The notes below the pieces were generated by a model. That model was given only the letters and a program-made list of their open reading frames with translations. It had not been told where the DNA came from and ran no database searches. The position numbers and the translations under genes were made by a program. Below, piece by piece: positions 1-64,000 of a stretch of DNA of 64,000 bases (its first letter is position 1; every line of letters starts with the position of its first letter). The stretch comes from an uncultured Synechococcaceae cyanobacterium (lineage in GTDB: Bacteria; Cyanobacteriota; Cyanobacteriia; PCC-6307; Cyanobiaceae), in the NCBI GenBank assembly GCA_902572395.1, contig CACGFX010000005.1, forward strand, positions 1-64,000, given 5' to 3'.

Positions 1-2477
1 GTATCTTTAGCAATCGAAACATTAGTTTTGCCACATTTTAAATAGACGCCATATCTTCCATTTAATATTTGAATTTTTTCTTTAAATTCTTCCGGTTTTC
101 CAAAGTCTTTAAGTACCTCTTGACCACCTCTACCCATTTTTGGCATCGCAAGAATTTCTAATGCTCGTTTTATGTCAACAGTAAAAACATCATCCTCTTT
201 CTTTAGTGATCTATTTTCAGATTCAGATTCATTTTTGATCCATTTGATGTAAGGGCCAAATCTTCCTCTATCAGCTTCAACAACTCCTCCTTCAGGATGA
301 ACTCCTAACAATCTAGGCAAACTTAAAAGTACAAGAGCCTCATCTAAAGTTAGATCATCAGTTTTCAACTCCTTGGGTAATGAAGCTCTTCTTGGTTTAG
401 CTTTATCTTGATCATTATTTCCCAATTGTACGTAAGGTCCATAAGGGCCAAATCTTAAAAAGACTTTTTCCCCAGTTTTTGGATCAGTTCCAAGATCTGA
501 TGGGCCACTTAAAATTTGATCAACTTGCTTTATGTCTAAATCTCCAGGAGTAATATCCATTGGAAGATTACCTTTAGCCAGAATTTCATTACCAGATTCA
601 TCAATTTTTGTACCCTCTAGCCATGGTCCGTTAGAGCCTATTCTGACTACGCAAGGAAGGTCTTCGAAATCAACTTGTCTATAAGCTTTACCATCAATAT
701 CTCCCTCTGTTTTCTGAACTTTTACCTCCAAACCATTTTTACCTTTATAGAAAGTTTCTAGGTAGGGTAGCCACTCAAGATTACCAGAAGATATTTCATC
801 CAATGAAGATTCCATTTTTGCAGTAAATGTAGTATCAACCAGATCAGGAAAATGTTCTTCTAGTAAAGCGGTAACAGCAAAAGCTGTAAACGTTGGAGCC
901 AAAGTATTGGAGGATATATTCGCATAACCCCTATCCACAATTGTCCCTATAATGCTTGCATAGGTTGAAGGTCTTCCAATCCCTTCTTTTTCAAGGACCT
1001 TAACTAATGCAGCCTCTGTATATCTTGCAGGAGGTTTAGTTTCATGAAAAGTAGACTCCTTATTAGTAACTTGAAGACATGTTCCTGTTGTTAAGTTTGG
1101 GAGAATAATTTCTTGTTGTTCAAGGGACGAACTTGGGTCATCACTCCCCTCGACATAAGCTCTGAAGAATCCCGCAAAATCAATACTTTTCCCACTCGAT
1201 TTAAATATTCCATCCCCCACTCTAATTTCAGCATTAATCATTGTTAGCCTGGCTTCCGCCATTTGACTAGCTACAGTTCTTTTCCAAATTAAATCGTAAA
1301 GAGATAAGTCTCTGCCAGTTAGACTAGTTTCCTTTGGTGTTTTAAATACCTCGCCTGCAGGCCTAATAGCTTCGTGTGCTTCTTGAGCATTTCTTGCAGT
1401 TGAATTAAATTGTCTTGGTGAGTTAGATAAATATTCTTTTCCATACATAGAACTGACACATTCTCTAGCAGCTCTTGTGGCTTGTTCGGAAAGATGAACT
1501 GAATCAGTCCTCATATATGTTATGAAACCTCTCTCATATAGCCCTTGTGCACATCTCATAGTTTCTCTTGCAGACAAACGAAGCTTCCTGTTTGCTTCTT
1601 GTTGTAGTGTGCTAGTTGTAAATGGAGGGACTGGCTTACGAGTGGAAGGCTTTTTTTCGATTTTTGAGACTACCCAATCCTCTGAGGAAAAAGTCTTCAA
1701 TAAATCATTTACTTTTTCTTCTACAATTATTAAAGATTTATTTCCTTGTTTTAATTTCCCGGTCTGTTCATCGAAATCGGAACCATTAGAAATTCTTTGA
1801 CCGTTTAAACTGAATAATTTAGTTTCGAAAGTAACATTATCTTTTACAAGGGAAGCTTTAATACCCCAGTAACTAGCTTTTTTAAAGGATCTTCTTTCTC
1901 TCTCTCTCCTAACAAGAAGCCTTACTGAAACTGATTGAACACGACCAGCAGATAATCGGGGGGCTACCTTCTTCCAAAGTAAAGGAGATAATTCATATCC
2001 AAAAAGCCTATCCAAGATTCTTCTTGTTTCTTGAGCCTGAACAAGTTCCATATCAATATCTCTAGTTTGGTCTAAAGCTTTATTAATTGCCTTTTTTGTA
2101 ATTTCATGAAAAACCATTCTCTTAGTTGGTATTTTAGGCTTAAGTATTTGCAGGAGATGCCAACTAATACTCTCTCCCTCTCTATCTTCATCAGTTGCAA
2201 GTAATAGCTGGGTTGCACCTTTCAATGCATCTTTCAACTCTTTAACAACCTTTTTCTTATCTTTTGGAACTATATAAAGTGGTTCAAAATCTTCTGTTGT
2301 ATTAACTCCTATCCTTGACCATTTTTCCTTTTTAACCGCAGCTGGTATTTCAGCAGCTCCTTTTGGAAGATCTCTTACGTGTCCCATTGAAGCGAGAACT
2401 TCATAATTAGAAGGCAAAAACTTTCTTATGGTTTTTGCTTTGGTGGGACTTTCAACAATAACAAGTGTGTGATCCAA
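1..2477 (-). CDS. topA: DNA topoisomerase I (3' end outside window)
   Basis: Type IA topoisomerase that relaxes negative supercoils. Translation from a TTG start begins MDHTLVIVESPTKAK, the TOPRIM start; the acidic TOPRIM motif LATDEDREGE and the catalytic-tyrosine motif GFITYMRTDS are both present. The C-terminal part shows topoisomerase repeats (FGPYVQLG, RFGPYIKW, RYGVYLKCG) without a cysteine zinc-finger set, as in other cyanobacterial enzymes. About 825 codons are visible and the frame stays open to base 1, so the stop lies outside the window. No ATG lies near the TOPRIM start; TTG at 2477 is the only close start codon. The gene is divergent from ndhB across about 175 bases. Confidence 0.95.
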   Translation of the reverse strand, partial: MDHTLVIVESPTKAKTIRKFLPSNYEVLASMGHVRDLPKGAAEIPAAVKKEKWSRIGVNTTEDFEPLYIVPKDKKKVVKELKDALKGATQLLLATDEDREGESISWHLLQILKPKIPTKRMVFHEITKKAINKALDQTRDIDMELVQAQETRRILDRLFGYELSPLLWKKVAPRLSAGRVQSVSVRLLVRRERERRSFKKASYWGIKASLVKDNVTFETKLFSLNGQRISNGSDFDEQTGKLKQGNKSLIIVEEKVNDLLKTFSSEDWVVSKIEKKPSTRKPVPPFTTSTLQQEANRKLRLSARETMRCAQGLYERGFITYMRTDSVHLSEQATRAARECVSSMYGKEYLSNSPRQFNSTARNAQEAHEAIRPAGEVFKTPKETSLTGRDLSLYDLIWKRTVASQMAEARLTMINAEIRVGDGIFKSSGKSIDFAGFFRAYVEGSDDPSSSLEQQEIILPNLTTGTCLQVTNKESTFHETKPPARYTEAALVKVLEKEGIGRPSTYASIIGTIVDRGYANISSNTLAPTFTAFAVTALLEEHFPDLVDTTFTAKMESSLDEISSGNLEWLPYLETFYKGKNGLEVKVQKTEGDIDGKAYRQVDFEDLPCVVRIGSNGPWLEGTKIDESGNEILAKGNLPMDITPGDLDIKQVDQILSGPSDLGTDPKTGEKVFLRFGPYGPYVQLGNNDQDKAKPRRASLPKELKTDDLTLDEALVLLSLPRLLGVHPEGGVVEADRGRFGPYIKWIKNESESENRSLKKEDDVFTVDIKRALEILAMPKMGRGGQEVLKDFGKPEEFKEKIQILNGRYGVYLKCGKTNVSIAKD

Positions 2478-2652
2478 GGTTTATTTCAAAAATTGGTGTT
2501 TTTGTTCAGTTAGGGCATATTATGATTATTTGAAGCTTTTTCAAGTAACTTCTTCTTAAAATTTCAAAAATCATACCCACAAATTATAATCAAGTTAAGA
2601 TTAACTCTTAGACCCTTACAATCAAACATCTAATTTAATCCAATTTAATAAA

Positions 2653-4173
2653 GTGCCCAACGAAATCTTTACAATTAATTTAAATGCTCAAGCAATTATT
2701 CCAGAAGCTTTTATTCTATTAGGCATTGTTGGAACACTTCTTGTAGATTTAGCAGGAGAAAAAACTGCATCAAAATGGGCACCAATAATTTGCTATTTAT
2801 CAATAGGCAGCTCTCTCGTTAGTTTGGCATTGCAATGGAGTAATCCGGTAGAAAGCGCATTCATTGGGTCCTTCAATTCAGATAATTTGGCAATCGCATT
2901 TAGAGCAATAATTTCTTTATCAACCCTAGTATCTTTACTGATAAGTTGGCGGTATACAGAACAAAGTGGTAGCCCAATTGGCGAGTTTGCTGCGATAGTT
3001 CTTTCGGCCACCCTTGGAGCAATGCTTTTGTGTGGATCTACTGACCTTATTAGTGTATTTATATCTCTTGAAACTTTATCCGTAGCAAGTTACTTACTTT
3101 CTGGTTACCTCAAGAGAGATCCAAGAAGTTCAGAAGCGGCCTTAAAATACCTCCTTGTTGGATCAGCTGCTGCTGCGGTCTATTTGTATGGATCCTCTTT
3201 TCTTTATGGATTAAGTGGTTCAACAAACTTAGCGACCATAGGTTTAGAAATTATCAACAAGCCATCCTTTATTACTTCATTAGCTCTTGTATTTGTGTTA
3301 TCAACAGTTGCCTTTAAAATTGCTGCTGTTCCCTTTCATCAATGGACTCCTGATGTATATGAGGGTTCACCTACACCTGTAGTAGCTTTTTTATCTGTTG
3401 GTTCAAAAACAGCTGGCTTTGCATTTGCGATAAGAATATTAAGCACAACTTTCTCTTCTTTTGACGAAGAATGGAAACTTTTATTTACCATTTTGGCCAT
3501 ATTGAGCATGGCTCTAGGAAATGTTGTAGCTCTAGCTCAAACCTCAATGAAAAGGATGCTAGCTTACAGTTCTATTGGACAAGCCGGATTCGTAATGATT
3601 GGAATAGTATCTGGAACACAAGATGGTTTATCAGCAGCTGTTTTATATTTGGCTGCATATTTGTTTATGAATTTGGGTGCATTTTCTTGTGTAATACTTT
3701 TCTCACTTCGAACTGGTTCTGACAGAATTCTTGATTACTCAGGACTTTACCAAAAAGATCCTCTAATTACATTAGGCTTAAGCCTTTGTCTTCTATCTCT
3801 TGGAGGTTTACCTCCAATGCTAGGATTTTTTGGAAAGATATACTTGTTCTTTGCAGGTTGGGCAAACCATCAATATCTATTAGTAATAGTTGGTTTAGTA
3901 ACTTCAGTTATATCTATTTATTACTACATTTCAGTGATAAAAATGATGGTAGTTAAAGAACCACAGGAAGCTTCTGAAATAGTCAAATCATATCCTGAAA
4001 TTAATTGGGGAATTGTAGGATTACCTCCCTTGAGAATTGCACTTTATACTTGTGTCGCAGTAACTGCTCTTGGAGGAATCCTGTCTAATCCTCTTTTTAA
4101 ATTAGCTAATACAGCTGTTTCGGAAACTCCTTTCTTACAAGATATTATTGCTACAGCAAACAATATTTCCTAG
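2653..4173 (+). CDS. ndhB: NAD(P)H-quinone oxidoreductase subunit 2 (NdhB)
   Basis: Membrane subunit of the NDH-1 complex, which in cyanobacteria takes electrons from ferredoxin to plastoquinone for respiration and cyclic flow. The 506-residue product is almost entirely hydrophobic helices (about 14), with the antiporter-like core ([20 protein letters not shown], then [16 protein letters not shown]). Length matches the family. It starts at GTG and lies divergent from topA. A short gap (16 bases) separates it from the following ABC ATPase gene, so the two may be cotranscribed. Confidence 0.96.
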
Positions 4174-4189
4174 AAGAATTCTTCAATAA

Positions 4190-4876
4190 ATGTCTAAGAA
4201 AGTCGCGAGTTTAAAAAATATATCTAAAACATATGGGAAAGAAGATCTAACTGTTAAAGCCTTAGACAGCATAAACTTAGAAATTTATAAAGGTGATTAT
4301 TTAGCTGTAATGGGAGCTAGTGGCTCAGGCAAAAGTACAGCTATGAATATTATTGGATGTCTAGATAGACCATCTGAAGGTATTTATAAATTAAATGGAA
4401 TTCCTGTTGAGAATTTATCTGATGATGAGCTTGCGGAAATACGTAACCAAAAATTAGGCTTTGTTTTTCAACAATTTCATCTTCTCTCAGACGCAACTGC
4501 ACTTGAAAACGTAACTTTGCCAATGATTTATGCTGGTATTGATCCTGAGCAAAGATTAGAGCGAGGTAAGAATGCTTTAACAAAAGTTGGCCTCTCAGAA
4601 AGAATGAATAATCGTCCAAACCAATTATCCGGAGGTCAACAACAACGAGTTGCTATTGCGAGGGCTATTATAAATAACCCTGCAATTTTATTAGCAGACG
4701 AACCTACTGGAGCACTAGATTCAAAAACCACTGAAGATGTATTAGATCTTTTTGACAAACTACATGAATCTGGAATAACTATAGTTTTAGTTACCCATGA
4801 AGATGAAGTTGCAAATCGCGCAAAAAAAATAGCCAAATTTAAAGATGGAAGAATAGTTGAATTAAAAGTCAATTAA
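4190..4876 (+). CDS. ABC transporter ATP-binding protein, MacB/LolD/DevA type
   Basis: Nucleotide-binding subunit of 228 residues. Walker A is GASGSGKST, the signature is LSGGQQQRVAIARA and Walker B is LLADEPTGALD. The TGALDSKT stretch and overall length are typical of the lipoprotein/macrolide/DevA exporter subfamily. No matching permease or membrane-fusion gene is nearby, so the partner must be encoded elsewhere and the exported substrate is unknown. It sits 16 bases after ndhB and converges with birA, whose stop is only 2 bases away. Confidence 0.9.
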   Translation: MSKKVASLKNISKTYGKEDLTVKALDSINLEIYKGDYLAVMGASGSGKSTAMNIIGCLDRPSEGIYKLNGIPVENLSDDELAEIRNQKLGFVFQQFHLLSDATALENVTLPMIYAGIDPEQRLERGKNALTKVGLSERMNNRPNQLSGGQQQRVAIARAIINNPAILLADEPTGALDSKTTEDVLDLFDKLHESGITIVLVTHEDEVANRAKKIAKFKDGRIVELKVN

Positions 4877-4878
4877 AT

Positions 4879-5628
4879 TCAAAACCTTCTAATTACTTTC
4901 AGTTGAGTTTCATTTTCAATTCTTAAATTCCCATTTAAATCAATATCTTTAATTTTCCATGTATGAGGACAATAACCACTAGGTAAAAAACTTTTAGTAA
5001 GAAACTTATTTGCAGATTTAATCACATATTCTTTCTTCTTATTACATTCAATTGAATCATAAAAAGCTTTAAGAACTTTGGCTGTCCAATAATGTTGATT
5101 AATATTCTTAGTTTGAAGTACTTTTGATAATGAAATACCCTCTGATGGAGTGTAATTTAAAACATTCATGCCAAGTCCTACTCTTACATAGATAATTTCT
5201 TTGCCTCTTGTTATCAACCTTGGTAAAAATCCAATCAACTTTTTTGAACCAAACAAAATATCATTAGGCCATTTCAAACAAACATTTATATTCTCTTGTC
5301 TAAGCATTTCACATAACTTAATACCTAAAGACAAATTAAATATTTGACATGCAAATTCTTTTGAAAATATTGGGTAAGCTGCACTTAACCAAATCCCGCC
5401 TTTTGGAGAAAACCAAGTTTTTGAGTTTTGGCCAACCCCTGAGAACTGCTCTCTTGCGATTATCGCTACTGGCTGATTTTTCTTTATTTGAGAATATCCA
5501 AGCAGGCTTGTTAGCTCATTTTCGGTACTTTTACATTTTATTTTGTAAAGAAGTCTCCAGCTTGGATATTGACCCTGAATTTTTTTTAAATAAAAAGCTG
5601 TCTTAGCTGCGGGTCCAATAACTTTCAC
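4879..5628 (-). CDS. birA: Biotin--[acetyl-CoA-carboxylase] ligase
   Basis: Attaches biotin to the carrier protein of acetyl-CoA carboxylase via biotinyl-AMP. The 249-residue product has the catalytic-domain landmarks TWFSPKGGIWLSA, LKWPNDILFGSKKLIGF and GLGMNVLN, with the lysine of the KWPND motif. The biotin-binding loop, usually GRGR, is divergent here (SGVGQN). No N-terminal helix-turn-helix is present, so it is an enzyme-only (class I) BirA without repressor function. It is divergent from the DUF721 gene with about 30 bases between starts. Confidence 0.88.
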   Translation of the reverse strand: MKVIGPAAKTAFYLKKIQGQYPSWRLLYKIKCKSTENELTSLLGYSQIKKNQPVAIIAREQFSGVGQNSKTWFSPKGGIWLSAAYPIFSKEFACQIFNLSLGIKLCEMLRQENINVCLKWPNDILFGSKKLIGFLPRLITRGKEIIYVRVGLGMNVLNYTPSEGISLSKVLQTKNINQHYWTAKVLKAFYDSIECNKKKEYVIKSANKFLTKSFLPSGYCPHTWKIKDIDLNGNLRIENETQLKVIRRF

Positions 5629-5658
5629 AAATTCTTTATTAAAACAACGAGCATCTTT

Positions 5659-6189
5659 TTGAAGATTAGATTAACTTTAGTCTTAATAAGTAAATTTTAC
5701 AAATTGGACAAAAAGTATTTGCCAATAGTGAATAAAAGGAATCCACATCCATTAAAAAATTGTCTTGATAATTTCAAAAAATCATGGGGAGATTTAGATA
5801 AACTTTCCAAAATCAAAGAAAACTGGAAGAACTTAATCGGTTTGGAACTATTTCAAGAATGCAAACCACTAAATATTGAAAAAAAAATACTTACTATTGC
5901 AGTAAATCATCCACAGTGGCGCCAAGCTTTAATTTATAACAAGCATAAATTAAAAGAGAGAATCGAGAAAATTGGAATAACTTTGAATGAAATAAAAATA
6001 ATACAAAATTATGAAATTAAAAATAAAAATATTAAAGCTAATAATGCAAAGATAGTTTGGGCAAATCATCCAAGCAGAATCCATCAAAATAATATGTGCA
6101 TTTGTACTCTCTGTAATTCCCCAACTCCTGAGGGCGAAATCAAAAGATGGGGAAAGTGTTCTTTTTGTTGGAGAAAAATAAATAACTAA
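5659..6189 (+). CDS. DUF721 (DciA-like) protein with C-terminal zinc-ribbon-like tail
   Basis: The middle of this protein (about residues 35-115) matches the DUF721 pattern: an amphipathic helix, WKNLIG, then a KH-like segment ending in VNHPQWRQAL. DUF721 proteins include DciA, which loads or regulates the replicative helicase DnaB in bacteria lacking DnaC. The C-terminus carries two cysteine pairs (CTLC and CSFC, with a further Cys just upstream) that could form a zinc ribbon. The listed start is TTG only 30 bases from the birA start; an in-frame GTG at 5728 would give about 153 residues and may be the real start. The DciA assignment is family inference. Confidence 0.75.
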   Translation: MKIRLTLVLISKFYKLDKKYLPIVNKRNPHPLKNCLDNFKKSWGDLDKLSKIKENWKNLIGLELFQECKPLNIEKKILTIAVNHPQWRQALIYNKHKLKERIEKIGITLNEIKIIQNYEIKNKNIKANNAKIVWANHPSRIHQNNMCICTLCNSPTPEGEIKRWGKCSFCWRKINN

Positions 6190-6194
6190 ATTCT

Positions 6195-6896
6195 TTATTT
6201 AGTTAAAATTAGTATTCCCATTTGCCCCCCCAAAATAGTCCTATATTTAGCTTTTTTAAATCCAACTTCCATAGCAATATTTATCAGTTCTTTTTTCTTT
6301 GGAAAATTTCTAATACTTTTCTCAATATATGCATACTCTGGACCTAAATTAAAAAGCTGCGAAATGGTTACTACAATTAATCTCAAATAAATTTTCTGGA
6401 AAATATTGGATAAAGAATTTTTTTTTGAGTGATTAAAATCCAAAAATCCTGCCCTTCCTTTATCCTTCAAAAGATAAAAAACTTTTTTTATTCCTTCTTC
6501 AACATTATTCAAGTTTCTTAGTCCATATGACATGCAAATCCCATCAAAATTTTTTGAATGATCATTAATTTCCAATACATCTTGAATTTCCCACTTAATA
6601 AATTTATTTTTTTTTAGCTCTGATTTTTTCTTTGCAATATTTAAGATATCCTCTGCACTGTCAATTCCAGTAATTGAGCCCATTGGACTAACTCTCTCAG
6701 AAATTAAGAATGCTAAATCTCCAGTTCCACAGCATAAATCAGCCCAATCTTCACCATTTAAAGGTTCCAATAAATTAACTAATTTCCTTTTCCATAATCT
6801 GTGCAGCCCAAAACTTAATAGATTATTTAAAAAGTCATATTTATGAGAAATTCTATTAAATATATTTTTGACTTCGATAGTTTTTGTGAATTTCAT
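6195..6896 (-). CDS. menG: UbiE/MenG-type demethylphylloquinone methyltransferase
   Basis: SAM-dependent C-methyltransferase of 233 residues. It has the UbiE N-terminal signature FNRISHKYDFLNNLLSFGLH, the SAM-binding motif DLCCGTGDLA and the C-terminal RTILGGQMGIL. In cyanobacteria this family completes phylloquinone (photosystem I A1 acceptor) synthesis, and may also act on plastoquinone-type rings. Its stop lies 5 bases from the DUF721 stop (convergent), and hisF lies just upstream on the same strand. Confidence 0.9.
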   Translation of the reverse strand: MKFTKTIEVKNIFNRISHKYDFLNNLLSFGLHRLWKRKLVNLLEPLNGEDWADLCCGTGDLAFLISERVSPMGSITGIDSAEDILNIAKKKSELKKNKFIKWEIQDVLEINDHSKNFDGICMSYGLRNLNNVEEGIKKVFYLLKDKGRAGFLDFNHSKKNSLSNIFQKIYLRLIVVTISQLFNLGPEYAYIEKSIRNFPKKKELINIAMEVGFKKAKYRTILGGQMGILILTK

Positions 6897-6941
6897 TTTT
6901 AAAGTTTTAACTTATTTCTTATTGGTATTAAATTAAATTTT

Positions 6942-7712
6942 TTATTCATATGGTCTAATTGGAAGTTTTTTTTCAAGGAGGAAAGTCTTTATTTCTCTTA
7001 AAGAAAGTTTCTTATCATGAAGTAATGATGCCAAAAGTGCGGCAGATGCTCTGCCTTCATTGAAAACATCATAGATATCTTCTAAACAACCCGCTCCTCC
7101 AGAAGCAATCACTGGGATGTTAACAATATTGGCAACAGATTCAGTCAGATATAAATCATATCCATTCTGCGTGCCATCACCATCCATTGAAGTAAGCAAA
7201 ATTTCCCCTGCGCCTAACTCCTCAACTTTCTTTGCCCAACTTAATACATCTATTCCAGTATTTTCTCTCCCTCCTTTTACATATACCTCCCATTCATCAG
7301 TCTTATTAACTTTTCTTTTAGCATCAATTGCTATCACGATACATTGATTGCCAAATTCTCTAGAACTTTTATAAATTAAATCTGGATTTCTAACAGCAGA
7401 AGAATTCAAACTCACTTTATCCGCTCCAGCTCTTAAAAGATCATTAATTGAAGAAACAGAATCTATTCCTCCACCTACTGTAAATGGGATTTTTACTGTT
7501 TTTGCGGTCCTAGAGACAAGGTCAACTAATGTATTTCTATTTTCTACACTAGCTCTAATATCTAAGAATACTAATTCATCTGCGCCCTCATCAGAATACC
7601 TACAAGCCAATTCAACAGGATCGCCTGAGTCTCTCAAATTAACAAAATTTACACCTTTAACCACTCTGCCATGGGCGACATCTAAACAAGGAATTAAACG
7701 AAGAGCTACCAT
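6942..7712 (-). CDS. hisF: Imidazole glycerol phosphate synthase cyclase subunit
   Basis: Barrel subunit of the HisFH complex, forming imidazole glycerol phosphate and AICAR in histidine synthesis. The 256-residue product begins [20 protein letters not shown], with catalytic Asp11; the second catalytic aspartate lies in VIAIDAKR. Phosphate-binding loops VGGGID and ASGGAG are intact. It is divergent from the PetP-like gene and followed by menG after about 45 bases. Confidence 0.96.
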
Positions 7713-7771
7713 TTTAGTAAAAATTGTCCAAATGCTGTTAATCTTGCATAATAGCTTCCATTTTACCTCTT

Positions 7772-7996
7772 ATGGCTGAAACAAACTTATTACCTAAAAT
7801 CGGTAGTAAAATCAAAATTAACATTAACAAAGTAAAAGATAGACTACCAGCTAAATTAATCGATCAAATATCCTCGAGTCCTAAAGCCGTAATTACAGGC
7901 TATAAAATGACGGACGGCAGAAGTATTGGAATCACCGCAAAATTTCAGAATGGTGAGCAAAATTGGTTTTTCCCAGAAGAAATTGAGAAAGGTTAA
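7772..7996 (+). CDS. petP: PetP-like cytochrome b6f-associated protein (DUF2862)
   Basis: Small 74-residue protein with the DUF2862 pattern GYKMTDGRSIGITAKF followed by NWFFPEEIE. In other cyanobacteria this family is PetP, a peripheral cytochrome b6f subunit that affects linear electron flow. The fold is predicted as a small SH3-like barrel on the cytoplasmic side. It sits 8 bases before chlG and may be cotranscribed with it, which fits a photosynthetic role. The name rests on motif recognition, not a search. Confidence 0.75.
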   Translation: MAETNLLPKIGSKIKININKVKDRLPAKLIDQISSSPKAVITGYKMTDGRSIGITAKFQNGEQNWFFPEEIEKG

Positions 7997-8004
7997 AGAG
8001 TAAA

Positions 8005-8952
8005 GTGAATGATCCAAAACAACTATTAGGAATTAAGGGTGCCTCTGAAACATCGAGTATATGGAAACTCCGTGTACAGTTAATGAAACCGATAACATGG
8101 ATCCCTTTGATATGGGGAGTTATTTGTGGAGCAGCTGCAAGTGGGAATTTTGAATGGACATTTAGTAATGTTCTAGCTTCATTAGCATGTATGTTAATGA
8201 GTGGGCCGCTTCTGGCTGGTTATACCCAAACCATAAATGATTTTTTTGATAAAGAAATTGATGCAATTAATGAACCAAATAGACCAATTCCTTCTGGGAA
8301 AATTTCAATTAAAGATGTAAAAATACAAATCTGGGTATTACTTATAGCGGGTTTAATTGTTGCTTTTTTATTGGATATATATGCTAAGCACAGCTTCCCC
8401 TCCGTCTTACTTTTGGCATTAGGAGGTTCCTTTGTTAGTTATATATATTCTGCTCCACCACTCAAATTAAAACAGAATGGTTGGCTTGGAAATTATGCAT
8501 TAGGAGCATCTTATATAGCTTTGCCTTGGTGGGCAGGACAAGCCTTGTTTGGGAAATTAACAATCGTGACGGCGATACTAACACTTGCTTATAGCCTCTC
8601 AGGACTTGGAATTGCTGTTATTAATGATTTCAAAAGTGTTGAAGGAGACTCAAAGCTAGGCTTAAATTCTCTACCAGTAGTATTTGGAATTAAAAATGCA
8701 AGTAGAATAAGTGCAGGACTGATTGATATTTTTCAATTAGCAATGGTTGTAGTATTAATCATTATTGGTCAACATTTAGCATCTGTAATTTTGGTTTTAT
8801 TGGTAATTCCACAAATTACATTTCAAGATATGTGGTTACTAAGAGATCCTCTAAAGTTTGATGTCAAATATCAAGCAAGTGCCCAACCATTCCTTATAAC
8901 TGGAATGTTAGTTACAGCTTTAGCGATAGGACATAGTTTTTTAGTTGCTTAA
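8005..8952 (+). CDS. chlG: Chlorophyll synthase
   Basis: Prenyltransferase that esterifies chlorophyllide with geranylgeranyl or phytyl diphosphate. The 315-residue membrane protein has the UbiA-family motifs NDFFDKEIDAINEPNRPIPS (first Asp-rich motif) and NDFKSVEGDSKLGLNSLPV (second), with about eight hydrophobic helices. It starts at GTG, 8 bases after petP, and is followed within a few bases by the PBP gene, so petP-chlG-PBP could be one transcript. In Prochlorococcus the substrate would be a divinyl chlorophyllide; that is inference. Confidence 0.95.
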   Translation: MNDPKQLLGIKGASETSSIWKLRVQLMKPITWIPLIWGVICGAAASGNFEWTFSNVLASLACMLMSGPLLAGYTQTINDFFDKEIDAINEPNRPIPSGKISIKDVKIQIWVLLIAGLIVAFLLDIYAKHSFPSVLLLALGGSFVSYIYSAPPLKLKQNGWLGNYALGASYIALPWWAGQALFGKLTIVTAILTLAYSLSGLGIAVINDFKSVEGDSKLGLNSLPVVFGIKNASRISAGLIDIFQLAMVVVLIIIGQHLASVILVLLVIPQITFQDMWLLRDPLKFDVKYQASAQPFLITGMLVTALAIGHSFLVA

Positions 8953-8953
8953 G

Positions 8954-10723
8954 GTGCAAAAGATTAAATTCAAATCTTTTGTTTTAATAATTCCAATATT
9001 AATTTTTTCTGGAATATCTTTTTATTTTTTTAGTCTAATATTTAGTACCTTAAAATTTGACGTATCTAAAAATAAAAAGTCTCGGGAAACCAAATATTCT
9101 TATGTAATATCATCTTCTGATAATAAGATACTAAGCAAATTAAGCCGCAAATTTGAAATAGATAATAGTCATCATAAAATTCCACTTTTTCTTAAACATT
9201 CTTTTGTATCTTCTGAGGATAAAAGATTTTATAAACATAATGGAATAGATTTAAAAAGTATTTCACGTGCCCTTATTCAAAATATTAGAAGTGGTTATGT
9301 TAGAGAGGGAGGAAGTACGATTACACAACAAGTTGCTAGATTACTTTTTCTAAATAATGATTTAAGTTTTCAAAGAAAAATCAAAGAAATATTTATATCA
9401 CTCATACTTGAATTTAGATATAACAAAAATCAAATTTTAAAACTATATTTAAATAATATTTATCTAGGATCAGGAGCATATGGGATAAACGAGGCTGCCC
9501 AGGTTTATTTTGGAAAATTTATAGAAGAATTGACATTATCAGAGATCGCATTAATTGCAGGATTAGCTCCAGCTCCATCAATTTATTCACCTTATCAAAA
9601 TTTAGAACTAGCTATTAAAAATAGAAATAAAGTTCTTGAATCAATGTATGTTGATGGATATATTTCTCTTGCAAATAAGAATAAGGCTATTAAAGAAAAA
9701 ATAAAATTAAATTATCAAACAGCTGATAATTTTTTATATGATAAATTACTGATTAACTTTATTCTTCAGGAAACAGATAAAAGAATCGGAAGTAACAATG
9801 ATTATAAGTTTTTAAGAATTAAATCTTCTATAAACAAAGATTGGCAAGAAAAAGGTCAACAAATATCAAGATATGCTGGACCTAAAGAAATTGAATTTGC
9901 TCTGTTATCTATCGAATCAAACACAGGACTAATTAGGACAATGATAACCAGCAAACATCCATCAATTAATGAATACAATAGAGTGATTGCATCTGTAAGA
10001 CCTTTAGGTTCTACTTTTAAAATAATCCCTTATACTGCTGCATTAATAGAAGGAATAAAATTAAGCGATAAATTTGAAGACTTACCAACATGCTGGGAAA
10101 GTTATTGCCCAAAAAATTTTTCAGAAGACTATCGAGGTTCAATATCCTTGATTGAATCATTTAAAAGTTCATCAAATATCGTTCCAATATCAATAACAAA
10201 AAAAATCGGCTTAAAAAATATTATTAATTTAGCGAATTCATTTGGACTAGGTTACCAGCAAGAGTTTGAGGAATTCCCATCATTAGCTATTGGCTCCTAC
10301 GGAGATAATCTTTTAAATATCACAAATGCATATTCTGCAATAAACAATAATGGTAAGATTCAAAGCCCTGAAATCATAGAAAAAATAGAATCATTTAAAA
10401 AAAAGCCTATTTGGGAAAACAAATCTATTTCCAAGAAAATATTAGATTTAAAAATAAACAAGAAAATAAATAAACTTCTTAATAAATCTGTAAAAGAAGG
10501 TACTTCAAAAGCAGCCTCCATAAAAGGAAAGAAAATTTATGGGAAAACAGGAACATCTGATGGAAATAAAGATCTCTGGTTTATTGGTTCCATTGATAAC
10601 CTTACAACTGGGATCTGGATAGGTTATGACGATAATAAGGAATCTGCATTATCTAGTGGTAATGCAGCTTATTTATGGAAGAAGTTCATATCCGAAATTT
10701 ATAAAATTCCAATTAAAAAATAA
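8954..10723 (+). CDS. Class A penicillin-binding protein (transglycosylase/transpeptidase)
   Basis: Bifunctional peptidoglycan polymerase. One N-terminal membrane anchor is followed by the GT51 transglycosylase domain, with SSEDKRFYKHNG (catalytic Glu) and GGSTITQQVARLL, then the transpeptidase domain. The active-site triad motifs are visible: STFK (SxxK), SSN (SxN) and KTGTSDG (KTG). At about 590 residues it is short for a PBP1A, and no OB-fold insert or C-terminal extension is obvious. I prefer GTG at 8954, just after the chlG stop; a TTG at 8945 would overlap chlG. Confidence 0.92.
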   Translation: MQKIKFKSFVLIIPILIFSGISFYFFSLIFSTLKFDVSKNKKSRETKYSYVISSSDNKILSKLSRKFEIDNSHHKIPLFLKHSFVSSEDKRFYKHNGIDLKSISRALIQNIRSGYVREGGSTITQQVARLLFLNNDLSFQRKIKEIFISLILEFRYNKNQILKLYLNNIYLGSGAYGINEAAQVYFGKFIEELTLSEIALIAGLAPAPSIYSPYQNLELAIKNRNKVLESMYVDGYISLANKNKAIKEKIKLNYQTADNFLYDKLLINFILQETDKRIGSNNDYKFLRIKSSINKDWQEKGQQISRYAGPKEIEFALLSIESNTGLIRTMITSKHPSINEYNRVIASVRPLGSTFKIIPYTAALIEGIKLSDKFEDLPTCWESYCPKNFSEDYRGSISLIESFKSSSNIVPISITKKIGLKNIINLANSFGLGYQQEFEEFPSLAIGSYGDNLLNITNAYSAINNNGKIQSPEIIEKIESFKKKPIWENKSISKKILDLKINKKINKLLNKSVKEGTSKAASIKGKKIYGKTGTSDGNKDLWFIGSIDNLTTGIWIGYDDNKESALSSGNAAYLWKKFISEIYKIPIKK

Positions 10724-10732
10724 ATTATATTT

Positions 10733-12049
10733 TTAAGATTTATAAGAAATTATTGCAGAGTAAAATCCATCCCCAGGATAATCCAAGCTTGGTAAAATTT
10801 GCTTTTGGCTAACCAATTTTAAAGTCTTGTTTTTTTTAATAAATCGTTCAATTAATAGATTATTTTCATCGGGACAAATAGTACAAGTTGAATAAACTAA
10901 AGTGCCATCTTTTTTCAAAAGAGGAAAAATACTATCCAAAAGTTTTTCCTGCAATAAAGTTAAAGATTTTATTTTTTCTTTACTTAAAGACCATCTAGAA
11001 TCTGGATTCCTGGAAAGAGTTCCAATGCCTGAACATGGAGCATCTAATAAAATCTTATCAAAATAAGATATAAACTTAGGATTACATTCAATCAAACTCG
11101 TAGCATCAGCCTTAAGGGTATTAACAGATTTCAAATTTAACCTTTCTAAATTTGATTGCAGTATTTTCAATCTTTTTGCTGATCTATCTACAGCAATGAT
11201 TTCAGCATTATCATTTGTTAATTCTGCTAGGTGGGTAGACTTACTTCCTGGAGCTGCACAAGCATCTAAAATCTTTTCACCTTCTTTTGGATTTAAGAGA
11301 GGTGCTATCCACTGAGAAGATCTATCTTGAATTGTCCAAAGTCCATCATTATATCCTGGTAAATTTTTTATAGATCTTGGATTAGATTTTAAAGTAATTC
11401 CATTATGTAAATCTTTAATAATTTCAGCGTCAATTTTATTTTCATGAAGTACTTTCAAAAAGTTATCTAAATTAGTTTTTAATTGGTTAATTCTTAAATC
11501 AATTGATGGTTTTTTATTAAATGCTTTAATGATATTTTCTCCCTGTCTATTGCCGACCCATTTATAAAGATCCTTCACAAGCCATAATGGAAATGATTCA
11601 AGATATGAAATTCTTTCTTTTCTATCAGAAGATAATTCCGGAAAGATTTTTTGTTCTAATTTTCTTGATGCATTTCTCAATATCGCATTTACAGTTCCAG
11701 CTAAACCATTTAAATCCGTTTTTTTAGCTACTTCTACAGTCGTAGAAATAGCAGCAGGAAATGGAATTTTATCCATTTTCAATAGTTGATATAAACCTAT
11801 ATGTAGTAGCCATCTTAACTTTGGAGGCTGCTTTTTATAAGTAATTTTTGATGTATGATCCGTCCAAAGATCAAGAAATTTTCTATACCTTATGCATCCA
11901 AAAGATAATTCCGTAATAAAAGCAATATCAAGAGGATTAAATTGATAATTTTTTAAAACCTTTTCAAGAGCATGATCACAAAAATCACCAGAACTAACTT
12001 TTAATAAAATTTCCCAAGCTGCCTTTCTTTGTAAATATCCTATGCTCAA
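10733..12049 (-). CDS. rsmB: 16S rRNA (cytosine-5) methyltransferase RsmB/Sun
   Basis: Methylates cytosine 967 (E. coli numbering) of 16S rRNA. The N-terminal 140 residues resemble the NusB-like RNA-binding domain, and the C-terminal half is the Rossmann methyltransferase. Motifs seen: DACAAPGSKSTHLAEL (SAM site), DAPCSGIGTL (first cysteine) and YSTCTICPDEN (catalytic cysteine). The 438-residue length is normal. It converges with the PBP gene, with 9 bases between stops. Confidence 0.93.
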   Translation of the reverse strand: MSIGYLQRKAAWEILLKVSSGDFCDHALEKVLKNYQFNPLDIAFITELSFGCIRYRKFLDLWTDHTSKITYKKQPPKLRWLLHIGLYQLLKMDKIPFPAAISTTVEVAKKTDLNGLAGTVNAILRNASRKLEQKIFPELSSDRKERISYLESFPLWLVKDLYKWVGNRQGENIIKAFNKKPSIDLRINQLKTNLDNFLKVLHENKIDAEIIKDLHNGITLKSNPRSIKNLPGYNDGLWTIQDRSSQWIAPLLNPKEGEKILDACAAPGSKSTHLAELTNDNAEIIAVDRSAKRLKILQSNLERLNLKSVNTLKADATSLIECNPKFISYFDKILLDAPCSGIGTLSRNPDSRWSLSKEKIKSLTLLQEKLLDSIFPLLKKDGTLVYSTCTICPDENNLLIERFIKKNKTLKLVSQKQILPSLDYPGDGFYSAIISYKS

Positions 12050-12109
12050 AATATAATTTACTTTAAGATAATTATAATATAGGAAAGATTCAATAATTTA
12101 AACTACTTT

Positions 12110-12241
12110 TTAAATTGCAGTATTAAACCAAATAAAACCTAAGATAGAAATAAGTGAAAGGTTAAATCCTAAAAAAAGAAAGATATTCAAAGAATGTATT
12201 CTTTCCCGAAAAAATATTTTTTTCTCTTTTTGATACTTCAT
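12110..12241 (-). CDS. Small single-helix membrane peptide (43 aa), unknown
   Basis: ATG-to-TAA reading frame of 43 codons. A basic, charged N-terminus (MKYQKEKKIFFRERIHS) precedes one hydrophobic helix (NIFLFLGFNLSLISILGFIWF). This layout matches small photosystem or cytochrome-complex subunits and other small membrane peptides of picocyanobacteria, but I do not recognise a family. It lies 19 bases downstream of another small gene on the same strand. No ribosome-binding site was obvious. Confidence 0.45.
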   Translation of the reverse strand: MKYQKEKKIFFRERIHSLNIFLFLGFNLSLISILGFIWFNTAI

Positions 12242-12260
12242 TATTAAAATAAAAACTTAT

Positions 12261-12440
12261 TCAGGATTTCAAACGGCAACCTATATTGATATATCCTGCG
12301 TCAAGCATTCTACCTAATTTAATTGCTATGGATTCCTCCAACCTAGTGAAATTAGATTGATGGGTAGTTATCCAATCTAATTCAGAAAAAGTGATAATTC
12401 CCGTCGAATTACTTTTTAAAAAAAGTGTTCCAATTGCCAT
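12261..12440 (-). CDS. Conserved small cyanobacterial protein (59 aa), unknown
   Basis: Frame from ATG to TGA giving 59 residues, beginning MAIGTLFLKSNSTGIITFSE and ending in a helical stretch (RLEESIAIKLGRMLDAGYI) and a lone Cys near the C-terminus. The composition is that of a soluble folded protein, and the amphipathic pattern supports a real gene. I believe similar proteins occur in marine Synechococcus, but no function is known to me. It lies between the photolyase gene and the 43-residue membrane peptide gene, all on the minus strand. Confidence 0.65.
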   Translation of the reverse strand: MAIGTLFLKSNSTGIITFSELDWITTHQSNFTRLEESIAIKLGRMLDAGYINIGCRLKS

Positions 12441-12545
12441 TAGATAAATCTAATTTTTTATAAATTAACATCCGTACTTAATATTTCTTCATAACATAAT
12501 ATTCTTTTAATTTTTCAAAGGCAAATGTAGGTTATTACTCTTAAT

Positions 12546-14036
12546 TTATTGAATATCTCTTAAGAATTTATCGGCCGTTTTTAAGTGATTATTTAATTTT
12601 TCCTCTGACATTTTATCGAGATTTCTCGTTAACATTGCCAGACGATATTGCTTTCTAAAAAAGCTTTCATTATCTTTAATAAATTTCCAAAATAAGCCAT
12701 CCCATATTTCACACCATGGGCCACTTTTAAAATTAGACATTTTTTTTACATAATTAGAGCTTGATATATATGGCTTTGTTGAAAAGATACCACCATCACT
12801 AAACTGACTCATTCCGTAAACATTTGGGACCATAACCCAATCATAGGAATCAATAAACATTTCCATAAACCATTTATAAACTTGGTTTGGGTGAATTCTA
12901 CATAGAAGCATAAAGTTGCCAACAATCATTAGCCGCTCAATATGATGACAATAACCAAATTTAATAATATTTTTTATGACAACGTCTACTGGTTCAATTC
13001 CTGTATTTCCTTGATAAAAAGATTTTGGAATTGGCTTATCTTCAAAATTCCAAAAATTACTATTTCGCATCTTTGTTCCGTACTTTTTATAGACGAGGCA
13101 AATAAATTCTCTCCATCCAATAATTTGACGTATAAAACCCTCTAAAGAGTTAATTGGAACATTATTATTTTTGGCAAAAAGTAATGCTTTATTTACTACT
13201 ACATCTGGGGTTAATAAGCCGCTATTTAAAAGAGGAGAAAGTAAACTGTGCCATAAAAAAGAATTTTCTTTAGAAATAGCATCCTCATAATCTCCAAATA
13301 AGAAAAATTTATGTTTAAAAAAATCATTTAACCATTTATCTGCCTCTTCAAAATTAGTTGGATATAAAAAGTTATTACTTTCTCCAATAAAATCAATATC
13401 AAAATTGGCTAATGACCTTTCTGCATTAACTACAAATTTATTTTTTTGTAATTTAGGTGTATCGGGTATATTTATTTTTTTTGGTAATTTTTTTCTGTTC
13501 ATTTCATCGAAACTCCATTTACCACCTTCAGGTGTATCATCAGGATTAACTAATATCTTTTGGCTCTTTCTTTGATTCTCATAAAATCTCCCCATAAGAG
13601 GTTTTTTTGCATTTGATGCAAATAAATCTTTTAAATCTGCACTACTCATAAACATAGGAGAAGGCAAAATATTTAAAGCTAAATTATTACTCTCAACAAA
13701 ATTATTAATTCTCTTCATTATTAAAAAATCATGAGGGTCAATTAGATTTATTTTCTGATATTTATTTTTAATAAATTCCGACAAGTAATCAACTGTAGAA
13801 ATATTATTTTTGTTTTCGATATATAAAACTTTAAAACCAGATATTTCTAAATAATTTTTATAAGCGTGCATAGATGCTCTATGAAAAACTAACTTATTTT
13901 TATGGTTAATTAATTTATGAAATTTATCATTTCCAAAAAATAATGAGTCTTCCAAAATCAAAACTTCACAATTTATTTTTAATATTGGGCTTTCTCTAAA
14001 AAGTTGATTCGGGAAAATAATTGATACTTGTTTCAT
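12546..14036 (-). CDS. Prokaryotic 6-4 photolyase / cryptochrome (PhrB/CryPro family)
   Basis: Photolyase-related protein of 496 residues, the flavoenzyme family that includes bacterial (6-4) photolyases and CryB-type cryptochromes. Landmarks are [48 protein letters not shown] and [15 protein letters not shown]. Most relatives bind a 4Fe-4S cluster through four cysteines; here the usual CxxC after KKMS is replaced by NFKSGP and only one Cys (PWCEIWDG) remains in that region, so the cluster is probably lost. Its ATG overlaps the stop of the DUF2256 gene (ATGA), implying coupled translation. DNA repair versus light sensing cannot be decided from sequence. Confidence 0.9.
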
Positions 14037-14164
14037 CTTTGCGACTTCCTGTTACTGCATCTTTTTGAACAGTAGATAACATCATCCCAACAGTCTTTCC
14101 ATTTTTTACGCCACTCAAAAGGCCTATTGCAAACAGGACAAGTTTTAGTAGAAAGATTTTTCAA
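14033..14164 (-). CDS. DUF2256 zinc-finger-like small protein (43 aa)
   Basis: Reading frame from TTG to TGA with product [20 protein letters not shown], continuing through [17 protein letters not shown] to a basic tail. The CPVC ... YCSKRC arrangement is the DUF2256 signature and looks like a treble-clef zinc site. An in-frame stop lies two codons upstream, so TTG at 14164 is the only plausible start. Its stop overlaps the photolyase ATG. DUF2256 is repeatedly found beside this photolyase family in marine bacteria, as far as I recall; its role is unknown. Confidence 0.8.
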
Positions 14165-14167
14165 AAT

Positions 14168-14404
14168 TTATAATTTTCTCTTATGAGTAGATTTAAATCT
14201 AGTTGAATCTTTAAGGGCCATATGTTTTGTATTTCTTCCCGAAACTCTCTTTCTCCAGACTTTGAAAGATTTGGGTTTAAGATTTTGACGCATAATTTTT
14301 ATCGCATCTTCCTCTTTTAAACCAAATTGATACTCGATAGCTTCAAAGGGTGTTCTATCTTCCCAACACATTTCTATTATTCTGTCTATATCGATACTTT
14401 CCAT
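14168..14404 (-). CDS. DUF2805 / TIGR03643 family protein (78 aa)
   Basis: Small basic protein with the family pattern IIEMCWEDRTPFEAIEYQFG, then MRQNLKPKSFKVWRKRVSGR and TKH. The N-terminal half resembles a helix-turn-helix and the C-terminal half is strongly basic, so nucleic-acid binding is plausible but unproven. It lies 2 bases downstream of the DCC-family gene and 3 bases upstream of DUF2256, in the same minus-strand operon as the photolyase. Confidence 0.85.
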   Translation of the reverse strand: MESIDIDRIIEMCWEDRTPFEAIEYQFGLKEEDAIKIMRQNLKPKSFKVWRKRVSGRNTKHMALKDSTRFKSTHKRKL

Positions 14405-14406
14405 AT

Positions 14407-14799
14407 TTATTGTTCACATTGTGAGGTACAAAGTTTCTCAATATCTGATCTACCCGTAATTTGAAGTCTATATTTTGCCCAATATCTGTAAACCAATCTC
14501 AATAATGGAGATAAGAGCTTAATCTTCAAGGGATAATAAACCCAACCTAAACCAACTAATTCATAAGAATATGCAAGTACATCTAGACCCCTAATAATTT
14601 CACCATTTTCAATAATCCCATGCAAGTTTGACATAGCTTTTGAATATGAGATGTCATTAAAAAGGCTTTGATCATAATCCTTACTATTAATATCTATAAA
14701 TGCAATTTGTTTTAAGGTATCTCTTTTTTTAAGAAAATTTGTTTCTCTCAAACAAAGTGGACAACCACCATCGAATAAGAAGGTTAATTTATTTTTCAT
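14407..14799 (-). CDS. DCC family thiol-disulfide oxidoreductase-like protein (DUF393)
   Basis: Protein of about 130 residues starting near MKNKLTFLFDGGCPLCLRE. The DGGCPLC motif defines the DCC family, whose thioredoxin-like fold carries a CxxC redox pair. The C-terminal half has a weakly hydrophobic segment (YPLKIKLLSPLLRLVYRYW). I prefer ATG at 14799; a TTG at 14811 adds four residues. It is first of a tight four-gene operon (DCC, DUF2805, DUF2256, photolyase). Confidence 0.85.
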   Translation of the reverse strand: MKNKLTFLFDGGCPLCLRETNFLKKRDTLKQIAFIDINSKDYDQSLFNDISYSKAMSNLHGIIENGEIIRGLDVLAYSYELVGLGWVYYPLKIKLLSPLLRLVYRYWAKYRLQITGRSDIEKLCTSQCEQ

Positions 14800-14931
14800 A
14801 TTTTTATTCAAATATAGAAATTAAATAACTTTTTTGTGGAATAAAAAATTTTTTTTTAGAGTACAAGCTTTATAAAGCCTTAATAATTGCCAGTTCTAAT
14901 TTAGTGAAATTATATTAACTTATTAAGTAAT

Positions 14932-14963
14932 AAACCATTGATTAAGGGATACATCAATGGTTT
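14932..14963 (-). terminator. 11-bp inverted repeat, possible terminator of the 67-aa gene
   Basis: Perfect arms (14932-14942 and 14953-14963) around a 10-base loop, just downstream of the stop of the minus-strand gene at 14978. The minus-strand tract after the stem is AT-rich but not a clean run of T, so termination is only probable. Confidence 0.45.
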
Positions 14964-14977
14964 AAAACTATTCTTGA

Positions 14978-15181
14978 TTATTCATCCAAAAGATGAACTC
15001 CTTCTCCTATATCAGGAGTGAATTTACAATACTTTTCAAAAACTAGTCCCACTCCTCTCATTTTTTCTCCTAACTCGTCTTTAAATATATTCCATTCTTC
15101 AGATTCTCGCTCAGGTAGATTCCATCCTTGTTTTTCTACCATGCTTGTGATAACTGTATAGTCCCATTCTATGTATGCCAT
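14978..15181 (-). CDS. Conserved hypothetical protein (67 aa)
   Basis: ATG-started frame giving an acidic soluble protein beginning MAYIEWDYTVITSMVEKQGW and ending EGVHLLDE. The pattern of aromatic and charged residues looks like a small folded domain. I do not recognise a family beyond a belief that picocyanobacteria carry relatives. It is divergent from trmH (about 97 bases between starts) and is followed by an inverted repeat. Confidence 0.65.
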   Translation of the reverse strand: MAYIEWDYTVITSMVEKQGWNLPERESEEWNIFKDELGEKMRGVGLVFEKYCKFTPDIGEGVHLLDE

Positions 15182-15278
15182 TTAGATAATTTATAATATC
15201 CAAATATTATAAACCAAGAGATTTAATAGGTAATCTATATTTTTTGAATATAATTTAAAAAGTGTGAAAATATTATAA

Positions 15279-15950
15279 ATGTCAATTTTGCCAAGAAGAT
15301 TTGAGCGAATCAAAAATGTTCTAGATTGCAGAATGAAAAACTTGACTGTTTTAGTTGAGGATGTCAATAAACCACATAATCTATCCGCAATATTAAGGAC
15401 ATGTGATGCAGCAGGAGTTTTTGAAGCAAATTTTATTAGCAAAAGGAATGCAGTTAAGACCTTTAATAGTACTGCTCAAGGAAGTCAAAAATGGGTCAAA
15501 CTAAATAATCATGAAAGCACTATCAAGGCAATATCTTATTTAAAGAATAAGGGTTTTAAATTATATGGAACGACTCTTAATACTGAATCAGTAGATTATA
15601 GAAATTTTGATTATTCTCAAAATACATGTTTTGTTTTAGGCGCAGAAAAATGGGGATTAAGTAATGAACTTATATCAATGGTTGATCAATCAATTTTCAT
15701 ACCTATGAGGGGTATGGTTCAATCCCTAAATGTTTCAGTTGCTACTTCCATATTATTATTTGAAGCTATTCGCCAGAGAAAAAATAAAGGTATATTACCC
15801 TCTGATGGAGAAGGTTTAAATATAGATGAATATCAAAAAACACTTTTTGAATGGAGTTACCCAGAATTAGCTGAGATATATAAAAAATCAGCTAAAGAAT
15901 ATCCAAAATTGAATGATCAAGGAGAATTTGATCCTATTAAAGAAAATTAA
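15279..15950 (+). CDS. trmH: tRNA (guanosine-2'-O-)-methyltransferase, SpoU/TrmH family
   Basis: Probably methylates the ribose of G18 in tRNA. The 223-residue SPOUT enzyme shows LVEDVNKPHNLSAILRTCDA (motif 1, catalytic Arg), CFVLGAEKWGLSNEL (motif 2) and IPMRGMVQSLNVSVATSILLFEAIRQR (motif 3, the SAM trefoil knot). The C-terminal extension (PELAEIYKKS) is seen in TrmH proper rather than the shorter TrmL. It converges with the ABC permease gene, whose stop is 2 bases away. Confidence 0.9.
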   Translation: MSILPRRFERIKNVLDCRMKNLTVLVEDVNKPHNLSAILRTCDAAGVFEANFISKRNAVKTFNSTAQGSQKWVKLNNHESTIKAISYLKNKGFKLYGTTLNTESVDYRNFDYSQNTCFVLGAEKWGLSNELISMVDQSIFIPMRGMVQSLNVSVATSILLFEAIRQRKNKGILPSDGEGLNIDEYQKTLFEWSYPELAEIYKKSAKEYPKLNDQGEFDPIKEN

Positions 15951-15952
15951 AT

Positions 15953-16804
15953 TTATTCAGACTTTTGACTATCAAAAATTTCTTCTAGATCCTCTCCTAT
16001 AAAAGAAAGCCCTAATACTAAAAAAAACATCGCCAAACCTGGAAACAAAGCCGTCCACCATATACCTGTAGGCAAAGCGGCAAGAGCAAGATTTAAATCA
16101 CTTCCCCACTCTGGGACATCTGCAGGAACACCAAGACCTAAAAATCCTAAACTTCCTAATACCAAAACAGCATCCGCAGCATTTAAGGTAAGAAGAATAG
16201 GCAAAGGTGTTATTACATTTGGGAGAATATATTTAAAAATAACTGTTTTAACATCAGCTCCTGAAACTTGAGCTGCCTCAACATAAGTTTCGGATTTAAC
16301 TAATATTGTCTGATTTCTAATTAATCTAAAATATTGAGGCGAGTAAACAATACACAATGCCAAAGCTGCGTTAAGAATACCCTTACCCAAGACAAAAGCC
16401 ACAACAACTGAAAGCAAAATTACAGGTATTGAAAAAATAGTATCCATTATTAGTGATAAACATTTATCAAAAAAGCCACCAAAATAACCACTTAATAATC
16501 CTAAAGGCAAACCCAAACTTAATGAAAAAAGAATAGCTAAGAAAACAACTTCTATCGCTAAAGATGATCCTTGCAAAGTTCTTAAGCAAACATCTCTTCC
16601 TAATCTATCTGTGCCACAAAGGTGATTAAGCGAAGGAGGGGCAAAGATATCATTGTTTAACATTGAAGATGAATAACCAAAAAAATTATTGGCCTCTAAA
16701 AACTTCATTATTAAAACAATAAGAAGATAAAAAAGTACAATTAGAAATCCAGCTTTTCTGATATTTGCGCCGACACGATTAAGTGAGTTAATATCCAAAA
16801 TCAT
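15953..16804 (-). CDS. ABC transporter permease, dipeptide/oligopeptide (DppC/OppC) type
   Basis: Inner-membrane permease of 283 residues with the N-terminal OppC motif (NDIFAPPSLNHLCGTDRLGRDV), six hydrophobic helices and the EAA loop (YVEAAQVSGADVKTVIFKYI). It resembles DppC/NikC proteins for peptides or nickel. No DppB, ATPase or binding protein is encoded nearby, so the rest of the transporter must lie elsewhere. It is about 70 bases downstream of lepA on the same strand. Confidence 0.85.
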   Translation of the reverse strand: MILDINSLNRVGANIRKAGFLIVLFYLLIVLIMKFLEANNFFGYSSSMLNNDIFAPPSLNHLCGTDRLGRDVCLRTLQGSSLAIEVVFLAILFSLSLGLPLGLLSGYFGGFFDKCLSLIMDTIFSIPVILLSVVVAFVLGKGILNAALALCIVYSPQYFRLIRNQTILVKSETYVEAAQVSGADVKTVIFKYILPNVITPLPILLTLNAADAVLVLGSLGFLGLGVPADVPEWGSDLNLALAALPTGIWWTALFPGLAMFFLVLGLSFIGEDLEEIFDSQKSE

Positions 16805-16876
16805 TTTTTTACAGATATGACTGAAATATACCCAATTCTTTTAAAATAAGTAGCTATAAATTTTAAATTTGAAAAA

Positions 16877-18685
16877 TTACTGATTTAATTTAAGGACTGC
16901 CATAAAAGCTTCTTGAGGTACTTCAACTTTACCCATTGCCTTCATCCTCTTTTTACCTTTGGCTTGTTTCTTTAAAAGTTTCTTTTTCCTAGAAATATCT
17001 CCTCCATAACATTTAGATAGAACATCTTTTCGCAAAGCACTAATACTTTCACTTGCAATAATCCTGCTACCTATTGATGCTTGAATAGGTATTTTAAATT
17101 GTTGTTTTGGAATTAGTTCTTTTAATTTTTCAACTAAACTTCTGCCAATTCCATATGCCTTATCTTTATGAACAATCGAAGTTAATGGATCTGCTCTTTC
17201 TGAATTTATTAGGACATCTAATCTAACAAGGTCATTCTTTCTATAGCCAATCAAGTGATATTCCATTGATGCATAACCTTGGGTCCTACTTTTCATTTGA
17301 TCAAAGAAATCTGTAACTACTTCTGCTAATGGAATTTCATAAATCAAAGTAACTCGATCTGTTGTTATATATTTCATATCTATGAAAACTCCCCTTCTTT
17401 CCTGACATAAACCCATTAATGTTCCATTAAATTCATTGGGTGCATAAATTTCCATTTTCACGTAAGGCTCTTCTATTGATTCTCTAAGTTGTGGATCAGG
17501 AATTGTAGAAGGATTATCAATAAAGATATGTTCTTGATGATTTAAATTAACCTTATAGATGACTGATGGTGCAGTTACGATTAGATCCAAATCATATTCT
17601 CTTTCTAATCTTTCTTGAACAATCTCCATATGAAGAAGTCCTAGGAATCCGCACCTAAATCCGAAGCCCATTGCGCTACTGGTTTCGGGCTCATATTTTA
17701 AAGCTGCATCAGATAATTGTAATTTTTCAAGAGATACTCTTAAATCTGGGAATTGATCAGCATCAGTCGGGAATAAGCCACAAAAAACCATAGGATTTGC
17801 TGTCTTGTAACCAGGCAAAGGATCATTTGCAGGTGAATTTAGAAGAGTAATAGTATCTCCCACTCTCGCATCAGCAACTGATTTTATGGAAGCAGCTAAA
17901 TAACCAACTTCGCCTGCATGTAATTCATCAACTTGCTGCTGATCAGGAGCCATTATTCCTATCTCATCAAGTTCATAATTTTTTTTACTTGCCATTAATA
18001 ATATCTTTTCTCTCTTATTAAGAGACCCAGATATCACCCTGAAATAAACAATAACTCCTCTGTAGGGATCATAATAAGAATCAAAAATGAGTGCCTTTGT
18101 AGGTAGTTTAATTTCATCTTGAGGAGGAGGTACTCTTCTTACGATTGCTTCCAAAATATCTTTAATACCAACACCAGTTTTTGCTGAACAATTTATTGCA
18201 TTAGATGTATCAAGTCCAATAATTTCCTCTATTTCTTGTTTTATTTTTTCAGCATCAGCACCTGGTAAATCAACTTTATTTAAAACAGGAATAATTTCAA
18301 GATTATTTTCTAAGGCAAGATAAACATTAGCTAAGGTTTGAGCTTCTACTCCTTGACTTGCATCAACAACGAGTAAAGCGCCTTCACAAGCTTGAAGAGA
18401 TCTACTAACCTCATAAGAGAAATCAACATGCCCTGGAGTATCTATTAAGTTCAAAACATATTCTTGAGAATCGTCAGCTTTATATTTCATCCTAGCGGCT
18501 TGTAACTTGATAGTAATTCCTCTCTCTCTTTCAAGATCCATACTGTCCAAAAATTGTTCTTGCATATCCCTTTGCTGCACAGTACCAGTATCTTGGAGCA
18601 ACCTATCCGCAAGGGTAGATTTACCATGGTCGATATGAGCGATTATGCAAAAATTTCTAATTTTTGAAACCGATATATCAGTCAT
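16877..18685 (-). CDS. lepA: Elongation factor 4 (LepA)
   Basis: Ribosome-associated GTPase of 602 residues. The G1 motif ([13 protein letters not shown]), switch II ([16 protein letters not shown]) and NKVD are intact. The C-terminal domain ends in the LepA-specific basic segment [19 protein letters not shown]. Length matches the family and separates it from EF-G and TypA. The gene stands alone between mqo and the DppC-type permease, all on the minus strand. Confidence 0.97.
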
Positions 18686-18740
18686 ATAGAAAGAAAAATT
18701 CTCCTTTTATTACATCTTGATTAATACTAGCTAATTAGAA

Positions 18741-20237
18741 TTATGGATGGAAACCAAAAATGGAATTATTTCTTTTTTTGATGTCTTTTATGAAGGTACT
18801 GTTATTTTCAAAGTCCGATAGTTCTGGATAGATTAAGTCATTTATTTTTTTCTGAAGATTATGCTTGTCGTTTAAAAATAAGACAGATTTTTCTAGAACC
18901 TTAACCATAATTGAAACCGCAGTACTTGCTCCTGGAGATGCCCCTAATAAAGCAGATAATGATCCATCAGATGAATTCACAATCTCAGTTCCAAATTTCA
19001 AAGTACTACCAGCTTCCGTTTTTTTAATTATTTGGACTCTTTGACCAGCATTCTTTAAATACCAATCAGACGAATTAGCTGATGGCATCATATTCTTTAA
19101 ATTTTCAACTCTTGAGTTATGGTTCTTTAATGATTGTGATATTAAGTAATTAATTAAATCATTGTTCTTGAAACCAACGTCTAACATAGAAAAAATATTA
19201 TTCTTTTTAATTGAACTAAATAAGTCAAAGTATGAACTTTGCTTTAAAAATTTTGTTGTAAATCCAGCAAAAGGTCCATATAAAAGAAGTTTTTTATTAT
19301 CAATCCATCTGGTATCTAAATGAGGCACAGACATTGGTGGGGATCCAATATCAGCCTTACCATAAACTTTTGAGTTATGTTTTTCTGTTAGACCTTTTTT
19401 CTCGCAAATAAGCCATTTCCCACTAACAGGAAATCCACCATAACTTTTTGCTTCTGGAATTTTTGATTTTTGTAAATAATTAATTGTTTTTCCTCCAGCA
19501 CCAAGAAAAACATAGCCAGTTCTAATTGAAGATTTTCTACCTTCTGAACTAATTTCTAGTTCCCATTGTGTTTTATCAATTTTCTTTAGATCTACTAATT
19601 CTGTTTTGTATCTAATTTCAACATTTTTGTTTAACGAAACTAATGACAAATACTCTTTAGTTAAAGCCTCAAAATTAATATCAGTTCCTCTACCTATTCT
19701 GGTAGCAGCAATATTAGTAAATGGATTTCTATCTTTTGTTATTAGAGGTGCCCATGATGAAATTTCATCAAAAGATGTAGAAAATTCCATATCGATGAAT
19801 TCAGGATTTTCGGTCATTTTATGAAATCTTTTTTTTAAAAAAGAAATATTATCCTGACCAGACACAAAGCTAATATGAGGAATAAATTTTAGAAACTTCT
19901 TAATATCAATTTTCCCTGCTTCATACAATGAGGCCCATAAAGACATGGATTTTTCAAAAGAACGATTTATTGAAAGCGCTTTATCTATTTTTAGATTTCC
20001 TTTTTCATCTAAAGGGGTATAATTTAATTCGCAATTAGCCGCATGTCCTGTACCTGCATTATTAAAAGCGCCAGTACTTTCACTTCCTGGAGCATTTAAT
20101 TTTTCTATAATAAGAAATTTTATATCTGGTAAAACTTCTGAAATTAGGAGGGCTAAAGTACTACTCATTATCCCTGCTCCTACTAAGACTGCATCAAAGT
20201 AGCTATTGTCATTAGTGGGATTTTTAGATGAAGTCAC
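18741..20237 (-). CDS. mqo: Malate:quinone oxidoreductase
   Basis: FAD enzyme oxidising malate to oxaloacetate with transfer of electrons to the quinone pool at the membrane. The 498-residue product starts with a dinucleotide-binding motif ([18 protein letters not shown]), followed by the Mqo stretch [22 protein letters not shown] and the C-terminal [15 protein letters not shown]. It has no membrane helix, as expected for a peripheral protein. It is divergent from the nfu gene. Confidence 0.94.
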
Positions 20238-20307
20238 AACAGAAAATTATCTTTTTTGCAAATAACTAGATTTCTCTCTAGGCTTATTATAAAGTTAATC
20301 CAAAATT

Positions 20308-20553
20308 ATGAGTACTGAAACACTCTCGCTGACAAACGAAAATGTAGAAAAAGTCCTTGACGAGCTAAGACCTTTTTTAATTTCTGATGGAGGTAATGTA
20401 GAGATTGCAGAAATAGATGGTCCAATTGTCAAAGTCAGACTTCAAGGAGCATGTGGTAGCTGCCCAAGTAGCACTATGACTCTAAAAATGGGTATTGAAA
20501 GAAAGTTAAAAGAAATGATTCCTGAAATAAGCGAAGTTGTCCAGGTTTTATAA
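20308..20553 (+). CDS. nfu: NifU-like Fe-S cluster scaffold (Nfu)
   Basis: Small 81-residue protein equal to the NifU C-terminal domain alone: [20 protein letters not shown], then the cluster-binding GACGSCPSS (CxxC), ending [15 protein letters not shown]. In cyanobacteria this is the main Fe-S scaffold and supplies 4Fe-4S clusters to photosystem I. It starts at ATG 70 bases from the mqo start and converges with the small membrane protein gene. Confidence 0.93.
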
Positions 20554-20575
20554 AAATTTTTAACTGAAATTTATA

Positions 20576-20833
20576 TTATTTAGTTTTTAATTCCTTCAAC
20601 AAAGATGATTCCATATCAAGGCAATCAATTGGAAGTCCTTGACCAATAGCGATTAAAAGAGGTGCAAGAATCCCTAAAGTAAAAACTAAATTTGATTGGC
20701 TTACATCATATTTACTCAAAGTAAAAGTTATCAAATAAATAATTGAAAAATAAGCATGTAGTGAAAAAAATTCTTTTGGCTTTAACACTGGCCACCTTAA
20801 AGTATTTCCCAAGAAATATAAAAAACCTGTCAT
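20576..20833 (-). CDS. Small membrane protein (85 aa), unknown
   Basis: ATG-started 85-residue frame with two or three hydrophobic helices (FLYFLGNTLRW, SLHAYFSIIYLITFTL, LVFTLGILAPLLIAIGQGL) and a charged tail. No family recognised. It lies between nfu (convergent, stops 22 bases apart) and the leader region of the DUF4278 gene (divergent). Confidence 0.65.
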   Translation of the reverse strand: MTGFLYFLGNTLRWPVLKPKEFFSLHAYFSIIYLITFTLSKYDVSQSNLVFTLGILAPLLIAIGQGLPIDCLDMESSLLKELKTK

Positions 20834-20959
20834 AAATAAATAGTTACATGAAGATTAAACCAAATATAAACATAAACCTTTTTAGAGACTATTTATAAAA
20901 AAATTTACCTAAGATAATAATTAAAAAAACATTAAATCTTCGTTTCTATTTGTAAAAGC

Positions 20960-20989
20960 TAGACATGCATTCAAAAATACGCTTATAAT
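20960..20989 (+). promoter_or_regulatory. Candidate sigma70 promoter for the DUF4278 gene
   Basis: TAGACA at 20960-20965 and TATAAT at 20984-20989, spaced 18 bases. The predicted start of transcription, near 20996, is followed at once by a small hairpin (GTAGC-AATT-GCTAC, 20996-21009) and a run of T. This leaves a leader of about 57 bases or more before the first ATG. Confidence 0.55.
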
Positions 20990-20995
20990 TATTTG

Positions 20996-21052
20996 GTAGC
21001 AATTGCTACTTTTTCGTTCACCCTCATTTGAGGGCGCAGTTCGAGTCATACC
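20996..21052 (+). promoter_or_regulatory. GC-rich structured leader before the DUF4278 gene
   Basis: The leader contains the stem-loop GTAGC/GCTAC (20996-21009) and a second perfect stem CCCTC/GAGGG with an ATTT loop (21021-21034). The GC-rich stretch, including the part that runs on to about 21088, stands out against the AT-rich surroundings. It could be a conserved untranslated leader or, from 21053, the start of coding sequence. Confidence 0.5.
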
Positions 21053-21262
21053 ATGGAACGGGGGATGGCCGTGTTGTCACATCGAAACATGACTACTTTA
21101 ACTTACAGAGGTAAAAACTACGTTCAAAACAAAGAAGCTGCTAAAAAGCAACTTGTTGAACTTACCTACAGAAGAAACGTATACACCAACAGAATGGATG
21201 ACGCTTCTTCAAGTAATGAAAAAGCAGAATTAAATTACAGAGGTGTTAATTACACTAAATAA
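21053..21262 (+). CDS. DUF4278 small protein with three TYRG-type repeats
   Basis: Short basic protein with three copies of an L-x-Y-R-x-x-x-Y motif: LTYRGKNY, LTYRRNVY and LNYRGVNY, the mark of DUF4278. Three in-frame ATG codons exist (21053, 21065, 21089). The last gives MTTLTYRG and a 57-residue product that fits the family start best, while the first adds MERGMAVLSHRN encoded in unusually GC-rich DNA. Function is unknown. A strong terminator follows. Confidence 0.75.
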   Translation: MERGMAVLSHRNMTTLTYRGKNYVQNKEAAKKQLVELTYRRNVYTNRMDDASSSNEKAELNYRGVNYTK

Positions 21263-21278
21263 TTTAATTAAACAAATT

Positions 21279-21308
21279 AAAAGCCCCTTTTTCAGGGGCT
21301 TTTTTTTT
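21279..21308 (+). terminator. Rho-independent terminator after the DUF4278 gene
   Basis: Perfect 9-bp stem AAAAGCCCC (21279-21287) with GGGGCTTTT (21295-21303), a 7-base loop, and T continuing to 21308. It lies directly downstream of the DUF4278 stop and is the clearest terminator in the window. Confidence 0.9.
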
Positions 21309-21339
21309 GGCTATATTTATCAAGAGTCCTTTAAAAAAT

Positions 21340-22134
21340 ATGTCTGAAAGCTGCTGTAATACAAACACAACGAATAAAGCACCTAATCAATTCGATCATA
21401 AAGATGCGATTCAAGAAAGATATGGCTCAGCCGCACAAGAAAAAGAAAGTTGTCTTTGTACACCAGTTGGGTTTAATCCCGTTTTACTTGAAGCAATTCC
21501 TCAAGAGGTTATAGAAAGAGACTATGGTTGTGGTGATCCAACAAAATATGTTCAAAAAAATGATATAGTCTTAGACCTTGGCAGTGGTAGCGGCAAAAAT
21601 GCTTTCATTTGTGCCCAAATTGTTGGGAAAGAAGGAAAAGTTGTTGGAGTTGATCAGAATCCCGACATGCTTTCTTTATCAAGATCAGCCTCTAAAGAAG
21701 TTACAAAAAATATAGGTTTTAACAATACAGAATTTCTAAAAGGTTCAATTGAAAAACTTGATGAATTAGATAAAGATTTAAATCCATTAATCGCAGATAA
21801 ATCAGTTGATATTATTTTAAGTAATTGCGTTTTAAACTTGGTAAGTCCAGAATCTAGAAATAACCTTCTAAATAACATAAAAAGAGTTTTAAACGATAAT
21901 GGAAGAATAGCAATTAGCGATATCGTCTCTAACAAAAAAGTTCCTTTAAGATTGCAAAATGATCATGATTTATGGACAGGATGTATTAGTGGAGCATGGT
22001 ATGAGCCAGAGTTTATAAGTGATTTTAAAGAACTAGGATTTAAAAATTTAAAATTTGCAGAAAGGAGTGCTGAACCTTGGAAAGTAATTGAGGATATTGA
22101 ATTTAGAACAGTAACTTTAGTGGGCAATATTTAA
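21340..22134 (+). CDS. ArsM-like SAM-dependent methyltransferase
   Basis: Methyltransferase of about 264 residues resembling arsenite methyltransferases: CLCTPVGFNPVLLEAIP, SAM motif LDLGSGSGKNAF, SNCVLNLV and WTGCISGAWY. The cysteines at these places fit the thiols that bind As(III) in ArsM, which turns arsenite into methylated arsenicals. I chose ATG at 21340 (MSESCCNTN); the in-frame TTG at 21307 lies in the preceding terminator. No ars regulator or efflux gene is adjacent. Another UbiE-class substrate cannot be excluded. Confidence 0.8.
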   Translation: MSESCCNTNTTNKAPNQFDHKDAIQERYGSAAQEKESCLCTPVGFNPVLLEAIPQEVIERDYGCGDPTKYVQKNDIVLDLGSGSGKNAFICAQIVGKEGKVVGVDQNPDMLSLSRSASKEVTKNIGFNNTEFLKGSIEKLDELDKDLNPLIADKSVDIILSNCVLNLVSPESRNNLLNNIKRVLNDNGRIAISDIVSNKKVPLRLQNDHDLWTGCISGAWYEPEFISDFKELGFKNLKFAERSAEPWKVIEDIEFRTVTLVGNI

Positions 22135-22170
22135 AAAAATTCAAGTGTTGAAAATATAATATAAATTTCA

Positions 22171-23355
22171 ATGAGAAATAATCTAAGAGATCAAATACCA
22201 GCATTAAAAAATAAGCATTATTTCAACTATGGAGGTCAAGGACCATTACCAAAATCTTCTCTAGAAGCAATGGTTAAAACTTGGGAAATTATCCAAGATT
22301 TAGGACCATTTACCAATGATATGTGGCCTTTTATTTACAAAGAAATATTGGCCACAAAAAGAATCATTGCGCAAAAATTAGGTGTCAATTCAAAGAATGT
22401 AGCTTTTACCGAAAATATCTCTTCCGGTATGATTTTGCCCTCTTGGGGAATAAAAGCAGAAGAGGGAGAAGAGTTGTTAATAAGTGACTGTGAACATCCT
22501 GGAGTAGTGGCTGCAAGTCGAGAATTTTGCAGAAGAAATAAATTAATATTCAAAATTTTGCCAATCCAAAAAATTAAAAATCTAAACGACGAAAATATAA
22601 TTTTAGAGATTTTAAAAAATCTAAATAGTAAGACTAAGATCCTTATTATTTCTCATATCTTATGGAACCTTGGATATAAAATTCCTTTAAAACAAATTTC
22701 TATCGAATTAAAAAATAATCGAAAAGATTCTTATTTACTTGTTGATGGTGCTCAAACCTTTGGTCACATAAATATTGAAAAAGAAGTTTTTTATTCTGAT
22801 TTATATTCAATAACTTCTCATAAATGGGCATGTGGACCAGAAGGACTTGGAGCCATTTATGTCTCAGATAGATTTATTCATGAAACAGATCCAACAATAA
22901 TTGGTTGGAAATCATTAAAAAAAGAACAAGGCATTTATGAGCCCTCAGATAATCTTTTTCATGATGATGCAAGGAAATTTGAAATAGCTACCTCTTGTAT
23001 TCCTTTACTTGCTGGGCTCCGGAATTCTTTAGATCTTTTGGATAAAGACTGCCATGAAAAAGAAAAAAACAAAAATATCAAAAAATTAAGTGGTAAACTT
23101 TGGGATGAATTAAATCAATCAAAGGGTGTTGAATTAGTTTTAGAAAAAAAATATTTAAATGGGATTGTTAGTTTTAATATCGAAAATATTAAAGATAAGG
23201 ATAAATTTGTAAAGAAACTTGGAGAAAAGAAAATTTGGATTAGAGTTTTAGAAGATCCAAAATGGTTTAGAGCATGCGTACATCAAATGACTACAGAAGC
23301 TGAGATTGATTTACTTGCTAGAGAAATAAAAAAAATTGACTTAAAGATCTTTTGA
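22171..23355 (+). CDS. Class V aminotransferase-fold PLP enzyme (cysteine desulfurase / cystine lyase-like)
   Basis: PLP enzyme of 394 residues. The N-terminal YFNYGGQGPLP, the cofactor aspartate in DGAQTFGH and the Schiff-base lysine in TSHKWACGPEGLGA all match class V. The usual desulfurase cysteine loop near the C-terminus (RTGHHC) is replaced by RACVHQMTTEAEID, which resembles cyanobacterial C-DES cystine lyases and isopenicillin-N-epimerase-like proteins. Sulfur or persulfide release from cyst(e)ine is the likely role, but the substrate is uncertain. It follows the ArsM-like gene by 36 bases. Confidence 0.75.
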   Translation: MRNNLRDQIPALKNKHYFNYGGQGPLPKSSLEAMVKTWEIIQDLGPFTNDMWPFIYKEILATKRIIAQKLGVNSKNVAFTENISSGMILPSWGIKAEEGEELLISDCEHPGVVAASREFCRRNKLIFKILPIQKIKNLNDENIILEILKNLNSKTKILIISHILWNLGYKIPLKQISIELKNNRKDSYLLVDGAQTFGHINIEKEVFYSDLYSITSHKWACGPEGLGAIYVSDRFIHETDPTIIGWKSLKKEQGIYEPSDNLFHDDARKFEIATSCIPLLAGLRNSLDLLDKDCHEKEKNKNIKKLSGKLWDELNQSKGVELVLEKKYLNGIVSFNIENIKDKDKFVKKLGEKKIWIRVLEDPKWFRACVHQMTTEAEIDLLAREIKKIDLKIF

Positions 23356-23371
23356 TATAAAAAAATTTAGT

Positions 23372-24076
23372 TTACCAAGGTATCTCCGAGTTATCCCATG
23401 CAATAAATTTTCCTGTAGATTCTGGTGATTGATTTTTAATAATATTGATCAAGAATTGGGAGGATTTTTCTTTACTAAATAATTTATGTTCTGGAACAAA
23501 TTTATGAAAAGGTCTAGATAAATCAGTATCTACTGTTCCTGGATGAAGCAATGTGATAGCAGACTTTGGGAAACGTCTAGCCCATTCAATACTTAAAGAT
23601 TTAAAAAACTGATTTTGCGCAGATTTTGCAGCTCTATATGAATACCAACCTCCAGTTTGATTATCTCCAATGCTACCAACTCTTGCACTTATACTTGCAA
23701 AATTAAAATTAAAATCTTTTGGTATAAATTCTTCAATCGCTTTAGCTAATAAAATAGGAGAAAAGGCATTTATTGAAAAACTTTCCATCATATTTTTTTT
23801 ATCAAGATGTTGTAATCTTTTTTCTGGTTGAAGAGAATCACTATGAAGTCTACCTGTAGCATTAACAACTAGCCTTAATTTTGAAGGATGATTTGATATT
23901 TTATTTTTCAACTGCAAAAGGGATTGAGAATCCTCTATATCTAATTCCCAAAAAGGATTAAATTCACTTTTTCTTCCACACAAAATAACATCTAAATCTT
24001 TTTCACTTTCATTCAGATCTTTAGCTAGTTGTGTTCCAATTCCACCTGCGCCTACAACTAAGGCTAAGCCTTTCAT
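23372..24076 (-). CDS. Short-chain dehydrogenase/reductase
   Basis: Rossmann oxidoreductase of 234 residues. The NAD(P) motif is ALVVGAGGIGTQLA, a VVNATG stretch stands for NNAG, and the catalytic pair is YSYRAAK (YxxxK). It resembles CsgA/C-factor-type SDRs. Substrate is unknown. It is 77 bases downstream of murE on the same strand and converges with the class V PLP gene (16 bases between stops). Confidence 0.85.
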   Translation of the reverse strand: MKGLALVVGAGGIGTQLAKDLNESEKDLDVILCGRKSEFNPFWELDIEDSQSLLQLKNKISNHPSKLRLVVNATGRLHSDSLQPEKRLQHLDKKNMMESFSINAFSPILLAKAIEEFIPKDFNFNFASISARVGSIGDNQTGGWYSYRAAKSAQNQFFKSLSIEWARRFPKSAITLLHPGTVDTDLSRPFHKFVPEHKLFSKEKSSQFLINIIKNQSPESTGKFIAWDNSEIPW

Positions 24077-24153
24077 TTTTTTTAAATAACTCCATTGATA
24101 TTAAGAAACTTTTCTTGTGATTTGCGTAAAATTTCTTATTTGATTAGGAAATT

Positions 24154-25689
24154 TTATTGAGATTTATTTTTTTCTTTTAATAATTTATGAGCTATTTTTC
24201 TATCATCAAAATTAATGACTTTATCATTGAGAATTTGATAGTCTTCATGTCCTTTTCCTGCAATTAAAACAATATCTTTTTTATTGGCAAATTTAATAGA
24301 TTCATTTATTGCTTTAAATCTATCAATTTCAATTGTTATTTTTTCTCTTTTTTTTATGCCCAACAAAATATCATTTACTATCTTTTGGGGTTCTTCTGAT
24401 CTTGGATTATCTGAAGTTATAAAAAGTTGATCAGAAAACTCTTCAGCTATTGATCCCATTAAAGGCCTTTTACCAAGATCTCGATCTCCTCCACAGCCAA
24501 AAACAGTAATGAGTTTCCCCTTACAAAGTTTTTTAATTGATTGCAAAACTTTTTTCAATCCATCAGGCGTGTGGGCATAATCAACAATTACTGTTGGAAG
24601 TGATCTTGAAACGTAATCATTATCAATTTCTATTTTTTCCATTCGCCCAGGAGCGCCAGGGAAAGATCGTATTAACTTTGATAGATCTTTTAAAGAAAAA
24701 TTAAGTTTATACAAAATTGTTATTGCTTGAATCGCATTCATTAAATTAAATTCACCAACAAGTGGAACAAAAAGTTGAATTTTTTCCTTGGGTGTATGAA
24801 AAATGCAGGTTGAGCCATTTTCAGTAAATTTTTTATCTGTTACGAAAAAAAAATCATCATTTTCAAATTCACTTTCAGTAATCTTTGTAGACACTAATGA
24901 AGATCTTTTTTCAAGATCAGACGATAATTTAGATATCCAAGGGTCATCGTGATTTAATACAGAAATTCCATCTTTTTCTATTAAATAAGGTGGGAAAAAC
25001 AATTTTCTTTTTGTTTGAAAATAAGATTCCATATCTGAGTGATAATCGAGATGATCTTGAGTTAAATTAGTAAAAATAGCCGCCTCAAATTCGCATCCTG
25101 ATATCCTCTTTTGAGCAATAGAATGAGAACTTACCTCTAATATCGCGAATTCAGCTTCTGCCTCAACAGCAGCATTTAATTTCTTTTGAAGTTTATCGGC
25201 GAAATCAGTTGTATGGGAAGACACTTCTGAGAAGCCAGGCCATCTATTAAACAAGGTCCCAAATAATGCGGTCTTTTTACCTAATTTTTTTAAAAGATAT
25301 TCCAATAAAAAAGTAATTGTCGTTTTTCCATTTGTACCAGTAACTCCAATAAGTTTAAGTTTTCTTGAAGGCCTATTCCAAAACTCAGCGACAATTTGAC
25401 CAAAAATATAATCTAAATTATCCTCAATAACCAAAATCCTTTCTCGATCAATAGATCCAATTTTCTTTTTTGCAGCAGACCCAATAATGGCAGCCTCCGC
25501 ACCATTTTCAATTGCCTCAATACAAAATCTTCCTCCATCAACATTTAAACCAGGCATTCCTAAAAATAAAGTTCCTTTTTGTACTTCTTTAGAGTTAAAA
25601 GAAATATTATTGATTTCATGATCAATTAAATCTAATGACGGAATAATTCCTACCAAATCTAAAAGTTTAAATAATTTTATAGATCTCAT
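24154..25689 (-). CDS. murE: UDP-MurNAc-tripeptide synthetase
   Basis: ATP-dependent ligase adding the third amino acid of the peptidoglycan stem in the cytoplasm. The 511-residue product has GVTGTNGKTTITFLLEYLL (P-loop), NLTQDHLDYH, FGCGGDRDLGKRPLMG and TSDNPRSEEP. The DNPR motif indicates meso-diaminopimelate as substrate. It is third in the run yidD-grx-murE, with spacers of 4 and 8 bases. Confidence 0.96.
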   Translation of the reverse strand: MRSIKLFKLLDLVGIIPSLDLIDHEINNISFNSKEVQKGTLFLGMPGLNVDGGRFCIEAIENGAEAAIIGSAAKKKIGSIDRERILVIEDNLDYIFGQIVAEFWNRPSRKLKLIGVTGTNGKTTITFLLEYLLKKLGKKTALFGTLFNRWPGFSEVSSHTTDFADKLQKKLNAAVEAEAEFAILEVSSHSIAQKRISGCEFEAAIFTNLTQDHLDYHSDMESYFQTKRKLFFPPYLIEKDGISVLNHDDPWISKLSSDLEKRSSLVSTKITESEFENDDFFFVTDKKFTENGSTCIFHTPKEKIQLFVPLVGEFNLMNAIQAITILYKLNFSLKDLSKLIRSFPGAPGRMEKIEIDNDYVSRSLPTVIVDYAHTPDGLKKVLQSIKKLCKGKLITVFGCGGDRDLGKRPLMGSIAEEFSDQLFITSDNPRSEEPQKIVNDILLGIKKREKITIEIDRFKAINESIKFANKKDIVLIAGKGHEDYQILNDKVINFDDRKIAHKLLKEKNKSQ

Positions 25690-25697
25690 ATAAAAAA

Positions 25698-26000
25698 TTA
25701 TTTCTCCAGAATGGTACTAATATTTTTTTGAAACCAATTCTTTAATTGATCATCTTTTAATCTCGGAGAAATGCGAGGCAATTCTATGATCTCCTCGGAC
25801 CTAATTCTTTTAACAGCAATAACAGGTACTTCATAATCATATTTTTTATATTTATCTTTATATAAATCGACCCTATCAATATCAATTTCTTTAAGCTCCT
25901 CTAGATTAGGGAATAACTCATTAAGATTTATTTTTGCCAGTTTGTTTTTTAATGAATCACAAAGGCAACATCCCTGCCTAACAAAAATAAATATTTTCAT
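25698..26000 (-). CDS. Glutaredoxin-like protein (DUF836 type)
   Basis: Thioredoxin-fold protein of 100 residues with an N-terminal redox motif GCCLCDSL (CxxC) and the cis-Pro region YEVPVIAV. It matches short glutaredoxin-like proteins of the DUF836 family; partner proteins are unknown. It sits between yidD and murE in a tight operon. Confidence 0.85.
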   Translation of the reverse strand: MKIFIFVRQGCCLCDSLKNKLAKINLNELFPNLEELKEIDIDRVDLYKDKYKKYDYEVPVIAVKRIRSEEIIELPRISPRLKDDQLKNWFQKNISTILEK

Positions 26001-26004
26001 TCAT

Positions 26005-26241
26005 TTAGTCAGGCACAGGGTCACAACCACAGGGAGTTAAAGGATGACATCTGCTTAATCTTTTTAAAGTTAACCACCCTCCCTTCCAAGGACCATGTCT
26101 AGTAATTGCCTCATATCCATAAGAGCTGCAACTTGGAATAAATCTGCATCTTGGTCCAAAAAAAGGAGAAAACCACTTTTGATAAAACGAAATCATAAAA
26201 AGAAGTATAGAAGTAATTGATTTATTAATAGTTTTGAACAC
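26005..26241 (-). CDS. yidD: Membrane protein insertion efficiency factor
   Basis: Small 78-residue protein with the family signature [32 protein letters not shown] and the C-terminal [14 protein letters not shown]; it assists YidC-dependent insertion. The amphipathic N-terminus would lie on the inner membrane. It heads the yidD-grx-murE group and is divergent from rpsD. Confidence 0.95.
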
Positions 26242-26336
26242 TTTAATGATGTAAAATAATATTCTCAGTAGTAATTAGTTTAATTGAATTTAATCAATTA
26301 TCCAATTTATTGCAATTTTCTATTTAATTTAAAATT

Positions 26337-26945
26337 ATGTCAAGATACCGCGGCCCCAGATTAAGGGTTACGCGTCGCTTGGGAGAACTACCAGGTCTCA
26401 CCAGGAAAGCTTCAAAGAAGTCTAATCCTCCAGGTCAGCACGGCCAAGCCCGTCGCAAGCGATCAGAATATGCAATTCGTCTAGAAGAAAAGCAGAAACT
26501 TAGGTTTAATTATGGAGTTTCTGAAAAACAACTAGTACGTTATGTGAAAAAAGCTAGAGCTCAAGAAGGATCTACAGGTACTAACCTACTAAGACTTTTA
26601 GAAAACAGACTTGATAATGTTTGTTTTAGATTAGGTTTTGGAGGTACCATTCCAGGCTCAAGACAATTAGTAAATCATGGCCATGTAACCGTTAATGGAA
26701 AGGTTCTTGATATTGCTGGTTATCAATGCAAATCAGGCGATGTAATCGGAATTAAAGAAAACAAAGCAAGCAAAAAACTTGTAGAAGGTAATATAGAATT
26801 CCCTGGCTTAGCAAATGTCCCACCTCATCTTGATTTAGACAAGCCTAAATTAACAGGAAAAATAAATGGGAAATGCGATAGAGAGTGGGTGGCTCTTGAA
26901 ATAAACGAACTACTAGTTGTTGAATATTATTCAAGAAAAGTTTAA
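26337..26945 (+). CDS. rpsD: 30S ribosomal protein S4
   Basis: Primary 16S-binding ribosomal protein of 202 residues. It has the N-terminal [20 protein letters not shown] and the S4 RNA-binding domain ([14 protein letters not shown] ... [14 protein letters not shown]). The cyanobacterial form has no zinc-binding cysteines at the N-terminus. It stands as a single gene followed by a terminator hairpin. Confidence 0.98.
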
Positions 26946-26964
26946 AATTACTTTTCTTTGGGTT

Positions 26965-27000
26965 ATTAAATCTCTCATTTTTTAAAAAGAGAGATTTAAT
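26965..27000 (+). terminator. Inverted repeat, likely terminator after rpsD
   Basis: Perfect 12-bp arms at 26965-26976 and 26989-27000 enclose a 12-base T/A loop, 20 bases after the rpsD stop. No strong T run follows, so efficiency is uncertain. Confidence 0.6.
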
Positions 27001-27021
27001 CTAAGTCTTAATTTAAAAATA

Positions 27022-28185
27022 ATGGGAAATAAGGAAAATAATATAGAAAAGCCAGGCTTTAAGACCTTATCTATTCACCATGGGGAAACATTTGCAGAAG
27101 AGACTGGATGCGTTATGCCTCCTATTTTTTCTACATCTACTTTCAAACATGGAAATAAAGATAATTTTGACTACACCAGATCAGGCAATCCAAACTTTAG
27201 AATTCTTGAAAACATCCTTAAATCAATAGAAGATTCTAAATACTGTACAGTTTTTGGATCTGGAATTAGCGCGGTAACTGCAATTTCATCAACACTAAAA
27301 TCAGGTGACAAGATACTCTGCGAGTCAAATCTCTATGGTTGTACAGTGAGGATGTTCGAAAAAATTTTCAAGAAATTTGGACTAGAAGTTTTATACACAG
27401 ATTTTACAAACGAAAATAATATCAAAAAGATTTCAAACTTCGAGCCAACCTTGATATGGCTAGAAAGTCCAACTAATCCACTTTTGAAGGTACTTGATAT
27501 TAAGGCGATTTGTGATGAAGCGAATAAACTCGAAATACCAGTAGTTGTAGACAACACATTTTCTACAGCGCTTATTCAAAAACCATTGGACCTTGGTGCA
27601 ACACTATCGGTTGTAAGCACCACAAAATTCATTAATGGACATAGTGACGCACTTGGTGGAGCAGTACTGACAAATAATGAGGAGTGGAATAATAAGATGC
27701 TTTTCTCTCAAAAAGCTCTCGGGCTTCAACCATCTCCTTTTGATAGTTGGCTCATTACGAGAGGAGTAAAAACTCTTCCTTTAAGAATCGAACAACAAAC
27801 TAAAAGTGCAGAATTTATTTCTGTAGAATTACGTAAACATATAAAAATAAGTAAAGTAATTTACCCTTTTAATCAAGAACATCCGCAATTTAATTTAGCA
27901 AAATCTCAAATGAAATCTGGAGGTTCAATGATCACCCTAAAATTATATTTAAATAAAGATGATACTTTTAAATTTTGCAAATCTCTCAAATATTTCTCTC
28001 TAGCAGAAAGCCTTGGAGGAGTTGAAAGTTTAATTTGTCACCCTGCAACGATGACTCATGCTTCTGTTGATGACAAAACAAAAAATCTACTAGGGATAGA
28101 TGATGCTCTTGTCAGATTATCAATTGGATGTGAAGATACAAAAGATTTAATCTCGGACATTTTATTTGCTTTAAATAAATTCTGA
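27022..28185 (+). CDS. metC: Cys/Met-metabolism PLP enzyme, MetC-like (cystathionine lyase or gamma-synthase type)
   Basis: PLP enzyme of 387 residues with family landmarks SGNPNFRILENIL, the PLP region FGSGISAVTAI, VDNTFSTALIQKPLDLGA and the lysine motif STTKFINGHSDALGG. It is typical in length for trans-sulfuration enzymes. It is followed after 3 bases by a second, longer member and then cysK, forming a Cys/Met cluster. Lyase versus synthase activity cannot be told from motifs, so the symbol is tentative. Confidence 0.8.
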   Translation: MGNKENNIEKPGFKTLSIHHGETFAEETGCVMPPIFSTSTFKHGNKDNFDYTRSGNPNFRILENILKSIEDSKYCTVFGSGISAVTAISSTLKSGDKILCESNLYGCTVRMFEKIFKKFGLEVLYTDFTNENNIKKISNFEPTLIWLESPTNPLLKVLDIKAICDEANKLEIPVVVDNTFSTALIQKPLDLGATLSVVSTTKFINGHSDALGGAVLTNNEEWNNKMLFSQKALGLQPSPFDSWLITRGVKTLPLRIEQQTKSAEFISVELRKHIKISKVIYPFNQEHPQFNLAKSQMKSGGSMITLKLYLNKDDTFKFCKSLKYFSLAESLGGVESLICHPATMTHASVDDKTKNLLGIDDALVRLSIGCEDTKDLISDILFALNKF

Positions 28186-28188
28186 AAA

Positions 28189-29658
28189 TTGAGAGATTTA
28201 CTTAAAAAACCTATATGGAAAAATTTAGAGTTGGGATATGCAATTCCTGATAGTATTCATGCCGTTTCTGTAGCATTACCAACTTGGAATGATGTAATAA
28301 ATTACGAGGAAAAAGATCAAGAATGCATGAATTTATTGAAGTCCATTTACCCACGATTCGGGCTAAACCCCATGGTGAAAAGATTATGCGAAACAGTAAA
28401 AAAGCAAAATTACTACAACAATAAAAGTATCTGGCCATATCCGAATGAAAGCATCGCTTTTAAAGCTAAAAAATACATTGATAGAAATACTTCTGAACAA
28501 TTCTCGTTAATAGAAAAAAGAGATAATTTAGCATTCTTAATAACTGAAAAAGAAGGAAGTATTTATGCAAAATATTTTTGGCAACATACTGGTCTTGGTC
28601 TATCTTCAAGAGCTGCCGCTATAGAACTAGGTCTTGAAGATTGCCCTCCAAAATCTTACGTAAATGAATGTTCTCAAAGAATAAAAAATAGAATTTCTAA
28701 ATCTACAAAAATTAACTCTAATGATATTCACTTAACTTCATCTGGAATGTCTGCATTGCATACATCATTAGAAATCATATATAAATTATTTCCAGCTAAA
28801 CCAACACTCCAAGTTGGTTTTCCATATGTAGATGTACTTAAATTACCAATGAAAATCTTTCACGGAGCAAAGTTAGTTACAGAAGAAAATTGCGCGGATA
28901 TTGAATTAGAAATCAAAATAATAAATCCATCAGCATTAATTATTGAACTTCCAAGTAATCCAATGCTCAAATGTGTAAACATTAAAAAAATTTCAAAAAT
29001 TGCAAAAAAGCTAAATATTCCGTTAATTGTTGACGATACAATTGGTTCGAATTTAAATATAAATTCTATAGAACATGCAGATATAGTTTTTACTTCACTT
29101 ACAAAAATTTTTTCAGGTAGTGGTGATATTCTTGCCGGATCTTTAATACTAAATCCAAAAAGCAAATGGATTGATCAGTTTAGAAATGCATTAAACAAGA
29201 TTAATATTCCAATACTTTCCGATGGAGATATAGTTTATCTAGAGAAAGTTAGTAGAGATGTAAATCAAAGAGTTTTTGAACAAAATAAAGCATGTTTAGA
29301 ATTAAAAAAAAGATTAGAGACTCATAGCGAGATTAAAAATATTTTCCATCCTGAAAATTGTCCAAATTTTAATTCTTTACTTAATTCTGATGGAGGATAC
29401 GGCTGCTTATTATCGTTTGAATTAAATGGAGGATTGAACAAAGCTAAAAAATTTTATGATTCTCTAAAAGTATCTAAAGGACCAAGTTTAGGTACAAAAT
29501 TTACTCTAGTTTGTCCTTATGTCTTACTAGCTCATTATGAAGAGTTGGATTGGGCTGAAAGTTTTGGTATACCCCCGCACCTTATTAGAGTATCAGTTGG
29601 ATTAGAAGACCAAGATCAATTATGGAAAACCTTTTCTGAAGCACTAAATAATTTCTAA
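28189..29658 (+). CDS. metB: Divergent long Cys/Met PLP enzyme, cystathionine gamma-synthase-like
   Basis: Homologue of MetB/MetC, 489 residues, with an extra N-terminal region of about 100 residues. The PLP site reads TSLTKIFSGSGDILAGS and the cofactor aspartate lies in IVDDTIGSN. The C-terminal half keeps GPSLGTKFTLVCPY and RVSVGLEDQD. Starting at TTG 3 bases after the MetC-like stop, it is almost certainly cotranscribed. Cystathionine gamma-synthase in methionine synthesis is the best guess from context. Confidence 0.75.
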   Translation: MRDLLKKPIWKNLELGYAIPDSIHAVSVALPTWNDVINYEEKDQECMNLLKSIYPRFGLNPMVKRLCETVKKQNYYNNKSIWPYPNESIAFKAKKYIDRNTSEQFSLIEKRDNLAFLITEKEGSIYAKYFWQHTGLGLSSRAAAIELGLEDCPPKSYVNECSQRIKNRISKSTKINSNDIHLTSSGMSALHTSLEIIYKLFPAKPTLQVGFPYVDVLKLPMKIFHGAKLVTEENCADIELEIKIINPSALIIELPSNPMLKCVNIKKISKIAKKLNIPLIVDDTIGSNLNINSIEHADIVFTSLTKIFSGSGDILAGSLILNPKSKWIDQFRNALNKINIPILSDGDIVYLEKVSRDVNQRVFEQNKACLELKKRLETHSEIKNIFHPENCPNFNSLLNSDGGYGCLLSFELNGGLNKAKKFYDSLKVSKGPSLGTKFTLVCPYVLLAHYEELDWAESFGIPPHLIRVSVGLEDQDQLWKTFSEALNNF

Positions 29659-29742
29659 ATTCCTAGTATTTACCGTATAGAAACTTATATACTCTTTTTC
29701 TGAATAATAGTTAGTATTAATATATATTTTCTCAATATATAA

Positions 29743-30729
29743 ATGGCAAAAATTTATGAGGACAACAGTTTTGCTATTGGAAACACTCCATTAGTAAAGT
29801 TAAAATCAGTTACTAAAAACGCGAAAGCTACAGTACTTGCAAAAATTGAAGGTAGAAACCCTGCTTATAGTGTCAAATGTAGGATCGGCGCAAACATGAT
29901 CTGGGATGCCGAGAAAAGTGGGAAACTTACAAAAGACAAAACTATTGTTGAGCCAACTTCTGGAAATACAGGAATTGCTCTAGCTTTTACTGCTTCAGCA
30001 AGAGGTTATAAACTGATCCTTACAATGCCAGAATCCATGTCAATTGAAAGAAGAAGGGTTATGGCAGTGTTGGGGGCTGAAATTGTTTTAACAGAGGCAT
30101 CTAAAGGTATGCCTGGAGCAATAGCTAAGGCAAAAGAAATTGCAGAAAGTAATCCTTCTCAATATTTCATGCCAGGTCAATTTGATAATCCAGCAAACCC
30201 TGAAATTCATTTCAAAACTACTGGACCAGAAATCTGGGATGATTGCGATGGTGAAATTGATGTCCTAGTTGCAGGGGTTGGAACTGGCGGCACAATTACA
30301 GGAGTTTCAAGATACATTAAGCAAGAGAAGGGCAAAAATATTACTTCTGTAGCTGTAGAACCATCTCATAGTCCTGTTATTACGCAGACAATGAATGGAG
30401 AAGAGGTTAAATCCGGACCACATAAAATCCAAGGAATTGGAGCAGGATTTATTCCTAAGAACCTTGACCTATCAATTGTTGACAAGGTTGAACAAGTAAC
30501 AAATGACGAATCTATAGAGATGGCTCTTAGACTAGCTAAAGAGGAAGGCCTATTAGTAGGAATATCTTGTGGAGCAGCTGCTGCTGCTGCTGTTAGATTA
30601 GCTGAACAAGATGAATATGCTGGGAAGACAATTGTAGTTGTTCTACCTGATTTAGCAGAGAGGTATTTATCATCAATTATGTTTACTGAAGTTCCAAGCG
30701 GAATCATTCAAGAACCAGTCAAAGCCTAA
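29743..30729 (+). CDS. cysK: Cysteine synthase (O-acetylserine sulfhydrylase)
   Basis: Forms cysteine from O-acetylserine and sulfide. The 328-residue product has the PLP-lysine motif [11 protein letters not shown], the substrate loop [10 protein letters not shown], the phosphate-binding [10 protein letters not shown] and the C-terminal SCGAAAAAA. It follows the two trans-sulfuration genes by 84 bases, consistent with a sulfur amino-acid cluster. It converges with queA, with 2 bases between stops. Confidence 0.96.
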
Positions 30730-30731
30730 AT

Positions 30732-31856
30732 CTATTTTTTATCCAGTAGTGAATCTGGTGAAATATACATCGCATCGCCATAAGAGAAAAATCTAAATTT
30801 TTCTTTTATGGCTTTCTTATACAAATATAATAATCTTTCTCTACCTATCATTGCACTTACTAAAAGTAATAATGAACTTTTAGGAAGATGAAAATTAGTT
30901 AATAATCCATCAACTACCTTAAATTTATAACCTGGCTTAATTACTAAATCTACGTATTTAGCTATGGGAATAAAGTCATTAATTTCGTGAGAATAACAAC
31001 TTTCAAGAGCTCTTACGCTAGTTGTACCAATAGCAATTATTCTTCTATCTGTTTTCTTTATTCTTTTTATTTCCTCCACTACTTCCTTATTAACACTTAC
31101 CCATTCTTTATGAAGTTTTAAGTTACTTAGATCTTCTTGATCAATTGGTTTGAATGTTCCATAGCCCACATGCAAAGTTATCGGTAAAATTATTACTCCC
31201 TTTTTTTTTAGATTGGAAATAAGACTTTTGCTTAAGTGTAAACCAGCAGTAGGCGCAGCAACTGCCCCTGGATTAGTTGCATACTCAGTTTGATAACTAT
31301 TCTCATGAAAAGATTCTTCTTCGGTATTTTTTATATAAGGCGGGAGAGGGATTTCCCCGTATTTATTAAGAAGGTCATTCATTGAATTGAGATCAGTTAT
31401 ATTTTCAGGAAATTTAATAAATCTCCCTCCAGTTTCTTCATCAACCCCATCAACCATCAAATTAATATCTTCTGCAGAAGGAGATTTTAATATTATTTTT
31501 CTATTTATTTTTAACTTTTTCGCTGGCTTTGCCAAACATAACCAAACACATTCATGGGATCTTTCTAAGACTAATAATTCGACTAACGTTCTGTTTTCTA
31601 ATTCAACCTTTAACCTAGCTTTCATTACCTTAGTGTTATTAACAACTACAAGATCGCCTTCTCTAAATTCATCTAAAAGATTCTTGGTAAATTTATTAGT
31701 TAAACAGTCTTCTCCTAAAACACTGTTTCTAACTATCATCAATCTTGATTCATGCCTAATTCCAGAAGGTTTACTAGCAATTAATGAAGGATCAAGTAAA
31801 TAATCATAAGATTCAAGCCTATAATCTCTTTCTTCTTTACTAATTTGAGAAATCAA
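30732..31856 (-). CDS. queA: S-adenosylmethionine:tRNA ribosyltransferase-isomerase
   Basis: Transfers the ribosyl moiety of SAM to preQ1-modified tRNA in queuosine synthesis. The 374-residue product shows YDYLLDPSLIASKP, GDLVVVNNTKVMKARL, GAVAAPTAGLHLS, HVGYGTFKPI and FHLPKSSLLLLVSA, all QueA hallmarks. It lies 6 bases downstream of pdhC and converges with cysK. Confidence 0.96.
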   Translation of the reverse strand: MISQISKEERDYRLESYDYLLDPSLIASKPSGIRHESRLMIVRNSVLGEDCLTNKFTKNLLDEFREGDLVVVNNTKVMKARLKVELENRTLVELLVLERSHECVWLCLAKPAKKLKINRKIILKSPSAEDINLMVDGVDEETGGRFIKFPENITDLNSMNDLLNKYGEIPLPPYIKNTEEESFHENSYQTEYATNPGAVAAPTAGLHLSKSLISNLKKKGVIILPITLHVGYGTFKPIDQEDLSNLKLHKEWVSVNKEVVEEIKRIKKTDRRIIAIGTTSVRALESCYSHEINDFIPIAKYVDLVIKPGYKFKVVDGLLTNFHLPKSSLLLLVSAMIGRERLLYLYKKAIKEKFRFFSYGDAMYISPDSLLDKK

Positions 31857-31862
31857 TTAAAT

Positions 31863-33230
31863 TTATGATACAAGTGTCTCTGGCTCATTTTCAATCAGGT
31901 TAGCCAAGTCTTTCAAGAATGAAGCACCATCAGCTCCATAGATCACTCTGTGATCAGCTGTAAGATTTACCTGCATTATTTTTTTAACAGATATTGAACC
32001 ATCACTATTAGCTACAACAGTTGGTTTCGATGATGCTATCGCTAAGATCGCACCGGTCCCTGGGGGTAGTATTGCGTCAAATCTATCAACACCAAACATA
32101 CCAAGGTTAGATAAGGTAAATGTTCCCGTTGAGTATTCATCTGGTTCTAATTGTTTTGATCTCGATCTTTTTACGAGGTCTTTCCATTCCCTAGATAATT
32201 CAAATAAATCAGTATTGCATGGTTCTTTTAATACTGGAGTTATTAGTCCCCCATCTTCCATTGCAACAGCAACAGCAATATTTACATTTTCTGGATAAGA
32301 AATTCCATTTTCTGAAAATCTTGAGTTAACTTGAGGATGTTTCTTTAGTGTCTTTGCAACTGCCTTTACAAGTAAAGCAGTCATAGTAACTCCGTTCTGT
32401 TTTACCTTTTTGTAGAAATTATCTAATTTATCAGTATTGATAGAGTAACCCACCCTAAAACATGGAACATCTAAACTAGATTCCATATTTTTATTTACCG
32501 CTTTTTGAAGAGTATTAAATTGAACTGTTTCTCCAGGATTACCAAAACTATTTCCTGAAGTTTCTGGTTCACTTTCAACTCCCAAATTTGGACCAGGAAT
32601 ACTTGCAGGCGAACCACCTTCTCCTATCCATGGTATAGAAACAGGTTGGCCATTAGCTTTTAAAATATCATCGGCTTGAATCCTTCCGTGAGGGCCAGAT
32701 CCATGAACCTTTGCTAAATCAACACCCATTTGAGAGGCTAGTTTTTTAGCTCTTGGAGATGCAACTATTCTCGATGAAGCATTACTTGTTGCGGCATTAA
32801 TTTGATCGACATTAAAAGATGGGACAGACTTTTCACTCTTTAAGACGACTTCTTCAGCTTCTTTCTTGATATTTTCAGTCTGGACTACTGGTTTTTCTTG
32901 AGTTTTATTGCTTACCAATTCAAGTTGGTCTGAACTAGAAACTTCGGATTGATTCCCTTTATTTTGTTCTTGGACAGAAGCTATCTCATCCTCATTTTCT
33001 ACAATGAGACCGATAGTTTCTCCAACAGGTGCAGTGCTGCCGGCAGGCATTAAAACTGCTGCAAGATATCCATCTTGAAAAGATTCAACATCCATATCTG
33101 CCTTATCAGATTCAACAACCAAAACAGATTCGCCTCTTTCAACCTTATCTCCCGGATTTTTCAACCATTCCACAATCTTGCCCTCCGTCATAGTAGAACT
33201 CAAGGCAGGCATGAATATTTCGTGAGACAT
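31863..33230 (-). CDS. pdhC: Pyruvate dehydrogenase E2 (dihydrolipoamide acetyltransferase)
   Basis: Core acyltransferase of the pyruvate dehydrogenase complex, 455 residues. One lipoyl domain carries the lipoylated Lys43 in ESDKADMDVES. An Ala/Pro/Gln-rich linker follows, then a peripheral-subunit-binding domain (ASPRAKKLASQMGVDLAKV) and the catalytic domain ending in the active-site His motif DHRVIYGADGA. It is upstream of queA by 6 bases. About 217 bases without a gene separate it from ylqD upstream. Confidence 0.96.
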   Translation of the reverse strand: MSHEIFMPALSSTMTEGKIVEWLKNPGDKVERGESVLVVESDKADMDVESFQDGYLAAVLMPAGSTAPVGETIGLIVENEDEIASVQEQNKGNQSEVSSSDQLELVSNKTQEKPVVQTENIKKEAEEVVLKSEKSVPSFNVDQINAATSNASSRIVASPRAKKLASQMGVDLAKVHGSGPHGRIQADDILKANGQPVSIPWIGEGGSPASIPGPNLGVESEPETSGNSFGNPGETVQFNTLQKAVNKNMESSLDVPCFRVGYSINTDKLDNFYKKVKQNGVTMTALLVKAVAKTLKKHPQVNSRFSENGISYPENVNIAVAVAMEDGGLITPVLKEPCNTDLFELSREWKDLVKRSRSKQLEPDEYSTGTFTLSNLGMFGVDRFDAILPPGTGAILAIASSKPTVVANSDGSISVKKIMQVNLTADHRVIYGADGASFLKDLANLIENEPETLVS

Positions 33231-33447
33231 AAGAAAATTTTTATTGCATAAGTTTCAAGGGATTTTTAACAAACTTTCAAAAGTCTTTATGATTAAGATC
33301 CCTTTTAACTCTTGATCTAATTATACGAAATCATGTTCACAGTGGGAACTCTTAAAACTTAAGAAAGTAATAATTTGATCGATTAGAATTTAAAACTTTT
33401 CGCATTTAAGATTTACTCATTTTTATCAAAAATACTAAATCTTTTCT

Positions 33448-33891
33448 TTAATTATTATCTATAGATTGAATAACTCCATCTTTAACAGTAATTGAGACTT
33501 GCATTTTTTCAATAAGATTGTCGCCCACAGTGACATCACAGAAACTATCAACTTGTCCTTGATCAACAATTTCGTCCATTTTTAATTCGCGAACTTGACT
33601 CTGTTGTTGAAGTAGATTTCTTTTTTGTTCTTCAATTTCACTTCGTTTTGCTGCGACTTGTTGTTGCACCTGACTAACCTGTTCTTGCACTCTTGGATCT
33701 AAAGGGTTAACCGATTGGGATCTAATATTATTTACTACTTGCTGCCCCTCCTGCTCAAGTTGAGATAATTGCTGGTCAATGTTTGAAATTGCTTTACTTA
33801 ATTCTTTTTCAGCATCTGACTTCCAAGTTGGAGTAACTACAGCTTTAATAGCTATTGAGCGCTTTATAGATATTGAGTTTTTTGTTTCCAT
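33448..33891 (-). CDS. YlqD family protein
   Basis: Protein of 147 residues. A short beta segment is followed by a long Gln/Glu-rich coiled coil (about residues 30-105, SQLEQEGQQVVNNI through RNLLQQQSQV) and a C-terminal beta domain (FCDVTVGDNLIEKMQVSITV). This arrangement matches YlqD, a family of unknown function. It lies between the acyl-CoA synthetase gene and pdhC on the same strand. Confidence 0.8.
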   Translation of the reverse strand: METKNSISIKRSIAIKAVVTPTWKSDAEKELSKAISNIDQQLSQLEQEGQQVVNNIRSQSVNPLDPRVQEQVSQVQQQVAAKRSEIEEQKRNLLQQQSQVRELKMDEIVDQGQVDSFCDVTVGDNLIEKMQVSITVKDGVIQSIDNN

Positions 33892-33929
33892 AAAAAATTA
33901 AATTACTTTTTCAATATAGAAAGAACAAA

Positions 33930-35873
33930 TCAATTTTTCTTACTAAATTTTTGTTCATACATATTTTCTATTTGTAATGAATACTTTTTTTCTATTTCTT
34001 TTCTTTTTTGTTTAAGAGTTTGTGTTAACAAACCATTTTCTAAAGTAAAGGAATCAACAAAATAACAATCTAAGATTTGTTCTTCAGGTCTTGCTCCTAA
34101 TCGACTTTTAAGCAAATTATTAATTTGTAATTTAAAAAATGTACCAATATTCTTATCCAAATTTAATTTTGAAAGGTCTTCTTCCAAAAACTTGTTTTTA
34201 ACAAATTCGACATTAGGCACTACAAGGGCAGTTAAACATTTTTTATCTTGTCCTACTAGTTGAATTTGATTAATAAATTCAGAACTAAGGATTTCGGTCT
34301 CTAGCGGATTCGGTTCAATATTTTCACCACTTGATAGCACTATTGTATCCTTGGCTCTTCCTGTTATAAAAAGGGAACCATTAGGTATTAGAAAACCTAA
34401 ATCACCAGTATCAAACCAACCATCCTTGGATAAAACATCTTTTGTAGCTAATTCATTATTAAGATAACCTTTCATTACTTGTGGTCCCTTAACAAGAATT
34501 TTTCCGACTTCTCTGAACTCCAGAATCTTTTTTTTATCATCATTCACTATTTTGATTTCGGTAAATGCTAGAGGCTGACCGGATGATCCTCTAACATTTA
34601 ATTCTCTCCTCCTACAAGTTAATACTGGACTAGTTTCTGTGAGTCCATATCCCACCAAAACATCTACACCTAAAGATTCAAAAAAAAGATCTACATGTTC
34701 TGGCAATGCACCTCCGCCGTTAATAGGAAATTTCAGTTTTTCTCCGCATAGTTGTCTAAGAATATTCGGCCATAAAAAAATAGTAGAAAATTTATGTAAA
34801 GGATAACGGCCAATAATAGAACCCAGTAAGGGGATTTTTGATTTAAAGGTTATTTGATAGATATCTAAATTTCTTATCTTTCTTAGACTTCTTTTAAAAA
34901 CTGAACTATTACTTATCAAAAACTTAATAAGTTTTTGCTTTTTGGAAGGCATTTTTTTCAACGCCTGAAAAAAACCATCATGTATTGCCTCCCATAGTCT
35001 TGGGACAGTAGCCATGACAACAGGTTTTATGAGTGTAATATCATCTTTCAAGAATTTAGGAATCGTATAGTATTGAGAACAACCACATGAAAAAAAGAAG
35101 TATTCAGCACTCCTCTCATATGAATGCCAGATAGGCAACACGCTTAATACAGAGGTCCCAGGTTCTGGATCAGCGATATAGGCTAAATTGATTATTTGAT
35201 GTAAAAAATTTGCATGAGTCAAAGGGACACCTTTAGGTTTTCCTGTTGTCCCAGAAGTGTAAAGAATAGTAGCAACATCATCAATTTTTGGATTAAATTT
35301 TTCAAAATTATTATTTTGTGAATTTTCTTTTTCTACCGAACTTATAAATATACTCCAACTTATTAAATTTTCAAATTGTTCATCTTCTAAATTGATTATA
35401 AATTTCAGTCTTTTTTTTAATTCTTCTTTGTTATTTAACTTTAGCCATATCTCCTTAGATTGAACTATTAGACCTACTGAATTAGAGTGCTCAATAATAT
35501 AGTCTAATTCTACTGAAGGAGAATTAATACCTCTCACTGCGTTTATAGCTCCTAAACGCATTAAGCCTTGATCAACAATTAGCCATCTTGGAGAATTTTC
35601 AGATATTACAGTTACCACATCCCCTTTTACTAAGCCATAATTTTTAAAAGAAAAAGAGACTTTTGTTATTAAATCAGCCAGCTCAGAATAAGAAAATTTT
35701 TCTCTGTATTTCCCTCTTAAATCGCAAAGAGCTAAAGTATCACCACATTTAATTTTTAATTTTTCCCAAATTTGATCTATATGATTAAGGTTCTTAATAA
35801 AATCCCTATTTTTAGCAAATTTATCTTTTTTAGAAAGAGGCTTGGCTGAAGGCCAGTATGCTAAATCACCCAT
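33930..35873 (-). CDS. Long-chain acyl-CoA / acyl-ACP synthetase (AMP-forming)
   Basis: Adenylate-forming ligase of 647 residues. The P-loop is ILYTSGTTGKPKGVPLTHAN, the adenine motif is GYGLTETSPVLTCRR, and the hinge region is DGWFDTGDLGFLIPNG with TGRAKDTIVLSSGENIEP. Cyanobacteria usually carry one such enzyme, acting as acyl-ACP synthetase (Aas) to recycle free fatty acids released from membranes; assignment to that role is inference. It is 27 bases downstream of lipB and 38 bases upstream of ylqD. Confidence 0.9.
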   Translation of the reverse strand: MGDLAYWPSAKPLSKKDKFAKNRDFIKNLNHIDQIWEKLKIKCGDTLALCDLRGKYREKFSYSELADLITKVSFSFKNYGLVKGDVVTVISENSPRWLIVDQGLMRLGAINAVRGINSPSVELDYIIEHSNSVGLIVQSKEIWLKLNNKEELKKRLKFIINLEDEQFENLISWSIFISSVEKENSQNNNFEKFNPKIDDVATILYTSGTTGKPKGVPLTHANFLHQIINLAYIADPEPGTSVLSVLPIWHSYERSAEYFFFSCGCSQYYTIPKFLKDDITLIKPVVMATVPRLWEAIHDGFFQALKKMPSKKQKLIKFLISNSSVFKRSLRKIRNLDIYQITFKSKIPLLGSIIGRYPLHKFSTIFLWPNILRQLCGEKLKFPINGGGALPEHVDLFFESLGVDVLVGYGLTETSPVLTCRRRELNVRGSSGQPLAFTEIKIVNDDKKKILEFREVGKILVKGPQVMKGYLNNELATKDVLSKDGWFDTGDLGFLIPNGSLFITGRAKDTIVLSSGENIEPNPLETEILSSEFINQIQLVGQDKKCLTALVVPNVEFVKNKFLEEDLSKLNLDKNIGTFFKLQINNLLKSRLGARPEEQILDCYFVDSFTLENGLLTQTLKQKRKEIEKKYSLQIENMYEQKFSKKN

Positions 35874-35900
35874 ATTAAATTGATTTTGAAATTTTAATTT

Positions 35901-36551
35901 CTATTTTGATGCAAAATCAAAATTAAATTCTTCCTGAATGATTTTTTTAACAATTCTCTTGACTTCTTGAATATTTAAATTTTTGTTGTAATCAATCATA
36001 TTTGCCATAAGACAATTTTCTATTCCGCAAGGAACAATTTTATTAAAGTTTTCTAATTCACAGTCAATATTGATTGAAAATCCATTTATTGTAATCCATC
36101 TTTTACAACCAATTCCAATTGAAGCAATTTTCTTATTTCCTATCCAAACACCAGTAAATCCATCTCTTGTATGACAATCTATATTAAAAGTTCCAAGAAT
36201 TTTTATGATAATTTCTTCAATTTTTCTTAAATACCAATTTAAATCTTTTTTAAAATTTTTCAAATCTAACACCAAGTAAGTTACTAATTGTCCTGGCATA
36301 TGACAAGTAACCTCACCACCTCTATCAATCTTAAAAACATCATAATTATCATCATTCAAAGAAAATAATAAATTATCGTAATTTGATCCTCTACCCAACG
36401 TATAACAGAGTTGATGCTCACCTATCCAAATAAAATCAGGGTTAGAGTTATCTAAAATCAATGCCTCCTGATATTCTTTTTGTAATTTATAAACATCATT
36501 GAAAAAAGAAATATTATCAGGTTGTTTAATTATTGCTGTTCTATTAACCAT
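35901..36551 (-). CDS. lipB: Lipoyl(octanoyl) transferase
   Basis: Moves octanoyl groups from acyl carrier protein to lipoyl domains such as PdhC encoded nearby. The 216-residue product has [21 protein letters not shown], the catalytic lysine in KKIASIGIG and the catalytic cysteine in IVPCGI. It is divergent from the hibernation-factor gene (44 bases between starts). Confidence 0.94.
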
Positions 36552-36595
36552 ATTTAAGTAGATTTAGAAAGTAAGTAAATATTTTTAGATTTGTT

Positions 36596-37180
36596 ATGAA
36601 AATTTTAATCCATGGAAAGAATCTTGAGCTCACTGGAGCGTTAAAAGAATATACTGAGGCAAAGATAGAAAAAGCAACTCATCACTATAAAGATATCGTT
36701 AAAGAAGCCGACATACACCTTTCAATAGAAAAGAACCCAAGAGTCTCGTTCCAAACTGCAGAAGTTACAATTTTTGCAAATGGTACCGTAATTAGAGCTG
36801 AGGAAAAAACTGAAAATTTATATTCAAGCATCGATCTAGTTTCAAATAAACTCTGTAGAAAATTACGTAAATACAAAGAAAGAAACAATAAAACAACTCA
36901 TCACAATCAATTTAAAAATAAAGAGTCTTTACCAATTGAAAGTATGGAATCAGGATTTTTAGATAAAGCTTTTTTTGAAAAGGGAACTGAAGCAAGTCTG
37001 CCTGAGCCATCTATTAAAAATAAATACTTTGAAATGACTCCAATTTCATCAGACGAAGCAAGAAAACAATTAGATCTAATTGATCATGATTTTTATGTTT
37101 TTCGAAACAAGAAAAATAATGAACTTCAAGTTATATATAAAAGGAATCATGGAGGTTATGGACTGATTCAATCTAAATAA
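36596..37180 (+). CDS. hpf: Long-form ribosome hibernation promoting factor (LrtA type)
   Basis: Protein of 194 residues. The N-terminal domain (MKILIHGKNLELTGALKEYTE) binds 30S subunits, and the C-terminal domain (PISSDEARKQLDLIDHDFYVFRN through YGLIQ) dimerises ribosomes to 100S. Cyanobacterial relatives are the light-repressed LrtA. It lies 7 bases upstream of the DeoC-like gene. Confidence 0.93.
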   Translation: MKILIHGKNLELTGALKEYTEAKIEKATHHYKDIVKEADIHLSIEKNPRVSFQTAEVTIFANGTVIRAEEKTENLYSSIDLVSNKLCRKLRKYKERNNKTTHHNQFKNKESLPIESMESGFLDKAFFEKGTEASLPEPSIKNKYFEMTPISSDEARKQLDLIDHDFYVFRNKKNNELQVIYKRNHGGYGLIQSK

Positions 37181-37187
37181 GTTTTAA

Positions 37188-37847
37188 ATGCCCAATATTG
37201 AATATCAATTAAACGAGAAAATTCATGCGATTATTATTAACCCTTATCTATCCTGGGAAGATTTCTGTGTGAATTGCGATTTAATCAGAAAATACAATAT
37301 CAAAAATATTTCTACTTCACTAAATTATTTAACTGATCTTAAAAATTGTTTGGGTAATCACAGTGCGGATATAAACATACTTATTTCTTACCCTTTAGCA
37401 GATTTACCCGTTACATTTATTGAAGAATTAGTTTGTTTTGCAAAAGATAAGGGTGCAAAAGGAATTGAATATATCCCAAACTTTATCAATTTAACCAAAA
37501 AAAATTTAGAAACTTTCGCTGCTGAAATTGAGCAAGTTAAATTATCTGGATTACCAGTCTCAATAATCATAAATAAATCAAAACTACAAGAAGAAGTTTT
37601 TATTAATGCGATAGAAATATGTTTGGAATTAGGAATAAAAAATTATCAATTCGGGGACGGGTTTGGGTCTCCTCTTACATCTAATGATGTCCACGAAATA
37701 CTAAAAATAATAGGCTCACAAAATCAAATCAAAGTTGTAGGTGGCATAAAAAAACTGATGCAAGTAATTGATTTGTTTGATAATGGAATTAGTTGCGTGG
37801 GAACTTCCAATTTTTGTGAAATTTTTGAGGAAGTAAACGTTATTTAA
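37188..37847 (+). CDS. DeoC-like aldolase with altered active site
   Basis: TIM-barrel protein of 219 residues resembling 2-deoxyribose-5-phosphate aldolase over its whole length. The usual FxKTSTG motif carrying the Schiff-base lysine reads NYQFGDGFG here, putting Gln in the lysine position. The second active-site lysine survives in IKVVGGIKK, and the conserved aspartate of DxVD appears as Glu in GIEYIPNF. Classical DERA chemistry is therefore doubtful. The gene is sandwiched between hpf and recO with almost no spacing (recO follows at the next base), and the reading frame is intact, so it is not a pseudogene. Confidence 0.75.
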   Translation: MPNIEYQLNEKIHAIIINPYLSWEDFCVNCDLIRKYNIKNISTSLNYLTDLKNCLGNHSADINILISYPLADLPVTFIEELVCFAKDKGAKGIEYIPNFINLTKKNLETFAAEIEQVKLSGLPVSIIINKSKLQEEVFINAIEICLELGIKNYQFGDGFGSPLTSNDVHEILKIIGSQNQIKVVGGIKKLMQVIDLFDNGISCVGTSNFCEIFEEVNVI

Positions 37848-38633
37848 ATGTCTGGTTCTCGTGAGTGCAGACTAAAAGGTCTCTGTATTAAAGCTTCTCC
37901 ATTAGGCGAAAATGATAGATTAATAACTATCCTTACCGATGAGCAAGGGATTGTTAGATTAGCGGTACCTGGTGCTAGGCGTCCTAAAAGTAGTCTTGCC
38001 GCAGCTACTCCTATAACATATTTAAGTCTGCAGATTTTTGGAAAAAGAAATCTTAAATCTGTCCGTCAAATTAAAATATTAAAAAGCTATGCTGGTCTAG
38101 GAAAAAATATTGAATGTCTTGCAGCCGCACAAGCAATAACTGAATTAACATTTTTATTAGTAGGTAATAATGACAAGCAACAAGACTATTTATCTTGCGT
38201 TCTTGCTCATCTTGATAGGATTTATTTATATAAAGAGCCTCAAGAAGAAGATATTAAAATGCTCTCAATGAGTATTCAATCTTTAATCCATCTATTAGCC
38301 ATCGGGGGTATTAATTTACCAATTCATCATTGTTGTAAAACTGGAGAACCTATTATTCCACCTTTAGGAAATTGGGAATGGAGTTGTTATTATTTGCCAA
38401 GTGAAGGGTTTTCATCCATAGAAGATTCTCAAAGCAATCTAAAAATAAATGCATCTGAAGTTGCTCTATTACAGAGACTTCTTTTCCCAGAATTACCAAT
38501 AAAATCTAATGGAGAGTTATTGGGTCCCAAAAAAGTCTGGCTTAAAATATTATTCATTATTGAGACATGGATCTCTACTCAATTAGAGAAGGAGCTATCT
38601 TCACTAAAAATGTTGAGAGAAATATATAGTTAG
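37848..38633 (+). CDS. recO: DNA repair protein RecO
   Basis: Recombination mediator of 261 residues helping RecA replace SSB. The N-terminal OB fold shows GLCIKASPLGENDRLITILTDEQG and RLAVPGARRPKSSL. A helical domain follows, with one cysteine pair (HHCCKTGEP) in place of the usual four-Cys zinc site. The ATG starts on the base after the DeoC-like stop codon. Confidence 0.92.
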   Translation: MSGSRECRLKGLCIKASPLGENDRLITILTDEQGIVRLAVPGARRPKSSLAAATPITYLSLQIFGKRNLKSVRQIKILKSYAGLGKNIECLAAAQAITELTFLLVGNNDKQQDYLSCVLAHLDRIYLYKEPQEEDIKMLSMSIQSLIHLLAIGGINLPIHHCCKTGEPIIPPLGNWEWSCYYLPSEGFSSIEDSQSNLKINASEVALLQRLLFPELPIKSNGELLGPKKVWLKILFIIETWISTQLEKELSSLKMLREIYS

Positions 38634-38673
38634 CATTTTCATGAAGCATTGAAAAATTTAAAAAATCTGATCA

Positions 38674-38687
38674 AGGCACCATTGCCT
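38674..38687 (+). terminator. Short hairpin after recO, weak terminator candidate
   Basis: AGGCA and TGCCT (5-bp perfect stem, CCAT loop) lie about 40 bases after the recO stop and before the glycosyltransferase gene. There is no clear T run, so it may only be a leader hairpin. Confidence 0.3.
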
Positions 38688-38718
38688 GTTAACTTAATAA
38701 ATAGTTAATTTAATTAAT

Positions 38719-39876
38719 TTGGTTCATATTGCTTGGTTGGGAAAAAAATCCCCTTTTTGTGGAAATGTAACTTACGGTAATTCAACTACTAAGGAATTAA
38801 AGGCCAGAGGGCATAAAATTAGTTTTATTCATTTCGACAATCCCTCTAGTTCAAATTCATCAAACCCATTATTTCTTGCAAATGATCCTGATGTAAGTCT
38901 CCCATATTTAATTAAATCTCAAGTTTATACAATACCCTCGCCAAGGGCAGAAAAAGAGCTAAGGCTATCATTGGAAAGATTAAAACCTGACATAGTACAT
39001 GCAAGCCTAACTTTATCTCCTTTAGACTTTAGACTTCCAGAGCTTTGTAATAAAATTAATGTTCCTCTTATAGGAACATTTCATCCACCATTTGATGCAA
39101 AAAATAGAAATCTAACTGCGAGCACTCAACAATTAACATATCAGCTTTATGCTCCCTCTTTAGCAAAGTTCGATAAAATAATTATTTTTTCTGAACCTCA
39201 AAAAATTTTTCTTGAGAAATTAGGAGTACCTCAAGAAAAACAAATAATTATTCCAAACAGCGTAGATGAAAATATTTGGAGACCTTTTTGCAAAAAAAGT
39301 AAAAAATATGATCGGGTAAAAAACAAACTTGGAAATGAAAGAATCTTTTTATATATGGGAAGGATTGCAAATGAGAAAAATATCGAGGCACTTTTACGTT
39401 CTTGGCGCCAAACAAAAACTCAAAATTGCAAATTAGTTATTGTTGGCGATGGACCAATGAAGCCAACACTTGAAAATAGTTTTTCTAACCTTGGTAATGA
39501 GAAATTAATTTGGTGGGGTGCCGAATTAGATTTAGAAACTAGGGTAGCAATAATGCAAATAGCAGAAGTATTTTTCTTACCAAGCTTAGTAGAAGGTTTA
39601 TCATTATCACTTTTAGAGGCAATGTCTGCTGGTACTGCTTGTGTAGCTACAGATGCCGGAGCTGATGGTGAAGTTTTAGATAATGGAGCAGGAATTGTAA
39701 TTTCAACTGATAATGTGGCTTCACAATTAAAAACTATAATCCCAATTCTTGTAGAACACCCTTCATTTACAAAAGATCTTGGAGAAAAAGCTAGAGAACG
39801 TATAATTGAGAGATACACAATTGCTAAAAATATAAATTCTCTTGAAGAAGTTTATTTTAACTTAAAAGATAATTGA
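38719..39876 (+). CDS. Glycosyltransferase family 4 (GT-B)
   Basis: Cytoplasmic GT-B glycosyltransferase of 385 residues. The N-terminal glycine region is followed by the C-terminal donor domain with FLYMGRIANEKNIEALLRSW, VIVGDGP and FFLPSLVEGLSLSLLEAMSAG, the EX7E-type motif of group 1 enzymes. The acceptor is unknown; a glycolipid such as sulfoquinovosyl- or glucosyl-diacylglycerol is possible because SqdX belongs to this family. Start is TTG at 38719. It converges with proC. Confidence 0.85.
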   Translation: MVHIAWLGKKSPFCGNVTYGNSTTKELKARGHKISFIHFDNPSSSNSSNPLFLANDPDVSLPYLIKSQVYTIPSPRAEKELRLSLERLKPDIVHASLTLSPLDFRLPELCNKINVPLIGTFHPPFDAKNRNLTASTQQLTYQLYAPSLAKFDKIIIFSEPQKIFLEKLGVPQEKQIIIPNSVDENIWRPFCKKSKKYDRVKNKLGNERIFLYMGRIANEKNIEALLRSWRQTKTQNCKLVIVGDGPMKPTLENSFSNLGNEKLIWWGAELDLETRVAIMQIAEVFFLPSLVEGLSLSLLEAMSAGTACVATDAGADGEVLDNGAGIVISTDNVASQLKTIIPILVEHPSFTKDLGEKARERIIERYTIAKNINSLEEVYFNLKDN

Positions 39877-39881
39877 AAAAT

Positions 39882-40694
39882 CTAACGAAACTCTTTACTT
39901 CGATTACTAGCTGAAACTATTGATTCCATTAATGCTGACCTTACACTCTTTTTTTCTAAAACCCTTAAAGCAGAAATAGTTGTTCCACCTGGAGAGGTTA
40001 CTAAATTTTTAAGCTCAGAAGTAGTAAGTTTATTTTCCTTTATTAGACAAATAGTCCCTAGTATCATTTCCATGACAAGTTCCTCTGAAATTATTTTTGG
40101 TAATCCCCCACTTAATCCTCCATCACTTAATGCTTCTATAATTAAAGCAATAATTGCAGGACCTGATGAAGTTAAAGCTAAAAATATATCAAGGTAATCT
40201 TCAGTAAATTCATAAATTCTACTAGTATTTTCAAATAATGTTTTTGTAAATTGTTTCTGATCTTCCGTAATTTCTTCTCCCCAAGAAATCCCAGTTAAAC
40301 CTTTTCCAATAGTTATTGGAATATTTGTAACCACCCTCACACATTTATGGTTAGGAAACTTTTGAGTAAGTCTATTTATTGAAACCCCTGCAAGAATTGA
40401 AACTATTAAATTTTCCTTATTTTGAATATGATGGGCCTCACTTATATCATTTAATTGTTGGGGTTTTATCGAAAGAAGTTTATATTGACAATCCCAAATT
40501 ATTTTTGACTCTTTAGAACCTGATTTATAAACGTTTATATTATGTTTATAATTTTTTCTTATGTTTTCTAAACTTTTTTCGGTTTTTACAACACAAAAAA
40601 CATTCTCTGGCTGAATTAATTTGTTATCTAATAGAGGGGTAACTATAGCACTTGCAATATTTCCAAAACCAATAATCGCAATTTTATCTGTCAC
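39882..40694 (-). CDS. proC: Pyrroline-5-carboxylate reductase
   Basis: Last step of proline synthesis. The 270-residue NADPH enzyme has IAIIGFGNIASAIVTPLL at the N-terminus and the C-terminal LTSSGPAIIALIIEALSDGG and TSPGGTTISALRVLE, all ProC motifs. It is directly downstream of sepF (7 bases), an arrangement common in Gram-positives and cyanobacteria. Confidence 0.95.
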   Translation of the reverse strand: MTDKIAIIGFGNIASAIVTPLLDNKLIQPENVFCVVKTEKSLENIRKNYKHNINVYKSGSKESKIIWDCQYKLLSIKPQQLNDISEAHHIQNKENLIVSILAGVSINRLTQKFPNHKCVRVVTNIPITIGKGLTGISWGEEITEDQKQFTKTLFENTSRIYEFTEDYLDIFLALTSSGPAIIALIIEALSDGGLSGGLPKIISEELVMEMILGTICLIKENKLTTSELKNLVTSPGGTTISALRVLEKKSVRSALMESIVSASNRSKEFR

Positions 40695-40701
40695 AGATTA
40701 A

Positions 40702-41277
40702 TCATGAATAAGCACTTAATTTAGAATCCCCCCATGCTGGTTCAGGAGTAGTATTTTTGCCAAGGCTATATTGTGGTGTGTTTTCTGTAGACACAGAAGA
40801 AGGAGAAGCTTCTTCTGGGGAAGAACTAGTTACATTTACACAACTTGGAGCAAAAAGAAAAATACTTTCCCCGACTCTTTCTTGATGTCCATCAATTGCA
40901 TATGTGCCCCCAGCAATAAAATCAACCGCTCTTTGAGCTTGATCAGGATCCATCATAGTTAAATTGAGAATTACAGTTTTTCTTTCTCTTAATGCTTGTA
41001 TCGCTTTAGGCATCTCATCAAAACTTCTTGGTTCCATTAAGCTTACTTCTGAAGATGAATTTGAGATTCCAGGCATACCAACTACTTTTGATGATCTGTC
41101 GTTATTCATAAAATCGAATGGATTAGAATTAGCAAGGGCATTTGCATTCTTTGGATTTTGTTTGAAATTATTAATATCATTTAATTCATCCTCTGAAGGA
41201 TAATCCAAGTCATCAAAATCATCATCGAGATACTCATCCCCTGCAACAACTGCCTTTAATCTAGAAATAAGTGACAC
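40702..41277 (-). CDS. sepF: Cell division protein SepF
   Basis: FtsZ-ring accessory protein of 191 residues. The N-terminal helix [20 protein letters not shown] is followed by an acidic disordered linker, then the SepF core domain ([59 protein letters not shown]). It starts at GTG. It lies in the group der-cbiQ-pipX-pipY-sepF-proC; about 150 bases separate it from pipY. Confidence 0.95.
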
Positions 41278-41299
41278 CTTTTAAATCCTCTTGAAATTG

Positions 41300-41328
41300 A
41301 TTACTAAGGTTTAAGAACCTTGAGTAAT
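41300..41328 (-). repeat. Imperfect inverted repeat upstream of sepF
   Basis: ATTACT-AAGGTT then TAAG then AACCTT-g-AGTAAT: a 12-bp stem with one bulged base. It lies between the pipY stop and the sepF GTG. It could terminate pipY transcripts or fold in the sepF leader; no T run supports the first. Confidence 0.4.
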
Positions 41329-41425
41329 AGATCCATTTTTTAAATGAATAAACTACCTATACTTAAATAACGTTAGTTGAACTTTACTGCAAGTTTATAG
41401 ATAAGATTTTTATAAAAATATCTAA

Positions 41426-42061
41426 TTAAGATCTACCTCCAAAAATCAATGATCCTAATCTTACCCACGTTGATCCAGCGTCTATAGCTTCCTCCCAATC
41501 ACCTGACATCCCCATAGAACAATCTGGTAGTTGTAGAGAATCAGCGAGAGCACGACATTTTTTGAACAACCCTGAATTTTCTTTAGAGCTAAGTCCTTTA
41601 GGATTAATAGTCATCAAACCGGTTAATGAAATATTTTTCAACTCTTGAATTTCTCTCCATTTCAAAATTAAAAATTCAGGATTAAAACCTCCTTTAGTAG
41701 GGTCATCACTCAACTTAACCTGCAACATTATTAATGGATTTTTCTTCTCTTCACGTGAAATATTAGAAATCTTTTGCAACTTTTCAAATGAATCTACTGA
41801 ATGAATATATTTAAAATTTTGAACTATTTTTCTTATTTTATTACTTTGTATTCTTCCAATAAAGTGCCAATTTATTTGTTTATGATCTTTTAAGTTTAAT
41901 TGTTTTTCAAGCGCCTCTTGAACCTTACTTTCACCAAAATCGTTCTGACCTATATTTTGAATAGTCTTGATTTCTTGACTTTTAAAGCCTTTACTTACCG
42001 CAAGAATATTTACATTTGAAGGTATTTTATTTTTTATTTCTAAATAATTTGCAGGGTTCAC
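41426..42061 (-). CDS. pipY: PLP homeostasis protein (YggS/PipY)
   Basis: Single-domain alanine-racemase-fold protein of 211 residues that binds PLP through the lysine in NILAVSKGF; the C-terminal phosphate site is CSMGMSGDWEEAIDAGSTWVRLG. In cyanobacteria the gene follows pipX and is named pipY. Here pipX ends 3 bases upstream, as expected for the coupled pair. Confidence 0.94.
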   Translation of the reverse strand: MNPANYLEIKNKIPSNVNILAVSKGFKSQEIKTIQNIGQNDFGESKVQEALEKQLNLKDHKQINWHFIGRIQSNKIRKIVQNFKYIHSVDSFEKLQKISNISREEKKNPLIMLQVKLSDDPTKGGFNPEFLILKWREIQELKNISLTGLMTINPKGLSSKENSGLFKKCRALADSLQLPDCSMGMSGDWEEAIDAGSTWVRLGSLIFGGRS

Positions 42062-42064
42062 CTT

Positions 42065-42331
42065 TTATAAGAAAGTTTGCGTAAATAAATTCTCCCATTT
42101 AGATAGTTCTTCAGATCCTTTTCTTCTAGCTTTTTGAAGGTTTAATTCCGCCTGATTACGAGCATCTAAGTAAGGTATAACTTCAAAAAAAACTTCTCTC
42201 TGTCTAACTTCTACCAAAAAAAACATTTTTTGGGCGTATAAAGTAGCATAAATATCTCTCCCATCATTTCCAGGAGAAACTTGGTACAACATACCAAATG
42301 TTGGATGGTTTAAATAACGCTCAGAACTCAA
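42065..42331 (-). CDS. pipX: PII-interacting protein PipX
   Basis: Small 88-residue protein that bridges PII signalling and NtcA-dependent nitrogen control. The Tudor-like N-terminal part carries YLNHPTFGMLYQV and the aromatic LYAQKMFFLVEV, followed by C-terminal helices. It starts at TTG. The pipX-pipY order and tight spacing match known cyanobacterial operons. Confidence 0.93.
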   Translation of the reverse strand: MSSERYLNHPTFGMLYQVSPGNDGRDIYATLYAQKMFFLVEVRQREVFFEVIPYLDARNQAELNLQKARRKGSEELSKWENLFTQTFL

Positions 42332-42349
42332 ACCTAAATATTGTGTTAT

Positions 42350-43264
42350 TTATAATGCACCATACAGTTTTCTAAGAAAAATTGCTATGCAAATAAAAAA
42401 AATCGATAATGTATTAACAATTACATTGAGTGATTTTGAAGGGTAAAGAGTTCTAAATCTGTTGGTTTTAATAATAATATTTTTTTTTGAGAGTAATGAT
42501 TCTGCTCCATGATCAATTCTCAAAAATATATTTTGAAATAACCTTTCCACTAAGATTAACAAAACATTAAAAGATTTCTTTAATCCTAAATTTCGAAAAT
42601 TTATTGATCTAACTGACACTGCTTTAATGATATTTTGAAGTTCTTCCTGCACTAGAGGAATAAAACGTAATGCGATTAACAACTGAAAAAGCCACTTAGT
42701 AGTTGGCAATCCAATCTTTCTTAATGGATACATAAACCAACTTAATCCCCATACAATGTCTTCCTGCAATGTGGTTAAAAGCATCAAATTCACACTATGA
42801 ATAACGGTAAATATCAAAGTGGAGGTTTTTATTCCTAGTTCAAAGGCTTTTCTTGATAAGTTGTAGGGACCAAAATTAATAAACCATATCTTCTGCGCAG
42901 GAATTCGCAAAATATTCCATTCTTTTTGGCTTTCCAATACTACTTGCAACTCATTGGGATTTCTCAAGTAGCCATCAAGAGATTGAATATCAGAAGAGGC
43001 AAGTATTGATATACACCCAATCAAAAGTGACAAGCATGAGAGAAAAAATAATGATCGCCACCATACTCTAGATGGCAATAAACTAAAAAAAGTAATTAAT
43101 AGTAAAAAACCAACTAAACTCAATCTCCATATTGGACCTGCCCAGATTGGAGTGATTAAAAATATCATTACGATAATTATTTTTAATCTACTATCTATAA
43201 TTCTTAGCCAACTTCTATTACCATGAACGTATTGACCAACAGAAAATTTGGTTAGCAAATTCAT
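42350..43264 (-). CDS. Energy-coupling-factor transporter T component (CbiQ-like)
   Basis: Membrane protein of 304 residues with about five helices. The N-terminal part is FSVGQYVHGNRSWLRIIDSRLKII, and EcfT signature-like Ala/Arg helices appear later (LRFIPLVQEELQNIIKAVSVRS). It would couple ATPases to a vitamin- or metal-binding S component encoded elsewhere. Its ATG overlaps the der stop by one base (TAATG). Confidence 0.85.
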   Translation of the reverse strand: MNLLTKFSVGQYVHGNRSWLRIIDSRLKIIIVMIFLITPIWAGPIWRLSLVGFLLLITFFSLLPSRVWWRSLFFLSCLSLLIGCISILASSDIQSLDGYLRNPNELQVVLESQKEWNILRIPAQKIWFINFGPYNLSRKAFELGIKTSTLIFTVIHSVNLMLLTTLQEDIVWGLSWFMYPLRKIGLPTTKWLFQLLIALRFIPLVQEELQNIIKAVSVRSINFRNLGLKKSFNVLLILVERLFQNIFLRIDHGAESLLSKKNIIIKTNRFRTLYPSKSLNVIVNTLSIFFICIAIFLRKLYGAL

Positions 43265-44637
43265 TAATCTTTTTGAATTAACTCAATATTTTCTCTTTCG
43301 ACTTCTTTATTTAAAGCTCTTTGCTGTTTTCCTCTCCAAAGTAAAAGGATGGGTGTGCCTTCAAAGCCTAAATTTACTCTAATTTGTTTTTCAATATATC
43401 TCCTATAAGTGATTCCGAATAATTTAGGGTCATTTACAAAAAGAGTAAAAGTGGGAGGTTTGTTCTTTACTTGAGTACCGTAATAAAGCCTACCTTGCTT
43501 GCCGCTTCTCTTCGTTGGAGGACTTTTCCAACTGATTGATTCTTTAAGCACTTCATTAACTACAGATGTTGTAACTCTTCTTCTATGTTGATTTACAGCA
43601 TTAAGAGCATGCTCAAAAATATTCTCAACTCTTTGACCCGTTAGGGCAGATATAAAAATCATTTTTGACCAGTGTAAAAAATAAAGTTTAGATCTAAGTT
43701 CTTTTTCTACTTGATAAATTGTTGAACTAGTTTTTTCTACAAGATCCCATTTATTAACAACAATTATACAAGCTCTGCCTTGTTCTTCTATGCGCCCAGC
43801 CAGCTTCTGGTCTTGATCAGTTACTCCATCTATAGCATCTATAACTAAAACACAAACATCACTTCTATCTATAGATTTAAAAGCCCTATTTATACCAAAG
43901 AATTCAGTACCATATTTAACATTTTTCTTTCTTCTAATCCCTGCAGTATCAATAATTTTCCAATGATTATCACCTTTTTTAATAAGTGTATCTATTGAAT
44001 CAGTTGTCGTACCACTAATATCACTAACTATTGCTCTTTTTTCTCCACAGATTGAATTTAACAAACTAGATTTACCAACATTAGGCCTACCAATAATTGA
44101 CATCATTATCTTTTCTTCATCATCCTGGATATTATTTTCAGGGAGTTCGCCAATCACGAGATCTAAAAGATCTCCAGTACCTGAACCATGAATAGCTGAA
44201 ACAGGGTTAGGTTCTCCCAATCCTAATTTCCAGAACTCTGAAGCTAGGGATATTCCTAAAGTAGTCGATTCGCATTTATTAACAGCAACAATTGTTTTGC
44301 AGCTTGAGTTTCTTAACCATTTTGCTATTGATAAATCACCATCAGTAACGCCTTGATTTCCATCTACCACCAGTAACGCAAGTGAAGCCTCTTCTAGAGC
44401 CAAGAAGACTTGTGTCCTTATCTCTGGGAGAAATTCACTATCATCATCAAAAACTAAACCTCCAGTATCAACTATTTGAAATTCCTTACCTCCCCATGAA
44501 GCATTTTGATAAGTTCTATCTCTTGTAACACCAGGCTTATCAAATACTATTGCATCATTACTTTGGCAAAGACGATTAACTAAGGTAGATTTCCCAACGT
44601 TCGGTCTTCCGATAATTGCTATTGTAGGAAGAATCAA
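43264..44637 (-). CDS. der: GTPase Der (EngA)
   Basis: Ribosome-assembly GTPase of 457 residues with two tandem G domains: first G1 [16 protein letters not shown] and second [16 protein letters not shown], each followed by DTGG/DTAG and N/TKxD-type motifs. The C-terminal KH-like domain ([20 protein letters not shown]) is intact. It heads a run with cbiQ, pipX and pipY. Confidence 0.97.
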
Positions 44638-44711
44638 TTCTTCTCTCCAAAGAAAGTAGTATCCATTACAACTATACCTTTAATAGAATCATTTACTTTA
44701 TTCAAAAAAAC

Positions 44712-45197
44712 TTATTTAATTTCTGGATCGCCAAAATGTCCTTTAACTGGATTAGCCGGAGGTGAACTTGGACTTGGCATTAATCCACTATCTTCTGAAA
44801 AACAATCATTTTCTATCGCCCAATAAATTAACCAATTTACTGCCGTCGCTCTTCTAGTTTTTCTTGGAAAGAGTTCATTAATTTTATAACCTTTAAAATT
44901 AAGAAAATTTTTCAATCCCTGTTTATAGTGTTTTGGAATTGATCGAGTCAAATGTACTGAGGCTGGTCGCTCTGAAATGATTTGAGGAGCTTTTTCAAAT
45001 TTTTCTGACCAATAAGAAGGAGTTAATGCGCTAAAGGACCAATCATTTAAGGTTGTTTCTCTAGTATAAAAAAGTCTTTCCCAAACTAATTCACAAACAA
45101 ATACATCACTAACCTTATCTTCAAGAACAAGAAATAATAGATCCTTACATATTGGCCACGTAAATTGATTTTCAACTAATTTTTCTTTTTTATACAT
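44712..45197 (-). CDS. DUF1823 family protein (161 aa)
   Basis: Cyanobacterial and plastid-lineage protein of unknown function. Recognisable stretches are FTWPICKDLLFLVLEDKVSD, VWERLFYTR and TRRATAVNWLIYWAIEN; the C-terminus is Pro/Ser-rich. Its start overlaps the cobI stop by one base, so it is likely translated together with cobI. Confidence 0.85.
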   Translation of the reverse strand: MYKKEKLVENQFTWPICKDLLFLVLEDKVSDVFVCELVWERLFYTRETTLNDWSFSALTPSYWSEKFEKAPQIISERPASVHLTRSIPKHYKQGLKNFLNFKGYKINELFPRKTRRATAVNWLIYWAIENDCFSEDSGLMPSPSSPPANPVKGHFGDPEIK

Positions 45198-45952
45198 TAA
45201 TCGAATCTTATTAAAATCAAAGAAAAATAAGGCATAAATTCCTTTTTATATTGTGATGCATATTGAATAATTTGATCTGGCATCCCAACACTTAAAGCTA
45301 TTAATGTTGTATTAATGATATCCTCTTTTTTCAAAATTTCCCTGACTAAATTCCATCTTTTGCCAACTTTCATAATGGCCAATACCGTTTTATTTGCCTT
45401 ACTTTCCCTAATCAAGGTTGTTAATTCAGATTCTGAAGAAGAGCATTCTTTGATGATCAATGTCTCGCCTTTTTTTACTAAATCAAAATCATTCAAAGCT
45501 GCTGCTGCTGAAATAGAGGAAATACCAGGTATGGTTTTGGTAATAATTTCAGCATGATTATTTTTTATTAACCTCAAGATATTAGAAGAACTTGCAAATA
45601 GTGAAGTATCTCCAAGACAAAGTAAAACAACTGATTCGCCATTTTGTATAAATTTCACAATTTTTTCTACAGCATTAGACCATATTTCATCTGGATCAAA
45701 ATCCTTCCTAGCCATTGGAAAGATGATAGGGATATTTTTTTTAAATTTGGTGTATTTCTTGACTATTTCCGCAGCAAAACTCTTTTTATTATCATTTGAT
45801 ATTGGGAAAACTATAACTTTCGCTTTTTTTATTGCATCCACAGCAGCAATTGTTAAAAGCGAAGGATCTCCAGGGCCCACGCCAACGATGGTGAATGTTG
45901 GCAAATCAGTTTTATATGGATTAAGTAAACTTAAGAACTTTTTTATTATCAT
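45197..45952 (-). CDS. cobI: Precorrin-2 C(20)-methyltransferase
   Basis: Cobalamin (pseudocobalamin) pathway SAM methyltransferase of 251 residues. The tetrapyrrole-methylase motifs VGVGPGDPSLLTIAAVDAIK, LCLGDTSLF and TIPGISSISAAAA are present. It sits in a minus-strand run aroQ-miaE-cobI-DUF1823 with spacers of 0-16 bases. Confidence 0.92.
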   Translation of the reverse strand: MIIKKFLSLLNPYKTDLPTFTIVGVGPGDPSLLTIAAVDAIKKAKVIVFPISNDNKKSFAAEIVKKYTKFKKNIPIIFPMARKDFDPDEIWSNAVEKIVKFIQNGESVVLLCLGDTSLFASSSNILRLIKNNHAEIITKTIPGISSISAAAALNDFDLVKKGETLIIKECSSSESELTTLIRESKANKTVLAIMKVGKRWNLVREILKKEDIINTTLIALSVGMPDQIIQYASQYKKEFMPYFSLILIRFD

Positions 45953-45968
45953 TTTTATTTTATTAACT

Positions 45969-46577
45969 TTAGCTATGTACCCTTGGCAATATAAAAGTTT
46001 CAGTCAGTATTGCTGACTCAATTTCAGACAATTCCTCTAACCTTTTAAAAGTTTGATTTTTAGAGAATTTAGTTTGCGCTAGTTTCCAGTAAACTCCAAA
46101 ATGTCTTGCCTCACTCTCTAGCAGAGATTCATAAAGGGATTTAAACGATTTATCTTCATAATTCAGCGCAAGCAAGCTTAATCTTTCATGACTTCTTGCT
46201 TCAATAAGTCCTGCTATTAAGAAACTATCAAGCATTCTATTAGGCTCTTCCTTTCTTATATGCTTGGACAATTCAGCTCCATATGGAGGCGGTTTTAAAG
46301 ATTCAAGAGAATGTCCAAGATCCTTTAAAAAATAAAGTATTTTTTCAAAATGCTCTAATTCCTCTCTCGCTATTGGACTTAAAACTTCTGCCAGATTTGG
46401 TTCTGATGGATATCTAAACATCAATTGAATAGCTACTCCTGCTGCTTTTCTTTCACAATGAGCATGGTCAATAAGAATATCTATTGGATTAGATAATGCG
46501 AGTTTGATCCACGCATCTGAGGTAAATGAAGATAAATATTTAATATGAGAAGTGGGCCTCTTAAAATCGATTAGCAT
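45969..46577 (-). CDS. miaE: tRNA-(ms2io6A)-hydroxylase-like di-iron protein
   Basis: Di-iron protein of 202 residues with ferritin-like helices. Ligand motifs are LIDHAHCERKAAG (ExxH-type), EELEHFEKIL, and LIEARSHERL with LESEARHFGVY. MiaE hydroxylates the isopentenyl group of modified A37 in tRNA. The ATG abuts the aroQ stop codon. Confidence 0.85.
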   Translation of the reverse strand: MLIDFKRPTSHIKYLSSFTSDAWIKLALSNPIDILIDHAHCERKAAGVAIQLMFRYPSEPNLAEVLSPIAREELEHFEKILYFLKDLGHSLESLKPPPYGAELSKHIRKEEPNRMLDSFLIAGLIEARSHERLSLLALNYEDKSFKSLYESLLESEARHFGVYWKLAQTKFSKNQTFKRLEELSEIESAILTETFILPRVHS

Positions 46578-47018
46578 TTAATCTTTAATACTCAAATATC
46601 CAATGATTCCTTCAAGAGCTAAGGAATAACTTGATATGCCGAATCCACTAATAATTCCTATAGCTTTATCTGTAAGAAAAGATTCTTTACGAAAATCTTC
46701 TCTACTGAAAATATTTGAAATATGTAACTCTACAAAAGGTATTTTCGATCCAATTAAAGCATCACGAATAGAAATCGAGGTATGGGTAAAAGCACCAGCA
46801 TTTATAAGAATACCTTGGATACTTTTTACAGACTCCTGAATTTTATCTACTATTTCTCCTTCGTGATTACTCTGAAAACATTCAAGATTAATACTTTTTT
46901 CTTTAGCAACTTTAATTAAATCTTTTTCTATATCACTCAATGTTTTATTACCATATATTTCAGGTTCTCTAGTGCCCAAAAGATTTAGATTTGGTCCATT
47001 TATCAATAAAATATTCAT
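46578..47018 (-). CDS. aroQ: 3-dehydroquinate dehydratase, type II
   Basis: Shikimate-pathway dodecameric dehydratase of about 146 residues. It starts [20 protein letters not shown] (catalytic Arg and Tyr region), with [33 protein letters not shown] and [16 protein letters not shown]. The frame is open upstream to 47084, but those 22 residues are not family-like, so ATG at 47018 is chosen. Confidence 0.95.
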
Positions 47019-47120
47019 CGTCAATAAAGTCTTTTCTTTACAAATGCTATCTAGAAAGAAACAAAAAAACCAAAACAATTTCACACAAAGTGTCCATTAA
47101 CTGATAAGTTCAATTAGTGG

Positions 47121-47202
47121 GGGTCGGTGCCCGAGTGGTTAAAGGGGGCGGACTGTAAATCCGCTGGCTCTGCCTACGTTGGTTCAAATCCAACCCGGCC
47201 CA
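47121..47202 (+). tRNA. tRNA-Tyr (GUA)
   Basis: Class II tRNA with acceptor stem GGGTCGG / CCGGCCC, anticodon loop containing GTA (ACTGTAAAT), a long variable arm and the TTCAAAT T-loop. CCA is not encoded. It lies 10 bases upstream of the next tRNA. Confidence 0.95.
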
Positions 47203-47212
47203 CTTTAAAATT

Positions 47213-47284
<72 letters not shown>

Positions 47285-47659
47285 TGACCAAAAGCATTGC
47301 TACGAAAGAAAATTAAAAGGAATAAGGAAAGATTAACTTATAGCCAGATGTATCTAGATATGTCGACAATATAATAATTCTGCACTAATTACACTTTTAA
47401 AATGACTAGTGCTAACAGCACTACTTGAGTAAAAGATTTAAGAAAAAAAATCTGCACTAATTTTGGTCGTGGAATTAGGGTTAATGGCGAAAATAGCGGT
47501 ATAACAAAACAAACCGAAGAGACCATTTAGTGATCCTGAAGTAAATAAACTCTTTAATAAGTTAAGTATTAATTATTAGTTTTTTACTCTTAAAAATCAT
47601 CAATAAAGGTAATCCAATAAACATCAAACTCCCATCAATTAATAAAAAAGTATTTAAAT
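47285..47659. other. Gene-poor stretch after the tRNA pair, with short repeats
   Basis: About 375 bases without a convincing gene. It holds a 12-base direct repeat (TCTGCACTAATT at 47379-47390 and 47451-47462, 72 bases apart) and, between the copies, a perfect 7-bp stem with a 3-base loop (TAGTGCT-AAC-AGCACTA, 47407-47423). Nothing else is recognised. A short ncRNA is possible but unsupported. Confidence 0.4.
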
Positions 47660-47860
47660 TCAGTTATCTTTTTCTTGGTTAATTTCAAAAGATAGTGGAA
47701 TCCCTTTTTTCACTGAATCTTTCTTCATTTCTTCCATATCTTTTCTAATCTTATTGTAATAAGAAAGTTCTTCTAGATCATCAGAACCAAGACCATATCC
47801 CATTGTCGCGGCTAGATAAATCCTTACTTTCTTTTTACTATTAAACTTATTCAAAATCAT
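47660..47860 (-). CDS. Hypothetical protein (66 aa)
   Basis: ATG-started frame beginning MILNKFNSKKKVRIYLAATM and ending in a Lys/Glu-rich helix (YYNKIRKDMEEMKKDSVKKG). It is probably soluble; no family recognised. It lies alone in the sparse region after the tRNAs, divergent from a predicted extended -10 promoter. Short length and isolation limit confidence. Confidence 0.5.
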   Translation of the reverse strand: MILNKFNSKKKVRIYLAATMGYGLGSDDLEELSYYNKIRKDMEEMKKDSVKKGIPLSFEINQEKDN

Positions 47861-47902
47861 TGCTATGACTGCTTTATTAGTATCACTATATACAGTAGAA
47901 TA

Positions 47903-47911
47903 TGCTATAAT
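47903..47911 (+). promoter_or_regulatory. Extended -10 promoter (TGC-TATAAT)
   Basis: TATAAT at 47906-47911 is preceded by TGC, a consensus extended -10 element. No good -35 box is seen, which such promoters can lack. Predicted transcription starts around 47917, at the base of the stem-loop region listed next. Confidence 0.5.
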
Positions 47912-47915
47912 ATAT

Positions 47916-47972
47916 ATCGGTAACTTAGTGTAAGAACACTATTTTGGGATTTACATGACCCTGAAAACCGAT
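47916..47972 (+). ncRNA. Candidate structured RNA or leader (three-way junction)
   Basis: Closing stem ATCGGT (47916-47921) with ACCGAT (47967-47972) encloses a perfect 6-bp hairpin TAGTGT-AAGA-ACACTA (47926-47941) and a weaker GGG/CCC hairpin (47946-47948 with 47959-47961). It starts at the predicted start site of an extended -10 promoter. It could be a small RNA or the 5' leader of the 45-residue ORF at 48050. No known Prochlorococcus RNA family was identified by eye. Confidence 0.35.
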
Positions 47973-48049
47973 GAGAAGTTAGAAGAATAATTAATAAATT
48001 TAAATCTTAAATTTCACAGTCATCACATTTAATTAGGAACATTTTATCT

Positions 48050-48187
48050 ATGAACACATCATCAGAAACTTTGATTGATAGAACTGAAAGACTTTTAAAA
48101 GAAGATGAAAACTATAGAGCGATTCTTGAAAAACTTTTTTTACTAGATAATCAGCATTTTGAAAGATATTTTATTAAGTGCTCTTAA
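48050..48187 (+). CDS. Small ORF (45 aa), unknown
   Basis: ATG-to-TAA frame: MNTSSETLIDRTERLLKEDE, then NYRAILEKLFLLDNQHFERY and a short tail. It is mostly predicted amphipathic helix. An AGGAA-like site lies about 12 bases upstream. No family recognised; it may be expressed from the promoter near 47906. Confidence 0.45.
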   Translation: MNTSSETLIDRTERLLKEDENYRAILEKLFLLDNQHFERYFIKCS

Positions 48188-48218
48188 ATAATTATCTCTA
48201 CCAAGCAACTTAATCTCA

Positions 48219-48362
48219 TTGAGTACTCTTAGTTATCTAGAGCCATTCTCCATGGACATCTCCTGTTATGGAAAACATAGGTTTGGGTTGAACCATAATC
48301 ATGCTGTCAAGACTTCTCAGCCTCCTAATTGGCATCATGCTTATGCTAAGGTTTTAATTTAG
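48219..48362 (+). CDS. Small ORF (36-47 aa), possibly coding
   Basis: Open frame with an unusual His/Asn/Pro-rich sequence: MDISCYGKHRFGLNHNHAVK, then TSQPPNWHHAYAKVLI. Either ATG at 48252 (36 residues) or TTG at 48219 (47 residues) could start it. The composition is unlike random translation of AT-rich DNA, which would be Lys/Asn/Ile/Leu-rich. It ends one base before the stop of an opposing micro-ORF. No family recognised. Confidence 0.4.
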   Translation: MSTLSYLEPFSMDISCYGKHRFGLNHNHAVKTSQPPNWHHAYAKVLI

Positions 48363-48363
48363 T

Positions 48364-48447
48364 TTATTGCATACCTTCTTCTGAAGATTTTCCAGTCACA
48401 GGCTCCTCACTAGGCTCTTGTTTGTTGTAGTAATAAATTAATTCCAA
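48364..48447 (-). CDS. Micro-ORF (27 aa), possibly coding
   Basis: TTG-started frame giving MELIYYYNKQEPSEEPVTGK and ending SSEEGMQ, with an in-frame TAG four codons before the start. The acidic Pro/Glu tail is reminiscent of very short picocyanobacterial ORFs, but this is only an impression. No ribosome-binding site seen. It converges with the ORF at 48219-48362. Confidence 0.3.
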   Translation of the reverse strand: MELIYYYNKQEPSEEPVTGKSSEEGMQ

Positions 48448-48629
48448 AGTTATAGCCTAATACCTTAATAACAAAAGAATCAGTAATATTACTCTCATAA
48501 AAAAGGAGCTTATTACGCTAAACATGTTTAATTGACCTTGATTTCTAGTAAAGATATTTCTTTTTTCGTTTTTTGCTTATTTTTAGTTATTCATCTAAAC
48601 ATTAAAAGAATACATCTTCTCCTAACAAT

Positions 48630-48968
48630 CTAATTAAGCTTATAACTAGTAGTTAATGTTTTAACTATCGATTTTTGAGGATCTTTATTTGGATAACAAT
48701 TAACAATTCTATATTTGCCTCCTTTTCTATCAGTTTCAACAAAAGTAAATTGAACAAATTTTTCTTTTTTAGTACTCGAAGAATCCTTAATTTCTACTTT
48801 GATTATTTCCTCATTTTTACTTTCAATCAATCTTGATTTACCTCCACAAACACGAACAGCAGTTTCTTTAGTTACAGAAAACAATTTATTTTCATTAGTA
48901 ATGGATAGTTCATCTTTAGTACTACAAGAAGTAATAAAAAGGAGAATTACAACTAAAATCTTTTTCAT
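48630..48968 (-). CDS. Small putative lipoprotein (112 aa)
   Basis: The N-terminus (MKKILVVILLFITSCSTKDE) is a short lipoprotein signal with a lipobox-like ITSC, so the mature protein would begin at Cys15. The remainder is a Lys/Thr/Ser-rich domain with two more cysteines (VCGGK, NCYPNK) that might pair. It is probably attached to a membrane facing the periplasm. No family recognised. It stands alone in the gene-poor stretch. Confidence 0.6.
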   Translation of the reverse strand: MKKILVVILLFITSCSTKDELSITNENKLFSVTKETAVRVCGGKSRLIESKNEEIIKVEIKDSSSTKKEKFVQFTFVETDRKGGKYRIVNCYPNKDPQKSIVKTLTTSYKLN

Positions 48969-49118
48969 AGTTTTTTAGATGACAAGTTCACTTGAAATTT
49001 AATTTAAATTTTCTTTTATTAAGTTGGGTAAGATAAGACTGAATTTCTTTCTATACATTATTTTTAAATACATATTATTGAAATTAATTTAAATTTTGAT
49101 TGAAGAGAATTAATCATT

Positions 49119-50132
49119 TTAAAAATTTGCCTTTTCCTCAATTAATGAACATACGTTATCGAAATACTTGCTATTTTCTTTTTTTAAAAATAGATTTATG
49201 CCCTCAATACGTAATTTTGTATTGATAATGGGCAAACTTGTTAAAAGACTGTATTTACTTTTAATGGTTTCATTTGGCATCGTTTCGTCCATAAATAACT
49301 TTTCCTCATGAGAACAGCAAGGGCATTTATAGAAAGACATATTTTCAATTAATCCATAAATTGGCATTCCAAAATTTTCATACATAGACGTTGTTCTTAT
49401 TAAATCAGAATAAGATGATGAACCTGGCAAAGTAACTAAAATCACCCCAACTATTGGACTATCTTGAAGAAGAGTTATCTGAGTATCGCCTGTACCTGGA
49501 GGTAGATCGATAAGCAAGAAGTCTAATTCACCCCAATCAACTTGATACAAAAACTGATTTAGTAATCTTGTTAATATCGGACCTCTCCATGCAAGTGATT
49601 GATTTGATTTTGCAAGCATTGCAACAGACATTATTTTTAAGTCTTCATGATCTAATGCAATAAATTTGACTTTTCCATTTTCCTCCTTAGTCGATACGTC
49701 TTGTTTACTCAATCCAACAATATTAGGGATATTAGGTCCATAAACATCGGCATCTAAAATACCTACTTTAAAACCTCTTTTTTTTAAATTTAATGCAAGG
49801 CCAACAGTCACAGAAGATTTACCTACTCCACCTTTTCCACTACCAATAGCAATTGTCCTTTTAACTCCTTCAATAAATTTGAGATCTAAATATACTTTTT
49901 TCGCCCATGAAAAAATTTTTAGTTTATTCTCAATTATTTTTTTTAATTTAATTTGATCTGATCCAAGAAATAACTTCAAATATAAATAATCTCCAACAAC
50001 TCTTATATTCCTCACAACGCAAGATGAGATTAGATCACCATAAATTTCTCTAAATTCTAGAGATTTTAAATATTCTTTTACTTGATTCTGTCTAGCCTCA
50101 TTTTCTTTATTATCCTCATTTGAATTACTCAT
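49119..50132 (-). CDS. Mrp/ApbC/NBP35-family Fe-S cluster carrier ATPase
   Basis: P-loop protein of 337 residues. The N-terminal DUF59-like part (about 1-90) is followed by the deviant Walker A GSGKGGVGKSSVTVGLAL, DADVYGPNIPNI, LLIDLPPGTGDTQIT and a cluster-binding CPCC in FYKCPCCSHEE. Mrp/ApbC proteins carry and donate 4Fe-4S clusters. It is last of four tightly packed genes including an Fe-S ferredoxin, suggesting dedicated maturation. Its ATG overlaps the HEAT-protein stop (ATGA). Confidence 0.9.
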   Translation of the reverse strand: MSNSNEDNKENEARQNQVKEYLKSLEFREIYGDLISSCVVRNIRVVGDYLYLKLFLGSDQIKLKKIIENKLKIFSWAKKVYLDLKFIEGVKRTIAIGSGKGGVGKSSVTVGLALNLKKRGFKVGILDADVYGPNIPNIVGLSKQDVSTKEENGKVKFIALDHEDLKIMSVAMLAKSNQSLAWRGPILTRLLNQFLYQVDWGELDFLLIDLPPGTGDTQITLLQDSPIVGVILVTLPGSSSYSDLIRTTSMYENFGMPIYGLIENMSFYKCPCCSHEEKLFMDETMPNETIKSKYSLLTSLPIINTKLRIEGINLFLKKENSKYFDNVCSLIEEKANF

Positions 50133-51109
50133 ACATTCAATTTTTCTAAAGCTTTTTGAGATTGAATTCTTACTTCAATATCAGCATCATCTAATGATTG
50201 TTTTAAAGGTGGTATTGCCTTTTTAGATCCTAATAAACCCAAAGCGATAGCAGCTTCTTTTCTCACATCTGAATAATCGTCACAAAGTAATTTCACTATT
50301 TCCCCTAAATATTCCTCGGATAGTACTTTTGTAAGAGCTCTCATTGAAAACTTCCTTACCTGCCAATGCAAGTCCGAAATAGCAGAAGAAAGAGATTTAG
50401 AAGAAGAATTATCCGCATGCATTTCTAATGCGATGGCTGCATTTCGTCTTACTTCCCAAGACTCATCATTTTCTAGAGAATTACACAATATTGAAACAAT
50501 ACAATCTTCTCTAAAATTTCCAAGAGTTAACATTGTTTCCTTTCTTACTTCTTGATCAGGGTCATCAGCAAGGGTGTTTGCTGGGGTAAAATGGGTTAAT
50601 TGATTAAGATATCTAAGCGTAATAACAGCCTCTTTTCGTATATTTTTATTCTCTGAAGACAAATAGGGGCTAATTGAGGGTAATGCCTGAACATCATGAA
50701 TTTTTCTCAATAAAATTAAAACATAAATTATCTGTAATTCATCGTCACTCTCCAAATAGTCTAATAACTTAAGTAAATGATCTTGATTTATTAATTCTTT
50801 AAGAGCACTACATGCTTCATCACTTACTTTTTTATCTCTTTTACTGTTTATACATTCCAGCAATGGTAAAACAGCTTTAGCATTTGCCATTTCCCAAAGT
50901 GTAGTGACAGCAATAAGTTGAACTGAAGAGGAAGGGTCTTCGAGAGCGTGAATCAAAAAAGGGATCGTATCTTCATCGCATTCCTGTTGTAAATTTACTG
51001 CAGCTACAAGTCTATCTCCTTCATCATCGGAGGAAAGCATTTCAACCATTTCTTGAACTTCTTCATCTAAAAGATCAATTTCAGATTGTAGAGATTGGTT
51101 AAATTTCAC
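50129..51109 (-). CDS. HEAT-repeat protein
   Basis: Protein of 326 residues built of about nine HEAT/PBS-lyase-like repeats, e.g. DEDTIPFLIHALEDPSSSVQ and DVRKEAAIALGLLGSKKAIP. The first 20 residues are acidic. Such scaffolds act as protein-protein adaptors or lyases for phycobilins; with no catalytic motif, an adaptor or maturation role for the neighbouring flavoprotein-ferredoxin is more likely. Start is ATG 2 bases after the ferredoxin stop. Confidence 0.85.
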   Translation of the reverse strand: MKFNQSLQSEIDLLDEEVQEMVEMLSSDDEGDRLVAAVNLQQECDEDTIPFLIHALEDPSSSVQLIAVTTLWEMANAKAVLPLLECINSKRDKKVSDEACSALKELINQDHLLKLLDYLESDDELQIIYVLILLRKIHDVQALPSISPYLSSENKNIRKEAVITLRYLNQLTHFTPANTLADDPDQEVRKETMLTLGNFREDCIVSILCNSLENDESWEVRRNAAIALEMHADNSSSKSLSSAISDLHWQVRKFSMRALTKVLSEEYLGEIVKLLCDDYSDVRKEAAIALGLLGSKKAIPPLKQSLDDADIEVRIQSQKALEKLNV

Positions 51110-51111
51110 AA

Positions 51112-51339
51112 TTATCTAAGAAGAAATGGAATTTGAACAGTTATTGCTCCCACCGGACATTCCTTTTCACAGGGTAAACAAAACCAACATTCATCATACT
51201 TCATATATGCTTTTCCTGTATCTGGATTTTTTGCAAGTACATCTAAGGGACATACTTCTATACAGGCTTTACATTTATCGAGACATTTACTTTCATCGAC
51301 TATTACTGGGACGTCTACTCGGTTGCTAGTTAAGGCCAT
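51112..51339 (-). CDS. 4Fe-4S ferredoxin, AprB-like
   Basis: Small 75-residue protein with two four-cysteine cluster motifs: CLDKCKACIEVCPLDVL and CWFCLPCEKECPVGAI. The order and the ECWFCLPC spacing resemble the ferredoxin part of adenylylsulfate reductase beta subunit (AprB), without its C-terminal extension. It lies about 40 bases downstream of the AprA-like flavoprotein gene and would pass electrons to or from it. Confidence 0.88.
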   Translation of the reverse strand: MALTSNRVDVPVIVDESKCLDKCKACIEVCPLDVLAKNPDTGKAYMKYDECWFCLPCEKECPVGAITVQIPFLLR

Positions 51340-51381
51340 AATTAGTTATTAAAAGAAATTTTTTATTTTTGAAGAAATGAT

Positions 51382-53088
51382 TTAAGCGACAGAAACGTCA
51401 TATTTTTCCTCATTTAAATTGACATCAAATAAATAGGGTTTTAAATCTTCTTTGAAGATGGTCATTTCATTATTGTCAAGACTTTTTTTGATAATGGTGT
51501 TGCACATCCACTCTTCATCATTCCTGTTTGGAAAATCTAATCGATAATGATAAAGTCCCCATCGACTTTCAGTCCTGTAGAGCGATGCTTTGGCAGCCAT
51601 TTCAGCGCAATCTCTTATAAAATGAATCTCCATACATCTCATCAATTCATGAGGATCTCTTGCTCCTAATTCATCTATAACATTTTTATAGTCTATGAAT
51701 TTTTCCAAACCAATTTTCATATTTTTTGGAGACTTTGGAGGCTGTAAATAATCATTTACAAACCTTCTAAGTTTATATTCAACCTGTGTATGAGGAATTC
51801 CATTTGGATTATTTAAAGGAGCTAATAATCTCTCTTTCTCAGTATTAATAAAATCTGAATCAACATCACCATGATCTATATCTTTTATGTAATCCATAGC
51901 ATGTTCTGCAGCAACTCTTCCAGAAACAAAAGCTCCAATCATATAGTTGTGTGGAACATTTGCCATATCACCAGCCGCATACAGTCCAGGGATGCTCGTT
52001 CTCATAAATTCATCAACTTGAACACCTGAAGCAGAATGTCCACTACATAAACCTATTTCTGAGATATTCATCTCAACTCCATCTCTCCTGTAGTTTTCTC
52101 CTCTTCCAGCGTGAAATCTCTCTCTACTAGGTCTCTCATTATCAAATAATATTGTTTCAATTTCAGATATTGTAGATTCATCGAGATGATACATTTTTAA
52201 ATGAACTGGCCCTTGTCCCGAATTCAGCTCTCTCCAAACTTCTAACATCATTTGACCACTCCAATAATCACAACTTATGAATCTATTGCCAGATGCATTA
52301 GCTGTATAAGCTCCAAAGGGGCTTGCTACATAAGCACATGCAGGGCCGTTATAGTCCTTAATAAGTGGATTTATCTGGAAGCACTCTATATTAGATAATT
52401 TTGCACCAGCTTGATAAGCCATAGAATATCCATCACCTGCATTAGTAGGATTTTCATAAGTACCATATAAATATCCTGAAGCAGGTAAACCTAATCTTCC
52501 GCACGCCCCAGTACATAGTAAAATTGCCTTTGATTTTATGACATACATGTCACCACTTCTCACATCTAATCCGGTAATGCCTATTGCTCTTCCATTCTGA
52601 GTTAAAACACGAGTCGCCATAACTCTATTGATAACTTTTATTTTATTCCGTTTAACTTGTCGAGATAATATTTTCTTCAAATCCTTTCCCTCTGGCATGG
52701 GTAAAACATACTTCCCAACTCTATGAACTTGTTTTAAATCATATTTACCCTCATTATCTTTTTGAAATTTTACTCCCCATTCTTCAAGTTCTTGGATAAC
52801 ATCAAAACCTAAAAGTCCAGTTTTGTGCACAGCTGACTGATCTAAAATTCCATCATTTGCTATTGTTATTTCTCTGACGTATTGTTCGGGAGTGGAATTT
52901 CCAGGGATAACAGCAGTATTAACACCATCCATTCCCATAGCAATTGCCCCACTTCTTCTGATATTCGCTTTCTCTAAAACAAGGACGGATGAATCTGGTG
53001 ATTTTTGCTTAGCCTTGACAGCAGCCATACATCCTGCAGTACCTCCTCCAACTACCAAGAAATCAACTTCAAGATTAATTATTTCCAT
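51382..53088 (-). CDS. AprA-like FAD oxidoreductase (fumarate reductase / succinate dehydrogenase flavoprotein family)
   Basis: FAD protein of 568 residues. The Rossmann motif is DFLVVGGGTAGCMAAVKA; then come RRSGAIAMGMDGVNT, LLCTGACGRLGLPASG, GEN-type loops and GLYAAGDMANVPHNYMIGAF. The RSGA-AMG stretch and the ferredoxin partner make it closer to adenylylsulfate reductase alpha (AprA) than to SdhA. It has no signal peptide, so it is cytoplasmic. It heads the four-gene unit with the ferredoxin, HEAT and Mrp genes, and is divergent from the LysR-type gene. Substrate unknown; true APS reductase activity is not implied. Confidence 0.85.
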   Translation of the reverse strand: MEIINLEVDFLVVGGGTAGCMAAVKAKQKSPDSSVLVLEKANIRRSGAIAMGMDGVNTAVIPGNSTPEQYVREITIANDGILDQSAVHKTGLLGFDVIQELEEWGVKFQKDNEGKYDLKQVHRVGKYVLPMPEGKDLKKILSRQVKRNKIKVINRVMATRVLTQNGRAIGITGLDVRSGDMYVIKSKAILLCTGACGRLGLPASGYLYGTYENPTNAGDGYSMAYQAGAKLSNIECFQINPLIKDYNGPACAYVASPFGAYTANASGNRFISCDYWSGQMMLEVWRELNSGQGPVHLKMYHLDESTISEIETILFDNERPSRERFHAGRGENYRRDGVEMNISEIGLCSGHSASGVQVDEFMRTSIPGLYAAGDMANVPHNYMIGAFVSGRVAAEHAMDYIKDIDHGDVDSDFINTEKERLLAPLNNPNGIPHTQVEYKLRRFVNDYLQPPKSPKNMKIGLEKFIDYKNVIDELGARDPHELMRCMEIHFIRDCAEMAAKASLYRTESRWGLYHYRLDFPNRNDEEWMCNTIIKKSLDNNEMTIFKEDLKPYLFDVNLNEEKYDVSVA

Positions 53089-53189
53089 GGGTAACTTCGT
53101 TATTTTATACCTTCTATTATATCCGAAAAACTATGATATATCTCGGTTTTAGGTATTTATAGAAACTATTGCGCTATTAAATAATTTTA

Positions 53190-53213
53190 TAGGTTAATTT
53201 AAATTCAAACCTA
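53190..53213. promoter_or_regulatory. Inverted repeat between the AprA-like and LysR genes
   Basis: Perfect 6-bp arms TAGGTT (53190-53195) and AACCTA (53208-53213) with a 12-base AT-rich centre, in the divergent intergenic region. It is a possible operator of the divergently encoded LysR-type regulator. Confidence 0.35.
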
Positions 53214-53262
53214 ATCAAAAAAATCCAGAATGATTAAAAATCTCTAAATTGAGTATAAAAAA

Positions 53263-53282
53263 TATGTGTAATTAGATACATA
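53263..53282. promoter_or_regulatory. TATGT-N10-ACATA inverted repeat upstream of the LysR gene
   Basis: Five-base perfect arms 53263-53267 and 53278-53282, about 46 bases before the LysR start. Size and AT-rich centre suit a LysR-type recognition site but would also occur by chance in such AT-rich DNA. Confidence 0.3.
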
Positions 53283-53327
53283 AAAACCTCTTATTTAATA
53301 TCATCATATATGTAATAAGGTAGGTAG

Positions 53328-55304
53328 ATGGAGTTATCTCAACTAAAAGTATTTTTTGAAGTTTCAGAACATCTAAACTTTTCAAAGGCTGCGAAAAAAT
53401 TACATCTTAGTCAACCTGCAGTTTCTATAAAAATTAAATCTCTTGAAAAATCACTCAAAGTTGAATTATTCAAAAGATCTCAAAACAAGTTGGAATTAAC
53501 CAAAGCAGGATTAGAAACGAAAAAAGCATGCATAAAAATATTTGAAGAAATATCATTATTGCAAGAAAAATTAAATGAAGAAAAACACCAGCAAGAAAAA
53601 TTAAATTTATTCTTCAACGTCAATACACAAGAAAATCTTATAAGCAAATTAATTTTAATTTTCGAAGATTCTTTGAAAGAATTAATTAAGATTAATTATT
53701 TTTCATGCTTTTCTGAAAAAGAGATATTGGAAAAAGTCAATAATACTTATAATTCCTTTGGAATAGTTTCTTCAGAATCTTCCGGCTTAAATACAAATTC
53801 TATTCCTTGCTTCCCAAATGAAATAGTTCTCCTAAAGAAAAATTCAACCAATAGATCATTAGATTTCTCAAATTTAGAAAGTATTAAGAATGAAAAAATA
53901 TTATTTCCTGAAAAAAATTCAGATGATTACTCAATTATTGAAAATAGATTAGGGATAGCAGGTTATAAATTTGAAGATTTCGATAACAAGAAATTTGTAA
54001 GCTCTGCCTTAATTAATTCATTAACTAAAAATAGCGATTGGTTAGCTATTACTACTTTAAATATATTCGAGAGGGAAAATCTAGAGGGCATCGAGATTAT
54101 AAAGTTAGATGAACTTTTTATCCCTTATACAAAGTATCTTATTTTCAATAAAGGTAATGAAAATAATAATCTAAAAAACTTTAGTAATTTACTTGAACTA
54201 TTAGTTGAATTATCTTCAAAATCTGTAGATGAAGTTCAGGAATCTTTATTTAGGAAAGATATTCCTCACCACAATAATCTGACCTATAAGGATAATTTTT
54301 TACCATTTCAGAAAATTTATTTAAATAATATAGATAGAAATAATAAAATCAATATCGATGTAAAAATTGGAGTTCAACACGACACTATTCAAACATCATT
54401 AGCTTCAATAATTCCAGAAAAACTTTGTTTATTTGATTTATTCCTTAATGAATGTAAAAGAAAAGATAACATTTCACCTAAATGGATAAATCATAATTCT
54501 GCCTACCCAATAATCTCAAAACTAAAAACTGAAGAACTTGATTTCGGTATTGTAGGAGATTATGCAATTTCTCATCTAGCAAATCAGGAAACTAATTCTG
54601 CCGAAGATATTGTATTGGTTAGTTTTGTGAGCATAAATCCTGAGGGAGGCGGTTCGAATTTAATATTACCTAGAGATTCCAACATCAAATCTTTAGGTGA
54701 ATTTTCTAAAGGCTCAACGATTGCAGTTCCATTTTTATCTACAGCTTATGGATCTTTACTTTATAACCTTAAATCTCAAAATTTGAGAAAAGAAGTAACC
54801 TTAAAAGACTACAGCATTAATAATATAAATTCCATTAAAGAAACGAATGTTGATGCATTTGCGTTCTTTACTCCATTTGATTACTTATTAGAATCAACAA
54901 AAGATTTTGAAATTTTAAATGAAAGTATTAGCGCACCAATTTCGTATTATGGTGTTTTGGTAAGAAAAGCGTTTTTACAGAAGAATGAAGATATCGTTAA
55001 AGCATTTATAAAGTCACTTATAAGTGCAAAATATTGGTTTTATTCAGCTTCCTCGACAATACAAAAAATTAGTAAATGGACTGGAGTAAGCGAAAAAATT
55101 GTCAACTCAATTTTAGGAAATAGAGTTGGCAAAGATTGTCATTACATACCTGATATGAAAATCAGGAAAGATTGGATTGATACTTATACGAATGAAATAT
55201 ATTTTGAACCTAGCAGTGTAGATTTTAATCAAACTACAAAGAAAAATCCAATTATATTTGAGGATTTGCTAAGTGATGCTTATAAAGAGTTAAATCTTAA
55301 ATGA
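53328..55304 (+). CDS. LysR-type regulator fused to a TauA/NrtA-like binding domain
   Basis: Protein of 658 residues, twice the usual LysR length. Residues 1-60 are the LysR helix-turn-helix (MELSQLKVFFEVSEHLNFSK, AAKKLHLSQPAVSIKIKSLE). Residues about 90-300 look like the canonical LysR effector domain. From about residue 345 a second ligand-binding domain follows, aligning with the solute-binding protein encoded at 58048-59547: KIGVQHDTIQTS, LDFGIVGDYAIS, STIAVPFLSTAYGSLLY, DAFAFFTPFDYL and ISKWTGVSEKIVNSILG all have counterparts. It has no signal peptide, so the domain is cytoplasmic and probably a sensor. A ribosome site (TAAGG) precedes the ATG. It is divergent from the AprA-like unit and its 3' end overlaps the YeiH-like gene by 8 bases. 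Confidence 0.85.
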   Translation: MELSQLKVFFEVSEHLNFSKAAKKLHLSQPAVSIKIKSLEKSLKVELFKRSQNKLELTKAGLETKKACIKIFEEISLLQEKLNEEKHQQEKLNLFFNVNTQENLISKLILIFEDSLKELIKINYFSCFSEKEILEKVNNTYNSFGIVSSESSGLNTNSIPCFPNEIVLLKKNSTNRSLDFSNLESIKNEKILFPEKNSDDYSIIENRLGIAGYKFEDFDNKKFVSSALINSLTKNSDWLAITTLNIFERENLEGIEIIKLDELFIPYTKYLIFNKGNENNNLKNFSNLLELLVELSSKSVDEVQESLFRKDIPHHNNLTYKDNFLPFQKIYLNNIDRNNKINIDVKIGVQHDTIQTSLASIIPEKLCLFDLFLNECKRKDNISPKWINHNSAYPIISKLKTEELDFGIVGDYAISHLANQETNSAEDIVLVSFVSINPEGGGSNLILPRDSNIKSLGEFSKGSTIAVPFLSTAYGSLLYNLKSQNLRKEVTLKDYSINNINSIKETNVDAFAFFTPFDYLLESTKDFEILNESISAPISYYGVLVRKAFLQKNEDIVKAFIKSLISAKYWFYSASSTIQKISKWTGVSEKIVNSILGNRVGKDCHYIPDMKIRKDWIDTYTNEIYFEPSSVDFNQTTKKNPIIFEDLLSDAYKELNLK

Positions 55305-56310
55305 CTAAGAATTTATAACTAAGTATTAATAGAACAAAAGAACTAATTAAACTATATAACTGAAGTTTAGGAGCAAAATTTTTAATATTAAATATATTAA
55401 AATTTATACTAATTTCAAAAACAACTAAACATAATAAGAATTTAGAAATAACTTTTCCACTACTCAATATTAAATTAAATGTATTTGTGATAAAAAAATT
55501 ATTTTGGAAAAAATTTAAAATAAGTAAATCAAAAAAATTCGCTATCGCAATTACAATTAAAAATTTTATTAAAAAAGAGGGAATTGCGCTTTTGCCTAAA
55601 GTAAATTTATTCTTAGAGATATCTTCACGATAATTATAATTAAATGATAAGAGGACCAAAAATGGAGTCAGAAATAATATCCTCAAAGATTTAATAATAA
55701 TTGCCGTTTCAAGAGAATTTTCGGAATAAATTGCTGCACTGCTAATAACTTGCGCAGTAGATTGGATTGATGATCCAGCCCATAGTCCAAAGTTATATGG
55801 ACTTATTTCGAGTAGTTTGCCTAATATGGGAAGAATAATTACAAGAATAAAACCTGAAAAAGTATTGATCCATAAAGCTGTTGAAATATCATTTTTATTT
55901 GATTTAATAACCTTTGAGGCAAATGCTATTGCAACTGGACCACATATACAATTGCCAGCTATTAGCAAAAGTGCAATAGGTTTTTTAATGCCCAATATTT
56001 TTGAAAAGATAATACTTATGTAATAAGTTCCAAGAATACAAACAACAATCCAAAAGATCATCATAGGATTTAGAAGTTGTATTTTACTTAATAGAATTTG
56101 GCTCCCCATAATAATTATTGCAATTGACAATAATTTCTCATAAGGAATTTCTTGATAAAAAAGATTACTTTGAATTTTAATAATCCTTGCTAGCTGACCA
56201 ACAAAAAAAGCAAGAACAATTGGATCTAAGAAAATTAAGGAAGAAAGTTTATAAAATGGCGTTGAGAATGTAATTATGTTGATAGCTAGAATTATGAGAA
56301 TACATATCAT
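55297..56310 (-). CDS. YeiH/YadS-family membrane protein (putative sulfate exporter family)
   Basis: Integral membrane protein of 337 residues with about 10 helices. Family-like stretches are DPIVLAFFVGQLARI, GNCICGPVAIAFASKVIKSN and WAGSSIQSTAQVISSAAIYS, the last corresponding to the conserved GxSIHdvAQV segment. The family (Pfam Cons_hypoth698) is described as putative sulfate exporters, and some members sit beside sulfonate-degradation genes. Its ATG overlaps the ABC ATPase stop, so it is cotranscribed with the second transporter. Transported ion is inference. Confidence 0.8.
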   Translation of the reverse strand: MICILIILAINIITFSTPFYKLSSLIFLDPIVLAFFVGQLARIIKIQSNLFYQEIPYEKLLSIAIIIMGSQILLSKIQLLNPMMIFWIVVCILGTYYISIIFSKILGIKKPIALLLIAGNCICGPVAIAFASKVIKSNKNDISTALWINTFSGFILVIILPILGKLLEISPYNFGLWAGSSIQSTAQVISSAAIYSENSLETAIIIKSLRILFLTPFLVLLSFNYNYREDISKNKFTLGKSAIPSFLIKFLIVIAIANFFDLLILNFFQNNFFITNTFNLILSSGKVISKFLLCLVVFEISINFNIFNIKNFAPKLQLYSLISSFVLLILSYKFLVI

Positions 56311-57116
56311 TGCATTAATTTCAATGTTTCTTCTTTAATTAAATTAAGAATTTTTATTTTTACTTTCTGAAATTCTTCAAGAAAAGATGAATCTAAACTT
56401 CTAGGCCTTGGAATATTAATTGGGATAATTTCTCTAATGTGACCAGGGTTTACGCCCATGATTATTACTCTATCTGCTAACAAAATTGCTTCATCAACAT
56501 CATGAGTTACAAATACGACTGTTGTCTCAAACTCCCTCCAAATCTTTAGTAACATTTCTTGCAACAAACTCCTTGTTTGAGCATCAACAGCTCCAAAAGG
56601 TTCATCCATTAAAATTATTTTTGGATTAGTTATTAATGCTCTTATGATGCTTCCCCTTTGCTGCATACCACCAGACAATTGATTTGGATAAGCTTTTCGA
56701 TATTTTTCCAAACCCACAAGTTTTAAATATTTAGTAACTTTTTCTTCAATATCTTTACTGTTAAACTTTTGAAGTTTTAGTCCATAACCTACATTTTGCT
56801 CTAAAGTTTGCCAAGGAATTAAGGAATTTTTCTGAAAAACAAACCCTCTTTCTGGACCAGGTTTCCGAACAACTTCATCACTTACAGAAATCAATCCTTC
56901 ATCTGGCTTTGTAAAACCAGCCAACAAGTCTAATAACGTCGATTTACCACAACCAGATGGTCCAAGAATACATGTAAACTCTCCTTTGCTGATTTGAAAG
57001 TTTACATTTGAGAGTATGATCTTTTTTTTATTGTTTGTTTTAAATGTTTTGATAACGTTATCTACCAAAACATAATTTTCTTGGATTTTTGATTTTTTAA
57101 TCATGTCAAATGCCAT
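56307..57116 (-). CDS. ABC transporter ATPase, TauB/SsuB/NrtD type (transporter 2)
   Basis: ATP-binding subunit of 269 residues: Walker A LGPSGCGKSTLLDL, signature LSGGMQQRGSIIRALI, Walker B ILMDEPFGAVDAQTR, H-loop VTHDVDEA. The MQQR and MDEPFGA(V/L)D forms are typical of nitrate/sulfonate/taurine importers. It overlaps the permease gene by 11 bases and the YeiH-like start by 4 bases. Confidence 0.92.
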   Translation of the reverse strand: MAFDMIKKSKIQENYVLVDNVIKTFKTNNKKKIILSNVNFQISKGEFTCILGPSGCGKSTLLDLLAGFTKPDEGLISVSDEVVRKPGPERGFVFQKNSLIPWQTLEQNVGYGLKLQKFNSKDIEEKVTKYLKLVGLEKYRKAYPNQLSGGMQQRGSIIRALITNPKIILMDEPFGAVDAQTRSLLQEMLLKIWREFETTVVFVTHDVDEAILLADRVIIMGVNPGHIREIIPINIPRPRSLDSSFLEEFQKVKIKILNLIKEETLKLMQ

Positions 57117-57972
57117 CCTTTGAAATAGTTCTCCAAGGCATGAAAGAATCCGTTATTTTTAGAACAATAAATGAAGAAAAGGCACCCATTAATCCAATAA
57201 GTACCATCCCCATAACTATGGGCGGATATTCTGAAATTACATAAGATTCCCACGTTTTGTATCCAATACCAAATCTTCCAGCAATGATTTCAGCTGTAAC
57301 TAAACAAAACCATGCATTACCCATACCAATGACCAAACCAGCACTAATACCTGGTAATGAACTTGGTACTATTATGTCTTTAAATAATTGAAAAGAATTA
57401 GCACCTAATGATTGCCCAACTCTAATCATCAAACGATCAGATAAAGAATTCTCTACTGCCTTTTGAGTACTTATAAGTATTGGATAAAAAGCTCCAACAA
57501 AAGTTATATAATACATTCCTGATTCGGCATCAGGAAACATTAAGATTGCTAATGGTATCCAAGCTACGGCAGGGATTGGTCTCAACAATTCTAAAGGAGT
57601 TGCTAAAAGATCTTCTAATATCTTGGATGATCCAATTAGTAATCCAACAAAAATTCCTAATATTGAGCCAGAAATAAAACCTCCAATAACTCTAAGAATA
57701 CTTGCTTTGAAATGAACCCATGGAGAATCATTAATGAATTGAATGAAAGCATTTATAACTTCAACAGGTGTAGGAACGAAAACAAAATTTATTATGAAGT
57801 TAAAATCGATCCAACATAAAAATTCCCATAATAAGAAAAACAGTATTATTGATATTAATTTTCTAGTGTAGGTTTTTGAATTAATTCGAATTAATTCCCA
57901 TAACATTAATCGCTCTTTTTTAAATGATTTAAAATAAAAATTTGATTTTGAAGAAACGTTAGTTGAAGACAT
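57106..57972 (-). CDS. ABC transporter permease, TauC/SsuC/NrtB type (transporter 2)
   Basis: Membrane subunit with six helices and the family EAA-type loop (VGQSLGANSFQLFKDIIVPSSLPGI). LLRPIPAVAWIPLAILMF is the hallmark of the nitrate/sulfonate/taurine group. I start it at ATG 57972 (MSSTNVSSK); the longer TTG frame would run into the hairpin at 57985. It is paired with the ATPase gene and preceded by its binding-protein gene. Confidence 0.9.
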   Translation of the reverse strand: MSSTNVSSKSNFYFKSFKKERLMLWELIRINSKTYTRKLISIILFFLLWEFLCWIDFNFIINFVFVPTPVEVINAFIQFINDSPWVHFKASILRVIGGFISGSILGIFVGLLIGSSKILEDLLATPLELLRPIPAVAWIPLAILMFPDAESGMYYITFVGAFYPILISTQKAVENSLSDRLMIRVGQSLGANSFQLFKDIIVPSSLPGISAGLVIGMGNAWFCLVTAEIIAGRFGIGYKTWESYVISEYPPIVMGMVLIGLMGAFSSFIVLKITDSFMPWRTISKDGI

Positions 57973-57984
57973 ATTAATTAAAGA

Positions 57985-58010
57985 AAACATCTCCAAATTT
58001 GGAGATGTTT
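57985..58010 (-). terminator. Perfect palindrome after the binding-protein gene (terminator/attenuator)
   Basis: AAACATCTCC (57985-57994) and GGAGATGTTT (58001-58010) around AAATTT; the central six bases also pair. On the minus strand it is followed by a T-rich run. Lying between the binding-protein stop (58048) and the permease ATG (57972), it probably reduces permease expression relative to the binding protein. Confidence 0.75.
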
Positions 58011-58047
58011 ATTGATTTTTTTCAGGTTTTAATAAAAGTAAATTTAC

Positions 58048-59547
58048 TCAACTATATTTTTTAGAAAGAGTTTTGAAATCTAAGACTTCAGAATTAACTG
58101 ACTCTGCAAATTTGTCTGCATCTGATTTCAATAGGAAAGAACTAATCATTCCATCTTCATCAACATAAAATGCATTCGTAGCAAATAACTTCCATCCCTG
58201 GAATCTGTCGTGAACAAAAAGGACGCTTGGAGTCTTTGATTTAAATTTGCCGTTCAATGCTAAAAGCATATTTTTAGTCGAGGCAAAGTTCTTAACTTTC
58301 TTTTGTCCTTCAAACCAAATTTGGGCTGCCATTTTTGGATTTTCTATTGTGGAAGAGTCATATGAATCTTTCCCTGTAATGACATAAGAAGCACCTTTTT
58401 CGCTTTGCTCATCAACAGATGTTCCTAATTCAGAGACTGCCGCCTCTAGGAAAGAGTCATCGATCCAATCTCTCACATCACTTGGCTGTATTGATTTATC
58501 TTGAATTTTTCCAAGATCTTTTAATACTGCAATGCTATTTTCCAAAGCAAGTAACTGAACTTCTTTTATCTCAGGCGTAAGAGGTTGTAGTCCAGATGGT
58601 CCTAAGAACATATAAACAACTTCTTTATCTATGCCTGACCACTCTTCAATACTCGCAGATAACTTTTCTGGAGTCTTTTGAAATTTATTATTTGCTTGAA
58701 TTACCGACTTCATAAAAGCTGTTACAACTTCAGGACATTGCTTTGCGAAATCTTCCCTTACAGTTATTCCATGTAAAGTGGGGACACCTGTTTGGGCTCC
58801 ATCAAAAATTTTCTTAGCATAACCTTTGAAGGGGAATAATTCTCCAAATGGAACAAAATCAGCATGAGCTGCAATCTGATTTTTTTGTAAAGCAGATCCT
58901 CCAACAGCAGGGGCCTGACTAATTAAAGTAACATCCCTTTTGGTATCGAGACCGGCATCACTTAACGCTTTTAGTACCATGCCATGAGCAGCAGAGCCAA
59001 ATGGAACAGATACAATCCCACCCTTTAAATCTGTCAATTTAGTAGCAGAACTATTTATTGGAACGACAACTGCATTCCCAGCCCCATTAGGGCTGTAAGC
59101 CAATGTTCCTATGTAAACAGTCTTAGCCTTACCACTACCCTCTCTTCCTTTTATTAAATTGATAACTGCAGGGAAATCTCCCATCAAACCAATTTGTATT
59201 TGATTGGCAATCATTTTATTTGTAATTGGAGGTCCAGAGGTATAACTTGACCATTCCAGATCGTACTTTAAGCCTTTGTATTCTCCATCAGTCGGAAGAT
59301 TATCCTTAAAGATTTCTAATTCTCGAACAACAGCTCCCCCCACTGCTGTATTAATAACTTGATCTTGCGTTCCAACATGAATTTTGGAACAAACCGCTTT
59401 TCCTGATTTTTTCCCGAATGGAAATGCATTAGCCTGAGGACTTAGAAAAGATGTTGCGAAGGAAAGTGCAATTATTAGTTTCCAAAATTTACCCCTTTTG
59501 TAATTAAATCTTTTGGATAAATTTTTATTTGGATGATAAGTCTTCAT
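58048..59547 (-). CDS. ABC transporter substrate-binding protein, NrtA/TauA-like (transporter 2)
   Basis: Exported binding protein of about 500 residues, longer than TauA (about 320). An N-terminal signal (FWKLIIALSFATSFLSPQ, cleavage after ANA) is followed by KIHVGTQDQVINTA, IQIGLMGDFPAVINL, VSVPFGSAAHGMVLKAL and AAHADFVPFGELFPF. The extra C-terminal 150 residues have no obvious family match. I use ATG 59547; a longer frame starts at 59586. Its core aligns with the C-terminal domain of the LysR-type protein at 53328. Ligand unknown. Confidence 0.88.
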   Translation of the reverse strand: MKTYHPNKNLSKRFNYKRGKFWKLIIALSFATSFLSPQANAFPFGKKSGKAVCSKIHVGTQDQVINTAVGGAVVRELEIFKDNLPTDGEYKGLKYDLEWSSYTSGPPITNKMIANQIQIGLMGDFPAVINLIKGREGSGKAKTVYIGTLAYSPNGAGNAVVVPINSSATKLTDLKGGIVSVPFGSAAHGMVLKALSDAGLDTKRDVTLISQAPAVGGSALQKNQIAAHADFVPFGELFPFKGYAKKIFDGAQTGVPTLHGITVREDFAKQCPEVVTAFMKSVIQANNKFQKTPEKLSASIEEWSGIDKEVVYMFLGPSGLQPLTPEIKEVQLLALENSIAVLKDLGKIQDKSIQPSDVRDWIDDSFLEAAVSELGTSVDEQSEKGASYVITGKDSYDSSTIENPKMAAQIWFEGQKKVKNFASTKNMLLALNGKFKSKTPSVLFVHDRFQGWKLFATNAFYVDEDGMISSFLLKSDADKFAESVNSEVLDFKTLSKKYS

Positions 59548-59630
59548 AATAAAAACTTTGTAAATACATACATATTGAATAATCAAATTTCTTATACAAA
59601 AAAGTTACTTATGATACACAGAATTCATAC

Positions 59631-59653
59631 GCTTATAATTCTTGTTTATAAGC
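59631..59653. promoter_or_regulatory. GCTTATAA-N7-TTATAAGC palindrome upstream of transporter 2
   Basis: Perfect 8-bp arms (59631-59638 and 59646-59653), 7-base spacer, about 84 bases before the ATG of the binding-protein gene. It contains a T-N11-A arrangement of the LysR kind. It also overlaps TATAAT-like -10 sequences, so it may combine promoter and operator. Confidence 0.5.
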
Positions 59654-59746
59654 AAATTTACTATAAAAAAAATTAATAGTTATTTAGAAATTATTCACCT
59701 ATTAATCTTTTAAGGATCTAATTCTAAATTTAATTTTTAAAATTTT

Positions 59747-60559
59747 TTATTGGTTTTGTTTCTCAAATGCTTTTATACTCTCCTCTCTAATTAAGCTATG
59801 GCATATTTGTCTCAATTCTATAAATCTTTTTGAATCTGTTGTTTCTTTATCCCTTGGTCGAGGAAGATCAATTTTTAAATCTCTTTTAATTTTTCCAGGG
59901 AGCGTACTCATTAATAAAATTCTATCAGCCAAAAAAACAGCCTCATCAATATCATGAGTTACGAAAACAACAGTTATCTTAAATTCTCTCCAGATTTTCA
60001 GAAGATTTTCCTGCATAATAATTCTTGTTTGAGAGTCAAGTGCTCCAAAGGGTTCATCCATTAATAAAACATCGGGATAATTTGCTAATGCTCTTGCAAT
60101 TCCAACTCTTTGTTGCATTCCTCCAGATAATTCATTTGGATAATGATTTGCATATTTTGAAAGGCCAATCATATCTAAAAATTTTGCAGCTATTTCTTCT
60201 GGAGACTCATCCCCCTTTTTATTGATACTAGGGCCAAATGAAATATTCTCTTTTACTGTTTTCCAAGGATATAAAGAATATTGTTGAAACACCATCCCCA
60301 TTTCAGGACTTGGTTTATTTATTTCCTTATTATCTAGAGAAATTTTTCCATTAGATGGATTTACGAATCCCGCGATACCATTTAATAGTGAAGACTTACC
60401 GCATCCAGAAGGACCCAATATGCAGACAAATTCTCCGGGATTAATTGTTGCAGAGATATCTTTTAAGGCATAAATTTGCTCATTGCGAGAAGAATAGCTT
60501 ATTGAGATATTATCAATTACTACTTTACCTTTTGTTCTTGTGAGTACGTTTTGATTCAT
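59747..60559 (-). CDS. ABC transporter ATPase, TauB/SsuB type (transporter 1)
   Basis: ATP-binding subunit of 270 residues with GPSGCGKSSLLNGIAGF, LSGGMQQRVGIARALA, LLMDEPFGALDSQTR and VTHDIDEAVFLADRIL. It is closely similar in layout to the ATPase of transporter 2 but clearly a separate gene. It lies 23 bases downstream of the amidase and likely serves the permease and TauA-like protein encoded upstream. Confidence 0.92.
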   Translation of the reverse strand: MNQNVLTRTKGKVVIDNISISYSSRNEQIYALKDISATINPGEFVCILGPSGCGKSSLLNGIAGFVNPSNGKISLDNKEINKPSPEMGMVFQQYSLYPWKTVKENISFGPSINKKGDESPEEIAAKFLDMIGLSKYANHYPNELSGGMQQRVGIARALANYPDVLLMDEPFGALDSQTRIIMQENLLKIWREFKITVVFVTHDIDEAVFLADRILLMSTLPGKIKRDLKIDLPRPRDKETTDSKRFIELRQICHSLIREESIKAFEKQNQ

Positions 60560-60582
60560 TGTAGAAAATTTAGTTAAAGAAT

Positions 60583-61953
60583 CTATTCCTGATGAACAGG
60601 AAAATTTTTTAGAAGAGTTTCAGCAACAAAGCCTACTTTTGAATCTTCAAAAGCCTTACCAAAAATAGTTACACCAAATGGCATACCATTTTCATAGAAA
60701 GCAGCTGGTATGGAAATTCCACTTAAATCTAAAATATTTGCGAAATATGAATAGTATCCTAAGTTGCTATTTGAACCGATAGGATCTTTTTTAAGATCAG
60801 AAATTTTACATAATAAACCTACTGTAGGTGTCATTAGAAATTCATTACAACCTAGTTCCGATTCTAAAAAATATTGTATTTCTTTAACTCTCTCTTGAGC
60901 TTCAAAAACATCTTTACCACTCCACTTTTGACCATTTTCTAAAATCTTTAAGGTTGTATCTAAAACAGCATTTTTATTTTTTGTAAGGAATTTATATAGA
61001 GAGGAGTATCTTTCAGCTACCCAAGGGCCATCGAATAACATTCTTCCTGCCTCCAAAAACATCGAGAAATCTATCGTAATAATCTCAATATCATCTTCTT
61101 GAAGTTTCTCTAATAAATTTTCATATAATCTTCTTGCCTCTTTATTGCCAAAGAAATTTCTTTGTTTATCTTCAGGAACTCTTATCTTAATTCTTTCCTT
61201 AATTTTCTGAATTTGAAAATTTCCTCTTTGAAAGTCATATCGTAAAGTTTTATCTTTTTTTGAATCAGAAAAAGCAATATGCGCTATTTCTAGAGCATCT
61301 TTTACCGACAAAGCAAATACAGATGGGCAATCAAGACTGGGACAACAAGGGACGAAACCTTTAGTACTTAAAGTTCCTTTAGTAGGCTTTAGTCCAATAA
61401 TATTATTCATAGCAGCGGGTATTCGTCCTGATCCACCTGTATCGGTTCCAATAGAAAAACAAACTTGTTTTTTAGCAACTGACAGAGCAGAACCTGAACT
61501 AGAACCGCCAGATATATATTCATCATTAAAAACTGAGGTACAAACTCCATAAGGCGATCGAGTACCATTTAATCCAGTTGCAAACTGATCGAGATTTGTT
61601 TTACCAAGGCAAATTGCTCCAGCATTTTCTAAAGCTTGTACTACTGGAGAAGATTGTTCTGGAAAGTATGAATATTTTGGACATGCTGCTGTAGTTGCTA
61701 AACCCTCAACGTCAATATTATCCTTTACAGAAAAAGGTATGCCCCATAATGGTTTATTCTTTGGTGATGATGTTGAGACTAATTCTGCAATTTTGATAGC
61801 CTCTGATCTTTTCCTAAGAGAAATCCATATTTTATCCTTGGAGTCTTTTTCAATTCTTTCATAACATTCATTTATAAGATCAACTGGGCTCAAACTTGAA
61901 TCATCATATAATTCTCTGATTGAGTTTAAATTAAATTTATTTTTCAAAATCAT
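60583..61953 (-). CDS. Amidase signature family hydrolase
   Basis: Ser-cisSer-Lys amidase of 456 residues. The catalytic lysine lies in GIPFSVKDNIDVEG, and the serines in ISGGSSSGSALSVA and GTDTGGSGRIPAA. It resembles allophanate hydrolase/AtzF-type and indoleacetamide-type amidases more than GatA; for example GSGR replaces GSIR. It is placed inside the transporter 1 gene set, so it probably hydrolyses the imported compound or a product of it, releasing ammonia or an amine. Exact substrate unknown. Confidence 0.85.
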   Translation of the reverse strand: MILKNKFNLNSIRELYDDSSLSPVDLINECYERIEKDSKDKIWISLRKRSEAIKIAELVSTSSPKNKPLWGIPFSVKDNIDVEGLATTAACPKYSYFPEQSSPVVQALENAGAICLGKTNLDQFATGLNGTRSPYGVCTSVFNDEYISGGSSSGSALSVAKKQVCFSIGTDTGGSGRIPAAMNNIIGLKPTKGTLSTKGFVPCCPSLDCPSVFALSVKDALEIAHIAFSDSKKDKTLRYDFQRGNFQIQKIKERIKIRVPEDKQRNFFGNKEARRLYENLLEKLQEDDIEIITIDFSMFLEAGRMLFDGPWVAERYSSLYKFLTKNKNAVLDTTLKILENGQKWSGKDVFEAQERVKEIQYFLESELGCNEFLMTPTVGLLCKISDLKKDPIGSNSNLGYYSYFANILDLSGISIPAAFYENGMPFGVTIFGKAFEDSKVGFVAETLLKNFPVHQE

Positions 61954-61980
61954 TTACTAATGTGAATAATGAGTATTAAA

Positions 61981-62006
61981 AAAAAGGGGTTTTACCCCCC
62001 TTTTTT
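61981..62006 (-). terminator. G/C-capped hairpin after the TauA-like gene
   Basis: AAAAAGGGG (61981-61989) pairs with CCCCTTTTT (61997-62005) around a 7-base loop. On the minus strand the stem ends in a run of T. It lies about 13 bases after the TauA-like stop and before the amidase ATG, so it may partly end the transcript as an attenuator. Confidence 0.75.
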
Positions 62007-62018
62007 ATGAATTAAATG

Positions 62019-63050
62019 TTAATCCACAACTTTTTCTAAATAAGATGGATCAAGGAATTTTTCGTAATCCTTCCTTTTAAGTTGTTTTGGTAAACGTTTC
62101 TGGGAGACAAGAAACTTAGATGTTTTAACAAGTGTGTCTGCAAAACCTCCGATATCATCAGATGTACCCATATATTGAGAAGTTAGCTGTTTTTTGCAAG
62201 GAACCATTTCTGTGCCTTTCATCATTCGCGTGGCATCCTCCAAATCCAAAGATAATTCTTCAGCAATTATTTTTGCAGTTTTTGCAGGATTATTGATCCA
62301 GAAATCAATACCTGCGCATTCAGCTTTAACAAACTTTTCAACATATTCTGGATATTTTTTGGCGAACGACTTCATTACCACTCCAACGTCCCAAGTCGGA
62401 TAACCTCTTTTTTCCATAATTCCAGAAGTCATAAAAATGTTACCTCCTCTTTTTACAGCTTTATCTAAGTTAGGCTCCCAAAACCAAGCTGCATCAAGAT
62501 CCCCTCTCGCCCAAGCCGCTGCAATATCATTTGGTCTTAAATCTAATATTGTCATCGATGATGGATCAATTCCTTCATCAGCAAGAGCTTGCAGTAAAAG
62601 GTAATGAGTTGTGGAACCAAAAGGAGCTGCAACAGTTTTTCCTTTTAAGTCTTTGAAAGATTTTATATTTGCATCAGTTCTGACAACCATTGCTTCTACA
62701 AAATCAAGCATATTTAGAACCATGATTCCATCAATTGGTAGTTGTCTTGTAACTCCAATTGCAGTAGGAGGATTACCTAACCCTCCAAAATCCACTTGTT
62801 TTGCGGCGATAGCTCTCAACATGTCTCCTCCACCACCAACTTTGATATGCTCAACTTCTACACCAGGCATTTCTTTTTGAATAAGACCTAAATTCTTTGT
62901 AACCAACTGAGCATTTACTAAGTTTAAATAACCCACTGTAATTTTTTTTGGTTTTGCAAATGCTTCAATGGGAAAAGTCATCATTAGAAGTGTCATTGCA
63001 GAGAGTGATCCAAAAAGAGTTTTGGACACTTTATTCAAAATGTTTTTCAT
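62019..63050 (-). CDS. TauA-like ABC substrate-binding protein (transporter 1)
   Basis: Exported binding protein of about 343 residues. The signal sequence FGSLSAMTLLMMTFPIEAFA is followed by KKITVGYLNLVNAQ, DFGGLGNPPTAIGV, VAAPFGSTTHYLLLQALADE and AAWARGDLDAAWFWEPNLDK. The pattern is close to E. coli TauA (taurine), including the STTHY and AAW-RGD segments. ATG at 63050 is preferred; the frame is open further upstream but overlaps the permease gene. Ligand could be taurine or another small sulfonate or amide. Confidence 0.88.
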   Translation of the reverse strand: MKNILNKVSKTLFGSLSAMTLLMMTFPIEAFAKPKKITVGYLNLVNAQLVTKNLGLIQKEMPGVEVEHIKVGGGGDMLRAIAAKQVDFGGLGNPPTAIGVTRQLPIDGIMVLNMLDFVEAMVVRTDANIKSFKDLKGKTVAAPFGSTTHYLLLQALADEGIDPSSMTILDLRPNDIAAAWARGDLDAAWFWEPNLDKAVKRGGNIFMTSGIMEKRGYPTWDVGVVMKSFAKKYPEYVEKFVKAECAGIDFWINNPAKTAKIIAEELSLDLEDATRMMKGTEMVPCKKQLTSQYMGTSDDIGGFADTLVKTSKFLVSQKRLPKQLKRKDYEKFLDPSYLEKVVD

Positions 63051-63127
63051 TTTTTTTTTAGATAAAATCTTTAAGGATAAAGGTTGTTTTTTGTCCGACA
63101 AATGGACTTTGGCTTGATAATTGAAGC

Positions 63128-63958
63128 CTAGGGCCCGAGATATCGGGTCCAAGGCATCAAAATTCTTCCTATAAATCGCATAAATATATCAAGACCAATT
63201 CCTGTTAGGCCTAAAACTATTAATCCCATAATCACAACATCTGATAACAAAAACTTTGCCGCATCCCAAATCATCCAACCAATCCCTGCAGATGCCGCAA
63301 CAATTTCAGCAGCTACTAAGACTGTATAAGTAAAGCCTAGTGATATTCTCATTCCTGCAAGTATTGTTGGACCAGCTGCTGGAAGATAAACATTAAACAG
63401 TATTGTTTTTTTCGATGCACCCAAACCTTTGGCGACTCTTAGGTAAACAGGATCAATATTTTGAACTGCTTGAATGGTAGCTATTATTAGTCCCGGCAAT
63501 GCTGCTAAAAATAAAAGCGCAAGTTTTGACTCTTCTCCAATACCTAGCCACATTACCAAAAGTGTATATAAACCTAGAGGAGGCAATGGTCTATAAAACT
63601 CTATTAAAGGATTTAACAGGGCTCTAGCTATTTTTGATGCCCCCATTAAAACGCCCATTGGAATACCTACAATGCAAGCCATAATGAATGCAGCTAATAT
63701 CCTATTTACGCTTGTGAATACATGAACAAATAATGTATTTCCTTGGTAGCCTTCAGTTGAGACTTCTATAAAAGATTGCCAAATTTTTAAAGGGCCTGGG
63801 AGAAAAAGTTCATCAGCCAGTCCGGTTTCAGTAACTACTACCCAAGTAATAAATAAAATATTTACAGTTAACATCGAATACGCAAAAGTTTTTTTACGCA
63901 TAAAAGGAGGAATAAATCTTTTGATATTTCTTTTATTTTTTATTTGATTATTATTCAT
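63128..63958 (-). CDS. ABC transporter permease, TauC type (transporter 1)
   Basis: Six-helix permease of 276 residues. The family region is FYRPLPPLGLYTLLVMWLG and the EAA-type loop is AKGLGASKKTILFNVYLPAAGPTI. The gene lies 77 bases upstream of the TauA-like gene on the same strand. The ATG at 63958 is 5 bases from the stop of a further upstream gene, so the operon continues beyond the window. Confidence 0.9.
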   Translation of the reverse strand: MNNNQIKNKRNIKRFIPPFMRKKTFAYSMLTVNILFITWVVVTETGLADELFLPGPLKIWQSFIEVSTEGYQGNTLFVHVFTSVNRILAAFIMACIVGIPMGVLMGASKIARALLNPLIEFYRPLPPLGLYTLLVMWLGIGEESKLALLFLAALPGLIIATIQAVQNIDPVYLRVAKGLGASKKTILFNVYLPAAGPTILAGMRISLGFTYTVLVAAEIVAASAGIGWMIWDAAKFLLSDVVIMGLIVLGLTGIGLDIFMRFIGRILMPWTRYLGP

Positions 63959-63963
63959 TATTT

Positions 63964-64000
63964 TTATAAACCTTCTTCAATTCCTAAAATTTCAATAATC
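63964..64000 (-). CDS. C-terminal fragment of an upstream operon gene
   Basis: Only the last eleven codons are visible: IIEILGIEEGL followed by TAA, 5 bases before the permease ATG. The open frame and tight spacing suggest the end of another gene of the transporter operon. Too short to name. Confidence 0.35.
   Translation of the reverse strand, partial: IIEILGIEEGL

Follow-up and report, generated by a model that had tools for sequence, protein, structure and literature searches.

Leader-peptide translation attenuators of the ermC type combine a short upstream ORF, mutually exclusive helices and inducer-dependent ribosome stalling. For the integrative islands of Prochlorococcus, we know of no settled account of the timing and manner of excision and movement. 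Tycheposons (Hackl et al. 2023, as cited in PMC10187409 and PMC10872708) are, according to the available passages of these two papers, Prochlorococcus elements with a tRNA location and a tyrosine recombinase; a repeat of a tRNA fragment at the far end is a further mark of them. The same passages contain no mention of the leader described below. An RNA of the Prochlorococcus islands, Yfr11 (RF02363), is reported from island 1 of strain MED4 (PMC2518516). A literature search recognised no publication as describing the leader, and neither the leader nor those of its relatives gave an Rfam 15 family at or above the gathering threshold.

We analysed a 64,000-nt stretch from an uncultured Synechococcaceae cyanobacterium (GenBank assembly GCA_902572395.1, contig CACGFX010000005.1, positions 1 to 64,000; hereafter the window), in which an original prediction had placed a structured RNA and a 45-residue peptide behind an extended -10 promoter at 47903-48187. 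Much of that outline stands. It had missed an 11-codon upstream ORF that overlaps the RNA, the excisionase and integrase context of the relatives, and the orphan status of the copy in the window. Put together as a single statement, we lean slightly towards reading the locus as an orphan mobile-element module controlled by a bistable RNA and an upstream ORF.

The promoter-leader region and its relatives

All features lie on the forward strand. The extended -10 element (47903-47911; TGC at 47903-47905 and TATAAT at 47906-47911) can be read directly in the sequence, and its TATAAT is retained in relatives; a consensus promoter scan did not list this promoter. The closing stem (ATCGGT at 47916-47921 and ACCGAT at 47967-47972, AUCGG/CCGAU in the RNA) bounds a 5' structured RNA with internal hairpins (47916-47972), the first of which (hairpin 1, TAGTGT-AAGA-ACACTA, 47926-47941) is a perfect 6-bp stem with a tetraloop, and these elements were found where they had been predicted. 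An ATG after hairpin 2 opens the 11-codon upstream ORF (MTLKTDEKLEE, 47955-47990), inside which the 3' arm of the closing stem falls. The remaining leader (47991-48049, identical to that of the sibling genome G034 at 56 of 59 positions) carries AGGAA at 48035-48039, and both this ribosome site and the 45-codon ORF that follows it (ORF45, 48050-48187) were confirmed. At the -35 position the window is poor (TCACTA); most relatives in alignment A5 have TTGCCA or a near variant 17 nt before TATAAT. In the window 2 nt have been lost between the -10 element and the stem, so that the predicted transcription start, right at the 5' base of the stem, suits the relatives better than the window. Upstream, a conserved block that includes the promoter (47806-47905) could be aligned in six and then in 18 copies and is 92% identical to G034, against only about 50% for 47660-47805. 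Global alignment with G034 is poor to the left of 47806, and blastn homology, which for G034 sets in again past the tRNAs at 47739, has its left edge at 47812 for G161 and 47838 for G151.

DNA searching of 60 genomes first turned up G034, with a 93% copy, and G021, with a 69% match. Thirteen related contigs found by pattern all carry the label Prochlorococcus, which places the genome of the window in that genus or near it. Six copies then served to build a model from sequence alone; run on 266 genomes of the genus, it detected 19 clear copies (E 6.5e-7 or better) in 16 of them, and a structure-aware model built from 17 copies (model R2, 17 rows, without G151b and G118) recovered the same 19 and one weak match in these 266 genomes. 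Among 400 genomes sampled from the family, the only matches outside the genus were two weak ones (E 0.0065 and 0.0078). The counts leave out G308 (E 0.0065), G344 (E 0.0078), G232 (E 0.056), four partial matches (G218, G100, G102 and G281) and a degenerate copy on contig 37 of G151 (E 7.6e-8). Contigs 9, 23 and 37 of G151 together hold three leader copies and a degenerate one in a single genome. A scan of viral contigs returned no match to one DNA pattern, and a second, by protein, confirmed no relative of the excisionase-like gene (xis) described below; phage records, searched twice, contained no match to an element leader or to ORF45. Matches to 48093-48158 in six loci (L003, L005-L008 and L010) resemble, by eye, one other conserved locus.

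Excisionase-like genes in relatives and an orphan copy in the window

Downstream of 16 of the 19 leader copies lies a gene for an excisionase-like protein of 75-78 residues, or what is left of such a gene: immediately after the leader in 12, behind ORF45 in three and behind another ORF in G021. Stops or missing parts mark the gene as a remnant in G161, G016, G159b and G151c, and the copies without it are those of the window, G034 and the degenerate G118. An AlphaFold2 model from seven aligned sequences has a winged-helix-like order (pLDDT 76.4), and its best PDB matches are 2kvv (a putative excisionase), 8dgl (RdfS) and 4j2n (Pukovnik Xis), with a best Foldseek E value of 6.7e-3 and none reaching 0.001; sequence matches are weak (phrog_66, 8.1e-4; phrog_2907, 3.5e-4). 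The predicted fold is that of a small winged-helix DNA-binding protein, and we regard the product as a putative excisionase. An integrase-like gene (PHROGs integrase match E 7.6e-4, no Pfam support) stands between xis and tRNA-Met in four of the five larger element loci, and 11 of 18 scanned loci, not counting that of G034, contain tRNA-Met. Given that xis or a remnant follows the leader in 16 of 19 cases, often near tRNA-Met and an integrase, the leader is very probably a promoter-leader module of integrative, tycheposon-like elements of Prochlorococcus. The repeats listed for five element loci (16-20 kb) and the G034 contig include none derived from a tRNA, and none was found in the 2 kb around the copy in the window. 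Five distant xis-like genes (G090, G119, G134, G136 and G139) showed no leader when up to 480 nt ahead of them were inspected by eye; G152 retains a degenerate one.

Several other features accompany these loci. Yfr11 lies on the same strand directly 3' of the xis-like gene in G021, G114 and G123 (L045 1771-1917, L046 4033-4176 and L042 1-53), an arrangement from which this MED4-island RNA may belong to a mobile-element transcript; in L049 the distance exceeds 4 kb. Tandem repeats about 99 bp apart occur just 5' of the leader, in or near the left gene, in L085 (11850-12140) and L089 (5185-5472). Glutamine-II riboswitch matches are present in the window (21012-21069) and on element contigs (L040 2927-2990; L047 1727-1786 and 6395-6457).

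In six elements in which xis follows directly, the leader is conserved more strongly than the gene that it precedes; two of these genes (G016 and G159b) contain stops. Mean pairwise identity among the six reaches 0.93 in the RNA ahead of the upstream ATG, 0.91 in the upstream ORF and 0.89 in the next 114-124 nt, which lead up to xis, and is 0.61 in xis itself; the promoter stands at 0.84 and the DNA further upstream at 0.77. In nine copies the values are 0.92 for the RNA, 0.85 for the upstream ORF and 0.78 for the upstream DNA. When all 18 copies are taken, including the window lineage and the degenerate one, the contrast shrinks: the upstream ORF has 1.19 changes per site, the 5' region 1.27, the part after the upstream ORF 1.28 and the DNA upstream 1.61. 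The leader is either swapped between elements or responds to something that they have in common, and on either account it is a cassette.

The stretch from about 47806 to 48187 is an orphan copy of this module, with ORF45 and without a detectable xis, and the same holds for G034. No relative of xis was found in the covered part of G000 (69% complete) or in G034 (92% complete), tblastn gave no integrase match below E 1 in the window, and no integrase was found on the G034 contig. ORF45 occurs in five of the 266 genomes, each time with the leader RNA upstream, at pairwise dN/dS of 0.17-0.52 over 10 pairs. Between the window and G034, ORF45 differs at 3 of 138 positions, the leader and ORF45 together at 6 of 197, and the RNA at 9 of 57 with a gap in addition (RNA against flanks, Fisher p 0.001, for a comparison picked after the data had been seen); the RNA part may thus be decaying or relaxing in the window. 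From its dN/dS and low divergence, ORF45 appears to be a constrained small gene, and by these sequence measures it looks like a real one; it has no Pfam match above cut-off and is predicted as a single helix (pLDDT 85.8, pTM 0.46). The structured RNA and peptide of the original prediction correspond, in outline, to a member of a conserved RNA family with some compensatory changes and to an ORF that appears to be under constraint.

The module lies at the edge of a variable region, 0.6 kb from tRNA-Thr (tRNA-Tyr and tRNA-Thr, 47121-47285). Twelve relatives share sequence with the window up to tRNA-Thr and are mostly different beyond it, and a relative of 47575-47831 is found nearby in eight of them. 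On contig 11 of G011 (40062-40159), a second, 89% copy of window 47189-47287 (tRNA-Thr) lies about 13 kb beyond the intact one, as would be expected if this tRNA-Thr were an integration site. The block to the right (48602-64000) encodes Mrp-like, HEAT, ferredoxin, fumarate-reductase-like flavoprotein and LysR-type proteins, ABC transporters with NMT1-like binding proteins, and an amidase. The flavoprotein is present in five of 121 genomes, including four of the five ORF45 carriers, and in G161 and G151 it is on a different contig from the leader.

Alternative pairings and the upstream ORF

The 47916-47972 segment has a minimum free energy of -13.7 kcal/mol and a z value of -2.50, with 6 of 200 shuffles folding equally well or better, and the fold of 47916-48190 as a whole is unremarkable against shuffles (z -0.24). 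Folded singly, 18 copies span z values between -3.42 for the window and +0.50 for G161, the poor folders being G161, G159b (+0.04) and G016 (-0.62). Pairs were counted in 17 of the 19 copies, 16 of them distinct, after the degenerate G151c and G118 had been dropped. The closing stem, hairpin 1 and hairpin 2 are paired in 92.1% of 240 cells, the closing stem itself in 96.9% of cells, and four pairs show a double change; in shuffles of this consensus structure, the covariation score was reached by 0 of 500 and the number of double-change pairs by 15 of 500. The prediction had placed two hairpins within the closing stem. Its stem and hairpin 1 are family-wide, and its second hairpin is specific to the window, with only 34.7% of cells paired among 16 distinct rows that include the window; the exact structure drawn for the window is paired in 58.9% of cells across copies.

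Most relatives have GUCU, and the window has GUGU, as the 5' arm of hairpin 1. This arm has two possible partners, the next strand (AGAC or ACAC) or a second copy of that strand just 3' of the upstream AUG. The alternative helix so formed is paired in 96.9% of 224 cells and is the state chosen by RNAalifold; shuffles reached its covariation score in 1 of 500 cases, its number of pairs in 16 and its number of pair types in 108, and across both structures the tests on pair and pair-type counts are the weaker ones (15, 16, 21 and 108 of 500 shuffles). In the alignment, column 23 has column 30 as its partner in one state and column 53 in the other, and in the window and G034 all three columns have changed (C to G, G to C and G to C). 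In G034 this triple change is complete for both helices; the window retains a break in one of the four alternative pairs. Compensatory changes in homologues, whose absence would have counted against the prediction, were present, and they give thin support, coming largely from the lineage of the window and G034. The triple change is a single event, explicable also by relatedness or by conversion of a short tract; as a sequence pattern, it hints at a bistable RNA switch. In minimum-energy folds of full-length leaders from five elements, the arm of hairpin 1 is predicted in three to pair with the start region of xis.

Excisionases often bind DNA adjoining their own genes, and the inverted repeats could instead be operator or arm-type sites for Xis, integrase or a repressor at the promoter, with the RNA fold as a by-product of DNA symmetry. 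The compensatory changes preserve DNA dyad symmetry as well, and conservation reaches about 100 bp upstream of the -10 element. However, conservation peaks within the predicted transcript (0.92 in the nine copies, where the upstream DNA has 0.78) and the frame of the upstream ORF is retained in 14 of 18 copies, and we consider this explanation unlikely.

We give similarly low weight to an independent small RNA of about 60-90 nt, released by processing or termination and acting in trans as the CI RNA of satellite phage P4 does. The compact fold at the 5' end would suit such a molecule, as would a 6-nt sequence exactly complementary to the hairpin arm that lies downstream in six of 18 copies, and IsrK of prophage Gifsy-1, reported to be both small RNA and mRNA (PMC4825925), offers a precedent. 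However, no terminator-like site was found after the structured RNA in the scanned stretch, and conserved sequence continues from the leader to the next gene. P4-like pairing of the 5' arm with the downstream leader was rejected, the complement being missing in 12 of 18 copies and not having tracked the arm change in the window and G034. The prediction had allowed for a small RNA, a riboregulated leader or both; the leader is the part that survives, in outline.

The upstream ORF was scored in 18 copies, with G118 dropped. The four in which it is not intact are G149 (10 codons), G021 (stop at codon 4), and G159b and G151c (no start); the last two also carry a damaged xis, as do G161 and G016 beside intact upstream ORFs. 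The commonest peptide is MRHNPDELLEE. That the peptide itself is the conserved object, as in a classical leader peptide, with the RNA structure incidental, is very unlikely: start, frame and stop are retained in 14 of 18 copies and 17 of 18 have no indel within its 36 nt, but the peptide is variable (MRHNPDELLEE, MTLKTDEKLEE, MIHNPDEIKED), some pairs covary, and parsimony changes fall about equally on the three codon positions (13/12/15), a substitution pattern without a coding signature.

Proposed control and comparison with described systems

The account that we prefer, regulation by a bistable RNA together with translation of the upstream ORF, is tentative, and we regard it as possible rather than probable. 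The transcript from the promoter would begin with a leader that folds, over its first ~60 nt, into a closed and branched structure holding the 11-codon upstream ORF. In one state, the 5' arm of hairpin 1 would bind the adjacent strand and leave the upstream AUG free; in the other, the same arm would bind the second copy of that strand just 3' of the AUG. The two states, with ribosomes on the upstream ORF, would set the downstream output (xis in the elements, ORF45 in the window), and an element would stay quiet until some signal tipped the balance. We speculate further that this leader, with its embedded upstream ORF, is a hitherto undescribed portable control cassette common to tycheposon-like elements, placed before strongly diverged xis genes and, being conserved more than these, acting as a sensor of host or helper-phage state that times excision; this extension is doubtful.

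A leader common to elements with diverged xis genes offers a defined control point; with 19 copies in 16 genomes out of 266, each from a different species, it also serves as a sequence tag by which these elements and their orphan copies can be located. ORF45 suggests that a small conserved protein can outlast its element.

The elements of the relatives resemble tycheposons, as these are presented in the available parts of PMC10872708 and PMC10187409, in lying beside tRNA-Met and in carrying a gene that resembles a tyrosine recombinase; on the side of the differences, no tRNA-derived end repeat appeared among the repeats listed, and the copy in the window lacks a detectable xis or integrase. 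The downstream genes share with the Xis/RDF genes of phages and integrative elements a size of 75-78 residues and matches to excisionase folds, although their sequence matches are weak, and our finding concerns the leader and not the protein. Like Yfr11, the leader is an island RNA of Prochlorococcus, and Yfr11 directly follows xis in three of the elements; it is, however, a different RNA at the opposite end of xis, and the leader does not match it. Set against ermC-type attenuators, the leader has sequestration of the main start as a prediction only, in three of the five folds; like them, it appears to interleave a short upstream ORF with mutually exclusive helices, both of its states being paired in more than 90% of cells and the changes in both coming from one lineage.
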